DNA of 64,000 nt from Kineothrix alysoides (lineage in GTDB: Bacteria > Bacillota > Clostridia > Lachnospirales > Lachnospiraceae): positions 1,798,001 through 1,862,000 of the forward strand of contig NZ_JPNB01000002.1 in the NCBI RefSeq assembly GCF_000732725.1. The letters run 5' to 3'. Below, in pieces: positions 1-64,000 of this stretch. Made by a program: the position numbers and the translations under genes. Each line of letters opens with the position of its first letter. The first letter of the stretch is position 1. A model generated the notes under the pieces. It had not been told where the DNA came from, did no database searches, and saw only the letters and a list, made by a program, of their open reading frames with translations.

Positions 1-1059
1 AGAAAGCAGCTGCTTCACTATCACGAAAAAAGCATTTCCCAAGCAGTAAAAAATATTATAAAAAAGGCAGCAGGGCGTTATGTTCCTCCAAAGGATTTAA
101 TTTTCTGGCCTACAGGGCTGCTTGCGAATACCCTTATGGAGAATTATGAGGAGTGCGAAGATAAGGAAGCGGTGCTTACAGCACTGATTACTTATTTTGA
201 CCGTTGGATTGATAAGGGAATGCCTATTTTTTATATGGATGATATCCTGTGTGGTGTAGCACTTATTGATTTATATAAGCTGACCGGCAGAGAGAAATAT
301 AAAACAGCAGCAGATAAGATGGCAGAGTTTCTGTATCAGATGGAGGAGAAAGAAGCGGATCAGACAGGAAGCCTTCCTTATCGCCCATCCCAGAAGAACT
401 ATTATATTTATGTGGACGGCATCGGGATGATTTGTCCCTTTTTATGCAAATATGGAGTGGAATTCGGGCAGGAGAGGGCGATACAGACAGCGGTGAAGCA
501 GATAAGAAATATGTTATCCTACGGTATGGATGAAAAACTTATGCTTCCTTATCACGGTTATAGGTATGAAAGTAAGGTAAAATATGGTATTATCGGATGG
601 GGGCGGGCAGTGGGCTGGCTCCTTATGGGAATATCAGGTACGCTTAGATTTCTTCCTGCCGAATGGGAAGGTTGTGAAGAATTGAGAGAAATGTTTTCAA
701 AAGTGGTGGAGAGCACAGCCTCTTATCAAAAGGAGAATGGAGCCTTCTCGTGGCAGTTGGAAACAATAGAGGGGCCGGAGGACAGCTCCGCTACAGCGAT
801 GATTGCTCAGGCAGTGGCGGAAGGTCTGAAATCTGGCATTCTAAAAGGAAATACGGAGATGGAGAGATGTGGATATCTGATCGGACGGGCAGCGGACTAT
901 ATCGAAAGCTGTGAAAAAGATGGTAAAATATTCCACTGTTCCGGTGAATGTATGGGATTTTCGGAGTATCCGCAAATATACGGCGCTTACCCGTGGTCAT
1001 TAGGACCGGGGTTGAATTTGTTGTTCGCAGCGGGGAATCTTATAAATGACAGGAGATAG
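1..1059 (+). CDS. Glycoside hydrolase, GH88/GH105-like (5' truncated)
   Basis: The reading frame is open from the first base and ends with a stop at 1057-1059, so the N-terminus lies outside the window; the first internal ATG is at 136 but coding continues upstream of it. The visible 352 residues look like the (alpha/alpha)6 barrel of unsaturated glucuronyl/rhamnogalacturonyl hydrolases: a 'VDGIGMICPFL' segment near 412-441 and a 'GWGRAVGWLLMG' segment near 595-630 match the typical 'D-lfM-PFL' and 'WGRGNGW' blocks. Members remove unsaturated uronic acid residues from oligosaccharides made by polysaccharide lyases. No signal peptide can be assessed. It sits directly before polysaccharide assembly genes, so a role in trimming or turning over the cell's own polymer is possible but inferred. 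Family call fairly sure, substrate unknown. Confidence 0.72.
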   Translation, partial: RKQLLHYHEKSISQAVKNIIKKAAGRYVPPKDLIFWPTGLLANTLMENYEECEDKEAVLTALITYFDRWIDKGMPIFYMDDILCGVALIDLYKLTGREKYKTAADKMAEFLYQMEEKEADQTGSLPYRPSQKNYYIYVDGIGMICPFLCKYGVEFGQERAIQTAVKQIRNMLSYGMDEKLMLPYHGYRYESKVKYGIIGWGRAVGWLLMGISGTLRFLPAEWEGCEELREMFSKVVESTASYQKENGAFSWQLETIEGPEDSSATAMIAQAVAEGLKSGILKGNTEMERCGYLIGRAADYIESCEKDGKIFHCSGECMGFSEYPQIYGAYPWSLGPGLNLLFAAGNLINDRR

Positions 1060-1080
1060 GAAAAGAAGGTTAGGAACAAT

Positions 1081-1980
1081 ATGATTATCATACAGGTAGC
1101 GGGCGGACTGGGGAATCAGATGCAGCAATATGCCCTTTATAGAAAGTTGATATCGCTTGGGATGGATGCGAGACTGGATATCTCTTGGTTTACAGAGTGC
1201 TCCAGACAGGATGGAGTATATGCCAGACGGGAGCTGGAATTGAATTATTTCGAAGGGCTGGAATATGAAGCATGCACAGAGGAAGAAAAAAGGGCCGTCA
1301 TAGGAAGTGAAGGATTGCTTGATAAGGTAAGGGGAAGAATCTTTCCGTCGGCAAAGAGGGTCTTTTACGAAAAGGAAATGTATCATCCTGAAATTTTTAA
1401 ATTTGATAATAAATATTTATGCGGTTATTTTGCTTGCGAAAAATATTATGCCGATATTCTGGATAGTTTGCGCGAGAGTATAAAATTTCCGGCAAGTTCA
1501 AACCCTCAAAATGAAAAAGCGGCAATCCAGATAAGGAGTCAGGAATCGGTAAGTGTGCATATCCGGCGGGGAGATTATCTGGATACTGAAAATATAGAGA
1601 TGTTTGGCAATATTTGTACGGAGGACTATTATAAGGGAGCTATCGAAGAATTGAAGCATAGATATCCGAAGGCTCGTTTTTACTTGTTTTCGGATGATGA
1701 AACATATGTGAGAGAAAGATATACATCAGAAGAATATACGGTGGTGAATTGGAATAAAGGAAGCGACAGCTTCTATGATATGTGGCTTATGAGCCTCTGC
1801 AGGCATAATATTTGTGCTAATTCCACTTTCAGCTTCTGGGGAGCCAGACTGAACGCTAATCCGGAGAAAATAATGATAAGGCCGTCCATCCACAAGAACT
1901 CTCAGAAATTCGATTCTGAGACAATGCATGAGCTGTGGGAGGGATGGATCCTATTAAACAATAAAGGGGAAATCGTGTGA
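1081..1980 (+). CDS. Alpha-1,2-fucosyltransferase (GT11)
   Basis: A 299-residue protein with the hallmarks of GT11: the N-terminal 'GGLGNQMQQYA' (about residues 8-18), the GDP-fucose-binding motif 'HIRRGDY' at 160-166, and the late motif 'NSTFSFWGA' at 247-255. It would transfer L-fucose (or a related GDP-6-deoxyhexose) in alpha-1,2 linkage to a galactose-type acceptor on the cytoplasmic side. Length is normal for the family. It lies 21 bp after the hydrolase gene. A gmd gene occurs 60 kb downstream, but its partner here looks like rmd rather than fcl, so the donor may be GDP-fucose from elsewhere or GDP-D-rhamnose. A decayed piece of a second GT11 lies at about 18702-18803. Confidence 0.9.
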   Translation: MIIIQVAGGLGNQMQQYALYRKLISLGMDARLDISWFTECSRQDGVYARRELELNYFEGLEYEACTEEEKRAVIGSEGLLDKVRGRIFPSAKRVFYEKEMYHPEIFKFDNKYLCGYFACEKYYADILDSLRESIKFPASSNPQNEKAAIQIRSQESVSVHIRRGDYLDTENIEMFGNICTEDYYKGAIEELKHRYPKARFYLFSDDETYVRERYTSEEYTVVNWNKGSDSFYDMWLMSLCRHNICANSTFSFWGARLNANPEKIMIRPSIHKNSQKFDSETMHELWEGWILLNNKGEIV

Positions 1981-2034
1981 AACGATGTGGCTGTGCAGCA
2001 AACAAAGTGCAGGCTGTGCCGGGAACAATGATTC

Positions 2035-2063
2035 TTGTATAGAAAAAATAAGCGTGATATAAT
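2035..2063 (+). promoter_or_regulatory. Candidate sigma-A promoter before the Wzy-like gene
   Basis: TTGTAT (2035-2040) and a perfect TATAAT (2058-2063) are separated by 17 bp, in the 150-bp gap between the fucosyltransferase and the membrane polymerase gene. The -35 box matches only three of six consensus bases, so the call rests on the -10 box and the spacing. Confidence 0.45.
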
Positions 2064-2130
2064 TTTATAAAGTTTAAAGTGCAACGATAATTTATGAATA
2101 AGCAGCTGACGGAATAAAGGGACAATATAG

Positions 2131-3606
2131 ATGGAAAACGGAAAAAAAACACTTCAAAATCAAAGCCTGAAAAATAATATAAATATAAGCATATCGGAGC
2201 TGCTATATTTATGCTTCTTCGGAATGATGTTTTTTGCCAAGGGTATCGGCTTGTATGACGGGCAAGGGGCCTATAAGGTATTTTTGGTGCTTGCCTTCTT
2301 ATGTATAGTGGTAAAAATGTGTATTACGAAGCATTCGGTTATAGAATGGGCAATAATTTTTTTATTGCTTGCATTGGCGACGATAGTATATAGGGTGAGC
2401 GGGGATAAGGGTGCCTTGATTTATATGGTAATGGTAGTCGCTATAAAAGGTGTTTCCGTAAAAAGAGTGTTTCAGACGGGGCTTGTCGTGTGGTCTGTGG
2501 CAATGGGAGGCCGTTTCCTGCTGTCGCTCTTATCTTTGGAGCATGTGAGGACTGCGGTGCAGACAAAGAGTATTTTCGGCGATGTGTTAAGATATTTCAT
2601 GGGATTTCCGCATCCTAATGTGCTGCATGTATCTTATTTAGTATTGACGGCGCTCATCATTTATGCCGTATGGGAAGATTATAACTGGAGACATGTGCTA
2701 TGGCTGCTGTTTGGAAATCTGTTTTTGTTCTTTTATTCTTACAGCTTTACAGGGGGACTTGCTGTAATACTGTATATCCTGTTATCTTATTATGTGAAGA
2801 AAATAAGAATCGGAAGATTCCAATACTTTCTGGTAAGTTTGGTTTTCCCCCTCTATGTTCTGTTCTCTATCGTACTTCCGGTGGTACTACAGGGAAAATA
2901 TTTTGAGTACGCGGACAAGTTTTTTAATAATAGAATCAATTTTGCAAGACATTTTCTGACGATTGGAAATATGTCCTTTTTTGGAAATAAGGCGGCAGAT
3001 ATAACAACAGATGTCATCACGATGGATAACTCCCTCGTCCTGGCGCTGGTCATTTATGGAGTACCTATTTTTCTATTGATTTGTGCAGGATATATCGGGA
3101 CTGTAAGTGCGTATATCAAAAAAAGAAAAAATATGGAACTGGTAATGATCTGCTGTTTTTTTGTGGCAGGTATTACAGAACCTTTTTTATTTAATACGTC
3201 TTTTAAAAATCTGCCCCTTCTCTTTGTAGGGGAACAATTTTTCCTGTTTTTAGCCAATAAATTTTCAGATCAGAAACAGTTTACTATTTTAAGCAAATAT
3301 AATAGAAACGTTCAAATGCCGATAAAATATTTAGGGCAAATAGCGGTGCGGATCAGGACAATGTGGGATACCCACGGTAAGCTTATATTGCGGGCAGCAA
3401 CTGTGGCCGCATTATTGTTGAGTATTGGGGCCGGCTTTCTTTATGAACCGAATGCTACCGCATTGGCAGTGCAGAAGGGTAATGTACTGGTCTATGAGAG
3501 AATTAGAGTGATTTTGACTGCTTTTTTGGTAGGCGAGCTTGTCTTCGCAATCATAATGGGTACAAGCTATGGTTTTATTGACTATAAAAAGAATAAAACA
3601 GATTAG
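2131..3606 (+). CDS. Wzy/O-antigen polymerase-like membrane protein
   Basis: A 491-residue very hydrophobic protein with about 10-12 predicted membrane segments. It is a paralogue of the protein at 24591-26456: both begin with a similar 'FFGMMFFAKGIGL' segment followed by regularly spaced helices, and share a 'SYSFTG' / 'SVSYTG' segment about one third in. Such proteins usually polymerise lipid-linked repeat units outside the membrane or act as ligases. After the polymerase-like core come two more helices (about 420-438 and 460-480) joined by a short loop; in the paralogue this loop is expanded to about 165 residues. A candidate promoter lies 70 bp upstream. The polymerase role is inferred from topology and context because the family has little sequence conservation. 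Confidence 0.65.
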   Translation: MENGKKTLQNQSLKNNINISISELLYLCFFGMMFFAKGIGLYDGQGAYKVFLVLAFLCIVVKMCITKHSVIEWAIIFLLLALATIVYRVSGDKGALIYMVMVVAIKGVSVKRVFQTGLVVWSVAMGGRFLLSLLSLEHVRTAVQTKSIFGDVLRYFMGFPHPNVLHVSYLVLTALIIYAVWEDYNWRHVLWLLFGNLFLFFYSYSFTGGLAVILYILLSYYVKKIRIGRFQYFLVSLVFPLYVLFSIVLPVVLQGKYFEYADKFFNNRINFARHFLTIGNMSFFGNKAADITTDVITMDNSLVLALVIYGVPIFLLICAGYIGTVSAYIKKRKNMELVMICCFFVAGITEPFLFNTSFKNLPLLFVGEQFFLFLANKFSDQKQFTILSKYNRNVQMPIKYLGQIAVRIRTMWDTHGKLILRAATVAALLLSIGAGFLYEPNATALAVQKGNVLVYERIRVILTAFLVGELVFAIIMGTSYGFIDYKKNKTD

Positions 3607-3642
3607 GAAGTAAGAGGAATATCTGAGAGAGGTTGAAAGAAA

Positions 3643-4644
3643 ATGATCACATTTTGCACCCTGTTTGACAGCTATTATCTGGATAAAGGATTAACACTTT
3701 ACCGTTCACTGGAGAAGTGTACAAAGGAATTTAAACTGTATATTTTTTGCTTTGATGATAAGTCTTATGAAGTGTTATCCGGCTTAGAGTTAAAATCGGC
3801 CATTATCATTCATCATTCGCGGATAGAGGATGATGAGCTTCTTAAATTAAAGAAAGAACGTTCAAAGGCAGAGTATTGCTGGACTTGCACTCCGGTTATC
3901 ATTGAATATGTGCTTAAGAACTATCAGGAAGAAAGCTGTACCTATATTGATTCAGACTTATATTTCTTCCGTGATCCCCATATTCTGTTCGATGAGATAA
4001 AGGCGGCAAATGCCAATATTGTCATAACAGAGCATCGCTTCAAGGACAACTGGAACGGCAGGAGACTATGTAAAAGAAGCGGCAAATACTGTGTGGAGTT
4101 CAATTATTTCGATCAGTCCGCAAATGCATGGGAAGCGCTTACCTGGTGGAAGCAGAAATGTTATGAATGGTGCTATCACAGATACGAACCGGATAGGATG
4201 GGCGACCAGAAATATTTGGAGAGATTTCCGGAATTATTTCAGGGGGTATATGAGCTGGCCAGTCTCGGCGGTGGTGTAGCACCTTGGAACTTGGGAAGAT
4301 ACGGATTGTGCGGGATAGAAAAAGGACAGCCGGTTTTATTGGATAAAGAAACAGGTAATGAATTCCCTCTGATTTTCTATCATTTTCAGAATCTGCGCTA
4401 TCTGAGTGAAAATACGGTAAATATCAGTTCCGGTACCCATTCCAAGAAAACGAAAGATGCCATATATCGGCCTTATTTAGCACAGGTTGAGAGGTGCCGC
4501 AGAGAATTAAAGGAATACGGAATTACTTTCAGTGTTAAAAAGATATATTCCAGTAACAGGCTGATTGCATTTTTGCAAGGAAATGTGCTGCGCTTTAAAG
4601 TGAAAAGTATGACGGATATCTATCATCTGGAACAATTTCGATAA
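3643..4644 (+). CDS. Glycosyltransferase, GT8-like GT-A fold
   Basis: A 333-residue soluble protein starting 'MITFCTLFDSYYLDKGLTLYRSL', the layout of GT-A enzymes that process donor sugar with a DxD metal site. The motif appears as 'YIDSDLYFF' around residues 104-112. The C-terminal part carries 'HFQNLRY', which may hold the metal-ligating histidine typical of GT8-like proteins. A distant relative occurs at 43931-45022 ('YLDPDCYVY' in place of this motif). The gene follows the Wzy-like gene by 36 bp and is followed by another glycosyltransferase 19 bp on. Donor and acceptor unknown. Confidence 0.7.
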   Translation: MITFCTLFDSYYLDKGLTLYRSLEKCTKEFKLYIFCFDDKSYEVLSGLELKSAIIIHHSRIEDDELLKLKKERSKAEYCWTCTPVIIEYVLKNYQEESCTYIDSDLYFFRDPHILFDEIKAANANIVITEHRFKDNWNGRRLCKRSGKYCVEFNYFDQSANAWEALTWWKQKCYEWCYHRYEPDRMGDQKYLERFPELFQGVYELASLGGGVAPWNLGRYGLCGIEKGQPVLLDKETGNEFPLIFYHFQNLRYLSENTVNISSGTHSKKTKDAIYRPYLAQVERCRRELKEYGITFSVKKIYSSNRLIAFLQGNVLRFKVKSMTDIYHLEQFR

Positions 4645-4663
4645 ATGATATAGAAAGGGAATC

Positions 4664-5839
4664 ATGAAAATCACACATATATGTTTGGCCGGCGGATATA
4701 CGGAAGGTCTGAATTATCAGGAAAATATTATTATTAAATACCAGGCTCTGGACGGGCATCAGGTAAGTCTGCTTACTACAGATCACTGCTATACGGAAGG
4801 TGTATGGGGGCTGTGCCGGACTGAGAGCGATTATATCAATCCGTATGGGGTCCGCATTATCAGGCTGCCTTTTGCTTTTGGGCTCCCTTATCAGGTAAAC
4901 CGGCAGATTGGGATTTTCAAAGGCTTTGCGGAAGTTCTTGAAGAGCTGAAGCCTGATACGATTTTTGTACACAATATGCAGTTTCAAGATATTCGAAGGG
5001 TGGCTGCCTATAAGAAAAAGCACCGTGAAGTAGTGGTATATGCAGATAATCACAGCGATTTTTCCAATAGTGCACGAAACTGGTTTTCCAGAAACACTTT
5101 ATACCGTTTTTGGTGGAAGCCATGTGCCAAAGCACTGGAGCCGTATGCGGAATTATTTTTCGGTGTCATGCCGTCAAGAGTCGATTTTTTACAGAATATA
5201 TATAAAATTGCACCGGAAAAGACGGATATGCTCGTAATGGGAGCGGATGATGAAAGTGTGATCCGTGCAGGATGTCCGGAGGTTCGAAGGAGGATCAGAG
5301 AACAATATGGCATAGAATCGGAGGATTTTCTGATCATGACCGGAGGTAAAATAGATGCTTTTAAGACACAGACACTGTTGCTTATGCAGGCGGTAAAGGA
5401 ACTGCAAGTACAAAAAAAAGGAATCAAGCTGCTTATCTTTGGTTCGGTGGCAGAGGAACTAAAGGAACAATTGATGGGATTATGTGATGGGGAAGGAATA
5501 CGTTACATTGGCTGGGCTAAGGGTGAAGAGTCCTATGAATATTTTGCATCCGCAGATTTAGTAGTGTTCCCGGGGAGACATTCCGTATACTGGGAGCAGG
5601 TGGCGGCTCAGGGAATTCCCATGCTGTGTAAATATTGGGAGGGTACTACACATGTAGATATCGGCGGTAATGTGGAGTTTTTGATGGAGGATTCCGTAAA
5701 AGAAATCAAGAAAAAACTTACAGAGCTTTTAGATTATCCGGAGAAATATAAGGAAATGAAGAAAGTGGCATGCAGTGATAAAAGGCATACCTTTTCCTAT
5801 AAGATGATTGCGCGAAGGTCAGTGGGGATAATGGAATGA
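4664..5839 (+). CDS. Glycosyltransferase family 4-like
   Basis: 391 residues with a two-domain GT-B layout. The N-terminal half begins 'MKITHICLAGGYTEG'. The C-terminal half contains 'LIMTGGKIDAFKTQ', 'LLIFGSV' and 'YIGWAKGEESYEYFASADLVVFPGRHSVYWEQVAAQG', a donor-binding region in which the usual E-x7-E motif is replaced by a serine/tyrosine-rich segment ending in E-Q. It should add one sugar from a nucleotide donor with retention. It overlaps the next gene by 4 bp (ATGA), indicating tight translational coupling. Start chosen at the ATG with a GAAAGGGA site just upstream. Confidence 0.75.
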   Translation: MKITHICLAGGYTEGLNYQENIIIKYQALDGHQVSLLTTDHCYTEGVWGLCRTESDYINPYGVRIIRLPFAFGLPYQVNRQIGIFKGFAEVLEELKPDTIFVHNMQFQDIRRVAAYKKKHREVVVYADNHSDFSNSARNWFSRNTLYRFWWKPCAKALEPYAELFFGVMPSRVDFLQNIYKIAPEKTDMLVMGADDESVIRAGCPEVRRRIREQYGIESEDFLIMTGGKIDAFKTQTLLLMQAVKELQVQKKGIKLLIFGSVAEELKEQLMGLCDGEGIRYIGWAKGEESYEYFASADLVVFPGRHSVYWEQVAAQGIPMLCKYWEGTTHVDIGGNVEFLMEDSVKEIKKKLTELLDYPEKYKEMKKVACSDKRHTFSYKMIARRSVGIME

Positions 5840-6753
5840 TTGCATTTTTTTATGAGTCCGTAAAGAAGCTGAAAGAGGAAAACAATCCATATTGGAAGTA
5901 TCTATATAAAGTTAACAAGGTATTGGTGAATTTATTATTTCCGATCGGTCAGAGGTGGAAAAAGGCGGGGGGACTGGATGAAAACAGCAGAATTATCGTA
6001 TCCTTAACTACGTATCCGGCAAGGGCAGGAAGCGTCTGGATTACCATTGCTTCCTTATTGCAGCAGACAATGCCGCCATATAAGGTAATTCTATGGCTGG
6101 CAGAAGAACAGTTTAAGGATAGGAGAATTAAGAGGAATCTTGAACGGATGCAAAAAAGAGGACTGGACGTGCGATTTTGCGGGGATTTAAAATCTCATAA
6201 GAAATACTATTACACCATGCAGGAATATCCTGGTTATTATATCTTGACGGCAGATGATGATATCTTATATCCGGAAGACCATATAGAAAAGCTTTGGCGC
6301 GGACATGAAAAATATCCGGATACCATAATCTGCCATTGGAGTCATCAGATTGGGATAAAGGATCAGAAGGATTTTTATCCGTACAATGACTGGATAGATA
6401 ATGCGCAAGAAGAGCCATCCTATGCAACTTTAGCCGTGGGGTGCAATGGTATCTTGTATCCGCCGGGAAGTCTGCCTGAGGCGGCGTTTCATAAACGGAC
6501 AATCATGGAGACAGCTTTTTACACCGATGATTTGTGGCTGAAATGTATGGAAATTTTGAATAAAAGGAAAACAGTAAACTGCAATAAAACCATATTGATC
6601 TATTTTAACCGATTATCTACCAAGGATAGAGGATTATGGAATAGTAATATCGGTCAGGAAAAAAGAAATGATAGCTCGTGGAGCCGGTTAATGGAATTAT
6701 ATCCCGAGGTCAAAGCGATGTTAATGGAAGAGGCTTTAAAAACCGGAAAATGA
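5836..6753 (+). CDS. Glycosyltransferase, GT2-like (GT-A)
   Basis: A 305-residue protein whose core starts at about residue 53 with 'IIVSLTTYPARAGSVW' and has a triple-Asp metal site 'ILTADDDILYP' around 137-147. This 'LTTYP...DDD' architecture is common in capsule and O-antigen clusters. The first 50 residues are a basic amphipathic lead that may touch the membrane. A later 'FYTDDLWLK' segment probably contributes the catalytic acid. The gene overlaps its neighbours by 4 bp on both sides, so it is in the middle of a coupled trio with the preceding GT4 and the following acetyltransferase. Confidence 0.75.
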   Translation: MIAFFYESVKKLKEENNPYWKYLYKVNKVLVNLLFPIGQRWKKAGGLDENSRIIVSLTTYPARAGSVWITIASLLQQTMPPYKVILWLAEEQFKDRRIKRNLERMQKRGLDVRFCGDLKSHKKYYYTMQEYPGYYILTADDDILYPEDHIEKLWRGHEKYPDTIICHWSHQIGIKDQKDFYPYNDWIDNAQEEPSYATLAVGCNGILYPPGSLPEAAFHKRTIMETAFYTDDLWLKCMEILNKRKTVNCNKTILIYFNRLSTKDRGLWNSNIGQEKRNDSSWSRLMELYPEVKAMLMEEALKTGK

Positions 6754-7361
6754 AATTAACGATTCTGGGAGGTAACGGTGAATGCACCGGTTACAGAATG
6801 AGAGGGAGAATGCTTACTTTTTTATATAAATTGTTCCTGAAATTACAGAATGTAAAATATGGAAAACGTCTTATTTTAAAAGGACTTCCTGTTATTTTTA
6901 ATAAAAAGGGTGCAACGCTGTCTATTGGGGAGGGATGCATTATTAAAAGCTCCTTTTTGTCTAATCTGGTAGGCCTGTATTCCAAGACCATCATATTGAC
7001 AAGAACTCCGGAGGCCTGTGTGGAAATAGGAAATCATGTAGGAATCTCAGGGGCTACAATTTATGCCAGAAGCAGGATTGAGATTGGAGATTATACGAAT
7101 ATCGGTGGCAATGTTAAGATTCTGGATAATGATTTTCATCCGGTGGAGCCCGAAGCACGACTGCTGGATGATAAGAATCAGATCGGCACGGCACCGATAC
7201 ACATTGGAAGAAATTGCTTTATAGGGTGTAATGTGATAATATTGAAAGGAAGTAATCTTGGAGATAATTGTGTAGTGGGTGCAGGAGCAGTCGTCAGCGG
7301 AACTTTCGAAAGTGGCTGTGTGATAGCAGGGAATCCTGCCAGAACAATTAAAAGGGTATAA
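6750..7361 (+). CDS. Hexapeptide-repeat O-acetyltransferase (WcaF/LbH type)
   Basis: 203 residues from the ATG at 6750, which overlaps the stop of the previous gene (ATGA). The C-terminal two thirds are left-handed beta-helix repeats ([LIV]-G-x4 style), for example 'IGNHVGISGATIYARS', 'IGDYTNIGGNVKILDND' and 'IGRNCFIGCNVIILKGS', then 'VVGAGAVVSG' and 'VIAGNPARTIK', the usual end of the CysE/LacA/WcaF class. 'DNDFHPV' carries the probable catalytic histidine. It likely O-acetylates a sugar on the growing glycan or its precursor using acetyl-CoA. An alternative in-frame start is Met17 at 6798. Confidence 0.85.
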   Translation: MKLTILGGNGECTGYRMRGRMLTFLYKLFLKLQNVKYGKRLILKGLPVIFNKKGATLSIGEGCIIKSSFLSNLVGLYSKTIILTRTPEACVEIGNHVGISGATIYARSRIEIGDYTNIGGNVKILDNDFHPVEPEARLLDDKNQIGTAPIHIGRNCFIGCNVIILKGSNLGDNCVVGAGAVVSGTFESGCVIAGNPARTIKRV

Positions 7362-7364
7362 GTG

Positions 7365-9389
7365 ATGAAAAAGCCTTTTACTAGTCGTATACTGGGAGTC
7401 AACACAGCTGTTACCAACATGCAGGAAACGGTTAATTTAATAGTGAGTCAGATCAATAACCTCGAGGGGAAATTTATTAGTCTGTCAAATGTATATACTA
7501 TGGTAATGTCGGATAAGGATGAAGAGTACAGGAACATCCAGAATGCGGCTTTTCTTACGTTACCGGAAGGAAATCTGCTTACAATGATACAACGCTTGCG
7601 GGGATATCGGGGGGCAGAACAGATCACGGGGCCGGATTTGATGGAGGCACTTTGGAAATCCACTGAAAATACTGATATTTCCCATTATTTTTATGGTGGT
7701 TCACAGGAAACGATGGAAGCGCTGAAAAAGAATCTCCTTTTGAAATATCCGGGGATGAAGATCGCGGGAATGGAGGAAGCATCCGGTTCTCAAATAACGC
7801 AAGAGGACGATAGGAGAACGGTTAAGAGAATCAATGAATCAGGAGCTGCTGTTGTCTGGGTGGGATTGGATGTTCTAAAACAGGAAAAATGGATGTATGA
7901 GCATCAGGATTCTATACACTCGCTCATGCTGGGGGTAGGAGCCGGAATGAATTATCATACAGGAATTGTGGGACGGGCCTCCGGATGGCTGCGGAACCAT
8001 GATCAGGGATGGTTATACCGGCTGATGCAGAATCCGAAAGAATCTTGGACTCGTTATGCGAAGGTAAATGCAAAATTTTTATTACGGTCTGTTAAAGATG
8101 CTTTTGCATGGAAAAAGCATGTGCATTCGGATAGAAAAAACCTATTGATTTATGCACATTATTATTATCCGGATGTGGCATCTACAGGACAGATTCTGAC
8201 AGAACTGGCAGAGGGGTTAAATGATACTTTTCATACCACTGTTATTTGTACCGTACCTTCCTATACGGGTAAAATACCACAGCATTACAGGAAACATAAA
8301 TACTATTTTGAGAATATAGGTGGAGTGGACGTGTTAAGGATCCGGATACCGGAATTTCGGAAGAATTTTGCATTGAGCCGGATTTTTAATATTTTATCAT
8401 ACTTTTTTTCGGCTATTCTGGCAACCTTCCGGGTTGAACATCAGGATTATGTGTTTACGATTTCACAGCCGCCAATGCTTGGCGGTATGCTTGGTGTTAT
8501 CGGAAAGCGGATTAAAAAGGCAAAGCTGATTTATAATATACAGGATTTCAATCCGGAGCAGATACAGGCGGTGAAGTTTACTCATAATAAGCTTCTTCTG
8601 GAGGCTATGATGATGCTGGATAAGTATAGCTGTACACAGGCCGATCGGGTGATCGTGGTAGGACGGGATATGATAGGAACCTTAAAAAAGCGGTTTGATA
8701 CTCTTCCCCCATATGCTTATATTAATAATTGGATTGATGAGAAAGAGATTATTCCCTTGTCACCGGATAATGAGCAGGTCATGAGATTTAAGCAGCAATA
8801 TGGTCTGCAGGACAAGCTTGTCATTATGTACTCCGGTAATATCGGCTTATATTACGATTTGCTCAATATTATGAAGATAATCGAAGGGTTTAGGGATCAG
8901 GAGGAGGTAGTCTTTGCCTTTATCGGTGAGGGCTCCATGCTGGAAGAACTTCAGGTCTATCGGGAGAAAAAGCAGTTATTTAATGTAGTTTTTATTCCGT
9001 ATCAGGACAAGGATAAGTTGGTATATAGCTTAAATGCGGGAGATATACACTTTGTGGTCAATGCGAAGGGCATTAAGGGAGTATCTGTTCCAAGTAAATT
9101 ATATGGTGTGATGGCGGCCGGCAAGCCGGTTCTTGGTATTTTGGAAGAAGGGTCGGAGGCAAGACTTATCGTGGAAGAATCAGGCTGCGGCATAAGTGTT
9201 GAACCGGGCGATTATGAAGCGATTGAAGCGCTCATCCGTACCTTTGTTACAATGAAGCAGGATTGCCTGACGGAGATGGGAGATAAAGGAAGAGATTATC
9301 TGGTCCGTCATTTAACAAAGGATGTATCGATCAGTAAATACCGGGATGAAATATTATCCTGCATCACAAACAAAACCTTACGGCAATGA
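7365..9389 (+). CDS. Two-domain glycosyltransferase: GT26 (WecG/TagA/CpsF) fused to GT4 (WbuB-like)
   Basis: A 674-residue fusion; the preceding GTG at 7362 is an alternative start. Residues 1-250 are a WecG/TagA/CpsF domain: 'LSNVYTMVM' (about 41-49), 'LPEGNLL' (67-73), 'GPDLMEAL', 'GVGAGMNYHTGIVGRAS' (191-207) and 'GWLYRLMQNPKE'. Residues 258-674 are a complete GT4 of the WbuB type: 'LLIYAHYYYPDVASTGQ', 'ISQPPMLGG', 'MYSGNIGLYYD' and 'VPSKLYGVMAAGKPV'. Joining the two suggests consecutive sugar additions early in repeat-unit assembly on a membrane lipid. The GT26 part has Glu where the catalytic Asp of the 'DG' motif normally sits. Confidence 0.85.
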   Translation: MKKPFTSRILGVNTAVTNMQETVNLIVSQINNLEGKFISLSNVYTMVMSDKDEEYRNIQNAAFLTLPEGNLLTMIQRLRGYRGAEQITGPDLMEALWKSTENTDISHYFYGGSQETMEALKKNLLLKYPGMKIAGMEEASGSQITQEDDRRTVKRINESGAAVVWVGLDVLKQEKWMYEHQDSIHSLMLGVGAGMNYHTGIVGRASGWLRNHDQGWLYRLMQNPKESWTRYAKVNAKFLLRSVKDAFAWKKHVHSDRKNLLIYAHYYYPDVASTGQILTELAEGLNDTFHTTVICTVPSYTGKIPQHYRKHKYYFENIGGVDVLRIRIPEFRKNFALSRIFNILSYFFSAILATFRVEHQDYVFTISQPPMLGGMLGVIGKRIKKAKLIYNIQDFNPEQIQAVKFTHNKLLLEAMMMLDKYSCTQADRVIVVGRDMIGTLKKRFDTLPPYAYINNWIDEKEIIPLSPDNEQVMRFKQQYGLQDKLVIMYSGNIGLYYDLLNIMKIIEGFRDQEEVVFAFIGEGSMLEELQVYREKKQLFNVVFIPYQDKDKLVYSLNAGDIHFVVNAKGIKGVSVPSKLYGVMAAGKPVLGILEEGSEARLIVEESGCGISVEPGDYEAIEALIRTFVTMKQDCLTEMGDKGRDYLVRHLTKDVSISKYRDEILSCITNKTLRQ

Positions 9390-9403
9390 AAGGCTGAGCT
9401 GTT

Positions 9404-10552
9404 ATGACTTTATTTTTATTTGCAAAACAATTTGTAGATATGTTCTATCACTATCGGATACTGGATTATATCATGGTAGTTTGTGTGTTGCTCCTGTTAG
9501 TCTATCAGACGGCACTGGTACGCCCTGATATCCGTAAGATGTTTCGACCGGCGGATGGAATTGTGATTCTGCTGGGTTTACTCTTGACCATTACCTTTAT
9601 CCGTTCAGGAAGTGGATACCAGATATATTTCAAGGTGATGTCCGCATTTCTTATCTATTTTGTGGGACGGATTTATTATGACAGAGTAAGAGAATGTTAT
9701 GGAACCCTTGTAGTAGCCTCTTATCTGGTGATATATATTAATCTGATCGAAAGGATTTACCGGTTTGGTTTTTCGCTTACTAAAGTAAGGAATGCGGGAG
9801 GCGATATGTATTATAATGATACCGATATGGCCTTTGCGATGATTCTTGCTATGGTGTTCATTGCTATGTTTGCAAGAAATTCAGTGAAGAAGCTTTTGAC
9901 CATTTTGTTGGTATGCCCCTATATGGTATTCTTTTCCGATGCAGGAATTCAGATGGCATTAATGCTGGCTGTTTATGCAGTGATTGCTGTTTACATTATG
10001 GAACTTCTGTTTGAGAATAAAAAGCTTTCAGGAATTCTCTTGACTTTGATGATTCTGGGATTGATTGGAATTGTAGTGATTATCTATCTTCCTGTTATGG
10101 GCCTGTACAGTTCGGAATTTGTGACAGGGCTGTTTCAGGGACATTTCTTTAATAATCATAATATGTACATTCGATATGACGAATGGGGAAAGATTCTGGA
10201 TATCTGTGAAAAAAAAGGAATGCTTGTCATGCTGTTCGGTACCGGAATGGGAGCCGATATCAGCATACAGAGCCTCTATATCAAGATATTTTATTCTCTG
10301 GGATTCGCCGGATTAGGATTGACGTTACTCCTGATAATCAGCATCATGTATTATGTAGCTAAAGTGAATGACAGAAAGACCTTTTACCTTGCAGTGATTA
10401 TGGCAGTACTTCTTCTGGGAAGCGGAGTGACGATAAACAGTATGGAGACTACCCAGATGAGCTGGTTTCCGCTGCTGTTTGCAGGAATGGTTATATCATC
10501 CGTACAGGAGGAGCGCGGACAGGAGGGTGTACAGAAGGAGAATGTGCAGTGA
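9404..10552 (+). CDS. Polymerase-like polytopic membrane protein
   Basis: 382 residues, almost entirely hydrophobic, with about nine or ten membrane segments and one longer loop ('SSEFVTGLFQGHFFNNHNMYIRYDEWG', about residues 240-265) containing charged and aromatic residues. This large loop between late helices, followed by 'LFGTGMGAD', is typical of Wzy/WaaL-type proteins. A polymerase or ligase role is inferred from layout and position. It is the second such protein in the first 11 kb. Its stop overlaps the next gene (GTGA at 10549-10552). Confidence 0.6.
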   Translation: MTLFLFAKQFVDMFYHYRILDYIMVVCVLLLLVYQTALVRPDIRKMFRPADGIVILLGLLLTITFIRSGSGYQIYFKVMSAFLIYFVGRIYYDRVRECYGTLVVASYLVIYINLIERIYRFGFSLTKVRNAGGDMYYNDTDMAFAMILAMVFIAMFARNSVKKLLTILLVCPYMVFFSDAGIQMALMLAVYAVIAVYIMELLFENKKLSGILLTLMILGLIGIVVIIYLPVMGLYSSEFVTGLFQGHFFNNHNMYIRYDEWGKILDICEKKGMLVMLFGTGMGADISIQSLYIKIFYSLGFAGLGLTLLLIISIMYYVAKVNDRKTFYLAVIMAVLLLGSGVTINSMETTQMSWFPLLFAGMVISSVQEERGQEGVQKENVQ

Positions 10553-12093
10553 AGAAAGTAGTATGTTATGGAGTGTGTTATGCTTTTTTTATAGCATTTG
10601 CAATCGGATATATTTTAAACAAAAATATAAATATATTTTCCCTCGTATGCGGTGGGATATTTTTAACTGCTGTAGGGGGAATAGCGGCTAAATTGTTGTG
10701 GCGGTATGCCCCCAAGTTTACCTTGACACATATAAATATTAAAATAAATTTTAAAGTGTTTATAATCTCTTGGATATGCATTTTATGCGCTTATATTCCT
10801 GTGTGGTTAGCTTTTTATCCGGGAATTGCTTCATATGACGTAAACATACAAGTGAAGTATGTCATGGAGAATCATTTTTCTACACATCATCCCATCCTAC
10901 ATTCAATATTATTAGGAGGTTTGTATAAGGTGGGATGTGTCTTAGAAAAGCCTGGAATGGGAATCGATTACTATACGCTGATACAAATGATCATATTATC
11001 CGCGGTTTTTGCGTATGCGGTGGCATATCTTTATGCAAGTGGATTAAGTAAAAAACTCTGTATTTGCTACGCTGTATTTTATGGGGTATTTCCGATTAAT
11101 TCAATTTTAGCAGTCAGTGCAACAAAGGATGCACTATTTGCGGTACTTGTCTTGCTTTATGTGATGAATATGCTGCAGTTACAGGAAGGGGAGCTCTCGA
11201 AAAAAGCGATTGCCGGGAATATTATAATAACAGTTCTGATGCTTTTAATGCGAAACAATGCTCTTTATGCATGGATGGTAAGTATGCCGGTAATGCTGCT
11301 TATAATTAAAAAAAATAGAAAAAAATTTGCAGTCCTCCAATTTTGCATCCTGATTTTGTTTTTTGTATTTAGTCAAGGGTTAATTGCGCTGACCGGGGCT
11401 GAGAAGAGCAGCCCTGTTGAAATGTTGAGTGTACCCGCACAGCAGATGGCCAGAGTCGGATATTATCATGAAGAAGTGAAGGAAAGCAGTTCTCTGTCAC
11501 GTTTTATTCCAGAAGAAACAATAGAACAGTATAATCCGTATCTGGCTGATAATATTAAGTTTTATATGAATTCTCAAAATGTAAGAAATAATAAAAAGGG
11601 CTTTATTAATGAGTGGATTACATTAGGAATAGAGCATCCTAAAGAATATATAGAGGCATTCTTGTATAATAACATTGGCTTTTGGTATATTAATGATCTT
11701 TCTCACACGGATATATATGGTGACAAGGAGGGATTTGGATATTTAACAGATGCTAGACTGAGCTATGATGGTAATCCGATTGGAAAAGAACATTCCTATT
11801 TTCCGTTATTGAAACAGATATATCACAACTGTTTTGTTGAAAATCAATATCTAAATATACCAATTATCAGGTTGTTTTTTTCTCCAGCATTTTGGTGGTG
11901 GCTTTTGGTATTTATTGCTGTAATTATATACTATAAAGGCGATAGAAATTATATGCTGCCGATTGTTTTTCTAATTGTATATTATGTCACCTTACTATTT
12001 GGGCCTACCTGCTTGATCAGATATATGTATCCGATTATAGTTTGTATACCGGTTTTACTTGGTATGATAAGAAAAGAACGGAAAGAAGAATAA
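10549..12093 (+). CDS. DUF6020-like multi-pass membrane protein
   Basis: 514 residues with a GTG start that overlaps the previous stop and has an AAGGAGA site 8 bp upstream. It has about 11-12 membrane segments. The first extracytoplasmic loop carries 'FYPGIASYDVNIQ' and 'HHPILHSILLGG', which I recognise from the DUF6020 family of cell-surface polymer clusters. The acidic 'SYD' followed by a HHP motif resembles the lipid-phosphate-sugar-using loop of GT-C glycosyltransferases. A second soluble loop lies at about 280-410. Function unproven; a polyprenyl-phosphate-sugar glycosyltransferase is the likeliest role. Confidence 0.7.
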   Translation: MKKVVCYGVCYAFFIAFAIGYILNKNINIFSLVCGGIFLTAVGGIAAKLLWRYAPKFTLTHINIKINFKVFIISWICILCAYIPVWLAFYPGIASYDVNIQVKYVMENHFSTHHPILHSILLGGLYKVGCVLEKPGMGIDYYTLIQMIILSAVFAYAVAYLYASGLSKKLCICYAVFYGVFPINSILAVSATKDALFAVLVLLYVMNMLQLQEGELSKKAIAGNIIITVLMLLMRNNALYAWMVSMPVMLLIIKKNRKKFAVLQFCILILFFVFSQGLIALTGAEKSSPVEMLSVPAQQMARVGYYHEEVKESSSLSRFIPEETIEQYNPYLADNIKFYMNSQNVRNNKKGFINEWITLGIEHPKEYIEAFLYNNIGFWYINDLSHTDIYGDKEGFGYLTDARLSYDGNPIGKEHSYFPLLKQIYHNCFVENQYLNIPIIRLFFSPAFWWWLLVFIAVIIYYKGDRNYMLPIVFLIVYYVTLLFGPTCLIRYMYPIIVCIPVLLGMIRKERKEE

Positions 12094-12094
12094 G

Positions 12095-13591
12095 ATGACA
12101 AAAAGAAAAGCTTATGGAATATTATTTATTTATGCATTTATTGTGATGCTTTTATGTGCAGGCAGTTCCCCGGTGATTCAATACCTGTCTCCGGACAGCA
12201 GTATTTTCTATACAATGGGACGGGGTGCAAATAAGGGAATTGTTCTTTATAAAGAAATTGCTGATCATAAAGGGTTTTATCTCTTTTTGTTTAATTGGAT
12301 CGGAGCATGGCTGACACCGGAAAATATGAATGGGCTATTTGCTGTGGAAATATTGTTTGCATGGATTAAATTAATATTTTTATATAAAACAGCACTGACA
12401 TTTGAAAAAAATAATAAGAGATGCATTTTGGCTGCTATGATGTTTATGGCAGTGTCTACTAATTTTTTATCTTGGAATACAGGTAATTTAGGGGAACAGT
12501 TTGCGTTAACATTTCAAATTATAGGTATTTATTATATAGTGTTATATTTAAACATGAATAATAAAGAAGGTAGAATATGTGAGCATAATCCCAAATGGAT
12601 GATGATACATGGTCTTTGTGCAGGTGTGGTTCTGTTCATACAAGCTAATCTGATTGCTATGTGGATACCTTTTGGAATGGTTTTGGCTTGTATGTTGTTA
12701 AAACAAAGATATATACGTAATTTTTTTATTAATTTGTTTTATCTTATCTGTGGTACCGGCATTGCTATCATACCGGTAGCGGCTTATGGAATCTGGCATA
12801 ATTGTATTGAAGATATGTATTATGTTATGTTTGAAATTAATTTTCTTTATTCTAAGGATGGACGTATAGGAAAAACTGTTCTGGTATACTTAAAAGATTT
12901 TCTTTTATCGCCTTCGGGAGCAATAGTATTATTGGCAGCAGCAGGCATTCTGATAGCGGGAAATTATTATAAGAAAATATATATTAATTTACTTTTGATA
13001 TCTATGCTGTTATTTACAATTGTTTGCATGAGTGTTTCTCTTAATGCAAATCCTATTTATTATACTGTCTATATGCCATTTATGATACCGCTATTCATAA
13101 TTATATCAAAATATTTTAAAGATAAATGGTTTGTTTCCTTATGTATTGCAATTTTATTTATTACAGTTATAGCAAATTTACAATTAGTGAAAAAGATTTT
13201 TAGGATTGGAACATCAAGCTATGCATATGAAAGTGCATATCAAATGGAACAATTGATTACCGATAAAGCATCCAATGTATTAGTACTTGGGAACTCCCAT
13301 TATTATAATTGTACAGGGACATTACCACACATTAAATATTTCACTATTTTTGGCAGCAGTCTTCGATATGAGACTTTTCCCTATTGTATTGATGAACAGT
13401 TTGCGTCTCTTTGCTCAGGGGAAAATGAGTATGTTATAATACAATTTTTAGATGATGACTATTCCTTTTGGAATGATGCACTAATGGACAGTGAAATGCT
13501 TGCATGTCTGGATGAACAGTATCATTTGATTCTGGAATATCGTGATGGCGGAATCCATTCAGCGTTATATCAGAAAAAAAAGGATATTTAA
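12095..13591 (+). CDS. GT39/ArnT-like GT-C membrane glycosyltransferase
   Basis: 498 residues, roughly 11 membrane segments. The first outer loop holds 'LSPDSSIFYTMGRGANKGIVLYKEIADHKG', which fits the 'D-S-x-F-Y-x-G...G-x-x-x-Y-x-D-x-x-D-H-K-G' pattern of bacterial GT-C proteins using polyprenyl-phosphate sugars; the Asp and the His-Lys pair are the probable working residues. A C-terminal soluble domain (about 385-495) would be extracytoplasmic. It starts 1 bp after the previous stop. It probably adds a side-branch sugar on the outer face. From here to about 14.4 kb the DNA is visibly more AT-rich. Confidence 0.65.
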   Translation: MTKRKAYGILFIYAFIVMLLCAGSSPVIQYLSPDSSIFYTMGRGANKGIVLYKEIADHKGFYLFLFNWIGAWLTPENMNGLFAVEILFAWIKLIFLYKTALTFEKNNKRCILAAMMFMAVSTNFLSWNTGNLGEQFALTFQIIGIYYIVLYLNMNNKEGRICEHNPKWMMIHGLCAGVVLFIQANLIAMWIPFGMVLACMLLKQRYIRNFFINLFYLICGTGIAIIPVAAYGIWHNCIEDMYYVMFEINFLYSKDGRIGKTVLVYLKDFLLSPSGAIVLLAAAGILIAGNYYKKIYINLLLISMLLFTIVCMSVSLNANPIYYTVYMPFMIPLFIIISKYFKDKWFVSLCIAILFITVIANLQLVKKIFRIGTSSYAYESAYQMEQLITDKASNVLVLGNSHYYNCTGTLPHIKYFTIFGSSLRYETFPYCIDEQFASLCSGENEYVIIQFLDDDYSFWNDALMDSEMLACLDEQYHLILEYRDGGIHSALYQKKKDI

Positions 13592-13627
13592 TGTAGGAAT
13601 CACAATTAATCAGGCGGGGAAAGACAG

Positions 13628-14353
13628 ATGTTTATAATCATGACAGGAACAATACGGCCATCGGATCAAGTGAATCAACTGGTATTAAAAAATGAAGATG
13701 AGCGTTTCACACAATATGAAGAGAGTTTGCGGTTTTTACTTGAGTCAAGAGCTTGTTCAAAAATTGTATTCTGTGAGAACAGTAATTATGGAACGGAAAG
13801 ATTGTATCATCTAAAAGGTCTGGCTGAAAAGAATAAAATAGAATTAGAACTCCTTTCTTTTCCGGGGAATGTGGAACAGACTCGCATTCATGGCAAAGGC
13901 TATGGAGAGGGAGAAATCATGAACTATGTGTTTACTTACAGCAAGTTGGCTGCCACGGATGATTTTTTTGTCAAGATAACGGGAAGGCTTCAAATTAATA
14001 ATATTAAGGATATTATAGTTTGGATGAAAAAAGACAGTACTTATTTTAATATTCCGAATCGAACAAGAAGAGATATTTACGACACTAGGATTTATGGAAT
14101 GCCAATGGAACAATTCAAAAAATATTTTCAGCATTCTTATAATAAGGTGATGGACGATCAGGGAATATTTCTGGAGATGGTGTATACAGATATTTTAGTG
14201 GAAAATAGCATCTATGTCACCAATTTTCCAAGATATCCCAGAGTAATCGGAATGTCCGGTTCCAACGGGATTACCTATGGATATACAGAATGGAAGTGTA
14301 AGGTTAGGGATATACTTAGTAAGTTTAATTTTTATATAGTCAAAAGAGTGTGA
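13628..14353 (+). CDS. Putative glycosyltransferase of unassigned family
   Basis: A 241-residue soluble protein I cannot place in a named family. It starts 'MFIIMTGTIRP' after a good GGGGAAAG ribosome site. The middle has 'DDFFVKITGRLQINNI' (about 116-131), a pattern resembling small capsule-cluster GT-A-like proteins in which an Asp-rich strand precedes a 'TGR' turn. The C-terminal third has 'DDQGIFLEMVYTDIL'. No membrane segment. Its position between a GT-C gene and a polytopic membrane protein makes a glycosyltransferase role plausible, but this is inference. Confidence 0.5.
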   Translation: MFIIMTGTIRPSDQVNQLVLKNEDERFTQYEESLRFLLESRACSKIVFCENSNYGTERLYHLKGLAEKNKIELELLSFPGNVEQTRIHGKGYGEGEIMNYVFTYSKLAATDDFFVKITGRLQINNIKDIIVWMKKDSTYFNIPNRTRRDIYDTRIYGMPMEQFKKYFQHSYNKVMDDQGIFLEMVYTDILVENSIYVTNFPRYPRVIGMSGSNGITYGYTEWKCKVRDILSKFNFYIVKRV

Positions 14354-14444
14354 TGCGAACTTTGGATCAAGCCATTTCAACAGGTTGCTAAAACAAAAGA
14401 TTTTAGGTAAAAAACACATAAGAAAGTATAGATAGGTACGACAT

Positions 14445-16136
14445 ATGTTTTCTGTTTTATTGATTTTTTTGTATATGCTTTTAACCACTTATTTCATGGG
14501 ATTTCTAGTACTTAGGGGGGTTATTCCTCTTTGTATTGGTAAGCGCGATAGTTGTAATTACTACGGTAAGAACTACTGCATGGCGGGGTTAGTGGTACTG
14601 ACCGTATATGCACAGTTATTCAGCTTATTCTACAAGGTAGGGCTTGTGGCCAATATCATTCTCATTCTTCTATGTGCGGCTACTGCGGTTATTTTTAGGC
14701 AGGAGCTGCTGGAGGACTTCTCCTTGTTAAAAGGGAAAATAACAAAGGGAAGAGCTATATATACAGCCCTTCTATTGTTTTTGTTTATACTTTTTGCCTA
14801 TGGAACCTCAAGAGGTTATATCCATTATGACACAGGACTTTACCATGCACAGAGCATTCGGTGGATTGAGGAATACGGTGTAGTGAGAGGGCTTGGAAAT
14901 CTGCATTGCAGACTGGCTTATAATAGCTCATCCTTCAGTCTATCTGCACTTTTTAGCTTTTCTTTTCTGGGGATGCAGTCCTACCATTGTGTGGCTGGAT
15001 TTTTAGCTTTTCTTCTGGCGAAGGTATGCAGCGAGATAGAAAAAAAGTTGTTTCTTTCTAATTTTGTTAGAATAGTATGTATTTATTATCTATTTAGCAT
15101 ATTTAATGGAATGATATCTCCTACATCAGATTACTTCATGGTACTAACAGTATTCTATATTGTAATCCGTTACCTTGACTTATTGGAGTGCGAGGAAGAG
15201 TCATGGATTCCTTATGCGTGCTTAAGTCTTGTTGCAGTTTATACCATAAGCCTTAAGTTATCAGCAGCACTGATTATATTACTTGCCATAAAGCCGGCAG
15301 TTATGCTTATAAAGGAACGGAATCTAAGAGGGATTTTTTCCTTTCTTGGGCTTGGGATTCTTATCATTACACCGTATCTGATTCGCAATGTAATTATTTC
15401 CGGTTGGTTAGTTTATCCATTTACCTCCATAGACCTTTTTGCTGTGGATTGGAAGATACCCGCGGGGATTGTCGAGTATGACGCAAGAGAGATACAGGTG
15501 TGGGGGCGAGGAATCTATGAGGTAGGGCGATATGAGGAACCAATTACTATCTGGTTCTCAGAATGGCTTGGAGGCTTAAGGCGACTAGAGCAATTATCTG
15601 TATTTACAGCTATTTTCGCTGTATTTATGTGGATACTAGTGGGATTGCATTTGCTTTATAAGAAGAAAAAAGAGATGTATGTGTGGCTATTATTAGCCAC
15701 GACGGTGAATGTGTCCTTTCTTTTCTGGTTATTTTCCGCACCGCTCTTTCGTTATGGCTGTGTTTATGTATGGCTTGCCACAGTAGTGACCCTAGGTGGA
15801 CTCTTTTTATATATAGTAGAAGGTAGAGAGAGTTTGAGGAAGGTATGCTATACGATGGTTTATGTGGTGATAGGTATTTTAGCATGCTATAAGCTGTTTT
15901 CTTTTTGCAGAGAGACTGTAACGGCATATGAAAGTAATTACCTGATTCATCAAAAGGATTACGAGAATTTTGAAACAATGTCTTATGAGATTCAGGGACT
16001 CTCCTTTTATTATCCAACAGAAGGGGATCGTACAGGCTATGAAGCCTTCCCGGCGTCACCGGTTAAAGCTAAAATAATCTTACGGGGCAGGGATTTAAAA
16101 GATGGTTTCTGTTATAATAATTTTGAAAGGAAATAA
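14445..16136 (+). CDS. LIC_10190-like multi-pass membrane protein
   Basis: 563 residues with about 12 membrane segments. The first large outer loop contains 'YDTGLYHAQSIRWIEEYGVVRGLGNLHCRLAYNSSSF', close to the signature I know from the LIC_10190 membrane protein group (GT-C-like, polysaccharide clusters). The Asp of 'YDT' followed by 'LYH' is a likely catalytic acid site on the extracytoplasmic side. A short soluble tail (about 505-563) follows the last helix. It precedes the GT2-SGNH gene by 2 bp, so the two may act together on the outer face. Family recognition fair, biochemical role unproven. Confidence 0.65.
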   Translation: MFSVLLIFLYMLLTTYFMGFLVLRGVIPLCIGKRDSCNYYGKNYCMAGLVVLTVYAQLFSLFYKVGLVANIILILLCAATAVIFRQELLEDFSLLKGKITKGRAIYTALLLFLFILFAYGTSRGYIHYDTGLYHAQSIRWIEEYGVVRGLGNLHCRLAYNSSSFSLSALFSFSFLGMQSYHCVAGFLAFLLAKVCSEIEKKLFLSNFVRIVCIYYLFSIFNGMISPTSDYFMVLTVFYIVIRYLDLLECEEESWIPYACLSLVAVYTISLKLSAALIILLAIKPAVMLIKERNLRGIFSFLGLGILIITPYLIRNVIISGWLVYPFTSIDLFAVDWKIPAGIVEYDAREIQVWGRGIYEVGRYEEPITIWFSEWLGGLRRLEQLSVFTAIFAVFMWILVGLHLLYKKKKEMYVWLLLATTVNVSFLFWLFSAPLFRYGCVYVWLATVVTLGGLFLYIVEGRESLRKVCYTMVYVVIGILACYKLFSFCRETVTAYESNYLIHQKDYENFETMSYEIQGLSFYYPTEGDRTGYEAFPASPVKAKIILRGRDLKDGFCYNNFERK

Positions 16137-16138
16137 AC

Positions 16139-18016
16139 ATGCTTTTTTCTATCATAACAGTCTGTTATAACAGCGAAAAAACAATTGAAAGAACGCTGAG
16201 AAGTGTTTTGGAACAAAGTGTTCAGGACTTTGAGTATATTATTGTGGATGGGGCATCTTCCGATGAAACGCTCAATGTCATACACCGTTATGAGCCCTTG
16301 TTTGGAGACAGGATAAGGGTAATCTCCGAAAGTGATAAGGGAATCTATGATGCAATGAATAAGGGGATCATGACTGCGTCCGGAGAACTTATCGGTATCT
16401 TAAACAGTGATGATTACTATGAGAAGGATACTTTGGAACAGGTGTCGGCGGCCTATGAGGGATATGAGTATACCATTATATATGGTTTATTAAGAACGGT
16501 AGCAGATGGCAAAGAAGTGACGGTATATTTGAAGAATCCGGATTTTTTGGAAGAAGATATGATTGCACATCCGTCTTGCTTTATAACAAAAAAAATATAT
16601 GAACAATATGGGATGTATTCTTTGGATTACCCTTATTCCGCAGACTACGAATTTATGATGAGGATCAGAAAGCAGGATGAAATAAGATTTCAGGGGATAT
16701 ATAGTATTTTAAGCAACTTTACAGTGGATGGAGCTTCCGGTTCCATTCCGGCATACCGGGATACATTAAAGCTGAAACGTGCCTATAAGCTAATCGGTAA
16801 AAGAGAATATAGGATAAAGATGATGAAGAGCTGGATTGCTATGAGACTTAGAACGCAGCATAAAGGGAATTCCCCTCATGGTGCTTTATACGTTGTTCTG
16901 ATAATAATTTTGGCGGCAGTACTTGGATCTATGGTTTATGTTACTCATTTGAGAGACGGAAGAAAATCAACAGAGCAAGCTATTGCAGAAGAGCGGTTTG
17001 AGAATATTACAATGAAGGTACAAAAAACAACCAGCCGTTATCTTCCCGGTATTGTCTGTTGGGGGGATAGTCTGACTGCCAGTGCGGGAGGAGATATTTT
17101 ACCAAGCGGAGAAAGACTTAAGAAAGGTATTAAGTATCCTGATATTCTTCGTAATGAGATTGAAGCAGGGGTGTTCGGCACAGATGTGAAAATAGGTGTG
17201 CCGGAGGTAATTAATATGGGTGTGGGCGGTGAAAATACAGACACGATATTGGGCAGAAACGGTGCAGTTCCCTTTGTCCTAAGTAGTGAGTTGAGGATGC
17301 CGTCCTTTGTGAAAAGCAATGCTTCTGATGCGTTACCTGTGGAAATACACTTAGCTTCCCAAAACGGTGACCCTGTAGCACCGCTCCGCCAAGGCAATAA
17401 GGGTATGGAAAGTGTATCTATAAATGGCATAGAGGGAATCATTACTATTGAGCAGGAGTCGTACGCAGCAGCGGACTATAAATACTACTTTACCCGTATT
17501 ACTTATGGTGAGGCGGTAACTATTCCGCAAGGTTCTTTAATCCAAACCCAAGGTTCTGTTCTCTATACAGATTATATACCAATTATTTTCATCGGAGAGA
17601 ATGGAGGGTATAAGGATGGAGTGGAGCTGATTGCTCAGCAACAGGCGATTATTAAACATCAGGAGGAAGGTATAGGTCAAGAGAGGTATATCATTGTCGG
17701 TTCCCACTCAGGAACAGCTGAAGAAAGTACCGAAATAGAGAGCCTGATGGAGAAGGCATATGGAAGGAAGTATATTAATCTTAGGGAATATATGGTGACA
17801 GCGGGGCTCAGTGATGCAGGGCTTATACCGACCAGTGTGGATAATGAATTGATGGCAGTTGGAGTGTGTCCTGCTTCGCTAAGAGTAACGGCGGAAGATG
17901 TCCATTTCAATTCAGCAGGCTATGAACTCATCGGAAAATTGATATACAAACGTATGGATGAGCTTGGATACTTTAATGAAGTGAAAGATGCCATAAACAG
18001 TGTGAGGAGCTATTAG
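16139..18016 (+). CDS. GT2 glycosyltransferase fused through a membrane helix to an SGNH/GDSL hydrolase domain
   Basis: 625 residues in three parts. Residues 1-210 are a complete GT2 domain ('FSIITVCYNSEKTIERTL', 'IIVDGASSDET', metal site 'NSDDYY' at 89-94). Residues 249-268 are one hydrophobic helix. Residues 300-615 are an SGNH domain: block I 'GDSLTAS' (309-315, nucleophile Ser311), block II 'GVGGENTD' (361-368), block III 'GENG' (486-489) and block V 'EDVHFNSAGYELIG' with His589. The usual Asp of D-x-x-H is Glu586, with Asp587 beside it. With the GT2 in the cytoplasm, the SGNH part is outside. It should link sugar addition with removal or transfer of an acyl group. The domain calls are solid; the joint role is inferred. 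Confidence 0.88.
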   Translation: MLFSIITVCYNSEKTIERTLRSVLEQSVQDFEYIIVDGASSDETLNVIHRYEPLFGDRIRVISESDKGIYDAMNKGIMTASGELIGILNSDDYYEKDTLEQVSAAYEGYEYTIIYGLLRTVADGKEVTVYLKNPDFLEEDMIAHPSCFITKKIYEQYGMYSLDYPYSADYEFMMRIRKQDEIRFQGIYSILSNFTVDGASGSIPAYRDTLKLKRAYKLIGKREYRIKMMKSWIAMRLRTQHKGNSPHGALYVVLIIILAAVLGSMVYVTHLRDGRKSTEQAIAEERFENITMKVQKTTSRYLPGIVCWGDSLTASAGGDILPSGERLKKGIKYPDILRNEIEAGVFGTDVKIGVPEVINMGVGGENTDTILGRNGAVPFVLSSELRMPSFVKSNASDALPVEIHLASQNGDPVAPLRQGNKGMESVSINGIEGIITIEQESYAAADYKYYFTRITYGEAVTIPQGSLIQTQGSVLYTDYIPIIFIGENGGYKDGVELIAQQQAIIKHQEEGIGQERYIIVGSHSGTAEESTEIESLMEKAYGRKYINLREYMVTAGLSDAGLIPTSVDNELMAVGVCPASLRVTAEDVHFNSAGYELIGKLIYKRMDELGYFNEVKDAINSVRSY

Positions 18017-18044
18017 ATACGTCTTTAGATCTGGGAGATAACGT

Positions 18045-18635
18045 ATGGGAATGACATGGGATGAAACGAAAAACAGTATAGAATGTGACATGTACCGCAA
18101 TCTGGAGTCTTGTACAAGAAAGAATATTATAAAGGCTTTTTTCTCAGGGAATTCTCTGACAGGCTTTTTGCTCTATTTCAGGCTTTGTCACTATTTTGCA
18201 ATGCTTGAAAAGAAAAATCTCCTTCAATTTTTATTGCACTCCTTTTGCTATATTCGCTTCCGGAAACTCCAGAGGAGGTGCGGGATTGAATTAAATCAGC
18301 ATACTCAAATAGGGGGCGGGCTGAGGTTGCCTCACAGGGGAGGAATTGTCATTCATGTAAATGCTGTAATAGGGAATAATTGTGAAATCATGCAGGGAGT
18401 AACGATTGGGAACAATATCATGAAGTCCAGAGACGAGGTTGCCAGTATAGGGGATGAGGTTCTTCTATGCGCAGGCGCCAAGATTATAGGAAAGGTGACA
18501 ATCGGAAATACTGTGATTGTGGGAGCCAATGCAGTTGTGACAAGGGATGCGGAAGACAATACAATAGTAGGCGGTGTTCCGGCCAGGGCGATTGGTAAGT
18601 GTGATAATCGATTTGTTATTAATGTTATGAGATAA
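18045..18635 (+). CDS. Serine acetyltransferase-like (CysE/WcaB class) O-acetyltransferase
   Basis: 196 residues with a GGGAG site 9 bp before the ATG. A helical N-terminus (about 1-85) leads into left-handed beta-helix repeats: 'IGGGLRLPHRGGIVIHVNAVIGNNCEIMQGVTIGNN', then 'IGDEVLLCAGAKIIGKVTIGN', 'IVGANAVVTRD' and 'IVGGVPARAIG'. 'LPHRGGIVIH' is the histidine-bearing loop of serine acetyltransferase-type enzymes. In polysaccharide clusters this subclass O-acetylates sugars rather than serine. It follows the GT2-SGNH fusion by 28 bp; an acetyltransferase next to an SGNH esterase/acyltransferase suggests control of O-acetyl content. Confidence 0.82.
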   Translation: MGMTWDETKNSIECDMYRNLESCTRKNIIKAFFSGNSLTGFLLYFRLCHYFAMLEKKNLLQFLLHSFCYIRFRKLQRRCGIELNQHTQIGGGLRLPHRGGIVIHVNAVIGNNCEIMQGVTIGNNIMKSRDEVASIGDEVLLCAGAKIIGKVTIGNTVIVGANAVVTRDAEDNTIVGGVPARAIGKCDNRFVINVMR

Positions 18636-18701
18636 TATGCTATTAGTCAGTATAGAAGGGATTATTTATTGGGATTGGGGCCGGGAAAGGTTATCAGATA
18701 G

Positions 18702-18803
18702 AGCAGGGAAAGCAGTGTATCGATACATATCAGAAGAATTGATTATGAAAGAAATATCAATAATGTCAGTATACCGGCGGGAACGGATATAGATTGTAAG
18801 GAA
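18702..18803 (+). pseudogene. Decayed fragment of a GT11 fucosyltransferase
   Basis: In the 178-bp gap before the ABC transporter, one frame opened by a stop at 18699-18701 reads 'SVSIHIRRIDYERNINN' and on to '...AGTDID'. This resembles motif I of GT11 enzymes (the intact gene at 1081 has 'SVSVHIRRGDY...' at the matching place), with Ile for the Gly. Nothing before or after fits the rest of the gene and there is no start codon, so it would be a remnant. The match is only about 25 residues, hence the moderate score. Confidence 0.42.
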
Positions 18804-18813
18804 ATGAGGAATC

Positions 18814-20553
18814 ATGAAAAGAATCAAAAGATTGTTTAAGCAGCTTAGTTATATATTTACAAAAAAACAAAAATTCGAATTTCTATTATTATTAATTGTG
18901 ATAATATTTACGGCTTTTCTCGAGCTGTTGGGTGTTACTGCAATTATGCCCTTGATTGATGTAATGACGGATCCGGGCTCGATTGAAAATACGGAATATC
19001 TGAAATGGTTGTATATAAGTTTTAATTTTTCGAGTAGAAATGATTTTATAGCTTTTTTGGCAGGTCTCTTGATTATGGTATATGTAGTTAAGAATGTCTT
19101 TGTTTCCATTATGTACAAGCTTCAATACCATTTTGCGTATAGCAATCAGAGAAAACTGGCGTACCGGATGATGGATTGCTATATGCACCAGCCTTATTAT
19201 TTTCATTTGTCACACAATAGTGCGGATTTGATTCGAAGTGTGAATACCGATGTGGTTATGATGTTTCAGGGGATACTTGGTATTTTGCAGCTATTTGCTG
19301 AGCTTTTAGTCTGCATCGTTTTGGGCACTTACCTATTCATGAGAGATAAAAGCATTACACTGGGAGTTATATTTGTACTTTTGGCATTTCTTCTTATTTT
19401 TGCAAGGAAATTTAAGGCACATTTATCAATAATGGGAGAAGAAAGCAGGACTCACAGCGCAGGAATCATTAAGTGGATGCAGCAATCCTTTGGTGGAATG
19501 AAAGAAACCAAAATTATGGGTAGGGAGGATTATTTCCTAAAGCATTTTGACTATGAATATAGCCGTTTTGCAGACGTGGAAAAAAATTATCGTTATCTGC
19601 AGCTAATCCCCAGACCGGTGATGGAAACTATTGCTATCACGGCACTGATGGTGGCGGTGATTATAAAGTTAATAAATGGAGCAGGCAATGAAAATTTTGT
19701 AACTACAATCTCAGTATTTGCAATAGCAGCATTTCGGCTGTTACCTTCCTTTAACAGAATGACGGCATTTGTAAGTGCTCTTTTGTTTAATATGCCTGCT
19801 TTTGACGCGGTCTATCAGGAGCTGAAGGAAATTGAGCGGGTAGATATTAACATATCACATAGATCGAAGGGCGAGGAGGCCTTAAGGCTGGAGAAGTCCA
19901 TACGTGTATCTAATCTTTCTTTTAAGTATCCTACAGGAGAAGATTTTGTACTGAAAAATATCAGCTTTGAGATTCCAAGAAACAGTTCGGTGGCACTTAC
20001 CGGTCCGTCAGGGGCAGGTAAAACTACGTTGGCAGATTTGATTCTGGGAGCTTTATCGCCGACAGAGGGCACTATGTACATTGATGAAACAGATGCATTC
20101 AGACATCTTTCGGCATGGCAGAAAAATGTAGGATATATTCCCCAGAATATTTATCTGATGGATGATACCATCGAAAATAATATTGTATATGGAGCTGACG
20201 AAACAGATCAGGAGAAGTTGTGGAAGGCTATCGAGGAAGCACAGCTGAAGGATTTCGTAATGAGCCTCAGTGAGGGGATTAGAACAGAGGTGGGTGAGCA
20301 GGGAATCAGACTGTCAGGAGGACAGAGACAGCGAATTGGAATAGCCAGAGCGTTATATAATAATCCGCAGGTTCTGGTTTTGGATGAGGCTACCTCCGCA
20401 CTTGATAACGATACGGAACAAGCAGTTATGGAGGCCATCGATTCTTTGGCAGGAAGCAAGACTCTTATTATTATTGCACATAGGTTGACAACAGTAAAAA
20501 ACTGCAGCTTGAAATATGAAGTAAGAGATGGAGGAATTCACTTATATGAATAA
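18814..20553 (+). CDS. ABC transporter, fused permease-ATPase (PglK-type flippase)
   Basis: 579 residues, a half-transporter with six membrane helices (about residues 20-325) and an ATPase domain (about 350-579): Walker A 'GPSGAGKTT' at 397-405, signature 'LSGGQ' at 500-504, Walker B Asp524/Glu525 in 'VLDEATSALD', and H-loop His556. The early segment 'ELLGVTAIMPLIDVMTDP' is characteristic of the PglK/WlaB group, which flips undecaprenyl-diphosphate-linked oligosaccharides. It would work as a homodimer. This is one of two separate ABC export routes in the window; the other is Wzm/Wzt at 37568-39723. Confidence 0.88.
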   Translation: MKRIKRLFKQLSYIFTKKQKFEFLLLLIVIIFTAFLELLGVTAIMPLIDVMTDPGSIENTEYLKWLYISFNFSSRNDFIAFLAGLLIMVYVVKNVFVSIMYKLQYHFAYSNQRKLAYRMMDCYMHQPYYFHLSHNSADLIRSVNTDVVMMFQGILGILQLFAELLVCIVLGTYLFMRDKSITLGVIFVLLAFLLIFARKFKAHLSIMGEESRTHSAGIIKWMQQSFGGMKETKIMGREDYFLKHFDYEYSRFADVEKNYRYLQLIPRPVMETIAITALMVAVIIKLINGAGNENFVTTISVFAIAAFRLLPSFNRMTAFVSALLFNMPAFDAVYQELKEIERVDINISHRSKGEEALRLEKSIRVSNLSFKYPTGEDFVLKNISFEIPRNSSVALTGPSGAGKTTLADLILGALSPTEGTMYIDETDAFRHLSAWQKNVGYIPQNIYLMDDTIENNIVYGADETDQEKLWKAIEEAQLKDFVMSLSEGIRTEVGEQGIRLSGGQRQRIGIARALYNNPQVLVLDEATSALDNDTEQAVMEAIDSLAGSKTLIIIAHRLTTVKNCSLKYEVRDGGIHLYE

Positions 20554-21535
20554 GCAAACAAAGTGGAAGCTGTATAAAAAAAGAAGTGAATTCAGAAATT
20601 TTTATTTTCATAAAATAGTTAGAAGGCATATTTTTGAAAAATATCTGAATAAGGACCCATTTATACCGTTCTATGCTAATCAGTGGGTTATGGGAAAAGA
20701 AAAAACCAATCGCTTTATTTCTGATAGAATAAAAGAAGGGAAACCTTTTATGGTTGCCCGAATGGGGAACACGGAGCTCGCCGTGATGATTAGTGTCCTT
20801 AACAGACGGATGTTTGGTAATACACCGGAGATTGACGCACAGTTTACCGAGTGGTTTCATAGGTTGGGGGAGGGGGCCGGATTTTTTCCGGATGAACCGG
20901 CGCTGGCGGAGGATTTCACTGATCTGATGTTGGATTCCTGTAAAAGCATAAATCTGTTAGCGATGTTTCATTGCTATATGGACGATTATGTGATTACGGA
21001 GTATATGCCGAATGTAAGAGTTTCCTTTTTGAATCATATAGAGCCTTGGAGATGCAAAGAACCTTGGTCTGCGGCATTGAAAGGAAAAAAAGTATTAGTT
21101 ATCCATCCTTTTGAAGAATCCATTAGGGAACAATATCAAAAGCGTGAGCTTCTTTTCCCAGATACAGAGGTGCTGCCGGATTTTGAATTAAAGACACTTA
21201 AAGCTGTTCAAACCATTGCCGGTGAAAAGGATGAACGTTTTGAGACTTGGTTCGAAGCTTTGGAATATATGTATCGGGAAGCCTTAAAAATAGATTTTGA
21301 TGTGGCAATCTTAGGCTGCGGAGCTTATGGATTACCACTGGCGGCCAAGCTGAAAAATGCCGGTAAGCAGGTGATTCATATGGGAGGTGCAACGCAGATT
21401 CTGTTTGGAATCAAAGGAAGGCGCTGGGTAGATAATATAAGATCAGAGGTTCGGTTTAACGATGCATGGGTATATCCCAAAGTAACAGAAACTCCCAGAA
21501 ATAGCGAAATAGTGGAAAATCATTGTTATTGGTAG
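20546..21535 (+). CDS. GT-D-fold-like putative glycosyltransferase
   Basis: 329 residues from the ATG at 20546, which has GGAGG 11 bp upstream and overlaps the ABC gene by 8 bp; an ATG at 20528 is in frame but less well placed. The segment 'FMVARMGNTELAVM' (about 67-80) resembles the 'RxGDGE' metal motif of GT-D (DUF1792-type) enzymes, with Asn-Thr-Glu in place of Asp-x-Glu. The C-terminal half has 'ILGCGAYGLPLAAKLKNAG' and 'HMGGATQILFGIKGRRW', a pattern known from uncharacterised capsule-cluster proteins. Coupling to the flippase suggests action on the same glycan. Family placement is tentative. Confidence 0.55.
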   Translation: MNKQTKWKLYKKRSEFRNFYFHKIVRRHIFEKYLNKDPFIPFYANQWVMGKEKTNRFISDRIKEGKPFMVARMGNTELAVMISVLNRRMFGNTPEIDAQFTEWFHRLGEGAGFFPDEPALAEDFTDLMLDSCKSINLLAMFHCYMDDYVITEYMPNVRVSFLNHIEPWRCKEPWSAALKGKKVLVIHPFEESIREQYQKRELLFPDTEVLPDFELKTLKAVQTIAGEKDERFETWFEALEYMYREALKIDFDVAILGCGAYGLPLAAKLKNAGKQVIHMGGATQILFGIKGRRWVDNIRSEVRFNDAWVYPKVTETPRNSEIVENHCYW

Positions 21536-21710
21536 GAGAGATTTTATGCGCTAGCATGTCTTTCGGAGGTATGATATTCAACCAAGTAATATATGAGAAT
21601 AAACTGATTGGCAATGATTATTGTTGAGTTTATTAATGCTATTAACTTATATATAATCCTTGATATCCCGTGAGGCAGGGGTGTTATAGAGGAGAAAAGG
21701 AAGATAGAAT

Positions 21711-23189
21711 ATGAGGGATTTAATAAAAAGGGTAAAAGATAATCTAATGAATATAAAAGGTAGTAAAAATGTACACAAAGCGGAGTGGATATTTGTAATA
21801 GTAGTAGGTTTTTTCTTATCAACCTTTTATCTATATGGGGATATAGCCCATACATCCGGTTGTGGAATAAAGGTATGGGATTGCCTGTTTAAAGGTAAGC
21901 TATCCATGTTTTATTCAATTTCTTATACAGGGTTACCAGGAACATTTTTAGAAGAGACAGGAGGAGGAGATTATGATTTTGCTATGTATGTGATTTTTGC
22001 GCTCTATAATTTTCCTCTATGGATATGGGAGAAACTAAGCGGATATAGCTTTCTGGAATTTTATGTTACGAGATTATATATAAAAGGAATCGTATGGATT
22101 TTTTCTGCCTTGTCTGCCTATTTAATATATAAAATTGCATTAGAATGTGAACTGAAGAAGGAAGAGGCAAAATGGGCTTCATTTCTCTTCTTTTCATCGG
22201 CTATTTTTTTTATAGCAGTGGTAGTAATCAGTGGATATGATATTATTTCTGTGGCATTCACGCTGTTAGGGATATATGGTTATTTGAAAAGGAATAACAA
22301 GTGCTTTGTCTTATCATTTGCGATGGCAGTTGCTTTGAAGATGTTTGCACTTTGGATTTTCATACCGTTTGTTCTGTTGCGTGAGAAAAAAGTTTGGAAA
22401 ATATTTTTGTATGGATTAGCTGTTATTAGTGTACTTGCAATTCCTAAAATATATTTTGCAAGCGGTGAGAAAACGATTGGAATCATTGCACAAGCTGATT
22501 GGATTGTTAACGGAGCATTATTTCCATCTAATGCAAGTGGTACAGCAGAATTAACATATATAAGCATGGAACATCTTCCGCTGATGTTTGTCGGGATGAT
22601 TGCAATTTGGTTAATATGTTATTTTAATAAAAAAGAATTGAAGAATAGAGAAGTAATTTATTTATGTGCAGTAGTTATGGCAATATTTGTTCTCACTGTA
22701 AAAGTGCATCCTCAATGGGGGATATTATTACTTCCGTACATTATATTAATTATTATGTTTCACCCCCATAGGATGAGAGAAAATTTAGTTTTAGAAGGTG
22801 TTTTTTCCGTGGGGTTTATTTTAAATAAAGCAATTGGATATTATTGGACATGTAATTTGAATTTGGTTGGCAATATGTTGGCGCCCAGACATAAGTTTTC
22901 ATTCGTTGATGATAATCTAAGTGCGAATGATTATGGTTTATCGCATTATATTTCTATATTAAGTGAAAAAGTCGGCATATGGGAAAGCAATATCATGAAA
23001 GGCTTTGGTGCGGCTGTTGTTGTTGGATTGATATACTTCCTGGTCTTGAATTATCCGAGAAGAGAAGAAAGTGGTGAAGTAGTTCCCCATGATTATGCAA
23101 AACGAAGAAAGTGGCTGACTGCCAGATTCGCGATATCATGTTTGGTAGGTATTCTTCCTATGATAGGAGTGATTCAATATCTTTTCTAA
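21711..23189 (+). CDS. GT-C-like multi-pass membrane protein
   Basis: 492 residues, about 11 membrane segments. The first outer loop is long and acidic, with 'EETGGGDYDFAMYVIFALYNFPLW' (about residues 80-105); the 'GGDYDF' acidic pair is where GT-C mannosyltransferase-like proteins keep their catalytic Asp. Further features include 'KVHPQWGILLLPY' in a late helix-loop. A GAGGAGAAAAGGAAG ribosome site precedes the ATG. It probably uses a polyprenyl-phosphate sugar outside the membrane. A more exact family cannot be given from sequence alone. Confidence 0.55.
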   Translation: MRDLIKRVKDNLMNIKGSKNVHKAEWIFVIVVGFFLSTFYLYGDIAHTSGCGIKVWDCLFKGKLSMFYSISYTGLPGTFLEETGGGDYDFAMYVIFALYNFPLWIWEKLSGYSFLEFYVTRLYIKGIVWIFSALSAYLIYKIALECELKKEEAKWASFLFFSSAIFFIAVVVISGYDIISVAFTLLGIYGYLKRNNKCFVLSFAMAVALKMFALWIFIPFVLLREKKVWKIFLYGLAVISVLAIPKIYFASGEKTIGIIAQADWIVNGALFPSNASGTAELTYISMEHLPLMFVGMIAIWLICYFNKKELKNREVIYLCAVVMAIFVLTVKVHPQWGILLLPYIILIIMFHPHRMRENLVLEGVFSVGFILNKAIGYYWTCNLNLVGNMLAPRHKFSFVDDNLSANDYGLSHYISILSEKVGIWESNIMKGFGAAVVVGLIYFLVLNYPRREESGEVVPHDYAKRRKWLTARFAISCLVGILPMIGVIQYLF

Positions 23190-23255
23190 TTAATTAACAA
23201 TACGAGGTAAATGAATAATTGGATTATCCGGGGAGAGAAAGGATATAAGAAATCA

Positions 23256-24422
23256 ATGAAAATTGCAGTTGTGGGAATCGGTTATGTAGGTCTGTCCAAC
23301 GCCATATTATTAGCGCAGAATCACGAAGTTGTAGTGACAGATATATCAACAGAACGAGTAAACATGGTCAATGATAGGAAGTCCCCCATTGTTGACAAGG
23401 AAGTTTGTGAATATTTATCAGAGAAGCGGTTGAATCTGGCAGCGACAACAGTGGCGGAAGAGGCTTATAAGGCTGCGGAATATATTATTGTAGCGACTCC
23501 AACGAACTACGATCCGGATAGGAACTTTTTTGATACGAGTTCTATTGAAAGTGTGTTAGAAAATATAAAAAAGGTTAATAAGTCGGCAACGATCGTTATC
23601 AAGTCTACCGTTCCGGTAGGATATACGTTGAAAGCCAGAGAACGATTTGAAATGGATAATATTATTTTTTCACCGGAATTTCTAAGAGAAGGAAGGGCAC
23701 TTTATGATAACCTATATCCGTCTAGAATCATAGTAGGGGAACAATCGAAAAGGGCGCAGGTTTTTGCAGGATTATTATCGGAAGGAGCAATAAAAGAAGA
23801 GATACCAACCTTTTTCATGGATGCAACAGAAGCAGAAGCAGTAAAACTTTTTGCCAATACCTATCTGGCTCTTAGAGTAGCTTATTTTAATGAGCTGGAT
23901 ACCTTTGCAGAGGTTCGCGGACTTGATACAAGGAATATTATAGAAGGAGTGTGCGGGGATTCAAGAATCGGCAACCACTATAATAATCCATCCTTTGGAT
24001 ATGGCGGATATTGTCTTCCCAAGGATACGAAGCAATTAAGAGCCAATTATGCCGATGTTCCGAATAATCTGATAGGGGCAATCGTAGAATCAAATACCAC
24101 TAGAAAAGATCACATTGCACAGATGATATTGAATAAGAATCCGAAGACAGTAGGGATTTACCGCCTGATTATGAAAAAAGAATCTGATAATTTTCGGCAA
24201 TCGGCCATTCAGGGAATCATGAAACGGCTGAAAGGAAAAGGAATTGAAGTTGTTATTTATGAACCCACAATGAAAATGGAAAACTTTTTTGGTTCAAAAG
24301 TAATACACTCTCTGGAAGATTTTATGGATGAATCGGATGTTATTATTGCGAATCGAATGAATGAAGAGCTTATCGTAGTAGAGGATAAGGTATATACGCG
24401 CGATTTGTATGGTAGAGATTGA
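23256..24422 (+). CDS. ugd: UDP-glucose 6-dehydrogenase
   Basis: 388 residues from the ATG at 23256, chosen because the Rossmann motif '[14 protein letters not shown]' must lie at the very N-terminus; an in-frame ATG at 23211 would add 15 unrelated residues. Catalytic Cys253 sits in 'YGGYCLPKD', and '[24 protein letters not shown]' is the typical middle segment. It oxidises UDP-glucose to UDP-glucuronate with two NAD+, giving an acidic sugar donor for the cluster. It belongs to the short Streptococcus/enterobacterial Ugd subtype. The C-terminal end of a different-subtype dehydrogenase follows at 24454-24594 as a remnant. Confidence 0.92.
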
Positions 24423-24453
24423 AATTAAGGCATATATGTAATCGAAGCATTAA

Positions 24454-24594
24454 ATAGCTTTAAGCGGTAAAAAAGAAACCCCTGTTGTATATGATGGAAG
24501 AAATGTGTATGATGTAGGTGCTATGAGAAATTATGGCATTGAGTATTACCGCATCGGACGGCGATATAAAAAGATAGGACGGGCATTTGCATGA
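24454..24594 (+). pseudogene. C-terminal remnant of a second UDP-glucose dehydrogenase
   Basis: The frame opened by a stop at 24451-24453 and ended by TGA at 24592-24594 reads '...KKETPVVYDGRNVYDVGAMRNYGIEYYRIGRR...'. 'VVYDGRNVYD' followed by 'G-x-E-Y-Y-x-I-G-R' is the conserved C-terminal end of TuaD/UGDH-type UDP-glucose dehydrogenases, a different subtype from the intact ugd just upstream. There is no start codon or upstream body. Its TGA overlaps the ATG of the next gene (24591), so the fragment was probably the 3' end of the gene that originally preceded the membrane protein. Confidence 0.8.
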
Positions 24595-26456
24595 CCAAGA
24601 GTAAGCTGAAGGAATTATCCTATTACCTCTTTTTTGGGTTAATGATTTTTGCAAAAGGAATAGGGCTGGATAGCGGAGATAAGATATATTATCTTTTAAG
24701 TGCTGCCGCATGTGTTTGTGTAGTCTTAAAGCTTATATTAACAAAATATAATAAAAAGCAGATAGCGGCTATGATACTTTTATGTCTCATAGCCTTTGCT
24801 GCGTATAGAAATTCGGGAAGATTGGGAATTCTCTTAACAACGCTGACGGTTGTAGGAATTAAGGATATAGATATACGCAAACTTTTTAAGATAGGTGCTG
24901 TTGTGTATACTGTTTCTTTTATTGGTACCGTGTTAGCGGCAGGAATAGGGATTATCCCTAATCCGTTAGTTGTACATGATAAGGGAAATATAGGCGAGAT
25001 TATTAGATGGGGAATGGGATATAGTACAGGAAATGTATTTCATGAATCATATTTTATATTAGTAGCGTTGGTTGGCTATGCTTTAAAGGATAAATTTAAT
25101 TTCAAAAAAGCAATGGGATTTATGTTGGGAAATATTCTGGTGTTTCTATTTTCAGTCAGCTATACGGGTATTATAGTGACAACATTCTATCTCGCACTTA
25201 ATCTATACGCAGTAAATAAAAGCGAACTAAGCCGAGGGGAAAAACTTCTCAGCCAGTTATTTTTTCCGGCTTGTTTGCTTATTTCTTTTGGTGGTCCGCA
25301 GCTTCTCAATTACCCCTTTATGCAGAAGTTGGATAGTATGATGCAGGCGAGATTGTCCTTTTCTCAATATTATTTATGGAATCAGCCCATTACGCTGTTC
25401 GGAACACGGATGAAGGATTTACCTAACTTCTGGACGATTATGGATAACGGATATGTATATTTTTTTATGACATTTGGTGTTATAGCATTCCTGCTTTTTT
25501 GTATAGGGTATATTATTTTGATAGCCGGATTCAGTGGTATACTTAATAAAATTGGAAAAAGAAAGCATTTGCGTAAATGTGAAAAAGATTTACCCGCATT
25601 GGCTATGATATTATCTTTTTTGTTATATGGTATTATGGAGCAGTTTATTTCCAACTCGTTTATGAACGTATCATTACTTTTCATGGGAATAATTTTATAC
25701 GGTAAAGAGGCGGATGAAAAAACGGGTAATCGGTGTAACAAGTATTTAAGCCGAATTAGAAAAGTGGTGATCGGGAAAAAATATTTTTATGGTACGGGAG
25801 CAGTGGGAGGAACAATATTTCTATGTTGTTATCTATTGCGAACGACGATGCCGGATTATGTGGAGGTTCCGGTTCGCGCGTTAGGTTATGTAGATGCACA
25901 GAGCGTAATAATACATGCTGTCGATACCGGTGCTTCGGAAGGCGACTTGGAAGAGGAAATGGAACAATATGTCCAAGCGGTTTGTAATGAAGGTGCTATT
26001 CGTGATATATTAAGAGAAACAGGATTAAATGGGCGGCTGACAGAAGCACAAGTGAATGCTGCCTTGGAATTCTCTTTCCCTCAGAGCGTACGCAGCAATA
26101 AAAGGTATGATGCCTTCCGCGTGCGATTGTTTGAATTATACTCTGATATCAGTGAAGAAGAGTATAGGGTATTGCTGACACGTATCATTTCTGGAAATGC
26201 TATGGCCGATGAAATCTATCCTGAACGGATCATGAAGGATTCCGGTTCGGATCGGATAGAGCATATCAGCCAAGATAAAAATTATATGGTAGAAAAAACC
26301 GGAAATATTGTTAGGATAGAGTATGTCAGAGGAGCATTGTTAAATATATTTGAAGGGTATTTGCTGGGAAGTATTTTATTTGTAATGATTGGGATGGTTC
26401 GTTATAATGATAAACAAAAAGGTGAGCAGAAGCAAAAAAATGAGAATAGTGATTGA
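24591..26456 (+). CDS. Wzy-like membrane protein with a large extracytoplasmic insert
   Basis: 621 residues. Residues 1-370 match the Wzy-like paralogue at 2131 (shared 'FFGLMIFAKGIGL' start, 'SVSYTG' at about 188-193). After this come a helix at about 398-416, a soluble stretch of about 165 residues (418-580, rich in Glu/Asp and helix-forming), and a final helix at about 582-602. The paralogue has the same two helices joined by a short loop ('KGNVLVYERIR' aligns with 'TGNIVRIEYVR'), so the soluble part is an insertion. Two helices bracketing an outer helical domain recall Wzz-type chain-length regulators; that link is inference. Confidence 0.65.
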   Translation: MTKSKLKELSYYLFFGLMIFAKGIGLDSGDKIYYLLSAAACVCVVLKLILTKYNKKQIAAMILLCLIAFAAYRNSGRLGILLTTLTVVGIKDIDIRKLFKIGAVVYTVSFIGTVLAAGIGIIPNPLVVHDKGNIGEIIRWGMGYSTGNVFHESYFILVALVGYALKDKFNFKKAMGFMLGNILVFLFSVSYTGIIVTTFYLALNLYAVNKSELSRGEKLLSQLFFPACLLISFGGPQLLNYPFMQKLDSMMQARLSFSQYYLWNQPITLFGTRMKDLPNFWTIMDNGYVYFFMTFGVIAFLLFCIGYIILIAGFSGILNKIGKRKHLRKCEKDLPALAMILSFLLYGIMEQFISNSFMNVSLLFMGIILYGKEADEKTGNRCNKYLSRIRKVVIGKKYFYGTGAVGGTIFLCCYLLRTTMPDYVEVPVRALGYVDAQSVIIHAVDTGASEGDLEEEMEQYVQAVCNEGAIRDILRETGLNGRLTEAQVNAALEFSFPQSVRSNKRYDAFRVRLFELYSDISEEEYRVLLTRIISGNAMADEIYPERIMKDSGSDRIEHISQDKNYMVEKTGNIVRIEYVRGALLNIFEGYLLGSILFVMIGMVRYNDKQKGEQKQKNENSD

Positions 26457-27654
26457 TTTAACCTCTCTGGCTGATAACTTTTCGGGAATAGAGCGCTATG
26501 CCATGAGCATAGCCGAAGAATTAATTGCGTTGGATAGCGAGGGCAAGAATACTTATATTTTATTATTTAAAAGAAAAGTCCATAAGGAATTCGAAAAATA
26601 TAAAAGTAGGAAAAATATCGTTTTCAAGGTGTATCCGGGACGGAATAAGCTTGTATTCCAACAGATTATATTGCCGTTTCATCTATATAAAATTAAGGCA
26701 GATGCTTATTTATTTCTTGCATTCCAGAGTCCGGTGCTTTTTCTCAGGAAGGGAATTTATAACACCATTCATGACCTGACCAGTTGGGATTGCCCGGAGA
26801 CCATGAAGAAAAAGATGGAATTGTACTTTAAGCTGACCATTAGAAATGCGCTGTGGGTAAGCAGAGGGATCATAGTGAACTCGAAGTTTACACGTGACAG
26901 AATCGTGGACAAGTTTCATTACGATAAGAAAAAGATTACGATAGCTTACTGCGGAATCTCGGATGTATTTATGAATTATATTGGCTCCCAGCCTTCGGAG
27001 GACCCTGACAGTGAGGAGAATAAAAAAGAAATCGAGGCGCGCCTTGAGAAAATCAGGAAAAAATCGTTGGATATACGCCATAAATACCACCTTCCCGAGC
27101 AATACCTGCTCTGCCTTGCCACTTTAGAACCGCGCAAGAACCTTCCATTTCTGGTAGAAGCTTATGTGGAGCTGCTGGAGGAGGGAAAAGCGAAATGCTC
27201 ACAGGTGAACACTCCATTTCCAGACATACCTCTTGTTCTGGCAGGACGTAAGGGCTGGAAGATGGATGAGTTCCTGAACCGGATTGAGGAGGAGTACAGA
27301 AGGAGCATTGTGGTGACAGGCTTTATCGATGACGAAGACTTGCCTTATGTATATCATATGGCTGATTGCTTCATCTTCCCGTCTATCTATGAAGGCTTCG
27401 GCATGCCGCCGTTAGAGGCTATGGCGGTAGGTACGATGGTAATTTCCTCCGATGCCGCCTCCCTGCCGGAAGTGCTGGGTAAAGCTGCTTCTTATTTTCA
27501 TTCGGGAAATAAGGAGGAGCTGAAAGAAAAGATGCGGCAGGGCCTTCATCAGGAATGCGATGAAGTGACTGTGCGGGAAATTAAGAAGAGGGTGGAGATG
27601 TTCCAGTGGGGGAAGTCGGCGAAGAAGATAGAAGAGCAAATTACTTGTCCATAA
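26440..27654 (+). CDS. Glycosyltransferase family 4 (GT-B)
   Basis: 404 residues from the ATG at 26440, selected because 'MRIVIDLTSLADNFSGIERYA' is a normal GT4 N-terminus; it overlaps the previous gene by 17 bp. The C-terminal domain is classical: 'LCLATLEPRKNLPFLVEAY', 'VLAGRKGWK', 'VVTGFIDDEDLPYVYHMADCFIFPS' and the E-x7-E motif 'EGFGMPPLE' near residue 316. It most resembles mannosyl/rhamnosyltransferases of O-antigen clusters. An insertion rich in Glu/Lys (about 185-210) separates the two domains. Base composition here is less AT-rich than in the genes on either side. Confidence 0.85.
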   Translation: MRIVIDLTSLADNFSGIERYAMSIAEELIALDSEGKNTYILLFKRKVHKEFEKYKSRKNIVFKVYPGRNKLVFQQIILPFHLYKIKADAYLFLAFQSPVLFLRKGIYNTIHDLTSWDCPETMKKKMELYFKLTIRNALWVSRGIIVNSKFTRDRIVDKFHYDKKKITIAYCGISDVFMNYIGSQPSEDPDSEENKKEIEARLEKIRKKSLDIRHKYHLPEQYLLCLATLEPRKNLPFLVEAYVELLEEGKAKCSQVNTPFPDIPLVLAGRKGWKMDEFLNRIEEEYRRSIVVTGFIDDEDLPYVYHMADCFIFPSIYEGFGMPPLEAMAVGTMVISSDAASLPEVLGKAASYFHSGNKEELKEKMRQGLHQECDEVTVREIKKRVEMFQWGKSAKKIEEQITCP

Positions 27655-27681
27655 AATATATGTTTAAACAAAGGGTTATAT

Positions 27682-28929
27682 ATGAAATTAAAAAAAATAG
27701 TTAGAAAAATGTTTCCGGATACCATTGCGTTGAAATTAAAAAATATAATTAATGTGAAGAACAGCCGTAAAATGCTTGTTAAAAAGGAGAAAATTCAGCC
27801 ATATAAAAAGGGATATTACCCTTCTGGAATTAATCTGGTGGGAGATATTAAAGCGGAGACAGGCTTGGGACAGAGCATTCGGATATTAGCCATTATTATG
27901 AAAAAGGGCGATATTCCTTTTGTTGTAAAGCAAACAGACCTCCATGGGAATCTGGAGCACAATGACAATACGTGGGAACATAAAATTACGAATACAGTAA
28001 AGTACGACATCAACTTAATTAACTGGATTCCTGAAACATGGGCAAAGGATTATAATGAAACGGATAATAGTATGTTTGATTATCGCTATAATATCGCCTA
28101 CTGGTTATGGGAGTTGGAGGAATTTCCGGACAGATGGCTGCCCTGCATTCAGACAGTGGATGAGATATGGACTCCGTCTGAATTTATTAGCAATAGTTTA
28201 AGGAAGAAGACAAATAAACCGGTTATTACAGTGCCATATGTTATCGAGACAGTACAGAGCGATTACTTTGATAGAGAGTATTTTTGTCTGCCGGAGGATA
28301 AATTTCTCTTTTTGACCATGTATGATTTTATAAGCATCAGTGAAAGAAAGAATCCTGCAGCGGTAATCGATGCTTACATCAAAGCATTTCCTGAGGAAAA
28401 TAAAGATGTAGGGATAGTCATTAAAGTAAATCATGCTGAGGATAAGAAGCTGGAGAAGTTAAAAGACAGACTGAAAGATTATAAAAACGTTTATTTCATT
28501 ACAACCAACCTTACGAGACTTCAAGTAGATTCTTTGATTTACGTATCCGATGTACTCGTCTCCTTGCACCGCTCGGAAGGGTTCGGGCTTCCGCTTGCGG
28601 AAGCAATGGCGCTTGGTAAGCCCGTTATTGCTACGAACTGGTCGGCCTCTAAGGAATTCATGGATGAAGAAAGTGCCTGTCTTGTAGACTATAAACTAAT
28701 AAAGCTGGAAAAGACCATTGGGCCATACGAGAAAGGAAATTATTGGGCGGATGCTGATACAGAACACGCAGCCTATTATATGAAAAGGCTGTGGGAAAAT
28801 AAAGAATATAGGGAAACGACAGGAACGAATGCTCAAAGCTATATAAAAGAGAACTTGAGTTATGAATGTGCGGCAGGCATTATGAAAAATAGATTGAAGG
28901 AAATATATGAAAAGGATAGCATTTGTTAA
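27682..28929 (+). CDS. Glycosyltransferase family 4 (GT-B)
   Basis: 415 residues. A basic N-terminal lead of about 45 residues precedes 'GINLVGDIKAETGLGQSIRIL', where the 'E-T-G-L-G-x-S' loop is typical of a GT4 subgroup often carried in tandem in O-antigen clusters. The donor-binding part includes 'SLHRSEGFGLPLAEAMALGKPVIATNWSAS', with the E-x7-E motif. It overlaps the following GT4 gene by 23 bp. The substrate is not predictable. Confidence 0.83.
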   Translation: MKLKKIVRKMFPDTIALKLKNIINVKNSRKMLVKKEKIQPYKKGYYPSGINLVGDIKAETGLGQSIRILAIIMKKGDIPFVVKQTDLHGNLEHNDNTWEHKITNTVKYDINLINWIPETWAKDYNETDNSMFDYRYNIAYWLWELEEFPDRWLPCIQTVDEIWTPSEFISNSLRKKTNKPVITVPYVIETVQSDYFDREYFCLPEDKFLFLTMYDFISISERKNPAAVIDAYIKAFPEENKDVGIVIKVNHAEDKKLEKLKDRLKDYKNVYFITTNLTRLQVDSLIYVSDVLVSLHRSEGFGLPLAEAMALGKPVIATNWSASKEFMDEESACLVDYKLIKLEKTIGPYEKGNYWADADTEHAAYYMKRLWENKEYRETTGTNAQSYIKENLSYECAAGIMKNRLKEIYEKDSIC

Positions 28930-30067
28930 TCAACGATATGGAAAAGAAGTAAACGGCGGTTCCGAATATTATACGCGGTTGATGGCTCAGAAGCTGAAAG
29001 AACATTATGAGGTGGAAGTGCTGACATCGAAGGCCCTTACTTATGAAAATTGGGAAGACTATTATAAAGAGGATGTTGAAGAAATAGACGGCGTAAAAGT
29101 AAGGCGGTTCGGAGTGAAAACGAAGCGCAGCCGCGTTCTGCAAAGGTTTCTGAAGATTCTTATCATGCGGTTTGGAGGAAATACCCGGAAAATAACGGAA
29201 ACATGGAATAAAGTATTGGGGCCGTATGTCCCCAGTTTGGTAAAATATATCCGGGAGAATAAGGACGAGTATGATGTTTTCATATTCGTTACCTATATGT
29301 ATTATCCCGCCGTATTCGGTATGCGGGAGGTGGCGGAAAAAGCCATATTCGTGCCTACGGCTCACGATGAGTACTGTATTTATTTCAAGCTGTATGATGA
29401 ATTATTCCGATTGCCAAGAAAAATCATATTTTTGACACCGGAAGAGAGAGCTTTTGTGCATGGCCTGTTCCATAACGAGAAAATAGACAGCGAAGTAATT
29501 GGTGTAGGAATAGATTTGCCGGAAAGTGCCGATGAAGAAAGCTTCCGGGAAAAATATGAGATAGAAGGAGAATATCTGCTCTACGCAGGAAGAGTGGAGG
29601 TTGAGAAAGGCTGTGATGAAATGTTCGCCTATTTCCAAAATTTTAGCGAAAAAAGGAAAGACCTGCAGCTCGTGGTAATCGGTAAAGCATACATGGACAT
29701 CCCTGAACAGGACAACATCCGGTATCTTGGATTCGTTTCAGAAGAAGATAAATATAATGCGATAAAAGGCGCTAAGTTGCTTTGGCTGCCATCGCAGTTC
29801 GAAAGCCTTTCCATTGCGGTGCTTGAGGCCATGGCACTGGGAGTTCCGGTGATCGTGAATGGGAAATGCGAAGTGCTCAAGGGGCATTGTGAGAGAAGTA
29901 ATGCAGGTGAGGCCTATTCGGACTTTGAAGGATTTGAAACTATAATAGAAAGTATAATGGGGAAAAAATATATTTTTTATGGTAAAAAAGCGCAAGAATA
30001 TATAGCTCGGTATTATACATGGAATAGTGTAATTGATAAATGGAAGGCAAAGATAGAGGAAGTATAA
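28907..30067 (+). CDS. Glycosyltransferase family 4 (GT-B)
   Basis: 386 residues. N-terminal 'IAFVNQRYGKEVNGGSEYYTRLMAQKL' is the acceptor-side glycine loop common in GT4; the donor side shows 'LLYAGRVEVEKGCDEMF', 'VVIGKAYM', 'RYLGFVSEEDKYNAIKGAKLLWLPS' and 'ESLSIAVLEAMALGVPV' (E-x7-E). It starts inside the 3' end of the preceding gene with GAAGGAAATAT upstream, so translation is coupled. A third consecutive GT4 suggests stepwise addition of successive backbone sugars. Confidence 0.85.
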   Translation: MKRIAFVNQRYGKEVNGGSEYYTRLMAQKLKEHYEVEVLTSKALTYENWEDYYKEDVEEIDGVKVRRFGVKTKRSRVLQRFLKILIMRFGGNTRKITETWNKVLGPYVPSLVKYIRENKDEYDVFIFVTYMYYPAVFGMREVAEKAIFVPTAHDEYCIYFKLYDELFRLPRKIIFLTPEERAFVHGLFHNEKIDSEVIGVGIDLPESADEESFREKYEIEGEYLLYAGRVEVEKGCDEMFAYFQNFSEKRKDLQLVVIGKAYMDIPEQDNIRYLGFVSEEDKYNAIKGAKLLWLPSQFESLSIAVLEAMALGVPVIVNGKCEVLKGHCERSNAGEAYSDFEGFETIIESIMGKKYIFYGKKAQEYIARYYTWNSVIDKWKAKIEEV

Positions 30068-30077
30068 AGGTGCTGAG

Positions 30078-31130
30078 ATGAAGCTGCTTGGAGAAATCAA
30101 ATCTTTATTAAAAATAATAAAGCCTCATAGAATTATAAATGCAATCTCTATTTTTAAGGAGCAAGGATGGAACGGAGTCAAATATCATTTTTGGCTTGTT
30201 AAAGATAAAGAAAGGGGATTGAAAGAAAAGAAGGGCAGGATATATGATGTAGAGCCGCTTTACGAATATTTATCTCTGGAGCAATATGAACCAATTGTAT
30301 TTTCGACGTATACAAATCCATTGGTTTCTATTATTATTCCAGTCTACAATCAATTTGCATATACCTATAATTGTTTAAGAGCTATAAAAAAATACAGTGA
30401 AGGCGTGGATTATGAAATAATCATAGCTGATGATTCGTCCACTGATTTAACTTCTGAATTGGAAAAAAATACAAAAGGAATAAAAGTAATTCATAATAAA
30501 TCAAATTATCAATTTCTTATAAACTGCAATTGTGCGGTCAAAGAGGCAAAAGGAAAATATCTGGTTTTTCTGAATAATGATACACAAGTACAAAAACATT
30601 GGCTGAAATCACTGGTGGATTTATTGCAAACGGAAGAAAGAGTTGGGTTAGCAGGATCAAAGCTGGTATATCCGACAGGATTAGTCCAAGAAGCCGGCGG
30701 CATAGTCTGGAGAGATGCTACTGTTTTGCAATATGGAAACAATAGGCAAGCAGGGGAAGAAGAACTGAATTATTTGCGGGAAACAGATTATGTATCCGGT
30801 GCCTCTATTATTATAAGAAAAAAGTTATGGGAAGAAATTGGGGGATTTGATGAACGGTTTGCGCCGGCGTATTATGAAGATGTGGATTTGGCATTTGAAG
30901 TAAGAGAGCAGGGATACAAGGTAGTGTATCAGCCAGAGTCGGAAGTGGTTCATTTTGAGGGTATGTCTTCAAAGTTAGAAAATGAGCAGATACGGGGTAT
31001 TGAAAAAAATAGAAAGCTATTTTTAGAGAAATGGGAAGATGTATTAAAAAAAAGATATTTCAGGGCAGAGGATTACCGAAAAAGAATAGCTGCAATGAGA
31101 AAGTATAGGACGGCGGAAGAAAATAGGTAG
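30078..31130 (+). CDS. Glycosyltransferase family 2, rhamnosyltransferase-like
   Basis: 350 residues. About 80 N-terminal residues (basic, helical) precede the GT2 core 'VSIIIPVYNQFAYTYNCLRAI', 'IIIADDSSTD', 'YLVFLNNDTQVQKHWL' (metal site Asn-Asn-Asp) and 'GGFDERFAPAYYEDVDLAFEVREQGYKVVYQP', with the 'ED' catalytic base region. The long 'Y-x-E-D-x-D-L-x-x-R-x-G' signature is common in rhamnosyltransferases and in multi-domain teichoic/O-antigen enzymes. It starts 10 bp after the GT4 gene. From here to about 47.7 kb the DNA is more AT-rich. Confidence 0.82.
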   Translation: MKLLGEIKSLLKIIKPHRIINAISIFKEQGWNGVKYHFWLVKDKERGLKEKKGRIYDVEPLYEYLSLEQYEPIVFSTYTNPLVSIIIPVYNQFAYTYNCLRAIKKYSEGVDYEIIIADDSSTDLTSELEKNTKGIKVIHNKSNYQFLINCNCAVKEAKGKYLVFLNNDTQVQKHWLKSLVDLLQTEERVGLAGSKLVYPTGLVQEAGGIVWRDATVLQYGNNRQAGEEELNYLRETDYVSGASIIIRKKLWEEIGGFDERFAPAYYEDVDLAFEVREQGYKVVYQPESEVVHFEGMSSKLENEQIRGIEKNRKLFLEKWEDVLKKRYFRAEDYRKRIAAMRKYRTAEENR

Positions 31131-31142
31131 AGGGCTGGTAAC

Positions 31143-31171
31143 TTGCTTTATTATTGAGAGTATAGTAAAAT
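31143..31171 (+). promoter_or_regulatory. Candidate promoter before the GT2 gene at 31203
   Basis: TTGCTT (31143-31148) and TAAAAT (31166-31171) are 17 bp apart, in a 72-bp gap between two glycosyltransferase genes. The -10 box matches five of six consensus bases and the -35 box about half. A GTGAGG ribosome site follows. Confidence 0.35.
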
Positions 31172-31202
31172 GAGTTGGTAAAATATTATGTGAGGATATA
31201 TT

Positions 31203-32048
31203 ATGGACAAAGTGAGTATAATTATGCCTTGCTATAATGATGGAAAATATATAGTGCAGGCGATTGATTCGGTAAAGAAGCAGACATATCCTGATGTCGA
31301 ATTAATAATAATTGATGATGGTTCGGACGAGAAAAAAACACTGAAAATCCTAGAGGAGATTGCTAAGGATAAAAATATATTAGTTTTAAGAACTGAACGT
31401 TTACGTCCTGCCGGGGCGAGAAATTTCGGTATTCAAGCAGCGACAGGGAAGTATATCCTTCCGCTCGACGCTGATGACCTTATTGATAGGACTTATGTGC
31501 AAAAGGCTGTGCATATTTTGCAGACATATAAAGATATTGGAGTGGTGTATTGTTTTGCGGATTTATTCGGTAAGAAAACAGGAAAGTGGGATTTGCCGGC
31601 ATATTCTTTTAAAAATATGTTGATAGATAATATTGTGTTTGTAACGGCTATGTTTCGAAGAGAAGATTGGGAAAGCGTTGGTGGTTTTGATACTTCTATG
31701 GATGAAGGAATGGAAGATTATGCATTTTGGATTTCCATTTTGGAACAAGAGAAGGAAATTTATCAGATACCGGAGACGTTATTCCATTACAGAATAAAAG
31801 AGGAATCAAGAACAACAAAATTTTTAAGCGATATTGATAAAACAAAGGTAATTTATGAGAGAATTTATCATAATCATAAAGCTTTCTATGAAAAACATGC
31901 AGAAGAGTATGCGATGGCGTTAAGGGAATCATTGATTGAGCAAATCTATGTCAGAAGAAAATATGAGCGGCGATTTGAAAAATTTCAATTATTAAAAAAT
32001 ATTTCGTTCATTAGATGGATAGTCCGGAAGACATTGAAAGAACTATAG
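31203..32048 (+). CDS. Glycosyltransferase family 2 (paralogue of the gene at 42673)
   Basis: 281 residues: 'VSIIMPCYNDGKYIVQAIDSV', 'LIIIDDGSDE', 'RPAGARNFGIQAATGKYILPLDADD' (metal site Asp-Ala-Asp-Asp) and 'GGFDTSMDEGMEDYAFWISIL'. It is colinear and closely similar to the protein at 42673-43524, which reads 'SIIMPCYNDGLYIHEAI' and 'KPAGARNYGI' at the same places. The two copies bracket the aminotransferase / radical SAM / ABC exporter block. No membrane helix. The sugar is not predictable. Confidence 0.84.
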   Translation: MDKVSIIMPCYNDGKYIVQAIDSVKKQTYPDVELIIIDDGSDEKKTLKILEEIAKDKNILVLRTERLRPAGARNFGIQAATGKYILPLDADDLIDRTYVQKAVHILQTYKDIGVVYCFADLFGKKTGKWDLPAYSFKNMLIDNIVFVTAMFRREDWESVGGFDTSMDEGMEDYAFWISILEQEKEIYQIPETLFHYRIKEESRTTKFLSDIDKTKVIYERIYHNHKAFYEKHAEEYAMALRESLIEQIYVRRKYERRFEKFQLLKNISFIRWIVRKTLKEL

Positions 32049-32084
32049 ATTTAGTTCAATAAATATTTTGTGAGGTAACTGAAA

Positions 32085-33194
32085 ATGGATAATAATATAT
32101 ATGTAACAAGATCTTCTATGCCCCCGTATGAAGAGTACATAGAGATGATAAAACCTCTATGGGAATCTCATAAATTAACCAATATGGGAGAGAATCATAA
32201 AAAATTAGAAAGTGAATTGAAGAAATATCTTGGTGTAAAGAATGTTTCTTTAATGACAAACGGTCACATGGCTTTAGAAATGGCCTTGCAAGCTATGCAT
32301 TTGAGCGGGGAAGTCATAACGACGCCGTTTACATTTGTGTCTACTACGCATGCCATTGTGAGAAATAACTTAACTCCTGTTTTTTGTGATATAAATGAAA
32401 GAGATTTAACTATTGATGTTGATAAAATTGAAGAGTTAATTACTGAAAAAACATCTGCTATTGTTCCGGTACATGTTTACGGGCATATATGTGATGTAGA
32501 GAGAATTGAGCAGATAGCTAAAAAATATAATCTAAAAGTAATCTATGATGCGGCACATGCCTTTGGTGTGACTTATAAAGATAGAAGTATCACTGCATAT
32601 GGGGATGCTTCTATTTTGAGTTTTCATGCTACAAAAGTTTTTAACACAATAGAAGGCGGAGCGGTGGTATATGAAAGTGAAAAATTGGGACATGAATTGT
32701 ATGGATTGAAAAATTTTGGCATTCGCAATGAATTAACGATTGACGGTGTGGGCGCTAATGCAAAAATGGATGAATTTCGTGCAATAATGGGATTATGCAA
32801 TTTGAAATATGTTGATCAAGAGGCAAGAAAAAGAGAGTTGATTGTATCGACTTATCAAAAAGAGCTAAATGGGATAAATGGAATTAGGTATTTTGACAAA
32901 CAGAAAAGTGTAAGGCCTAATTATTCATATTTTCCAATAATAATAGACGAGAACAAATATGGAATTTGCAGAGATGATTTATATGATAGATTAAAAGAAT
33001 ATGGCATTTTTACTCGAAAATATTTTTATCCTTTAGTTAGTAATACAGAATGTTATAGTAAGAATTATTACTATAAAAATCTTGAAATTGCTTCTAATAT
33101 ATCCGAGCGTGTGCTAACGTTACCGCTTTATTCAGAACTATCTATTGAAAATGTAAAAAGAATATGTGGATTAATTAATAATATAGGTGGATAA
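32085..33194 (+). CDS. DegT/DnrJ/EryC1/StrS sugar aminotransferase (VioA-like)
   Basis: 369 residues, fold-type I PLP enzyme. The PLP lysine is Lys184 in 'SFHATKVFNTIEGG', a variant typical of 4-aminotransferases that act on nucleotide-linked 4-keto-6-deoxyhexoses (VioA-like) rather than the 'SKN' type of 3-aminotransferases seen at 49659. 'VIYDAAHAFGV' supplies the Asp that pairs with the PLP nitrogen. It probably makes a dTDP- or similar 4-amino-4,6-dideoxyhexose. No 4,6-dehydratase for dTDP-glucose is in the window. Directly downstream lie pyruvyl transfer, radical SAM and WbqC genes, which may act on the same amino sugar. Confidence 0.82.
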   Translation: MDNNIYVTRSSMPPYEEYIEMIKPLWESHKLTNMGENHKKLESELKKYLGVKNVSLMTNGHMALEMALQAMHLSGEVITTPFTFVSTTHAIVRNNLTPVFCDINERDLTIDVDKIEELITEKTSAIVPVHVYGHICDVERIEQIAKKYNLKVIYDAAHAFGVTYKDRSITAYGDASILSFHATKVFNTIEGGAVVYESEKLGHELYGLKNFGIRNELTIDGVGANAKMDEFRAIMGLCNLKYVDQEARKRELIVSTYQKELNGINGIRYFDKQKSVRPNYSYFPIIIDENKYGICRDDLYDRLKEYGIFTRKYFYPLVSNTECYSKNYYYKNLEIASNISERVLTLPLYSELSIENVKRICGLINNIGG

Positions 33195-33249
33195 AATAAA
33201 ATTAATCATAAATGCCAATGTAACATTACATAATAAGAATATTGTGATT

Positions 33250-33279
33250 TTGTTATGAGATATAAGCTGTGTATATAAA
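33250..33279 (+). promoter_or_regulatory. Candidate promoter before the pyruvyl transferase/radical SAM genes
   Basis: TTGTTA (33250-33255) and TATAAA (33274-33279) are separated by 18 bp in the 208-bp AT-rich gap at 33195-33402, one of the longest gene-free gaps in this region. About 120 bp of leader would precede the ATG at 33403. In such AT-rich DNA chance matches are common. Confidence 0.3.
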
Positions 33280-33402
33280 TCTTATATTATAGATGTAAGT
33301 TTTTAGCGGAATTTTGAAATGGCAAATAGGCAGGCTAGATGGACAAAGGCTCTTTACATTTAAATTTAAAGGGAAATTACAAATAAAGAAAAGGAAGTAA
33401 AA

Positions 33403-34719
33403 ATGAAAAAAGTTTTAGTGACAGGGCTTTGCACTCTCCATTGGGGGCGGTTGCAATTTGGAAACATAGGGAATTATTATATTATAGAACCATTATTTCT
33501 ACAATTACACAGAGTGTTTCCTGATGCGGAGATAGTAACTACATTTCAGATGACTCAAAACTTTATCGAACAGTATAAGATTACAGTGCTACCTATGGAT
33601 TTGTATTATTCATGGAATGGGCATGATGTGCAAGATGCTAAGCAAGAATATGATTTGGTATCCCAACACAAGGAAATTTCCAAGGAAATGTTGACACCTT
33701 ATATGAAATGTATACAGGAAAGTATTCTGGTTATTAATGTTTCGGGAGATATGTGGGGAGATAATGCGGAACATGTTGGACATGAGAGGTTTCTGGTGGA
33801 TTTGTATAAGATGCGGACGGCACAATTATTAGGTAAGAAAACTGTGCTTTTTGCAGGAACGCCCGGACCATTTACAGATGAAATGACAAGAAATTTCGCT
33901 AAAGAAGTATACTCTCATTTTTCGTTAATTATAAATAGAGAGCCGACTTCTACACAAAATATGGGGAAATGGGGATTTGAATCGGCAAGAGTCAAGGACT
34001 TTGCATGTCCGGCATTTCTCTACTACCCGCAATTATTAGAAGAAGATATTGATGTTGAAGATATGGTAGCAAAATTAAGAGGGAACGGCGATAAGATATT
34101 AATTGGTTTTACAATAGGCGGTTTTAATATGCCAGTTGGCCCATATGATATGTGGCCGAGGCATGAGAGCCAATATCGAATTTTCGTGGAAATTATTGAA
34201 GAAATGGTAATTAAATTAAATGCAAGAGTAGTGCTCATATCACATACGAATGGCTTTGAGCTTCCGCCAAATTTTAAATTAGTAAATGGAAGAGATTATC
34301 CAATTTTGAAGCAGCTACAGGAAATTATAATAAAGCGGGGAAATGTTGGAAAAGAAGATATTATATGTCTGGAAGGGCCTTATTTACCAAGGGTTACCAA
34401 AACTATCATTGGGAAGTTTGATATGTTTGTAACAGGAAGAGTTCATGCTTCAGTTGCCGCTATCACACAATATGTACCAACAGTGTTCATAACATATGAA
34501 AAGAGTTTTATTCCCAGTACTAAAATGTATGGTTTTGCCGACCTTGCAGGAATAGGCGAAATGGTATGTGAGCCGGGAGATAAAGATGGAGTGATGGATA
34601 AAGTGATATACTGCTATCATAATATGGAAAGTCTCCGTAAAAGGTTGGAAAAGAGAATTCCGGAAGTGCAGCAGTTGGCAATGGAAGCCTTTAATGAAAT
34701 TCGAAAGCTTGTGGATTGA
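33403..34719 (+). CDS. Polysaccharide pyruvyl transferase family protein
   Basis: 438 residues starting after AAAGGAAG. The N-terminal 'GNIGNYYIIEPLF' loop, central 'VINVSGDMWGDN', 'AGTPGPF' and 'LIINREPTSTQNMGKWGF', and the C-terminal 'DMFVTGRVHASVAAITQYVPTVFI' with its conserved Arg/His (phosphoenolpyruvate-binding pair in this family) all fit the PssM/CsaB-type fold. It normally adds a pyruvate ketal from PEP to a sugar. Some family members have other roles in polysaccharide clusters. It begins the run of radical SAM and WbqC genes, with 1 bp to the next start. Confidence 0.82.
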   Translation: MKKVLVTGLCTLHWGRLQFGNIGNYYIIEPLFLQLHRVFPDAEIVTTFQMTQNFIEQYKITVLPMDLYYSWNGHDVQDAKQEYDLVSQHKEISKEMLTPYMKCIQESILVINVSGDMWGDNAEHVGHERFLVDLYKMRTAQLLGKKTVLFAGTPGPFTDEMTRNFAKEVYSHFSLIINREPTSTQNMGKWGFESARVKDFACPAFLYYPQLLEEDIDVEDMVAKLRGNGDKILIGFTIGGFNMPVGPYDMWPRHESQYRIFVEIIEEMVIKLNARVVLISHTNGFELPPNFKLVNGRDYPILKQLQEIIIKRGNVGKEDIICLEGPYLPRVTKTIIGKFDMFVTGRVHASVAAITQYVPTVFITYEKSFIPSTKMYGFADLAGIGEMVCEPGDKDGVMDKVIYCYHNMESLRKRLEKRIPEVQQLAMEAFNEIRKLVD

Positions 34720-34720
34720 T

Positions 34721-35977
34721 ATGGAAGAATATAGGGTATATCATAAAGAGCCGTCGGCAGATTTACAAAGGCTTTATAATTTTTTGATGAAAATGGACAG
34801 TTACATGGTTCCCCCCTTGTCTGAGAGGGTATGTATCAAAGATTACGCTAAAAAGCTTTCTGAATATGCAGATATTTTTTATGTACAAACCGGAGAAATA
34901 GATTGTGGACATTGCGCAATCTATATGAATCAGAAGGAAGAAAGCTATATCTCTTCTTTTGGAGTATTGCCGGAATATCAAGGCCTAGGGGCAGGGAGTT
35001 TATTAATGCAAAATGTACTTCAAAACGCGACTGGTCAAGGTATAAGAAAGATTAGCTTGGAAGTACACAAGGATAATAAAAAAGCTTTACGCTTGTATAG
35101 TAGTATGGGATTTAAGAGCATGGAGATAGAAGGAGAATTTATTAAAATGGTAAAGGAATTACATGCGCCAATCGATAGTCAGATAAAACTATTGAGCACT
35201 TCGTTGATGGTAACGGAAAGGTGCACGCTCAGATGTAAACTATGCCTTTCTTATGCACCTTATTATGCCTCACCAAAAGTAATGAAAAAGGAAAAAGCGG
35301 AAAGAGTATTGAGAGAATATTTTAACATTATTGGAACTGTAGATAAATTTGCTATAACAGGTGGCGAACCATTAACAAATCCAGATATTATACCGATTTT
35401 AAAGATTATATTCAGCTATAAGAAACAAATTGAAAAGGAAGTCATATTCATTACAAACGGAACGATTAAGATGAAACAAGAATTAATAGAACTGTTTGAG
35501 AATAATAAAGATAAAATTAAAATTATTATTAATAACTATGGTAATGATCTTTCTACAAAGGCACAAGAGTTATATAAAGATTTATGCAATTCCAATTTAG
35601 GGGACAATACTATCTTATATACTGAAGGCAATAGATATGGATGGATTGACTGCAGAGATCATAGCCTGAAACATGAAACTCAAGAGGAAAGAGACAAACA
35701 AGGAATGAAATGTGAGTTTCAAAAAAACAAGAAGTATATAATCAGTGCGGAGGGCGGTTTGTATTCCTGTACCAGATCATATTACAGAATGGTGACAGAA
35801 ATTATTCCCCACAACAAACAGGAATATATTGATTTGTTGGAAGATATTTCATCAGAGGATAAAAAGAAAGCACTAATGCATATGTTAGGGCAGAAAAGCA
35901 GTACATCTTGTGCGTATTGTGAAGGATTATCTGAAAATACGCCTAAATACCCTGCTGCAGAACAGTTTACAGTGTAA
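34721..35977 (+). CDS. GNAT acetyltransferase-radical SAM fusion protein
   Basis: 418 residues from the ATG at 34721, 1 bp after the previous stop. Residues 1-145 are a GNAT domain: 'FGVLPEYQGLGAGSLLM' (80-96) is the acetyl-CoA loop and 'VHKDNKKALRLYSSMGF' its usual partner. Residues 160-418 are a radical SAM domain: Cys168, Cys172 and Cys175 form CxxxCxxC, followed by 'GGEP' at 214-217. Further cysteines near the C-terminus ('MKCEF', 'LYSCTRSYY', 'TSCAYC') are shared with the next protein and may bind an extra iron-sulfur cluster. It probably couples radical chemistry with N- or O-acylation. Substrate unknown. Confidence 0.88.
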   Translation: MEEYRVYHKEPSADLQRLYNFLMKMDSYMVPPLSERVCIKDYAKKLSEYADIFYVQTGEIDCGHCAIYMNQKEESYISSFGVLPEYQGLGAGSLLMQNVLQNATGQGIRKISLEVHKDNKKALRLYSSMGFKSMEIEGEFIKMVKELHAPIDSQIKLLSTSLMVTERCTLRCKLCLSYAPYYASPKVMKKEKAERVLREYFNIIGTVDKFAITGGEPLTNPDIIPILKIIFSYKKQIEKEVIFITNGTIKMKQELIELFENNKDKIKIIINNYGNDLSTKAQELYKDLCNSNLGDNTILYTEGNRYGWIDCRDHSLKHETQEERDKQGMKCEFQKNKKYIISAEGGLYSCTRSYYRMVTEIIPHNKQEYIDLLEDISSEDKKKALMHMLGQKSSTSCAYCEGLSENTPKYPAAEQFTV

Positions 35978-35999
35978 TGAAAACATTAGGAGAAAAAAG

Positions 36000-36809
36000 A
36001 TGCAAAGAACAGATATATGGAGAACTGCATTATGTGTTAGTCAAAGGTGTACGTTAAGGTGCAAACTATGTCTTGCTTTTATACCATACTACGAGAATCC
36101 GAAAGATTTGTCGTTAGCGGAAACAAAAGATGTGTTAAAAAGTTATTTTAGTGTGGTAGACACTGTAAAGACATTTACGGTAACGGGAGGGGAGCCTTTG
36201 ATGAATAAAGAATTGGCGGAGATACTAAAGGTCGTCTATTCTTATAAAAGTCAAATTACGGAAAGTGTCGATTTTGTGACGAATGCAACCTTAGACATTC
36301 CGGAGGATATATTGCAGATATTTGAGAGAAATGCGGATATTACCAGATTGGTATTAAGCGATTATGGTGACTTGTCGCCTAAGATACAAAGTATTTCAGA
36401 GGAATTAGGGAAAAGGAATATTACATACAGAATCTCTAATTTCCATGGAGACGATTTATATTTTGATGGATGGATTGATTTTACAGATCACTCAAAAAAG
36501 ATTGATGACTTGGAGCTTCGCGATGCACAAGGAAGAGAATGCATTCACCGATCAGGAAGATATTTTGTAATCAATGATGGTGAACTGCATTCGTGCTCTC
36601 GCTCTTATTGGAGAATGGGGCAGGAAACTATCCCTCGAATAAAAGGTGAATACATTGATTTAACGAGTTCTTCTATTACTATAGAAGAGAAACGAAAAGA
36701 CTTATCTCATATGTTTTCGCAGGCAAGCAGCACTTCTTGCGGCTATTGTGTGGGGCTACGTAATAATGTAAAAAGGCATTATCCGGCAGAACAGCTTCCG
36801 ATAAAGTAA
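36000..36809 (+). CDS. Radical SAM protein (paralogue of the preceding radical SAM domain)
   Basis: 269 residues from the ATG at 36000, which has AGGAGAAAA directly upstream; an in-frame ATG at 35910 inside the previous gene lacks one. Cys17, Cys21 and Cys24 form CxxxCxxC in 'QRCTLRCKLCLAF', and 'GGEP' is at 63-66. It aligns over its whole length with the C-terminal domain of the preceding protein, including the late 'RECIH', 'HSCSRSYWRM' and 'STSCGYC' cysteines, so the two arose by duplication and may form a heterodimer or act in sequence. It lacks the GNAT part. Reaction unknown. Confidence 0.86.
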   Translation: MQRTDIWRTALCVSQRCTLRCKLCLAFIPYYENPKDLSLAETKDVLKSYFSVVDTVKTFTVTGGEPLMNKELAEILKVVYSYKSQITESVDFVTNATLDIPEDILQIFERNADITRLVLSDYGDLSPKIQSISEELGKRNITYRISNFHGDDLYFDGWIDFTDHSKKIDDLELRDAQGRECIHRSGRYFVINDGELHSCSRSYWRMGQETIPRIKGEYIDLTSSSITIEEKRKDLSHMFSQASSTSCGYCVGLRNNVKRHYPAEQLPIK

Positions 36810-36837
36810 TATGACAATGAAGAAAGGGCGTTAACAC

Positions 36838-37548
36838 GTGAAATTAGGAATAATGCAGCCATATTTTTTTCCGTACATAGGATATTTTTCAATAATTGAA
36901 AATACAGATAAATTTATATTTTTTGATACGCCACAATATATTCACCATGGATGGGTAAATAGAAATAGGGTATTAAATAGTAAAAATGAAGTGAGTTATA
37001 TTACCGTTCCTATAAAAAAGGCGGAGCAGACAATGCCAATTATGAATATTGAAATTGATAACTCGAAAAAATGGAAAGAAAAGATATGGGGACTCTTAAC
37101 TGTATATAAAAAAAAGGCTCCGTACTATAATTTGGTATTAGAATTACTTCATAATATTTTAGATAGGGAATATCTAAAATTATCAGATTTAAACATTGTG
37201 TCCACACAAAATGTTTGTGATTATCTTGGAATCAGTACGTCGCTTGATGTTTTTTCCAAAATGAATATGCCTTTGCCGGAAATAAAAAAACCCGATGAAT
37301 GGGCTCTTTATATAACAGAAAAAGAAGGTTATTCCACTTATGTAAATCCGCCTGGCGGAAAGGATTTTTTTGTGCGTGAAAAATATAGTAACAAGAATAT
37401 AGAACTAGAATTCTTGCAGATAAATTTTAATGAATATATTCAAAAAATTGGCCGCTTTGAAAAAGGACTTTCAATTATTGACGTTATGATGTTTTGTAGT
37501 AAAAGTGAAATTATGGATATGCTGCATGATTATGAGATTATAAATTGA
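36838..37548 (+). CDS. WbqC family protein
   Basis: 236 residues with a GTG start (AAAGGG about 11 bp upstream). 'KLGIMQPYFFPYIGYFSII' at the N-terminus, 'FFDTPQYIHHGWVNRNRVL', 'YITVPIKKA' and the late 'INPPGGKDF'-type segment ('VNPPGGKDF') are the markers of the WbqC family. Family members are found in O-antigen and capsule clusters, often beside amino-sugar aminotransferases; the biochemical function is not firmly known to me. Here it closes the aminotransferase / pyruvyl transferase / radical SAM run, which points to modification of an amino sugar. Confidence 0.87.
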   Translation: MKLGIMQPYFFPYIGYFSIIENTDKFIFFDTPQYIHHGWVNRNRVLNSKNEVSYITVPIKKAEQTMPIMNIEIDNSKKWKEKIWGLLTVYKKKAPYYNLVLELLHNILDREYLKLSDLNIVSTQNVCDYLGISTSLDVFSKMNMPLPEIKKPDEWALYITEKEGYSTYVNPPGGKDFFVREKYSNKNIELEFLQINFNEYIQKIGRFEKGLSIIDVMMFCSKSEIMDMLHDYEIIN

Positions 37549-37567
37549 TTGATAGGAAGGAAATTAA

Positions 37568-38377
37568 ATGAGTGCTTTAAAAAGAATAGTATACTTTTTG
37601 GCGTCTATATTCAAGGAACGAAAAATATTATTTGAATTAGCTAAGAATGATTTTAAATCCAGATTTACTAATTCCTTGCTAGGAATTGCATGGGCGTTTT
37701 TGTTGCCGGTTGTAATTATTTTGGTTTTATGGTTTGTCTTTGAGGTTGGTTTTAGGTCTACTCCGGTTGAAAATGTACCATTTATTTTGTGGTATATTCC
37801 TGCATTCTTAGCATGGAATTTTTTCTCGGAAGCATTTTCTTCGGGCGCGAATTGTTTATTTGACTATTATTATTTGGTTAAAAATATGAAGTTTAGAGTA
37901 AGCATACTGCCTTTTATAAAGATAATTTCTGCTAGTTTCATACATTTATTTTTTGTTGGATTTATTTTTGTAATGTATCTTTTGTATGGAAGAATGCCGC
38001 GAATAAATAATATACAAGTACTTTATTATTATATATGTGTATTTTTTTATGTTTTAGGTTTGATATGGCTGACTTCTGCGTTGTCAGTTTTCTCAAGAGA
38101 TGTATTAAATATTATTACACTCATTATACAGGTAGGATTTTGGGCTACGCCTTTGATTTGGGATCCAAGTACCATGCCTCAAAACGTACAGCTTATTGTG
38201 AAGTTAAATCCCATGTACTATATATGCTGTGGGTATAGGGAAGCTTTTTGCACGGATATTTGGTTTTGGCAGCATCCTTATCAGACCTTGTATTTTTGGG
38301 CAATAGTCTTAGTGCAATTAATAATAGGTGCATATACCTTTAAGAAATTGCGTCCACAGTTCGCAGATATGCTATAA
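37568..38377 (+). CDS. wzm: ABC-2 type polysaccharide export permease
   Basis: 269 residues with six predicted membrane helices and the N-terminal amphipathic 'LAKNDFKSRFTNSLLGIAWAFLLPV' that marks the Wzm/TagG/KpsM class. It starts 19 bp after the WbqC gene and 14 bp before its partner ATPase. With Wzt it would export a finished lipid-linked polysaccharide across the membrane. Such systems do not need a Wzy polymerase, so the polymerase-like genes elsewhere in the window probably serve another glycan. Confidence 0.88.
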   Translation: MSALKRIVYFLASIFKERKILFELAKNDFKSRFTNSLLGIAWAFLLPVVIILVLWFVFEVGFRSTPVENVPFILWYIPAFLAWNFFSEAFSSGANCLFDYYYLVKNMKFRVSILPFIKIISASFIHLFFVGFIFVMYLLYGRMPRINNIQVLYYYICVFFYVLGLIWLTSALSVFSRDVLNIITLIIQVGFWATPLIWDPSTMPQNVQLIVKLNPMYYICCGYREAFCTDIWFWQHPYQTLYFWAIVLVQLIIGAYTFKKLRPQFADML

Positions 38378-38391
38378 AAGGAGTTGAGTTA

Positions 38392-39723
38392 ATGGACAAA
38401 TTAGCAATTAAGATAGAGAATTTATCAAAAGTTTATAAGCTATATGAGAACAATAAATCAAGAATTGTAGAAGGCCTGTTTCCTTTTGCGAAATGCCGTC
38501 ATAAAGATTTTTATGCGTTGCAAGATCTTTCTTTTGAAATAGAAAAAGGAGAAATTGTCGGGATAATAGGAAAGAATGGTAGTGGTAAATCTACCCTGTT
38601 AAAAATAATAACTGGAGTATTGAGTCAATCAGGGGGAAGTGTTGAAGTTAAAGGTAGAATTTCCGCACTTTTAGAACTGGGAGCAGGATTTAACCCTGAA
38701 TATACAGGAATTGAAAATATATATTTAAATGGAACCCTTAATGGAATTACGAGAGAAGAAATGTCAAAAAGAATATATGATATTGCTGACTTTGCAGATA
38801 TTGGTGATTTTATTTATCAGCCAGTTAAGAATTATTCAAGTGGTATGTTTGTAAGATTAGCTTTTGCTGTAGCTGTTAATGTAGAACCGGATATACTGAT
38901 TGTAGATGAGGCATTAGCAGTAGGAGATGCCGCGTTTCAGGCAAAATGTATGGCAAGGATGAACCAAATTATGAAAGGCGGTGCAACCGTTCTATTTGTG
39001 ACACACGATATGAACACAGTAAAGAGATTATGTCAGAGATGTATCTATCTTGAAAATGGGAAAAAGATAATGGAAGGAAATGCGGAAGAACTGGCGGATG
39101 TGTATTTAAAGAGAATAAGAGAGAATATGAACATAGAACATCTAAAAGTGATGGACGTGAGTAAGGAAGAAGAAGGTATTATTGATAAAACAGAAAGAGA
39201 TGCGCCGATATCAACGAAAGAATGTAGCAAAGATTTATATAATGTGGAGTTAGAAAAAAGAATAGCACCATTTCGAGAAGGGACGGGAACAGTTAAGCTA
39301 ATTAACTTTGAATTAACGGATATAAATGATGTGGTAATAAAGAGCGCTGAATTTAATCAGAAGTTAAAAATAAAAATGTGTATAAAATTTTTTCAAGACG
39401 CTGAAGTGGGTATTGGCTATCATATAAGAGATGATAAGAATATGGAAATTATCGGCAGTGGCACAACAAGAGAATTAGGACACCAAATTAGAGGAAAAGA
39501 AGGAGAAATATATTTAGTTGAGTTTTCAACAAGAGTGCCGCTTGTCGAAGGAATATACAATATTTCGACAGTAGTTTCTACTCCTATTATATTAAATAGG
39601 AGTGCCTTATTTGTTGACTATGCAGAAAATGTAGAGGTATTTGAGGTAGAAGAGTGTAAAGACGCCAAATTGTGGGATAAAGTGTATGTTCCTAACGAAG
39701 TAGAGATAAACAAATTAGTGTGA
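38392..39723 (+). CDS. wzt: ABC polysaccharide export ATPase with C-terminal carbohydrate-binding domain
   Basis: 443 residues. Residues 1-245 are the ATPase: Walker A 'GKNGSGKST' at 60-68, signature region 'YSSGM' at 148-152, Walker B Asp172-Glu173 in 'ILIVDEALAVGD'. A linker (about 246-295) joins it to a C-terminal beta-sandwich of the Wzt-C type (about 296-435, 'GTGTVKLINFELTD', 'IKMCIKFFQDAEVGIGYHIRDD'). In E. coli O8/O9a-like systems this domain recognises the modified non-reducing end of the finished chain. The methyltransferase gene immediately downstream fits a capping role. Confidence 0.9.
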   Translation: MDKLAIKIENLSKVYKLYENNKSRIVEGLFPFAKCRHKDFYALQDLSFEIEKGEIVGIIGKNGSGKSTLLKIITGVLSQSGGSVEVKGRISALLELGAGFNPEYTGIENIYLNGTLNGITREEMSKRIYDIADFADIGDFIYQPVKNYSSGMFVRLAFAVAVNVEPDILIVDEALAVGDAAFQAKCMARMNQIMKGGATVLFVTHDMNTVKRLCQRCIYLENGKKIMEGNAEELADVYLKRIRENMNIEHLKVMDVSKEEEGIIDKTERDAPISTKECSKDLYNVELEKRIAPFREGTGTVKLINFELTDINDVVIKSAEFNQKLKIKMCIKFFQDAEVGIGYHIRDDKNMEIIGSGTTRELGHQIRGKEGEIYLVEFSTRVPLVEGIYNISTVVSTPIILNRSALFVDYAENVEVFEVEECKDAKLWDKVYVPNEVEINKLV

Positions 39724-39735
39724 AAGGGCACAATT

Positions 39736-40893
39736 ATGAAGAAGTGTATTATTTGTAAAAATAATATCGAAAAGTACGTGGCAATAGAAAAAAAATATTT
39801 AGAACTCCCGTTGAAGTATGGAAGTAAACAAAAATCCAGATCTGAGACATTAAATGCCGATGAATATTCTTGTCCATTTTGCTATGCTCTGGATAGAGAT
39901 AGATTATGTGCGTTATTTTTGCAAGAGTTACTAGAAAAAACAAAGACACTAGAAATAAATATTTTAGATATTGCGCCTTCAGGAGCAATAAAGAAATTTA
40001 TTTACTCTAACTCAGGCAAGGATACGAATTATTATACGGCAGATTTATATATGGAAGATGTCGATTATAGATTAGATGTCCAAGACATGAAAGATATTAG
40101 TAATGAAAGCTTTCACCTAGTTATATGTTGCCATGTTTTGGAACACGTAAAAGACGATAAATTGGCAATGAAGGAAATTTATCGAATTTTAGATAGGAAT
40201 GGTTTGGCAATAATTCTTGTCCCGCTTGATTTAAATCAGACAGAAACAGATGAAGAGTGGGGACTTACGGAAGCGGAAAATTGGAGAAGGTTTGGTCAGG
40301 GAGATCATGTAAGAAAATATGCAAAAATAGATTTTGTTAATCGATTGAAGGAGGTGGGGTTTAAAGTAAATGAAATGAGGAAAGCAGATTTTGGCGAAGA
40401 AAATTATAGACAGAATGCTTTAACTGATACATCAACACTATATATTGTAGATAAAAATTTAAATAATTTTTCAAAGAAAAGAGAGCTTATTCAGAATTTT
40501 GTTGATAACTATAAACAAGATTTTGATCAAATGAACAGAATAAAGGGGGAAATTAATTATTGGATTGATTGCTGCAAAGAACATAATGGCCAAATACTTA
40601 TTTGGGGATGGGGTTATTTTGTTTGTGAAAACAGCAGGTATACAAAAGCAAAAATAGTTTTTCAAAACCATTTAAGTATGGAAGAAAAAGTATTTGCTTT
40701 TGATTTACAAAAACGCGAAGACATACAAACTACATTTGGAGAAAACGGGAATAATTATTATTATTCGGGAATTGCTTTGAGTTATGCTTTGAATATTTTC
40801 GAAAATGGAACATATAATATATTTTTAAAATTGAGAAATTCAGAAAAAGAAAATTTATTATTAATTTATAAAGAATTTCATGTAAGTAATTGA
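39736..40893 (+). CDS. SAM-dependent methyltransferase with zinc-ribbon-like N-terminus and extra C-terminal domain
   Basis: 385 residues. Two CxxC pairs (Cys4/Cys7 and Cys46/Cys49) probably bind zinc. The class I methyltransferase core runs about 70-235: motif I is the variant 'ILDIAPSGAIKKF', then 'YYTADLYME' and 'FHLVICCHVLEHVKDD' followed by 'AMKEIYRILDRNG'. The C-terminal 110 residues ('ILIWGWGYFVCENS', 'FAFDLQKREDIQ', 'GTYNIFLKLRNS') look like a beta-sandwich of a type often appended to Firmicute surface-polymer enzymes. It sits 12 bp after wzt; methylating the chain end before export is a reasonable inference. Confidence 0.8.
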   Translation: MKKCIICKNNIEKYVAIEKKYLELPLKYGSKQKSRSETLNADEYSCPFCYALDRDRLCALFLQELLEKTKTLEINILDIAPSGAIKKFIYSNSGKDTNYYTADLYMEDVDYRLDVQDMKDISNESFHLVICCHVLEHVKDDKLAMKEIYRILDRNGLAIILVPLDLNQTETDEEWGLTEAENWRRFGQGDHVRKYAKIDFVNRLKEVGFKVNEMRKADFGEENYRQNALTDTSTLYIVDKNLNNFSKKRELIQNFVDNYKQDFDQMNRIKGEINYWIDCCKEHNGQILIWGWGYFVCENSRYTKAKIVFQNHLSMEEKVFAFDLQKREDIQTTFGENGNNYYYSGIALSYALNIFENGTYNIFLKLRNSEKENLLLIYKEFHVSN

Positions 40894-42623
<1,730 letters not shown>

Positions 42624-42672
42624 ATATATGTAATGATAAGAAGGAGCGAAAAAAATTAGGAGAAAATAAGAT

Positions 42673-43524
42673 ATGAAAAGAAGTATGCCCAAGGTTAGTA
42701 TAATTATGCCTTGTTATAATGATGGGTTATATATTCATGAAGCAATAGAGTCAGTTTTGCAACAAACATACAAGAATATAGAGTTAATTATTATCGATGA
42801 CGGATCTGATGAAGAAGATACTATTAATATTTTAAACGATTTAAGCGATGAAAGAATGAAAGTACTGCATACAGAAAACTTGAAGCCTGCCGGAGCCAGA
42901 AACTATGGAATCAATATCGCGTCCGGCGAATATATTTTGCCTGTAGATTCAGATGATAAAATTGATGCAACCTATGTTGAAAAGGCAGTCAAAGTTTTGC
43001 AGAACAATCCGAATATAGGTGTTGTTTATTGTGAAGCCGATTTATTTGGTGAGCAAAATGGAAAATGGGATTTGCCCTCATATTCTTTTGAAACGATGCT
43101 ATTAGATAATATAGTTTTTGTAACGGCTATCTTCTATAAGAGCGATTGGGAAAAGGTTGGTGGCTTTAATACATATATGGATTCGGGAATGGAAGATTAT
43201 GATTTTTGGTTATCTATTTTAGCAGTAGGAAAAGAAATTTATCAGATACCGGAAATTCTATTTCATTATAGGATAAAAAAGGTTTCCAGAACTACACAGT
43301 TCATGGATAACAGTATGCAAGTAAAAGAGATTTATAGCCGAATATACGATAGCCATGAAGAGTTCTATGAAAAATATTCAAAGGTTTATGCTAAAATATT
43401 GAGAGATGCCTTGATTGAACAAACGTTTTTAAAAAGAAAATATGAATTTGAACTAAAAAGATTGCTGGAAGGGTATGAAGAAGAAAATGTTATAAAACGA
43501 ATTATGCGGAAATTATTTTGTTAA
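42673..43524 (+). CDS. Glycosyltransferase family 2 (paralogue of the gene at 31203)
   Basis: 283 residues: 'VSIIMPCYNDGLYIHEAIESV', 'LIIIDDGSDE', 'YILPVDSDD' (metal site) and 'GGFNTYMDSGMEDYDFWLSIL'. The protein is colinear with that at 31203-32048 over nearly its full length, with matching segments such as 'KWDLP-YSF' and 'DNIVFVTA-F'. It lies just after the frameshifted GT2 and may partly replace it, though it lacks the coiled coil. Start at the ATG 42673; a GGAG site lies further up at about 42642-42662. Confidence 0.83.
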   Translation: MKRSMPKVSIIMPCYNDGLYIHEAIESVLQQTYKNIELIIIDDGSDEEDTINILNDLSDERMKVLHTENLKPAGARNYGINIASGEYILPVDSDDKIDATYVEKAVKVLQNNPNIGVVYCEADLFGEQNGKWDLPSYSFETMLLDNIVFVTAIFYKSDWEKVGGFNTYMDSGMEDYDFWLSILAVGKEIYQIPEILFHYRIKKVSRTTQFMDNSMQVKEIYSRIYDSHEEFYEKYSKVYAKILRDALIEQTFLKRKYEFELKRLLEGYEEENVIKRIMRKLFC

Positions 43525-43552
43525 GTATATAATGTGATAAGGGGGAAGAAAA

Positions 43553-43898
43553 ATGAGTGAAGTTAATGATATTAACAAAATAAAAAGATATGATAATAAA
43601 ATAGGGACGAAATGTTCGGATGGTATACGCGAAAAGGTTGTAGTAACAATAAGTGGTAATTTTAATACAAATTATTATAGAAGAATTTAGGGAAATCGGT
43701 AAATTGCTTGAGATAACTATGACAGAAGATAATGACAATAGCGTTATTATAGGTGAAGCATGTATGTTTTCTGCGGGCACTAAAATATTAGATTCGGATT
43801 TTCATTCAATTATAGATAATTTAATTTATATAATAAAGGCAGAGTTAATAATAAGCAATAATGGTTCGCTTGGCAGTAAGGTCATATATGAAACATAA
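43553..43898 (+). pseudogene. Broken hexapeptide-repeat acyltransferase
   Basis: An ATG at 43553 after GGGGGAAG opens a frame that reads to '...VVVTISGNFNT' and stops at 43688. Removing one A from the run at 43669-43671 carries it into the other frame, 'IIIEEFREIGKLLEITM...NSVIIGEACMFSAGTKILDSDFHSI', which is the parallel beta-helix and 'D-x-x-H-S-I' segment of acetyltransferases. The rest ('GSLGSKV' then stop at 43896-43898) is truncated before the closing repeats. It was probably an O-acetyltransferase. It fills most of the 406-bp gap at 43525-43930; no intact gene is seen there. Confidence 0.75.
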
Positions 43899-43930
43899 GA
43901 AATTATAAAATAAAAGGATGAAGATATATT

Positions 43931-45022
43931 ATGATAGTTTTTACTTCAATATGTACAAATTACGCACACAAAGCCAGGACATTGGCGGAATCAGTAAAGA
44001 AAAATATACCTGATGCAAAATTCTTTGTTTGCTTAACTGAAAGGGAAAAGGGCGAGGAAATGGATTTCCCATATTTCGATGAGGTGATTTTATCGAAAGA
44101 TATGTGGGAAGGGAATTTTAATCAGTTTATTTATAAACATTCGATCGTTGAAGCATCAACTGCGGTAAAGGGGCAATTTTTCAGGTATTTATTAAAAACA
44201 TATCCCGGAGAAGACAAATTTGTGTATTTGGACCCGGACTGTTATGTATATTCTGACTTTACAGAATTAAAACAGCTTTTGGAAAAAAAGCCTATTATAT
44301 TATGTCCACATCTGCTGCAGCCGGGAAATATTGATATGGAGCTTTCGTCGACGGCACATGGTGTATATAATTTGGGGTTTTTGGCTGTTAATCATAGTGA
44401 AGAAGCAGAGCGGTTTATTAATTGGTGGGCAGACAGATTATATTTATTTTGCTATGATGATATACAGAGGGGGATATTCACTGATCAGAAGTGGATTGAT
44501 TTAGCGCCTTGTTTTTTTGATGCAGAGATATTAAAGCATAGAGGATATGATTTTGCAACATGGTCACTCTTGGATTGCGGAATGACGAACGATGGAAATC
44601 ATTATTTTATAAAAGGCGATCCACTGCGCTTTATTCACTTTTCCGGATATGGGAAAACAATTGAAAATTGTATGAGAAATTGGCTGCAAAATGAGGATCA
44701 TCCATTTAGAAAATTATATAATGATTATCAAAAATTGCATGAAAAGAACGATTCAGACAATATATCTACCACTAAATGGAGTTATAGTAAGTATTCTTCA
44801 GGTGAAGAAATTGATGATAAATTACGTATAATGTATAGAAGTAATTACGACGTGATGTTCAATTGTGAAAATCCGTTTGCCCTATGTAATAAGGAAATGC
44901 GAATCAGGCTGAGTAAAAAACGAAATCCAATACACTATCTTCACAAAGGCGTGCGGACTTTAAAAGATGAAGGTGTTAAATCGCTTTTTTCTAAAACAGT
45001 AAAGTTTGTAAAAAGCAGGTAA
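43931..45022 (+). CDS. Glycosyltransferase, GT8-like GT-A fold
   Basis: 363 residues. 'IVFTSICTNYAHKARTLAESV' at the N-terminus and the metal site 'YLDPDCYVY' (Asp-x-Asp, about residues 98-106) follow the plan of the gene at 3643. The late 'PLRFIHFSGYG' segment supplies the conserved His-Phe-Ser-Gly seen in this group. The C-terminal 80 residues are basic and may contact membrane. It precedes the YfhO gene by 36 bp. Donor unknown. Confidence 0.72.
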   Translation: MIVFTSICTNYAHKARTLAESVKKNIPDAKFFVCLTEREKGEEMDFPYFDEVILSKDMWEGNFNQFIYKHSIVEASTAVKGQFFRYLLKTYPGEDKFVYLDPDCYVYSDFTELKQLLEKKPIILCPHLLQPGNIDMELSSTAHGVYNLGFLAVNHSEEAERFINWWADRLYLFCYDDIQRGIFTDQKWIDLAPCFFDAEILKHRGYDFATWSLLDCGMTNDGNHYFIKGDPLRFIHFSGYGKTIENCMRNWLQNEDHPFRKLYNDYQKLHEKNDSDNISTTKWSYSKYSSGEEIDDKLRIMYRSNYDVMFNCENPFALCNKEMRIRLSKKRNPIHYLHKGVRTLKDEGVKSLFSKTVKFVKSR

Positions 45023-45058
45023 GAACGAATAGATGGCAAAGGTGGTGTGAGAAATAAT

Positions 45059-47710
45059 ATGTCTATAAAGAAAAACAAAGTTGTATTATTATATGGAGGT
45101 ATGTGCCTGGTAATCTTTAGCATCATTTATCTGCCTATACTTTTTTCGGGAAAGATGTATATGTTCCTTGATATAGGAGCGGATACCTATTCCAGCTATT
45201 GGCCCAGCATCGCATATGTAGCTGATCTCTTGAAGGATTTTAAGCTTTGGGATATGAACCTGGGCCTGGGGGCATCATCAATGCTGCAAGTTTCTTATTT
45301 CTTGATAGATCCTTTTAACTGGGTTACGTTTCTTTTCTCACCTTATAATATGGATATTGGTATTTTTATTTCTTTGTGCTTAAAGTATATTGCGCTATCC
45401 ATATTTGCCTATTTGTATTTTAGTAAGATGGGTATACAAGCGGGTGCAAAAGCTATGGCTTCTTTAAGCGTAGTTTTTTCAGGGTGGTTTGTTGGCTGGG
45501 GGCAGCATTACAACTATGCTACAATGTTTGTTTTTTTCATAGCTCTTCTCTATTTCTTTGAGTGTTGGCTGCAGGAGGGGAGATGGCCGGCTTTTGTAAT
45601 AACGCTAGCGTGGCTGGCGATGATGATGCCTTATTATTGTTATATGACATTAATATTTTTAGCACTATATTATATCGTTAGAACTTGGATTAGGATAGCG
45701 GATAAGCAATATAAAGAGTTTATCGTCCATGGATTTAAAACAATATTATTATGCTTTGCGGGTATAGGGCTATCGGCAATAATTTTTTTACCGGTTGTAT
45801 CTGATATTTTGGATAGCCCAAGATTGGGAAACAAGATAGTGCCTGGTTTAGAGCTGGCAACTGGTAAGGAGTACTTTACGCTGCTGCTAAGGCTTTTGTC
45901 GAATAATATTTTAGGAATCAATAAAGACTTTTACGGATATGGTAATTGGTATGAAGCTCCTTTTGTATATATGGGAATAATTGTGTTATTTATAATCCCC
46001 TTAATATACAGCAAAAAAACATTTAAAAGAAATATTCTGATCGTGACAATATTAATCTCCTTTTGCATGATTTTTCCGCATATTCCGGCAATTATTTTTA
46101 ATGCATTTAGTACTATTACTTATAGGTGGACATACGTTATAATACCAGTAATAGGAATGGGAATCGGATTGGGTTTTTCTAAGATCGAAAGCAATGAGAA
46201 TGAAAGGATTAAACCTATTGTTTTCAAGATTTTATACGCTATGATTAGCGCGATATTAGTTTTATACTGCTCTTATTTGTTACAAAACAAACAAGACCCT
46301 GCGGATGTTATTATAATATATTCAATTTTGACAGTATTTTTCATTTCCACAATATATTTTTTATGTTTAAGTAAAACATGGGCTAATAAAAAAAATCAAG
46401 TATTAATTATTATAATTATATTTGCTTTGGAACTAACAGTTAATGGAGTGATTAGTACGCAATGCAGAAGTTTAATTGAACGAAATAATAAAAATTCGAT
46501 GAACTATTTTGATCAATCATCTGATATGTTTGATTATATTTCTGGTAGGGATCAGGGAATTTATAGAATAAATAAAAAATATGCCTATATAGATTTAAAT
46601 GATAGCATGATTCAACATTATAATGGCGAGAAGTACTATAGTTCTATTTTAACTGATTCTTATTGGAATTTACAATATATGTTTGACTTGCGTGTAAAGA
46701 ATTCAAACTATTTTTATGGATTTGATGATAAGCAATCTTTACGAGATATAAATTGCGGTAAATATATGATATCAACAGATGATACAGAGTTTTATGGATT
46801 CAGACAAATTCATAGCGTTGGAAATATGTATTTGTATGAAAACCTTAATAATATTGGTTTTGGATTTTTATATGATTATTATATACCCCGGGAAAAATTT
46901 GATGAGTTAAACCAGTATGAAAAACAAAATGTTGTCTATGAGATGGGTATTATAGAAGAGGAAGATATTTCCGGGGTTAAAAATATTTTATCAGAAAAAG
47001 ACGGAATTCAAATCACATTGAGTCCGGTAGAATTTAATTTGGCCACCAACGATACTGCAAATGGACAGGAAATAACTTTAGAGAAGAAAAATCAAAATCC
47101 ACTAGTTGTAAAAATAAAAAATAACACGACAGACATAATTTCTGGGAATATTTATATAGAAGATGCTAATAGCGATACATATAGCGTCAATAACTATATT
47201 CCTGTAAATTTTCAAGCGGAGGAAGAAAAATATACGAATATAGATAGCTTAAATATAAAGAAAATGAAAATAGATTTACCAAGCAGTGATTTTATAGTTG
47301 AAATATATGAAAAAAATGCAGAAGAATTGCAGCAAATTATTGATGAAAAGAAAAAAGAAACTATGAAAATAGTTAAATGGAATGATGAATATATCGAGGG
47401 AAGTATAAATGCGAGTGACAGTAGTTTACTGTACCTGCCTATTATATATGATAAGGACTGGAAGGTATATATAAATGGTGCAGAAGTTGAGGTCTTGCGT
47501 ATTAATGGAGGCTTTAGCGGTGTAATAATAAGTGAAGGAAATAATAATGTTGTGATTGCCTATAAGCCTACAAGTATCCAAATGGGCGCAATTGTAACAA
47601 CGATTACAGCAATAATATTAGTTACTTTGATTTTTTTAGAGCGGTTACATCGAGGAAATGCGAAAGGAGGAAAATTCAATTATTTTCATAGGGAAGTAAT
47701 TGAGTTATAA
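45059..47710 (+). CDS. YfhO family membrane protein
   Basis: 883 residues from ATG 45059; a GTG at 45047 is in frame but too close to the AAAGGTGG site. It has about 12-13 membrane segments. Signature features of YfhO: 'FLDIGADTYSSYWPS' in the first outer loop (Asp pair), then 'DPFNWVTFLFS', 'GWFVGWGQHYNYATMFV' and a large C-terminal extracytoplasmic domain (about 460-850) ending in a last helix. YfhO-type proteins are linked to glycosylation of lipoteichoic acid and other surface polymers through GT-C chemistry. It likely decorates one of the cluster's products outside the cell. Confidence 0.85.
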   Translation: MSIKKNKVVLLYGGMCLVIFSIIYLPILFSGKMYMFLDIGADTYSSYWPSIAYVADLLKDFKLWDMNLGLGASSMLQVSYFLIDPFNWVTFLFSPYNMDIGIFISLCLKYIALSIFAYLYFSKMGIQAGAKAMASLSVVFSGWFVGWGQHYNYATMFVFFIALLYFFECWLQEGRWPAFVITLAWLAMMMPYYCYMTLIFLALYYIVRTWIRIADKQYKEFIVHGFKTILLCFAGIGLSAIIFLPVVSDILDSPRLGNKIVPGLELATGKEYFTLLLRLLSNNILGINKDFYGYGNWYEAPFVYMGIIVLFIIPLIYSKKTFKRNILIVTILISFCMIFPHIPAIIFNAFSTITYRWTYVIIPVIGMGIGLGFSKIESNENERIKPIVFKILYAMISAILVLYCSYLLQNKQDPADVIIIYSILTVFFISTIYFLCLSKTWANKKNQVLIIIIIFALELTVNGVISTQCRSLIERNNKNSMNYFDQSSDMFDYISGRDQGIYRINKKYAYIDLNDSMIQHYNGEKYYSSILTDSYWNLQYMFDLRVKNSNYFYGFDDKQSLRDINCGKYMISTDDTEFYGFRQIHSVGNMYLYENLNNIGFGFLYDYYIPREKFDELNQYEKQNVVYEMGIIEEEDISGVKNILSEKDGIQITLSPVEFNLATNDTANGQEITLEKKNQNPLVVKIKNNTTDIISGNIYIEDANSDTYSVNNYIPVNFQAEEEKYTNIDSLNIKKMKIDLPSSDFIVEIYEKNAEELQQIIDEKKKETMKIVKWNDEYIEGSINASDSSLLYLPIIYDKDWKVYINGAEVEVLRINGGFSGVIISEGNNNVVIAYKPTSIQMGAIVTTITAIILVTLIFLERLHRGNAKGGKFNYFHREVIEL

Positions 47711-47716
47711 TCAAAG

Positions 47717-48136
47717 ATGGAAAAACAGAGCGTACAAATGTTGGAATTCCCACAAAAAGGCGATGGGAGAGGCCAATTGGTTATAGTAGAGGGGGGAGTA
47801 GATATCCCCTTTGACATCAAGCGAATATTTTATATATATGGTTCGGATTCAGAAGTAGTAAGAGGGCAGCATGCCAATAAAAGAACAGAATTTGTATTAA
47901 TAAATGTTTCCGGACAAAGCAAGGTCCGCGTGAAGGATGGAAGAGGAAATGAGGCTATTTTTGCTTTGAACCGTCCACATACAGGTATTTATCTTCCAAA
48001 GATGGTATGGAAAGATATGTATGACTTTAGTGAGGGTTCTGTGCTCCTTTGCCTTGCCAGCGAACATTATGATACGGAGGAATATATACGTGATTATGAT
48101 AAGTTTGTAGAGCTTATAAGTGGAGGGCAGGGGTAA
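47717..48136 (+). CDS. fdtA: dTDP-4-keto-6-deoxyhexose 3,4-ketoisomerase (FdtA/QdtA family)
   Basis: 139 residues, a small cupin. 'QMLEFPQKGDGRGQLVIVEG', 'KRIFYIYG', 'RGQHANKRTEFVLINVSG' (active-site His) and 'PKMVWKDMYDFSEGSVLLCLASEHYD' are the family blocks. It moves the keto group of dTDP-6-deoxyhexos-4-ulose from C4 to C3, ready for the aminotransferase at 49659. FdtA and QdtA differ in C4 outcome, which cannot be decided here. It overlaps the next gene by 1 bp (TAATG). Confidence 0.88.
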   Translation: MEKQSVQMLEFPQKGDGRGQLVIVEGGVDIPFDIKRIFYIYGSDSEVVRGQHANKRTEFVLINVSGQSKVRVKDGRGNEAIFALNRPHTGIYLPKMVWKDMYDFSEGSVLLCLASEHYDTEEYIRDYDKFVELISGGQG

Positions 48137-49071
48137 TGAAGTTATCAATAGTGATACCAGTCTATTATAATGAAGATAACCTGCAGCCATTATACGATGA
48201 TATGAAGCAGAAAATTATAGATGTGATCAATTATGATTACGAGATTGTGCTTGTGAATGATGGCTCCAAGGATAAGAGCTATGAGGTGATGAAGAAGCTG
48301 GTAAAAGTGGATTCTAATATTAAGATAATTAGCCTATCCAGAAACTTCGGCTCTCACGCCGCCATCTTATGCGGACTTTCTAAGTGTACAGGCGACTGTG
48401 CTGTTGTTAAGGCGGCGGATTTACAGGAACCTACTGAATTGATTCTTGAAATGGTAGAAAGCTGGAACAAAGGGAATAATGTAGTTCTCGCAGTAAGAAG
48501 TGGAAGAGAGGAAAAGAAGAGTCAGACACTTTTCTCCAATTTGTATTACAATCTGGTAAGAAAGACATCTTTGCCTGCTATGCCAAAAGGTGGATTTGAT
48601 GTATATCTACTAGACAGAAAAGTAATCAATGTGTTAATGGCATTGGACGAGAGGAATAGCGCATTGACGGGGCAAATCCTATGGAGTGGTTTCAAGACAG
48701 AGAAGGTTTATTATACTCGTTTGGCACGTGAGATAGGGACCAGCCGCTGGACATTTAAAAAGAAGATAAGATTAGTAGCGGATACTTTGTTTAGCTTTTC
48801 AACTCTGCCAATTACTTTAGTCGCCGGGGTTGGAACCGTATCATTTTTCGGTGCTTTAGCTTGGGCAATATTCGTGTTGACTTTTAAGTTACTAGGATTA
48901 ATAGAGGTTGATGGTTGGACTACCCTATTTATATTCAATTTATTCAGCTTTGGAATCATCATGCTGACTATGGGAATTTTAGGCAGCTATTTATGGAGAA
49001 CCTTTGATGCTTCACGAAACAGACCGCCATATATTATAGAAGAAGAGAACGAGCCGGGGGGAGAGGATTAA
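48136..49071 (+). CDS. GT2 polyprenyl-phosphate sugar synthase-like (GtrB/DPM1 type)
   Basis: 311 residues. 'KLSIVIPVYYNEDNLQPLYDDM', 'EIVLVNDGSKDKS', 'SLSRNFGSHAAILCGL' and 'ADLQEP' form the donor core; two C-terminal helices (about 225-250 and 262-285) anchor it. The type transfers a sugar from a nucleotide to polyprenyl phosphate, or acts as a membrane GT2. It lies inside the dTDP-3-amino sugar gene set, so the amino sugar itself may be its substrate. A second such enzyme lies at 59596. The DNA from here to about 50.8 kb is less AT-rich than upstream. Confidence 0.8.
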   Translation: MKLSIVIPVYYNEDNLQPLYDDMKQKIIDVINYDYEIVLVNDGSKDKSYEVMKKLVKVDSNIKIISLSRNFGSHAAILCGLSKCTGDCAVVKAADLQEPTELILEMVESWNKGNNVVLAVRSGREEKKSQTLFSNLYYNLVRKTSLPAMPKGGFDVYLLDRKVINVLMALDERNSALTGQILWSGFKTEKVYYTRLAREIGTSRWTFKKKIRLVADTLFSFSTLPITLVAGVGTVSFFGALAWAIFVLTFKLLGLIEVDGWTTLFIFNLFSFGIIMLTMGILGSYLWRTFDASRNRPPYIIEEENEPGGED

Positions 49072-49074
49072 AAA

Positions 49075-49623
49075 ATGAAGCTGCGTGAGTTGAAAAGGGA
49101 AGATATGGCAGGTATGCTGGAATGGATGACGGATCCATATATACGGCAGAATTTCCGATTTGGTTCGGATAAAATAGATGAGAAAAGTGTTCTGAGCTTT
49201 ATTCAAAATGCAGGGAGCGCTTTACGTGCACCAATAGAAGGAAATACCATTCATTACGCCATTGCAGATGAAGAGAGCGATGAATATCTTGGAACGATTA
49301 GCTTGAAAGCGATAAGTATAGCCAATAAGCATGCGGAATATGCAATAAGTCTTAGAAGGAAAGCACAACGAAAAGGAATTGCAATAGAAGCGACAAAAGA
49401 AATACTTCGACTTGCATTTGTTAAATATAATCTTGAAAGAGTATATCTGAATGTATTTTCAGATAATATCCCAGCGATTAAGTTATACGAAAAATGCGGC
49501 CTTGTATTGGAAGGTGAGTTCCGTAATCACTTAGTCGTGGAAGGCGAGTATAAATCATTGAAGTGGTACTCGATATTGAGGACAGAATACCAGGGTAAGT
49601 ATGGAATACCTATAAATAATTAG
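49075..49623 (+). CDS. GNAT N-acetyltransferase (RimJ/RimL-like), probable amino-sugar acetylation
   Basis: 182 residues, GAGGATTAAAAA site before the ATG. 'LRELKREDMAGMLEWMTDPYI', 'EYLGTISLKAI', 'AEYAISLRRKAQRKGIAIEATKEILRLAF' (acetyl-CoA loop) and 'VFSDNIPAIKLYEKCGLVLEGEFR' are typical. Located between the FdtA-like isomerase and the FdtB-like transaminase, it most likely acetylates the 3-amino group to give the dTDP-3-acetamido-3,6-dideoxyhexose. The classical FdtC is a hexapeptide enzyme, so a GNAT here would be a different solution for the same step. The role rests on context. Confidence 0.78.
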   Translation: MKLRELKREDMAGMLEWMTDPYIRQNFRFGSDKIDEKSVLSFIQNAGSALRAPIEGNTIHYAIADEESDEYLGTISLKAISIANKHAEYAISLRRKAQRKGIAIEATKEILRLAFVKYNLERVYLNVFSDNIPAIKLYEKCGLVLEGEFRNHLVVEGEYKSLKWYSILRTEYQGKYGIPINN

Positions 49624-49658
49624 AAACAGGAACCAGCAAGAGAAAGTGAGACAAGTTC

Positions 49659-50762
49659 ATGAAAATAATGCCCAATCGTTTAGATAAAGGTTTTGGAATG
49701 TATCAGAAGGAATTCGAGCAAAAAGCTTTAGAGGTATTACGCTCCGGGTGGTATGTCCTTGGAAACGAGGTAAAACAATTCGAAGAGGAATTTGCAGCAT
49801 ATACAAGAACAAAACATTGTGTGGGACTTGCCAGCGGACTGGATGCTCTCTGGATTGCGTTCCGGGTGTTGGGTATTGGTGCGGGAGATGAAGTAATCGT
49901 ACAGGGGAATACTTATATAGCAAGTGTCATGGGAATTACAATGAATGGGGCGACTCCTGTTTTTGTAGAGCCGGACGAATATTACAACATAGATGTATCC
50001 AAGATAGAAGAGAAAATTACAGAAAAAACAAAGGCGATTCTTGTTGTGCATCTCTATGGACAGGCCTCTGACATGAAAACAATTATGAAGTTGGTACAGA
50101 AGTATAATCTGCGTCTTGTAGAGGACTGTGCCCAATCACATGGAGCTTGTTTTGATGGAAAGATGACAGGAACATTCGGTGATATAGGCTGCTTTTCCTT
50201 TTATCCATCAAAGAATCTGGGTGCCTTCGGCGATGCAGGGGCAATTGTAACGAATGATAATAAAATAGCAGAAGATTTTAGAATATTCCGGAATTATGGA
50301 AGTGAGAAGAGATACTATAATAAGCTGGTCGGAACAAACTCAAGATTAGATGAATTGCAGGCGGGTTTATTAAGAGTACGACTTTCACATATGGAAGAGT
50401 TAACGGAAGAAAGAATCAAGCTGTGCAATATATACTTGAATGAGATTCACAATGAACAAATAGTCCTGCCAACTGTACGTAAAGGAGCTACGACGGTATG
50501 GCATCAGTTTGTGATCCGCTGCCGTAATAGACAGGAGTTGATTGATTATTTGAATGCGAAAGAGATAGGGACTATCATTCACTATCCTATTCCACCGCAT
50601 CTATCGGAAGCATACTCTTATTTGGGCCTGAATAAAGGCAGCATGTCGGTAACGGAGAGATATGCAGAAGAGGTACTGTCGATTCCGTTATACAATGGAA
50701 TGACACTGGAAGAACAGAAGTATGTGATTAAGGCAATTAATACATTTCAGCTTAGTGACTGA
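49659..50762 (+). CDS. fdtB: dTDP-3-amino-3,6-dideoxyhexose transaminase (FdtB/QdtB family)
   Basis: 367 residues, fold-type I aminotransferase. PLP lysine Lys185 in 'FYPSKNLGAFGDAGA'; 'LVEDCAQSHGA' gives the pyridine-binding Asp. The 'GNTYIASVMGIT' loop and the 'HYPIPPHLSEAYSYLG' segment are those of FdtB/QdtB-type enzymes. It would aminate the 3-keto product of the isomerase at 47717. The weak ribosome site makes the Met4 codon at 49668 a possible alternative start. Confidence 0.88.
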   Translation: MKIMPNRLDKGFGMYQKEFEQKALEVLRSGWYVLGNEVKQFEEEFAAYTRTKHCVGLASGLDALWIAFRVLGIGAGDEVIVQGNTYIASVMGITMNGATPVFVEPDEYYNIDVSKIEEKITEKTKAILVVHLYGQASDMKTIMKLVQKYNLRLVEDCAQSHGACFDGKMTGTFGDIGCFSFYPSKNLGAFGDAGAIVTNDNKIAEDFRIFRNYGSEKRYYNKLVGTNSRLDELQAGLLRVRLSHMEELTEERIKLCNIYLNEIHNEQIVLPTVRKGATTVWHQFVIRCRNRQELIDYLNAKEIGTIIHYPIPPHLSEAYSYLGLNKGSMSVTERYAEEVLSIPLYNGMTLEEQKYVIKAINTFQLSD

Positions 50763-50802
50763 CTTAACAATAGGTTGTGGATAATATGAGGGAAAGTACA
50801 AG

Positions 50803-51861
50803 ATGAAAAAGTATAGCGAATTATATGCAATTCGAGGTATGGCCATTATAGGAGTGGTTGTTTGCCATCAGATTGCATTCCTGCATCATTCTGATTGGAT
50901 CAATTTTTTGACAATATATTCTGTTCCTATGCTGATTCTGTGCATGGGGATTACAAAAGCATTTTCCATAGAACGATATATTAATAAAACCGGAGGGAGA
51001 GAACTTTTTTCATATACATTTAAGAGCATGCAACCAGCTCTTTTATCCTATGTGGTTTGTTGTATGGTATGCGGAGTCTATTATCAGAAATGGAATGGCT
51101 GGAGCTTTATAGAGCTTGGTCAGTTGATTTTTAAATTTGATGTTGTGGGGCCATTTTATTTTATGGAATACTATATCATATTATCTATTTTGTCGCCTTA
51201 CTTATTTTTATTATGGAAAATGGCTGAGAAACCGGCCGACAAGAGGTTCAGATATACACTTCAAGTTTGCTTTCTATTTACTTGTTTTTTTATAGGATTT
51301 GTTACCAGAAATAATTTTACTCTGTTAGGAAGCAGTTATTTGGTCATTTATGCACTGGGAATACAGATAGGAAGAAAATATGAAAAATTAATAGAGTGGA
51401 TTGCAAACGGTAAAAAAATCATCTTTTTTGTATTCTTTTGGGGAATAGGAATTTATATGGCGAAAACTACTTTTTGGTGTGGTGGTGATTTTAGCCGGAC
51501 AATCGGTATAGATAAATATCTTTCTCCATGGACATTAAATCCGCCGAATATATCTGTTATATTATATATGTTATCCAGCTTTTTACTGTTTGCGTTTATT
51601 TTTAAAAAGCTGCAAGGTAAGATTGCTGTTAATTTATTCGTTATACTAGGGAAATATTCTCTGGATATCTACTTATGGCACATTGTGATTCAGAATATAT
51701 TTGTTGTTTATGTATGGAAATATGTACCTAATATGTGGCTTATGCGTTTCACAGCATATTCCATGATGTTTGCTATTCCTGTCATTGGACGGTATATATG
51801 GGATAAATTTAAAAGTACGGCATCTAAGTATATAATAGGAGAAAAACAGGCATTACAATAA
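50803..51861 (+). CDS. Membrane O-acyltransferase (acyltransferase 3, OafA-like)
   Basis: 352 residues with ten hydrophobic helices. 'AIRGMAIIGVVVCHQ' places Arg11 and His22 at the usual first-helix active site, though the common 'HH' is absent. Later 'LDIYLWHIVIQNIF' is the typical late His-bearing helix. It is expected to move an acyl group (usually acetyl) across the membrane onto a sugar of the glycan. No extra SGNH domain is attached. It follows the 3-amino sugar genes by 40 bp. Confidence 0.82.
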   Translation: MKKYSELYAIRGMAIIGVVVCHQIAFLHHSDWINFLTIYSVPMLILCMGITKAFSIERYINKTGGRELFSYTFKSMQPALLSYVVCCMVCGVYYQKWNGWSFIELGQLIFKFDVVGPFYFMEYYIILSILSPYLFLLWKMAEKPADKRFRYTLQVCFLFTCFFIGFVTRNNFTLLGSSYLVIYALGIQIGRKYEKLIEWIANGKKIIFFVFFWGIGIYMAKTTFWCGGDFSRTIGIDKYLSPWTLNPPNISVILYMLSSFLLFAFIFKKLQGKIAVNLFVILGKYSLDIYLWHIVIQNIFVVYVWKYVPNMWLMRFTAYSMMFAIPVIGRYIWDKFKSTASKYIIGEKQALQ

Positions 51862-51893
51862 AGAAGAAGCGGTAATATGTGTAAGGAGAACTA

Positions 51894-53729
51894 ATGGAAT
51901 TAAAAAAACTTATGAGAAGAAATTACAAGGTTATTGGGTTCTGTATAGGTACTATATTGATATTTGCAGATTTACTGATATGTAATGTCAGAGAGACATA
52001 TGGTGATGCGAACGGCTATAGCTTGATGGCAAATTATTTTAAGCAAGAAGGGCTATTTAATTTTTATTTAAATATACCGCAAGATATAATAGAAAAATAT
52101 CTTTTTTCAATAAGGGGATATGCTTGGCCGTTTATCATGGCTGTTTGTAAGATCTTTAGTATGGATACGCAAATAGGATACTGGTTCTTTGCCGCTATTT
52201 TTATGAGCAGCGGTTTAGCATATGCGTTACCGGAAGTTTTTGAGAAACTCTTTGAAAAAAAGGTTTCTATTTTTCAAAGAATTATACCTATTATTATTAC
52301 GATATTGTTTTGGAATGGGCTTATCATATATCCACTATCAGATATTCCATCTGTTGTTACGGTATCTTGGGCATTAATGCTTTTAATTAAGATATCATCG
52401 GATAAGCATGTTATCATCAACTTAATCACGGCCGTATTATGCGGTGTTTGTTTGGGGGTATCTTATTATATCAGAAGTGGCTGTAAGCCAATTGTTTTTT
52501 TAGCGCTGGCAATTGTAATCGTTTATAAATTAAAAAAACAATATGTTAAAAAAATTGGTGTTATAGTTGCGATGTTATTGGGAATAGGAATTTCAGCTGT
52601 TCCACAAATAATGTTAAATATTTCATCCAATAATGTAAATTCATATGAAGTCCCCATTTTTTTCACCTCTGGAATAGAAGGACTGGAATATTACAGCGGA
52701 ATAAAAGATATAAGATATGAGACAAATATTACGGGAATACACCCGGAAGTAGTAATGCTTTCATCTAGTAAATTAGCGGATAATATATTGGCAGCAGAAG
52801 ATATCGAAGGCAGGGATGTTAAGATATCAACTGTTCTTAAGCTGGCAGTGAAATACCCGCTGGAATTTTTGGGATTGTATACAACTAAATTTGCTAATTA
52901 TATTGATCCGAGGTATGGTAATGAAGTATATGTAAAAGATTTGAATTCGAGACAATATTTAATTATGGTTTCCAATTTTTTGTTATGGTTGTCTATGTTC
53001 TTAGGGTTAGGTATACAAATAAATAGAGATGTGGAGAATGGAGGAAGTTCACAATTTAAAAATATTAAGGTGTTCTTCCAGAGATACTTTTTATATATAT
53101 TTGCTTTTATTCTGCCGGCATTGATACATTTAGCAGGTACACATGTAGAAGCACGCTATTTTTATCCTTGTTATGTAATATTATATATGTATTTAGCCTC
53201 GGAATGCCCTTGGAAAGAAGTATGGAATTTGTTGAAAAAGAAAACAGTTACAATTGCAATTGTCAGTATCGCTTTATTTGGATGCGTAAATTCCATATGG
53301 AATTTTACATTTGAAGATTTCAACTATTCCAGCCTGTTTTTTGAACATGGCTATTCTTTGGAAAAAAAAGACATAACTACGTTAATAGAAGAGAATCATG
53401 ATGAGCTGAATATTAATTATGATGTGTGGTCATTAGAGATGACAAACGGAACGCATCTTAAGATGTCAGGATATATTGTTGCATTAGAAAAGGATTCCAG
53501 TAAAAGCGAACTAAAGCTTGCACTATGTTCAGCTGATAAGGTATATCTATATGAAATCAATATAACTGATAATATGAATGAAGCGGAGATGTATAGGAAT
53601 TCAAAGTTCAGTATTGATAAAGAATTAGTTGGTTTAGATGCCGGAGAATATCAGATGGGCCTTATATTGGAAAATGAGGGGGAATCTAAAATGATATTAT
53701 TAAATAAGACTATAGTTATACAGAAGTAG
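51894..53729 (+). CDS. GT-C-like membrane glycosyltransferase
   Basis: 611 residues, about 10-11 membrane segments then a soluble C-terminal domain (about 480-611). The first outer loop contains 'RETYGDANGYSLMANYFKQEG' with an Asp in the GT-C catalytic position. 'HLAGTHVEARYFYPCYVILY' is a helix-loop with the 'E-x-R-Y' pattern seen in ArnT/PMT-like proteins. It could pair with the GtrB/GtrA-type genes nearby. A GGAG site precedes the ATG. Family assignment is from topology and motif placement. Confidence 0.6.
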   Translation: MELKKLMRRNYKVIGFCIGTILIFADLLICNVRETYGDANGYSLMANYFKQEGLFNFYLNIPQDIIEKYLFSIRGYAWPFIMAVCKIFSMDTQIGYWFFAAIFMSSGLAYALPEVFEKLFEKKVSIFQRIIPIIITILFWNGLIIYPLSDIPSVVTVSWALMLLIKISSDKHVIINLITAVLCGVCLGVSYYIRSGCKPIVFLALAIVIVYKLKKQYVKKIGVIVAMLLGIGISAVPQIMLNISSNNVNSYEVPIFFTSGIEGLEYYSGIKDIRYETNITGIHPEVVMLSSSKLADNILAAEDIEGRDVKISTVLKLAVKYPLEFLGLYTTKFANYIDPRYGNEVYVKDLNSRQYLIMVSNFLLWLSMFLGLGIQINRDVENGGSSQFKNIKVFFQRYFLYIFAFILPALIHLAGTHVEARYFYPCYVILYMYLASECPWKEVWNLLKKKTVTIAIVSIALFGCVNSIWNFTFEDFNYSSLFFEHGYSLEKKDITTLIEENHDELNINYDVWSLEMTNGTHLKMSGYIVALEKDSSKSELKLALCSADKVYLYEINITDNMNEAEMYRNSKFSIDKELVGLDAGEYQMGLILENEGESKMILLNKTIVIQK

Positions 53730-53766
53730 CGTAACCCAATAATGCCTTATGAGGAGAGACGAGTGG

Positions 53767-54549
53767 ATGAAAGTAGTAATTTTAGCGGGTGGGTACGGAA
53801 CCAGAATTAGCGAAGAGAGCCATTTAAAACCAAAGCCAATGATAGAGATTGGTGAAAAGCCGATTTTATGGCATATCATGAAAGAATATTCTCATTATGG
53901 GTTTAATGAATTTATTATCTGTTGTGGCTATAAGCAGCATGTTATAAAAGAATGGTTTGCGGATTATTATTTGTATAATTCTGATGTTACATTTGATTTT
54001 AGTAAAAATAATGAAATGGCTGTACATAACAATGTTGCGGAACCTTGGAAAGTAACTATAGTGGATACAGGGCTGAATACTATGACAGGCGGCAGAATAA
54101 AGAGAATACAGCAGTATATCGGTAATGAGACATTTATGCTTACTTATGGAGATGCTGTTTCCGATGTAAATATAAAGAAACTTGTTGATTTTCATAAAGA
54201 GCATAAAAAAACAGCAACATTAACAGCGGTTAATATAGGACAGCGATTTGGTGTTCTTGGAATTGATGCGGCGAATGACAGTATTAACTCGTTTCGTGAA
54301 AAGGAAAGTACGGATGGTGCAAGGATTAATGCAGGCTACATGGTTTTAGAACCCGCCATTTTTGATTTTATTGAAGGCGATACAATTGTATTCGAAAAGG
54401 AACCATTGGAGACGGTTGCGCAAAGCGGACAGTTAAAAGCATATAAACATAATGGCTTTTGGCAATGCATGGATACAAAGCGTGAGAAAGAAGAGCTTGA
54501 GGAATTGTGGGAATCCGGACAAGCACCCTGGAAAGTGTGGGATAAATAA
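53767..54549 (+). CDS. rfbF: Glucose-1-phosphate cytidylyltransferase
   Basis: 260 residues from ATG 53767, with GAGGAGA ending 10 bp upstream; an ATG at 53749 would add six residues. The nucleotidyltransferase loop 'GGYGTRISEESHLKPKPM' (8-25) includes Arg13 and Lys23, and 'FMLTYGDAVSDV' is the metal-binding Asp strand. It makes CDP-glucose from CTP and glucose-1-phosphate, the first step of the CDP-3,6-dideoxyhexose pathway. It overlaps rfbG by 1 bp (TAATG), and rfbF-rfbG-rfbH are in the canonical order. Confidence 0.93.
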   Translation: MKVVILAGGYGTRISEESHLKPKPMIEIGEKPILWHIMKEYSHYGFNEFIICCGYKQHVIKEWFADYYLYNSDVTFDFSKNNEMAVHNNVAEPWKVTIVDTGLNTMTGGRIKRIQQYIGNETFMLTYGDAVSDVNIKKLVDFHKEHKKTATLTAVNIGQRFGVLGIDAANDSINSFREKESTDGARINAGYMVLEPAIFDFIEGDTIVFEKEPLETVAQSGQLKAYKHNGFWQCMDTKREKEELEELWESGQAPWKVWDK

Positions 54550-55601
54550 TGCTAAATCTGAATTTTTATAAGAACAAGAAAATTTTAATTACGGGCCATA
54601 CCGGGTTCAAGGGAGCGTGGCTTTGTGAAATTTTAGCATCAGCAGGTGCGCATGTCTATGGTTTTTCTTTGGAGCCGCCAACAAGCCCCAGTTTGTTTAA
54701 TATAGCTAAAGTCGGAGATGATATGGAGTCCTTTTTAGGGGATATAAGGGATTTTGAACAAATATCGTCCATATTTAAGAAGGTACAGCCGGAGATTGTA
54801 TTTCATTTGGCAGCACAGCCAATTGTGAGGGAAAGCTATAAGAATCCTGTTTATACATATGAAACTAATGTTATGGGAACGGTAAATTTATTAGAATGTG
54901 TCAGGATAAATGATTGTGTGAAATCGGTGTTAAATGTCACGACAGATAAGGTTTACGAGAACAAGGAATGGGAATGGGGATATCGTGAATATGAACCATT
55001 GGATGGTTATGACCCATATTCGAACAGTAAGTCATGCTCAGAGCTGGTTACTCATAGCTATAAGAAATCATTTTTTTTAGATGGCAGGGTGAGAATATCA
55101 ACGGCACGAGCCGGTAATGTTATCGGAGGAGGGGACTTTGCAGATGATAGGATTATTCCTGATTGTGTGAGAGCAGCAGCAAAGGGAGAGCCGATTGTAG
55201 TTAGGAACCCTTATTCAGTTAGACCATATCAGCATGTGCTGGAGCCTTTGTATGCTTATCTTATGATTGCACAAAGACAATATGAAGATAAAGCATACGA
55301 GGGATATTATAATGTTGGGCCTGATGAGACGGATTGTATTGCGACAGGTGAGTTGGTTGGAAAATTTTGTGATATATATGGTGAAGGTGCCGCATGGATT
55401 AATAAATGCGAAGAGGGTCCTCACGAGGCCAATTTCTTAAAACTTGATTGTTCAAAACTTAAAAATGTTTTTTCCTGGAAGCCACATTGGAATATTGACA
55501 AAGCAATAGAAAAGACGGTTGAATGGACAAAATGTTATTTAAGCGGCGACGATGTAAGCAATTGTATGAAAAAACAAATAAAAGAATTCTTTATTTCGTG
55601 A
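54549..55601 (+). CDS. rfbG: CDP-glucose 4,6-dehydratase
   Basis: 350 residues, extended SDR. 'TGHTGFKGAW' at 15-24 binds NAD; 'TTDKVYE' and 'YDPYSNSK' (Tyr157 and Lys161) are the active-site segments characteristic of CDP-glucose dehydratases. It converts CDP-glucose to CDP-4-keto-6-deoxyglucose. The late 'GPHEANFLKLDCSKL' segment is also specific to this group and supports assignment over dTDP-glucose dehydratase. The reading frame is intact and the length usual. Confidence 0.93.
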   Translation: MLNLNFYKNKKILITGHTGFKGAWLCEILASAGAHVYGFSLEPPTSPSLFNIAKVGDDMESFLGDIRDFEQISSIFKKVQPEIVFHLAAQPIVRESYKNPVYTYETNVMGTVNLLECVRINDCVKSVLNVTTDKVYENKEWEWGYREYEPLDGYDPYSNSKSCSELVTHSYKKSFFLDGRVRISTARAGNVIGGGDFADDRIIPDCVRAAAKGEPIVVRNPYSVRPYQHVLEPLYAYLMIAQRQYEDKAYEGYYNVGPDETDCIATGELVGKFCDIYGEGAAWINKCEEGPHEANFLKLDCSKLKNVFSWKPHWNIDKAIEKTVEWTKCYLSGDDVSNCMKKQIKEFFIS

Positions 55602-55619
55602 AATAAGGTGGGCAAAAAA

Positions 55620-56957
55620 ATGTTTGAAAATAAGAATGAAAAGCAGGCAAGGCAAGAGATCTTAGGCTTGGTACAGGAATACTGTGAAAGGTATCATAAT
55701 AATACCGAATATAAAGAAGGAAACAGGATTCCCTATGCGAAACGAGTTTATGATCACAAAGAAATGGTAAATTTGGTAGACAGTTCGTTGGAATTCTGGC
55801 TGACTTCCGGAAGATATACAGAAGAGTTTGAACGAAAATTTTCTGAATATCTTGGAGTAAAATACTGTTCCCTGGTTAATTCGGGTTCTTCCGCGAATTT
55901 AAATGCGTTTATGGCACTGACCTCCTCTTTGTTAGGAGAACGTCAGATAAAAAGAGGGGACGAAGTAATAACTGTAGCAGCAGGCTTTCCTACTACGGTA
56001 TCGCCTGTTATACAGTTTGGGGCAGTTCCGGTATTTGTAGATGTTACAATTCCCCAATATAATATTGATGTTACGATGCTGGAGGAAGCGTTGTCGGATA
56101 AGACGAAGGCGGTTATGATTGCCCATACGCTGGGAAATCCGTTTGACTTGAGCGCAGTCAAGAGTTTTTGTGATAAGCATAATCTTTGGCTGGTAGAAGA
56201 TAATTGTGATGCCTTAGGGTCAAAATATCTAATGGATGGCGAGGAGAAATTTACTGGTACCATTGGAGATATCGGCACCTCAAGTTTTTATCCGCCACAT
56301 CATATGACGATGGGTGAAGGTGGAGCTGTATATACGGATAATCCATTATTGAATAAAATAATCCGTTCTTTCAGGGATTGGGGGCGGGATTGCGTTTGCC
56401 CATCAGGTGTAGATAATCTTTGTCAGCATCGTTTTGACAAACAGTATGGCGAGTTGCCAGTAGGGTATGATCATAAATACGTGTATTCGCATTTTGGTTA
56501 CAATTTGAAAGCAACTGATATGCAGGCTGCGATTGGCTGTGCACAATTAGAAAAATTCCCTTCTTTTGTCGAGCGAAGAAAGCACAATTTTAACAGGCTT
56601 AAAAGTGCTTTGCTAAGTGTTTCGGATAAATTAATCCTGCCCGAGCCATGTAAAGATTCTAATCCAAGTTGGTTTGGCTTTTTAATCACATGTAAAGAGG
56701 GTGTGGAAAGAAATCGGGTAGTACAATATATTGAAGACAAAGGTGTTCAAACGCGGATGTTATTTGCAGGTAATTTAATTAAGCATCCATGCTTTGATAA
56801 TATGCGGAATACAGGGGAAGGATATCGTGTCGCCGGTAATCTCGAGGTCACGGACAAAATAATGAAGGATACTTTTTGGGTAGGAGTCTATCCTGGTATG
56901 ACGGATGAGATGATTGATTATATGGCAAAAGTGATTTGCGAGGCTGCTAATATATAA
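55620..56957 (+). CDS. rfbH: CDP-4-keto-6-deoxyglucose 3-dehydratase (E1)
   Basis: 445 residues from ATG 55620 (AAGGTGGG upstream; GTG 55608 is the alternative). An aminotransferase-fold enzyme using PMP: where a transaminase has 'PSKN' it has 'PPHHMTMGEGG', so His227 replaces the lysine. 'GRDCVCPSGVDNLC' gives the C-x-C-x7-C part of the [2Fe-2S] site, with another Cys about 61 residues earlier ('EDNCDALG'). It removes the C3 hydroxyl to give the 3,6-dideoxy-4-ketohexose intermediate. The reductase partner (E3) usually needed is not encoded nearby. Confidence 0.94.
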   Translation: MFENKNEKQARQEILGLVQEYCERYHNNTEYKEGNRIPYAKRVYDHKEMVNLVDSSLEFWLTSGRYTEEFERKFSEYLGVKYCSLVNSGSSANLNAFMALTSSLLGERQIKRGDEVITVAAGFPTTVSPVIQFGAVPVFVDVTIPQYNIDVTMLEEALSDKTKAVMIAHTLGNPFDLSAVKSFCDKHNLWLVEDNCDALGSKYLMDGEEKFTGTIGDIGTSSFYPPHHMTMGEGGAVYTDNPLLNKIIRSFRDWGRDCVCPSGVDNLCQHRFDKQYGELPVGYDHKYVYSHFGYNLKATDMQAAIGCAQLEKFPSFVERRKHNFNRLKSALLSVSDKLILPEPCKDSNPSWFGFLITCKEGVERNRVVQYIEDKGVQTRMLFAGNLIKHPCFDNMRNTGEGYRVAGNLEVTDKIMKDTFWVGVYPGMTDEMIDYMAKVICEAANI

Positions 56958-56973
56958 AGAAAGTTGGTCGAAG

Positions 56974-58680
56974 GTGAAAGTTTCAGATTATATTGTAGAG
57001 TTTTTTATTGATAAAAAAGTAAATGATGTTTTTGGGTATCCGGGGGGCATGGTTACGCACCTGATGGATTCTTTTGGAAAATATAAAGATTCTATATCGG
57101 CGCATGTGAATTATCATGAGCAGGCAGCCGCATTTGCTGCTTGCGGATATGCACAAGTATCGATGCGGCCGGGAGTGGCATATGCTACCAGTGGTCCTGG
57201 AGCGACTAATCTGATTACGGGAATCTGTAACGCATATTTTGATTCTATTCCAACCATTTTTATTACAGGACAAGTTAATACGTTTGAAGCAAAAGGAAGC
57301 CTGGGAGTTCGGCAAAAGGGATTTCAGGAAACAGATATTATAGGAATGGTTAGGGATGTAACGAAATACAGCCAATATGTGGAATCTGCTGAAAAGATTA
57401 AATATTATCTGGAAGAGGCATATTTTTGGGCGTGTGAAGGAAGACCGGGTCCTGTATTACTGGATATTCCAATGAATATTCTGAGGGCTGATGTCGATAT
57501 TGACGATCTGGGCGGATTTGTAAGACCATATAAAAACCATGAAAATTCACGATATCAAGAACAACAGATAATTGAATTATTATCAGCCGCCCAAAGACCT
57601 TGTTTATTAATCGGTGCAGGGATAAAGACGAGCAATTCCGTTGGCAGATTAAGAGATTTATGCACCAGATTCAAGCTGCCTGTTGTCAGCAGCATGCTGG
57701 CGTTTGATGTTATGCCCCAAAGGATGGAGAATAATTTCGGATTTATTGGGGCTTATGGAAATAGAGCAGGGAACTTTATTCTAGCGAAAAGTGATTTGGT
57801 AATTGCTATTGGAACAAGATTAGATATAAGGCAGGTAGGTGCTCGAAAAGAGGGATTTGCGCCCCGGGCTAAACTAATTCGTGTAGATATAGATGAGGGT
57901 GAATTGTCGAATAAAATTAAGGGAGATGAACTGCAGATTCAGTGTGAGGTTCCATATTTTATAGACAAATTATTTGATATAGGGCAATATATAAATTGTG
58001 ATAAGAATTGGTTAGGGGTTTGCCGTATTATTGAACGAGAATTAAATGATATAGATACGAGACTCCCGAATGTATTATTGCGCAAATTGAGTCATATGGT
58101 ACCGGATTGCAGGGTAATTACAACCGATGTTGGACAAAACCAAGTCTGGGTAGCGCAGTCTTTCGAGATTAAAGAAAACCAGCAAGTCTTGTTTTCCGGT
58201 GGACACGGGGCAATGGGATATTCGCTGCCGGCGGCAATAGGAGCATACTATGCGTCTAAGAACCCTGTTATTTGTATAAGTGGTGATGGCGGGTTTCAAA
58301 TGAACATGCAAGAATTACAGTTTATAGTGCGCGAACAATTGCCAATAACGATTGTGCTGTTTAATAATAAATCGCTCGGGATGATACGGCATTTCCAGGA
58401 AATGTATTTTGATTCTAATTATACACAGACAGTAGAGCGTGGAGGGTATAGTACGCCGGAATTTGAATTAATAGCTAATTCTTATAATATAGAATATTGT
58501 GCAGTAAAAAATGAAGAAGATATATCGAGCCATATTTTTGCTGGAACGAAACCGAAATTTGTGGAGGTGTTTCTGCCTGATGAAACTTACGTTTTTCCCA
58601 AACTAGAATTTGGCAAACCGAATCAAGACCAAGAGCCGCTTATAGACCGGGATTTATATCAGAAACTTATGGAGCTGTAG
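56974..58680 (+). CDS. Acetolactate synthase-like thiamine diphosphate enzyme (YerE-like)
   Basis: 568 residues, GTG start. Full three-domain ThDP fold: catalytic Glu49 in 'NYHEQAAAFAACGYA', 'ATSGPGATNLITG', and the ThDP/Mg motif 'GDGGFQMNM' from 437 to 'NN' at 464-465. In Yersinia pseudotuberculosis O:VI, YerE, a flavin-containing enzyme of this family, adds a two-carbon unit from pyruvate to C4 of CDP-3,6-dideoxy-4-ketohexose, leading to yersiniose. Directly following rfbFGH and before a reductase gene, this enzyme is best explained as a YerE counterpart. Ordinary acetolactate synthase is unlikely in this setting. Confidence 0.82.
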   Translation: MKVSDYIVEFFIDKKVNDVFGYPGGMVTHLMDSFGKYKDSISAHVNYHEQAAAFAACGYAQVSMRPGVAYATSGPGATNLITGICNAYFDSIPTIFITGQVNTFEAKGSLGVRQKGFQETDIIGMVRDVTKYSQYVESAEKIKYYLEEAYFWACEGRPGPVLLDIPMNILRADVDIDDLGGFVRPYKNHENSRYQEQQIIELLSAAQRPCLLIGAGIKTSNSVGRLRDLCTRFKLPVVSSMLAFDVMPQRMENNFGFIGAYGNRAGNFILAKSDLVIAIGTRLDIRQVGARKEGFAPRAKLIRVDIDEGELSNKIKGDELQIQCEVPYFIDKLFDIGQYINCDKNWLGVCRIIERELNDIDTRLPNVLLRKLSHMVPDCRVITTDVGQNQVWVAQSFEIKENQQVLFSGGHGAMGYSLPAAIGAYYASKNPVICISGDGGFQMNMQELQFIVREQLPITIVLFNNKSLGMIRHFQEMYFDSNYTQTVERGGYSTPEFELIANSYNIEYCAVKNEEDISSHIFAGTKPKFVEVFLPDETYVFPKLEFGKPNQDQEPLIDRDLYQKLMEL

Positions 58681-58682
58681 TT

Positions 58683-59609
58683 ATGGTAAAGAAGGTTTGT
58701 GTAACAGGCGCTACGGGTTTTTTGGCAGTGCCGCTTATAAAGTTATGTGTAGCAAAAGGATGTAAAGTATATGCCGTTGTCAGGCCGGCTTCAGTCAACA
58801 TAAACCGCTTGGAGGGTTTGAAGAATGTTTTCATAGTAGAGTGTGAAATGCAGGATTATAATTTATTAGCGGATAAGGTTCATGATAATATTGATATGTT
58901 TTTCCATCTTTCCTGGGAAGGTATAAGGGGAAAGCATAGAGACGATGAAGCATTACAATATAAAAATTATAGTAATTCAATTACTGTGCTAAAAGAAGCG
59001 ATAAAGTTGAATACAAAGGTCTTTGTGGGAGTGGGTTCTCAAGCGGAATATGGCAGTATATTGGGTGAAATGCAAGAGAGCATGGAAGTGAATCCGGATA
59101 CCGAATATGGAAGATTTAAGTGTATGTTATGTGATGATGGCCAAAAAATTTCAGAACAAAATAATATTCGTTTTATTTGGGGGAGAATATTTAGTGCATA
59201 CGGTATACACGATACTCCCGGCAGTTTAATATCAAGCTGTATTGAAAAAATGAGGAAAAATGAAGCTATTGAATTGCTGCAAGGAGAGCAGGACTGGAAT
59301 TATATATATGTTGCTGATGTAGCGGAGGCGCTGTGGCGGTTGGGTATTAAACAAGAGGCTAAGGGAATATTCAACGTTGCATCAAAAGATAATCGAAAAT
59401 TAAAAGATTATATTATGGAATTGAAGGAAATTTTAGGCTCTGAAAGTTGTTTGAAATATGAAGCTTTGGATAGACATGATGCTTTGCGGGGAATAAGACC
59501 TAATATTGATAAATTGGTATCTACTCTGGAGTGGCTGCCAGGTACAAGCTTTAAAGCTGGCATTTTACGATGTATGGAAGGAATAAATATTGCAAATGAA
59601 AACGATTAG
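58683..59609 (+). CDS. NAD(P)-dependent SDR sugar reductase (YerF-like candidate)
   Basis: 308 residues. 'VCVTGATGFLAVPLI' at the N-terminus is the cofactor loop; 'FVGVGSQAEYG' and 'EYGRFK' (Tyr with Lys four later) form the active site; 'GEQDWNYIYVADVAEAL' is a typical extended-SDR substrate segment. It lies 2 bp after the YerE-like gene and overlaps the next by 14 bp. In a yersiniose-type pathway it would reduce the side-chain ketone left by the two-carbon addition. Alternatives are a 4-ketoreductase of the abequose/paratose synthase type. Confidence 0.75.
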   Translation: MVKKVCVTGATGFLAVPLIKLCVAKGCKVYAVVRPASVNINRLEGLKNVFIVECEMQDYNLLADKVHDNIDMFFHLSWEGIRGKHRDDEALQYKNYSNSITVLKEAIKLNTKVFVGVGSQAEYGSILGEMQESMEVNPDTEYGRFKCMLCDDGQKISEQNNIRFIWGRIFSAYGIHDTPGSLISSCIEKMRKNEAIELLQGEQDWNYIYVADVAEALWRLGIKQEAKGIFNVASKDNRKLKDYIMELKEILGSESCLKYEALDRHDALRGIRPNIDKLVSTLEWLPGTSFKAGILRCMEGINIANEND

Positions 59610-60549
59610 TATATTAATACCTACGTATAACGAAGAAGAAAATGTAATACCGATGAGTAAAGCAATTAATGATTTATTTTGTGACAGACTTCCACAGTAT
59701 AAATGCGAGATAATATTCATAGATAACTGTTCCGGCGATAACACTAGATTATTGATAAGAGAATTATGTAAACAAAATGAAAATATTAAGGCAATATTTA
59801 ACGCTAAGAATTTTGGACAATTTAATTCTCCTTATTATGGGTTGCTGCAAGCTACAGGTGATTGTGTAGTGCTACTTTGTGCAGATTTTCAAGATCCGGT
59901 TGAACTAATTGTTGAATTTGTGCGTGAGTGGGAAAATGGTTATAAAATTGTCATAGGGAGAAAGATAACGAGTAAAGAAAACAAAATGATGTATTTTTTA
60001 AGGTCTTATTATTATAAAATAATTAAGAAGTTTTCGGATGTAGAACAGATAGAGCATTTTACAGGATTTGGATTATATGATAGAGAATTTGTCGATGTTT
60101 TACGGAATTTAAAGGATCCCACCCCTTTTTTAAGGGGAATTGTGGCGGAATTAGGATATAAAAGAAAAGATATTCCTTATGAGCAGCAAAAAAGAAGGGC
60201 AGGAAAAACCAGTAATAATTTTTATCGTTTATATGATGCTGCTATGTTAAGTTTTACCTCATATACAAAAATAGGACTTCGTATAGCAACTTTTATTGGT
60301 GCAGGTTGTAGTGTTCTTAGTCTGCTTTTGGCATTTATATATCTTATTTTAAAGTTAATTTACTGGAATCGTTTTGCTGCTGGAATGGCACCGGCATTAA
60401 TCGGTATTCTGCTTTTTAGCTCAGTACAATTGATTTTCATAGGATTACTTGGCGAATATGTTCTTAGCCTTAATGCAAGGATCATGAACCGCCCTTTGGT
60501 AATAGAGGAAGAACGGATTAATTTTTCAGATCAAAACGATTTACGTTAG
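59596..60549 (+). CDS. GT2 membrane glycosyltransferase (GtrB-like)
   Basis: 317 residues from ATG 59596, with GGAAGGA upstream; it overlaps the SDR gene by 14 bp. 'ISILIPTYNEEENVIPMSKAI', 'IFIDNCSGDN', 'NFGQFNSPYYGLL' and 'CADFQDP' are GtrB/DPM1-type blocks, followed by two C-terminal helices (about 230-255 and 265-290). It probably loads a sugar, perhaps the CDP-linked branched sugar, onto polyprenyl phosphate. The adjacent GtrA-family gene would flip that carrier. Confidence 0.82.
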   Translation: MKTISILIPTYNEEENVIPMSKAINDLFCDRLPQYKCEIIFIDNCSGDNTRLLIRELCKQNENIKAIFNAKNFGQFNSPYYGLLQATGDCVVLLCADFQDPVELIVEFVREWENGYKIVIGRKITSKENKMMYFLRSYYYKIIKKFSDVEQIEHFTGFGLYDREFVDVLRNLKDPTPFLRGIVAELGYKRKDIPYEQQKRRAGKTSNNFYRLYDAAMLSFTSYTKIGLRIATFIGAGCSVLSLLLAFIYLILKLIYWNRFAAGMAPALIGILLFSSVQLIFIGLLGEYVLSLNARIMNRPLVIEEERINFSDQNDLR

Positions 60550-60585
60550 GCATTGCTTTAAATAATGTAATGCAGTGAGGAAAAA

Positions 60586-61065
60586 ATGCTGAAAAGACTT
60601 ATAAGTATAATAGGAACTATTATTAATAAAACTTTTTATATAATTTTTAAAATATTTGGGATAGAGTTATCTAATGAAAAATATAAAGAAATTCTCCAAT
60701 TTATCAAGTTTGGGCTGGTTGGATTATCCAATACATTTATTTATTATATTGCTTATCTTATTAGTATCCATTTAGGGGCACACTATTTTACTGGCAACGC
60801 GATTGGATTTATAGTCAGCGTATTGAATTCATTTTATTGGAATAAAAAATATGTTTTTGAGGCATCTGGTGGTATTAGAAAAAGTATTATTATGTTATTG
60901 AAGACATTTGTGGCATACGGAGTTACGGGATTATTGATATCTAATATTCTACTTTTTATTTGGATTGATAAATTTTATATAGCCGAAACAATTGCACCGC
61001 TCATAAATTTACTGGTTACCATACCGCTAAATTATTTTATAAATAAGTTTTGGGCATTTAAGTAG
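60586..61065 (+). CDS. GtrA family membrane protein
   Basis: 159 residues. After a short basic lead come four helices of the GtrA fold: 'FIKFGLVGLSNTFIYYIAYL', 'GNAIGFIVSVLNSFYWNKKYVF', a helix around residues 105-127, and 'NLLVTIPLNYFINKFWAF'. GtrA proteins are small flippases for polyprenyl-phosphate sugars, working with a GtrB and a membrane glycosyltransferase. It is the last gene before a 104-bp gap and a probable new transcription start. Confidence 0.87.
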   Translation: MLKRLISIIGTIINKTFYIIFKIFGIELSNEKYKEILQFIKFGLVGLSNTFIYYIAYLISIHLGAHYFTGNAIGFIVSVLNSFYWNKKYVFEASGGIRKSIIMLLKTFVAYGVTGLLISNILLFIWIDKFYIAETIAPLINLLVTIPLNYFINKFWAFK

Positions 61066-61111
61066 CAATGACCAGCTTTTTAGTATATAACTTATTGTAG
61101 CAAATAATTTT

Positions 61112-61139
61112 TTATCAATAATACCCGCGATAATATAAA
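61112..61139 (+). promoter_or_regulatory. Candidate promoter before gmd
   Basis: TTATCA (61112-61117) and TATAAA (61134-61139) with a 16-bp spacer, in the 104-bp gap between gtrA and gmd, followed by a strong AAAGGAG ribosome site. -35 matches four and -10 five of six consensus bases. It would start a gmd-rmd unit whose composition differs from the genes upstream. Confidence 0.35.
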
Positions 61140-61145
61140 GTATAA

Positions 61146-62201
<1,056 letters not shown>

Positions 62202-62222
62202 ACTAACAAGATAAAATTGGAG

Positions 62223-62252
62223 AAGGGAATTCTGTATGAGAATTCCCTTTTA
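62223..62252 (+). terminator. Intrinsic terminator-like hairpin between gmd and rmd
   Basis: A perfect 10-bp inverted repeat (AAGGGAATTC at 62223-62232 and its complement at 62240-62249) with a 7-base loop ends in a short T run. It lies only 12 bp before the ATG of the next gene, which has no clear ribosome site, so it may act as a leaky terminator or as a leader hairpin. Confidence 0.65.
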
Positions 62253-62263
62253 TGGTATAAAAG

Positions 62264-63205
62264 ATGAAAAAAGCATTAATTATAGGGGCATCAGGATTTG
62301 TCGGTGGTTATCTCGCAAGACATCTTCTGGATGAATGCGATATGGAGGTATATGCTACGAAGCTTCCGTATCAGGATATCGAGGATGAAAATATTAAAAA
62401 ATATGATTTGGATATTTTAGAGAAGGAAGAGATTGTATCTCTTTTGTTTGAAATACGTCCGGATTATATATTTCATTTGGCAGCGCAAAGCTCAGTGGGT
62501 ATGGCATGGAAAAATCCAGGAGTGACGATTGACATAAATATTAAAGGCAGCGTCAATGTGATGGATGCCGTAAGGGAACTTTATTACAAGCCTCGAGTTT
62601 TATTGATTGGTTCAGGTGAAGAATATGGACATATAAAGTCAGATGAGATTCCTATTAGTGAGGAAACGATGATCCGTCCCGGAAATATCTATGCGGCAAC
62701 CAAGGTATGCCAAAATATGATTGGCAGTATTTATGCACAGGCATATGATATGGAAATTATGATGGTGCGTGCCTTTAATCATATTGGGCCAACTCAGGCC
62801 CCAATCTTTGTGGTATCCGACTTTTGTAAGCAGGTAGCAGAAATCGAAAAGGGCATGCGAGATCCTGTAATGTATGTGGGGAATCTCGATTCTATGCGGG
62901 ACTTTACAGATGTGCGCGATGTGGTGCGGGCATATGCGCTTTTAATGGAAATTGGGAAACCGGGAGAAACATATAATGTGGGCAGTGGACGTGCAGTGGC
63001 AATAAGAGAAATATTGAACCTGATAATATCCTTATCCGATAAAGATATAAAGGTAGAAATTGATCAAAATAAGATACGCCCGGTGGATGTCCCTATTATA
63101 GAGGCGGATATAGCAAAAATAAAGGAGCTTACAGGCTGGAAACCTAAAATTCCTTTACAGCAGACTATTAAAGAAACGTTAAATTATTGGAGAGAAAGGG
63201 TATAA
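62264..63205 (+). CDS. rmd: GDP-4-keto-6-deoxy-D-mannose reductase (GDP-D-rhamnose synthase)
   Basis: 313 residues. 'ALIIGASGFVGGYLARHLL' binds the cofactor; Tyr143 and Lys147 in 'NIYAATK' are catalytic; 'RAFNHIGPTQAPIFVVSDF' and 'DSMRDFTDVRDVVRAY' are strongly Rmd-like. It reduces C4 to give GDP-D-rhamnose, a donor for D-rhamnan-type polymers. GDP-6-deoxytalose synthase is the close alternative; Fcl (GDP-fucose synthase) has a different pattern. It starts with only a weak ribosome site just after the hairpin at 62223-62252. Confidence 0.88.
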   Translation: MKKALIIGASGFVGGYLARHLLDECDMEVYATKLPYQDIEDENIKKYDLDILEKEEIVSLLFEIRPDYIFHLAAQSSVGMAWKNPGVTIDINIKGSVNVMDAVRELYYKPRVLLIGSGEEYGHIKSDEIPISEETMIRPGNIYAATKVCQNMIGSIYAQAYDMEIMMVRAFNHIGPTQAPIFVVSDFCKQVAEIEKGMRDPVMYVGNLDSMRDFTDVRDVVRAYALLMEIGKPGETYNVGSGRAVAIREILNLIISLSDKDIKVEIDQNKIRPVDVPIIEADIAKIKELTGWKPKIPLQQTIKETLNYWRERV

Positions 63206-63217
63206 GGGAAGGGGCTT

Positions 63218-64000
63218 ATGGATACAAATAATACGCTGTTTACAACTAGTGGAGTAACGGATTCCAACAGAATATTGCATACGCCAGGGGTTTTTGCAAA
63301 AAAAAATCTTTTATATGTTCAGGAGGTTGGAAAGCTCAAGAGTCTTACTCCTCATAAATCACAACGGGAAAATCTTGATTCATATTTATTTTTAAGTGTC
63401 TTAAGTGGTGAAGGGATAGTTACCATTAACGGAAATGAGTATGAAGTAAAGAAGGGAGATTGTGCATTTATAAATTGTAAAAATATTTATTCTCATGAGA
63501 GCAGCGAAAATAAACCGTGGGAGTTAATGTGGGTGCATTTTAATGGGAATATGGCCGACTCGTATTTTGAATTGTTTCATGAACATAATCAGTCGCACGG
63601 TATTTTTAGACCAGCTAGTTTGAGGGAAATTAGGGATATTATAGATAATCTTATGAATTGCCAGAAAGAAAAAGATTTTAAATCAGAATTATTAACTGGG
63701 GAATATTTACTCCGATTGGTGAATTTTTGTTTAATTTCTGTAATGCATCAAGAGAAAGAAGATCACGAAACATATAGAACTATTTGTAAGGAAATCCGGG
63801 AATATATTAATGAGCATTATCAGGAACATGAAATTATTCAGGAGTTGGTTAAAAAGTATAAGATGAAAGAAGAAGAATTAGATTCATATTTCCAAAAAAT
63901 GTATGGTATTGCGCTAAGAGATTACATTATAAATAGACGCTTTACTGCAGCAAAAGAACTCCTTAGATTTACTATAAAGCCAATAGAAAAAGTAGTAGAG
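63218..64000 (+). CDS. AraC family transcriptional regulator (3' truncated)
   Basis: The ATG at 63218 (GGAAGGGG upstream) opens a frame that continues to the last base, 261 codons so far. Residues about 35-125 are a cupin-type sensor ('VLSGEGIVTINGNEYEVKKGDCAFINCKNIYSH' and 'WELMWVHFNG'). From about residue 190 a two-helix DNA-binding region begins ('ICKEIREYINEHYQEHEII' then 'YFQKMYGIALRDYIINRRFTAAKELL'), and the second helix-turn-helix runs off the window. Such proteins usually sense a sugar and activate a nearby operon. Its target is unknown; it may belong to the next locus rather than this cluster. Confidence 0.85.
   Translation, partial: MDTNNTLFTTSGVTDSNRILHTPGVFAKKNLLYVQEVGKLKSLTPHKSQRENLDSYLFLSVLSGEGIVTINGNEYEVKKGDCAFINCKNIYSHESSENKPWELMWVHFNGNMADSYFELFHEHNQSHGIFRPASLREIRDIIDNLMNCQKEKDFKSELLTGEYLLRLVNFCLISVMHQEKEDHETYRTICKEIREYINEHYQEHEIIQELVKKYKMKEEELDSYFQKMYGIALRDYIINRRFTAAKELLRFTIKPIEKVVE

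Follow-up and report, generated by a model that had tools for sequence, protein, structure and literature searches.

Gene content of the block

Five consecutive genes are found on the forward (+) strand between positions 32085 and 37548 of the window, the whole 64,000-nucleotide stretch of Kineothrix alysoides DNA that was analyzed, as an earlier note on this DNA had described. Their open reading frames span 32085-33194, 33403-34719, 34694-35977, 35910-36809, and 36838-37548. The first gene (32085..33194, 369 aa) encodes a DegT/DnrJ/EryC1/StrS sugar aminotransferase (Pfam DegT, 1.1e-97), which scored 328 bits against DegT_DnrJ_EryC1 (PF01041) with a cut-off of 19.8. It is followed by a polysaccharide pyruvyl-transferase-like protein of a rare subfamily (33403..34719, 438 aa; PS_pyruv_trans, 3.8e-19; PF04230, 70.1 bits vs. 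a cut-off of 25.3), a fusion of a GNAT and a radical SAM domain (34694..35977, 427 aa), a stand-alone radical SAM protein (36000..36809, 269 aa; Radical_SAM, 2.4e-8), and a WbqC-family protein (36838..37548, 236 aa; Pfam WbqC, 3.8e-66; PF08889, 223.5 bits vs. a cut-off of 21.3). The neighbors of the block on the + strand are a Wzm/Wzt-type ABC exporter (37568..39723), whose ATPase carries a Wzt_C domain (55.8 bits, cut-off 30.4), and a methyltransferase-domain protein recognized with Pfam (39736..40893). The aminotransferase is separated from the rest of the block by 208 bp (33195..33402), and the short spacings proposed earlier therefore apply to the last four genes and not to the aminotransferase.

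The most likely start of the stand-alone radical SAM gene is ATG 36000, which lies after an AGGAG stretch, rather than GTG 35910. For the fusion, ATG 34721 (codon 10 of the open reading frame, one base past the stop of the pyruvyl-transferase-like gene) is favored as the predicted start over the first ATG at 34694, because this is also the residue at which the unfused GNAT of genome G127 begins; the protein would then comprise 418 aa. Counted from ATG 34721, the motif positions given before (CxxxCxxC at 168-175 and GGEP at 214-217) are accurate, while counting from ATG 34694 places them at 177-184 and 223-226.

Both domains of the fusion lie in a single open frame of 427 aa and both were matched in Pfam, in agreement with the earlier description. 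The GNAT domain covers residues 31-140 (1.2e-16; PF00583, 61.4 bits vs. a cut-off of 20.7) and the Radical_SAM match residues 173-285 (2.4e-12), with a core from about residue 167 and late cysteines at 340, 359, 406, and 409. The curated cut-off for PseH (TIGR03585) was missed by the GNAT domain with 29.5 vs. 93.1. An assembly error behind the fusion is conceivable, but the reading frame is clean.

A recurring cassette with an optional radical SAM part

The expected co-occurrence of these genes elsewhere was borne out, as the pyruvyl-transferase-like subfamily was found in five bacterial genomes and one viral contig with cassette partners in all six. Matches occurred in 3 of 299 genomes of the family, 2 of 398 of the phylum, and 2 of 16 of the genus, and in 1 of 10 and 3 of 250 genomes of two other sets, all of which overlap. 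IMG/VR was searched in addition and held a single contig with the protein (L116); plasmid and phage records gave no match to it. The copies in G127, G196, G508, and the viral contig are 65, 50, 46, and 42% identical to that of the window, respectively.

WbqC and an N-acyltransferase are encoded within a few genes of the pyruvyl-transferase-like gene in 6/6 loci, and all six also have a DegT gene, which in L116 is short (215 aa), diverged, and only partially matched. The order in the window is DegT, pyruvyl-transferase-like, GNAT-radical SAM fusion, radical SAM, and WbqC. It reads pyruvyl-transferase-like, WbqC, GNAT, radical SAM, GT2, and DegT in G127, and pyruvyl-transferase-like, formyltransferase, WbqC, GT2-like, and DegT in G508. 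G196 begins with another radical SAM gene (a weak SPASM match), followed by DegT, WbqC, pyruvyl-transferase-like, and GNAT. G693, of the same genus as the window, carries DegT, WbqC, a pyruvyl-transferase-like protein fused to a formyltransferase, and three radical SAM genes in a row, and L116 the short DegT, a methyltransferase, pyruvyl-transferase-like, WbqC, and GNAT. Some of these labels come from BLAST against a seed set labeled from annotated records and family searches, where a missing label means no seed match and not a lack of function. Methyltransferase-domain genes also occur close to four other cassettes, identified by family test in G196 and L116, by BLAST label in G508, and by sequence reading alone in G127.

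The recurring core of these six loci, a small set of which two come from one genus, consists of DegT, an N-acyltransferase, WbqC, and the pyruvyl-transferase-like protein, with the radical SAM genes as an optional part. Their clade is present in three of the six cassettes (window, G127, and G693), with 0, 1, 2, or 3 copies per locus. WbqC does end the run in the window as noted earlier, and is more than a terminal gene in that it belongs to the core.

Searches with the radical SAM pair matched 8 of the 299 family genomes at E 1e-20, with strong matches in the window's own genome and G127 and six weak ones, and 3 of the 398 phylum genomes at E 1e-25. No relative of the cassette clade was found in viral contigs and phage records. 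With the whole fused protein as query (E 1e-15), 2 of the 16 genus genomes were matched, namely the window's own and G693.

Aminotransferase and acyl slot

The aminotransferase of G127 is 55% identical to that of the window. DesI (TIGR04427), described as a dTDP-4-dehydro-6-deoxyglucose aminotransferase, was the best-scoring NCBIfam model for the DegT proteins of the window, G127, G196, and G693, all of which stayed below its cut-off (296.2 bits in the window vs. 650). The DegT of G508 scored 565 bits against the model of dTDP-4-amino-4,6-dideoxygalactose transaminase, above its curated cut-off of 375. An RmlB-type dTDP-glucose 4,6-dehydratase (486.8 bits) is encoded about 86 kb downstream of the block. 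Given these family scores and the RmlB gene, a dTDP-4-amino-4,6-dideoxyhexose would be the likeliest substrate. The pyruvyl-transferase-like protein missed the curated cut-off of the CsaB pyruvyl transferase (TIGR03609) with 45.9 vs. 213.1.

The acyl slot holds a GNAT in four loci (window, G127, G196, and L116) and Formyl_trans_N in two (G508 and G693). Both formyltransferases contain the stretches N-x-H...LP and G-x-T-x-H, which we take to be the catalytic motifs. Because the two acyltransferase types replace each other in this slot, the amino group that DegT produces is the probable target of the GNAT. The cassette GNATs are 23-37% identical to each other and 21-29% identical to GNATs from two other loci, a difference too small to make a case for common descent of the slot. 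Since the formyltransferase of G693 is fused to the pyruvyl-transferase-like protein, a second fusion ties these cassette steps together.

Viosamine, perosamine, and Fuc4NAc-type nucleotide-sugar pathways combine a 4-aminotransferase with an N-acetyl- or N-formyltransferase. The cassette shares with them a DegT protein near the C4 families and an acyl- or formyltransferase, but has in addition WbqC and a distinct pyruvyl-transferase-like protein, joined in three of the loci by radical SAM proteins of the twitch type. Taken together, the six cassettes suggest an acylated amino sugar of an unusual type, the kind of product the earlier note had in mind.

Radical SAM proteins and their fusion to GNAT

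Against Radical_SAM (PF04055, cut-off 29.5), the fused and stand-alone proteins scored 47.8 and 34.8 bits, respectively, and their radical SAM domains are 43% identical to each other. The stand-alone protein has C17/C21/C24 and C181/C199/C247/C250, and all four late cysteines are kept in both domains, as claimed for this paralogue before. The pattern C-x3-C-x2-C with C-x17or18-C-x46or47-C-x2-C is kept in 6/6 cassette radical SAM proteins. A SPASM domain (PF13186) was unmatched in both window proteins at E up to 0.01. By spacing pattern alone, the cysteine layout of a twitch domain occurs in all six; a figure legend of PMC6231123 describes this layout as one cysteine before and one after a hairpin and two near the C-terminus.

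A tree of 16 rows places the six cassette proteins in one group (95/95), in which the fused domain pairs with the G693 protein G693b (98/99) and the stand-alone protein with that of G127 (95/97). The tree was midpoint-rooted for drawing only, and the five rows that fall outside the cassette group sit on long branches with uncertain positions. These pairings argue that the two copies in the window are older paralogues rather than a recent duplication and that the fusion is a derived state. More distant relatives (22-37% identity) occur in other glycan loci of genomes of the same family and on a Brachyspira plasmid, and several of these loci have two or three radical SAM genes, adjacent in some. 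Many of them carry an N-terminal Rossmann-like stretch and differ, by reading, from the cassette proteins in the N-terminal part; no member of the pyruvyl-transferase-like subfamily was detected in their genomes in the search of 299 family genomes.

As a conserved trait, the fusion did not hold up. The GNAT is a separate protein in all three other GNAT cassettes (G127, G196, and viral contig L116), G693b, the nearest relative of the fused domain, is separate as well, and among the six cassettes found the fusion is seen only in the window. A scan of genome contigs for further relatives of the whole fusion gave one match, which covered residues 69-145 of the GNAT part only. The fusion thus looks like a local event, and the wider cassette and the partnership of WbqC and DegT are the better finding. 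Joining one of two radical SAM copies to the GNAT suggests that both activities share a substrate. The stronger proposal, that the fused GNAT installs the radical SAM product, retains two indirect pointers, the fusion itself and the adjacency of GNAT and radical SAM in G127.

BtrN is a radical SAM dehydrogenase of butirosin biosynthesis that acts on an amino-cyclitol. Its auxiliary cysteines are presumably 169, 187, 232, and 235, and the comparison of late-cysteine spacing relies on these positions. According to PMC9012708, BtrN has C16/C20/C23 and four cysteines that bind one auxiliary cluster, next to C17/C21/C24 and a similar four-cysteine layout in the stand-alone protein. One radical-cluster motif with four late cysteines is thus a BtrN-like “twitch” layout, and the best guess is that the radical SAM proteins oxidize a sugar by a radical route. 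That they would work like BtrN is a guess by analogy. Unlike BtrN, they belong to surface-glycan loci and occur as up to three copies in tandem, in one locus with a fusion to a GNAT, and no sequence match to BtrN was found. Because BtrN was absent from their sequence matches in the PDB (E up to 10) and the residue numbers behind the spacing comparison are presumed, they are not classed as BtrN members. A structure model from two sequences reached a pLDDT of 51.6 and was set aside.

In desosamine biosynthesis, the TDP-4-amino-sugar aminotransferase DesI stands beside the radical SAM enzyme DesII. The cassette has the same pairing with a DegT aminotransferase and adds an acyltransferase and WbqC. 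DesII was missing from the best 25 NCBIfam matches of either window radical SAM protein, and DesII-type deamination was rejected.

It is rather doubtful that the proteins are instead epimerases or dehydratases with no net redox change, each paralogue acting at a different carbon. Such serial reactions would fit loci with 1, 2, or 3 copies and the two or more separate classes in the tree, and SPASM/twitch enzymes are chemically varied according to PMC6231123, which also states that fold or function in this group is difficult to read off sequence networks. The four-cysteine auxiliary site, however, resembles that of the oxidizing BtrN (PMC9012708). A protein, peptide, or acyl group as target, for instance in the maturation of a partner enzyme, is unlikely: the weak PDB sequence matches include the peptide modifiers YydG and SkfB beside MoaA, and core cassettes without the clade exist (G196, G508, and L116), but no precursor-peptide gene was recognized nearby among open reading frames above 80-90 aa, all three loci with the clade carry the sugar cassette, and one copy is fused to the GNAT.

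WbqC and the adjacent exporter

WbqC is widespread, viral contigs included, and lies directly behind a DegT aminotransferase in 24 of 46 viral loci. Its AlphaFold2 model (pLDDT 94.1) appears to resemble class I aminoacyl-tRNA synthetases; PDB sequences gave nothing convincing. Positions 13-16, which we take to be the place of the HIGH motif from our own reading of the aligned ranges, are mostly Y/W-x-G-Y/F in sets of 47 and 26 aligned sequences. A histidine occurs at position 13 in 1/47 and 0/26 and at position 16 in 0/47 and 0/26, and WbqC is without the HIGH motif of the class I synthetases. At the level of titles and abstract openings, no functional account of WbqC, or of radical SAM proteins in such loci, was found in the literature. 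The word WbqC occurs in PMC5532660, a paper on an exopolysaccharide locus.

WbqC could itself be an ATP-dependent amide ligase as in MshC, joining an acid to the amino group while the GNAT acts elsewhere; with no histidines at the HIGH places, bar position 13 in 1/47, and a separate acyltransferase beside WbqC in 6/6 cassettes, this is improbable.

Wzt_C domains read chain ends, and it is quite unlikely that the cassette makes a cap at the chain end for recognition by the neighboring exporter, a reading consistent with Wzm beginning 19 bp after WbqC, the Wzt_C domain, and ABC-transporter genes near DegT-WbqC in Bernardetia and Hymenobacter, but dropped as a general rule as no Wzm/Wzt pair was matched around G127 (74 kb), G196 (60 kb), G693 (60 kb), and G508 (20 kb).

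Proposed pathway

The block is read here, with about an even chance of being right, as a cassette of variable make-up that tailors one sugar of a surface glycan and combines transamination, N-acylation, WbqC and pyruvyl-transferase-like partners, and radical SAM oxidation. Substrate, product, and chemistry are all inferred. Going by its nearest families, DegT would make a 4-amino sugar by transaminating a nucleotide-linked 4-keto-6-deoxyhexose, for which dTDP-4-keto-6-deoxyglucose is the likeliest candidate. The amino group would then be acetylated by the GNAT, or formylated by the formyltransferase in the sister cassettes, as the swap suggests. WbqC and the pyruvyl-transferase-like protein would be constant partners of this amino sugar; their co-occurrence is observed and their roles are presumed. 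Finally, in cassettes that have radical SAM proteins of the twitch type (one to three), these would abstract a hydrogen atom from one of the carbons of the acylated amino sugar, and the cysteine layout hints at oxidation, a dehydrogenation as in BtrN, with epimerization as the alternative.

A more specific version is possible, if tentative. The surface polysaccharide would contain an N-acylated 4-amino-6-deoxyhexose that tandem twitch-type radical SAM enzymes oxidize or epimerize, and WbqC would be a degenerate enzyme of the class I synthetase fold that lost the HIGH histidines and performs new chemistry on the same sugar. No precedent for tandem twitch-type radical SAM action on an N-acylated surface-glycan amino sugar was found in the literature search.

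Significance

To our knowledge, most described radical SAM enzymes that act on sugars belong to antibiotic pathways, as do BtrN and DesII, and the cassette offers a compact, testable case of radical SAM enzymes in surface glycans. Its natural variants, with 0-3 radical SAM copies and an acetyl- or a formyltransferase, are ready-made comparisons, and the position of WbqC behind DegT together with its synthetase-like model gives this family a first testable role, in the making of amino sugars. The cassette is uncommon and modular, with radical SAM enzymes as an optional part, and its probable product is an acylated amino sugar of unusual type for the surface coat.

Cassette genes in viral contigs and in a related genome

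Genes of the cassette were also found in viral sequence. The viral contig L116 (IMGVR_UViG_3300033182_001497) carries genes for a pyruvyl-transferase-like protein, WbqC, a GNAT protein and a methyltransferase together with a short DegT-like gene at 5389-9130. WbqC genes occur often in IMG/VR contigs (L088-L167). Among the non-redundant IMG/VR loci of this set, DegT was located immediately upstream of WbqC in 24 of 46.

The cassette of the same-genus genome G693 is preceded by a gene for a small protein (14825-15328 of the fetched stretch L181), in which a Rossmann-like stretch was recognized by reading; a Pfam search of this protein matched nothing at 0.001.

Distant radical SAM relatives

One distant relative of the window's radical SAM proteins was found on the Brachyspira hyodysenteriae plasmid pBHWA1 (L037, 7270-16105). 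Four more genes with radical SAM or SPASM annotation occur in this region, and an ATP-grasp amidoligase and rhamnan genes lie near them. Other glycan loci (L023, L028, L030, L031, L032, and L033) contained two or three distant relatives per fetched stretch, many of them approximately 370-430 aa long and extended by an additional N-terminal part.

Further candidate sugar-pathway genes in the window

At 47717-50762, a separate 3-amino-sugar pathway is perhaps encoded by four genes: one for an isomerase of FdtA/QdtA type, which matches an annotated isomerase at 38%, a GT2-like gene, a GNAT gene scoring 61.8 bits with the PseH model, under its cut-off, and a second DegT gene. Judged by sequence reading only, the region 53749-59609 holds RfbF/G/H-like genes that resemble a CDP-glucose 3,6-dideoxysugar route and, after them, genes for a thiamine-diphosphate enzyme and for a reductase, with which a branched sugar would perhaps be made. 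GDP-mannose 4,6-dehydratase-like and reductase-like genes, likewise read from the sequence, are located at 61170-63205, and their product would perhaps be GDP-rhamnose.
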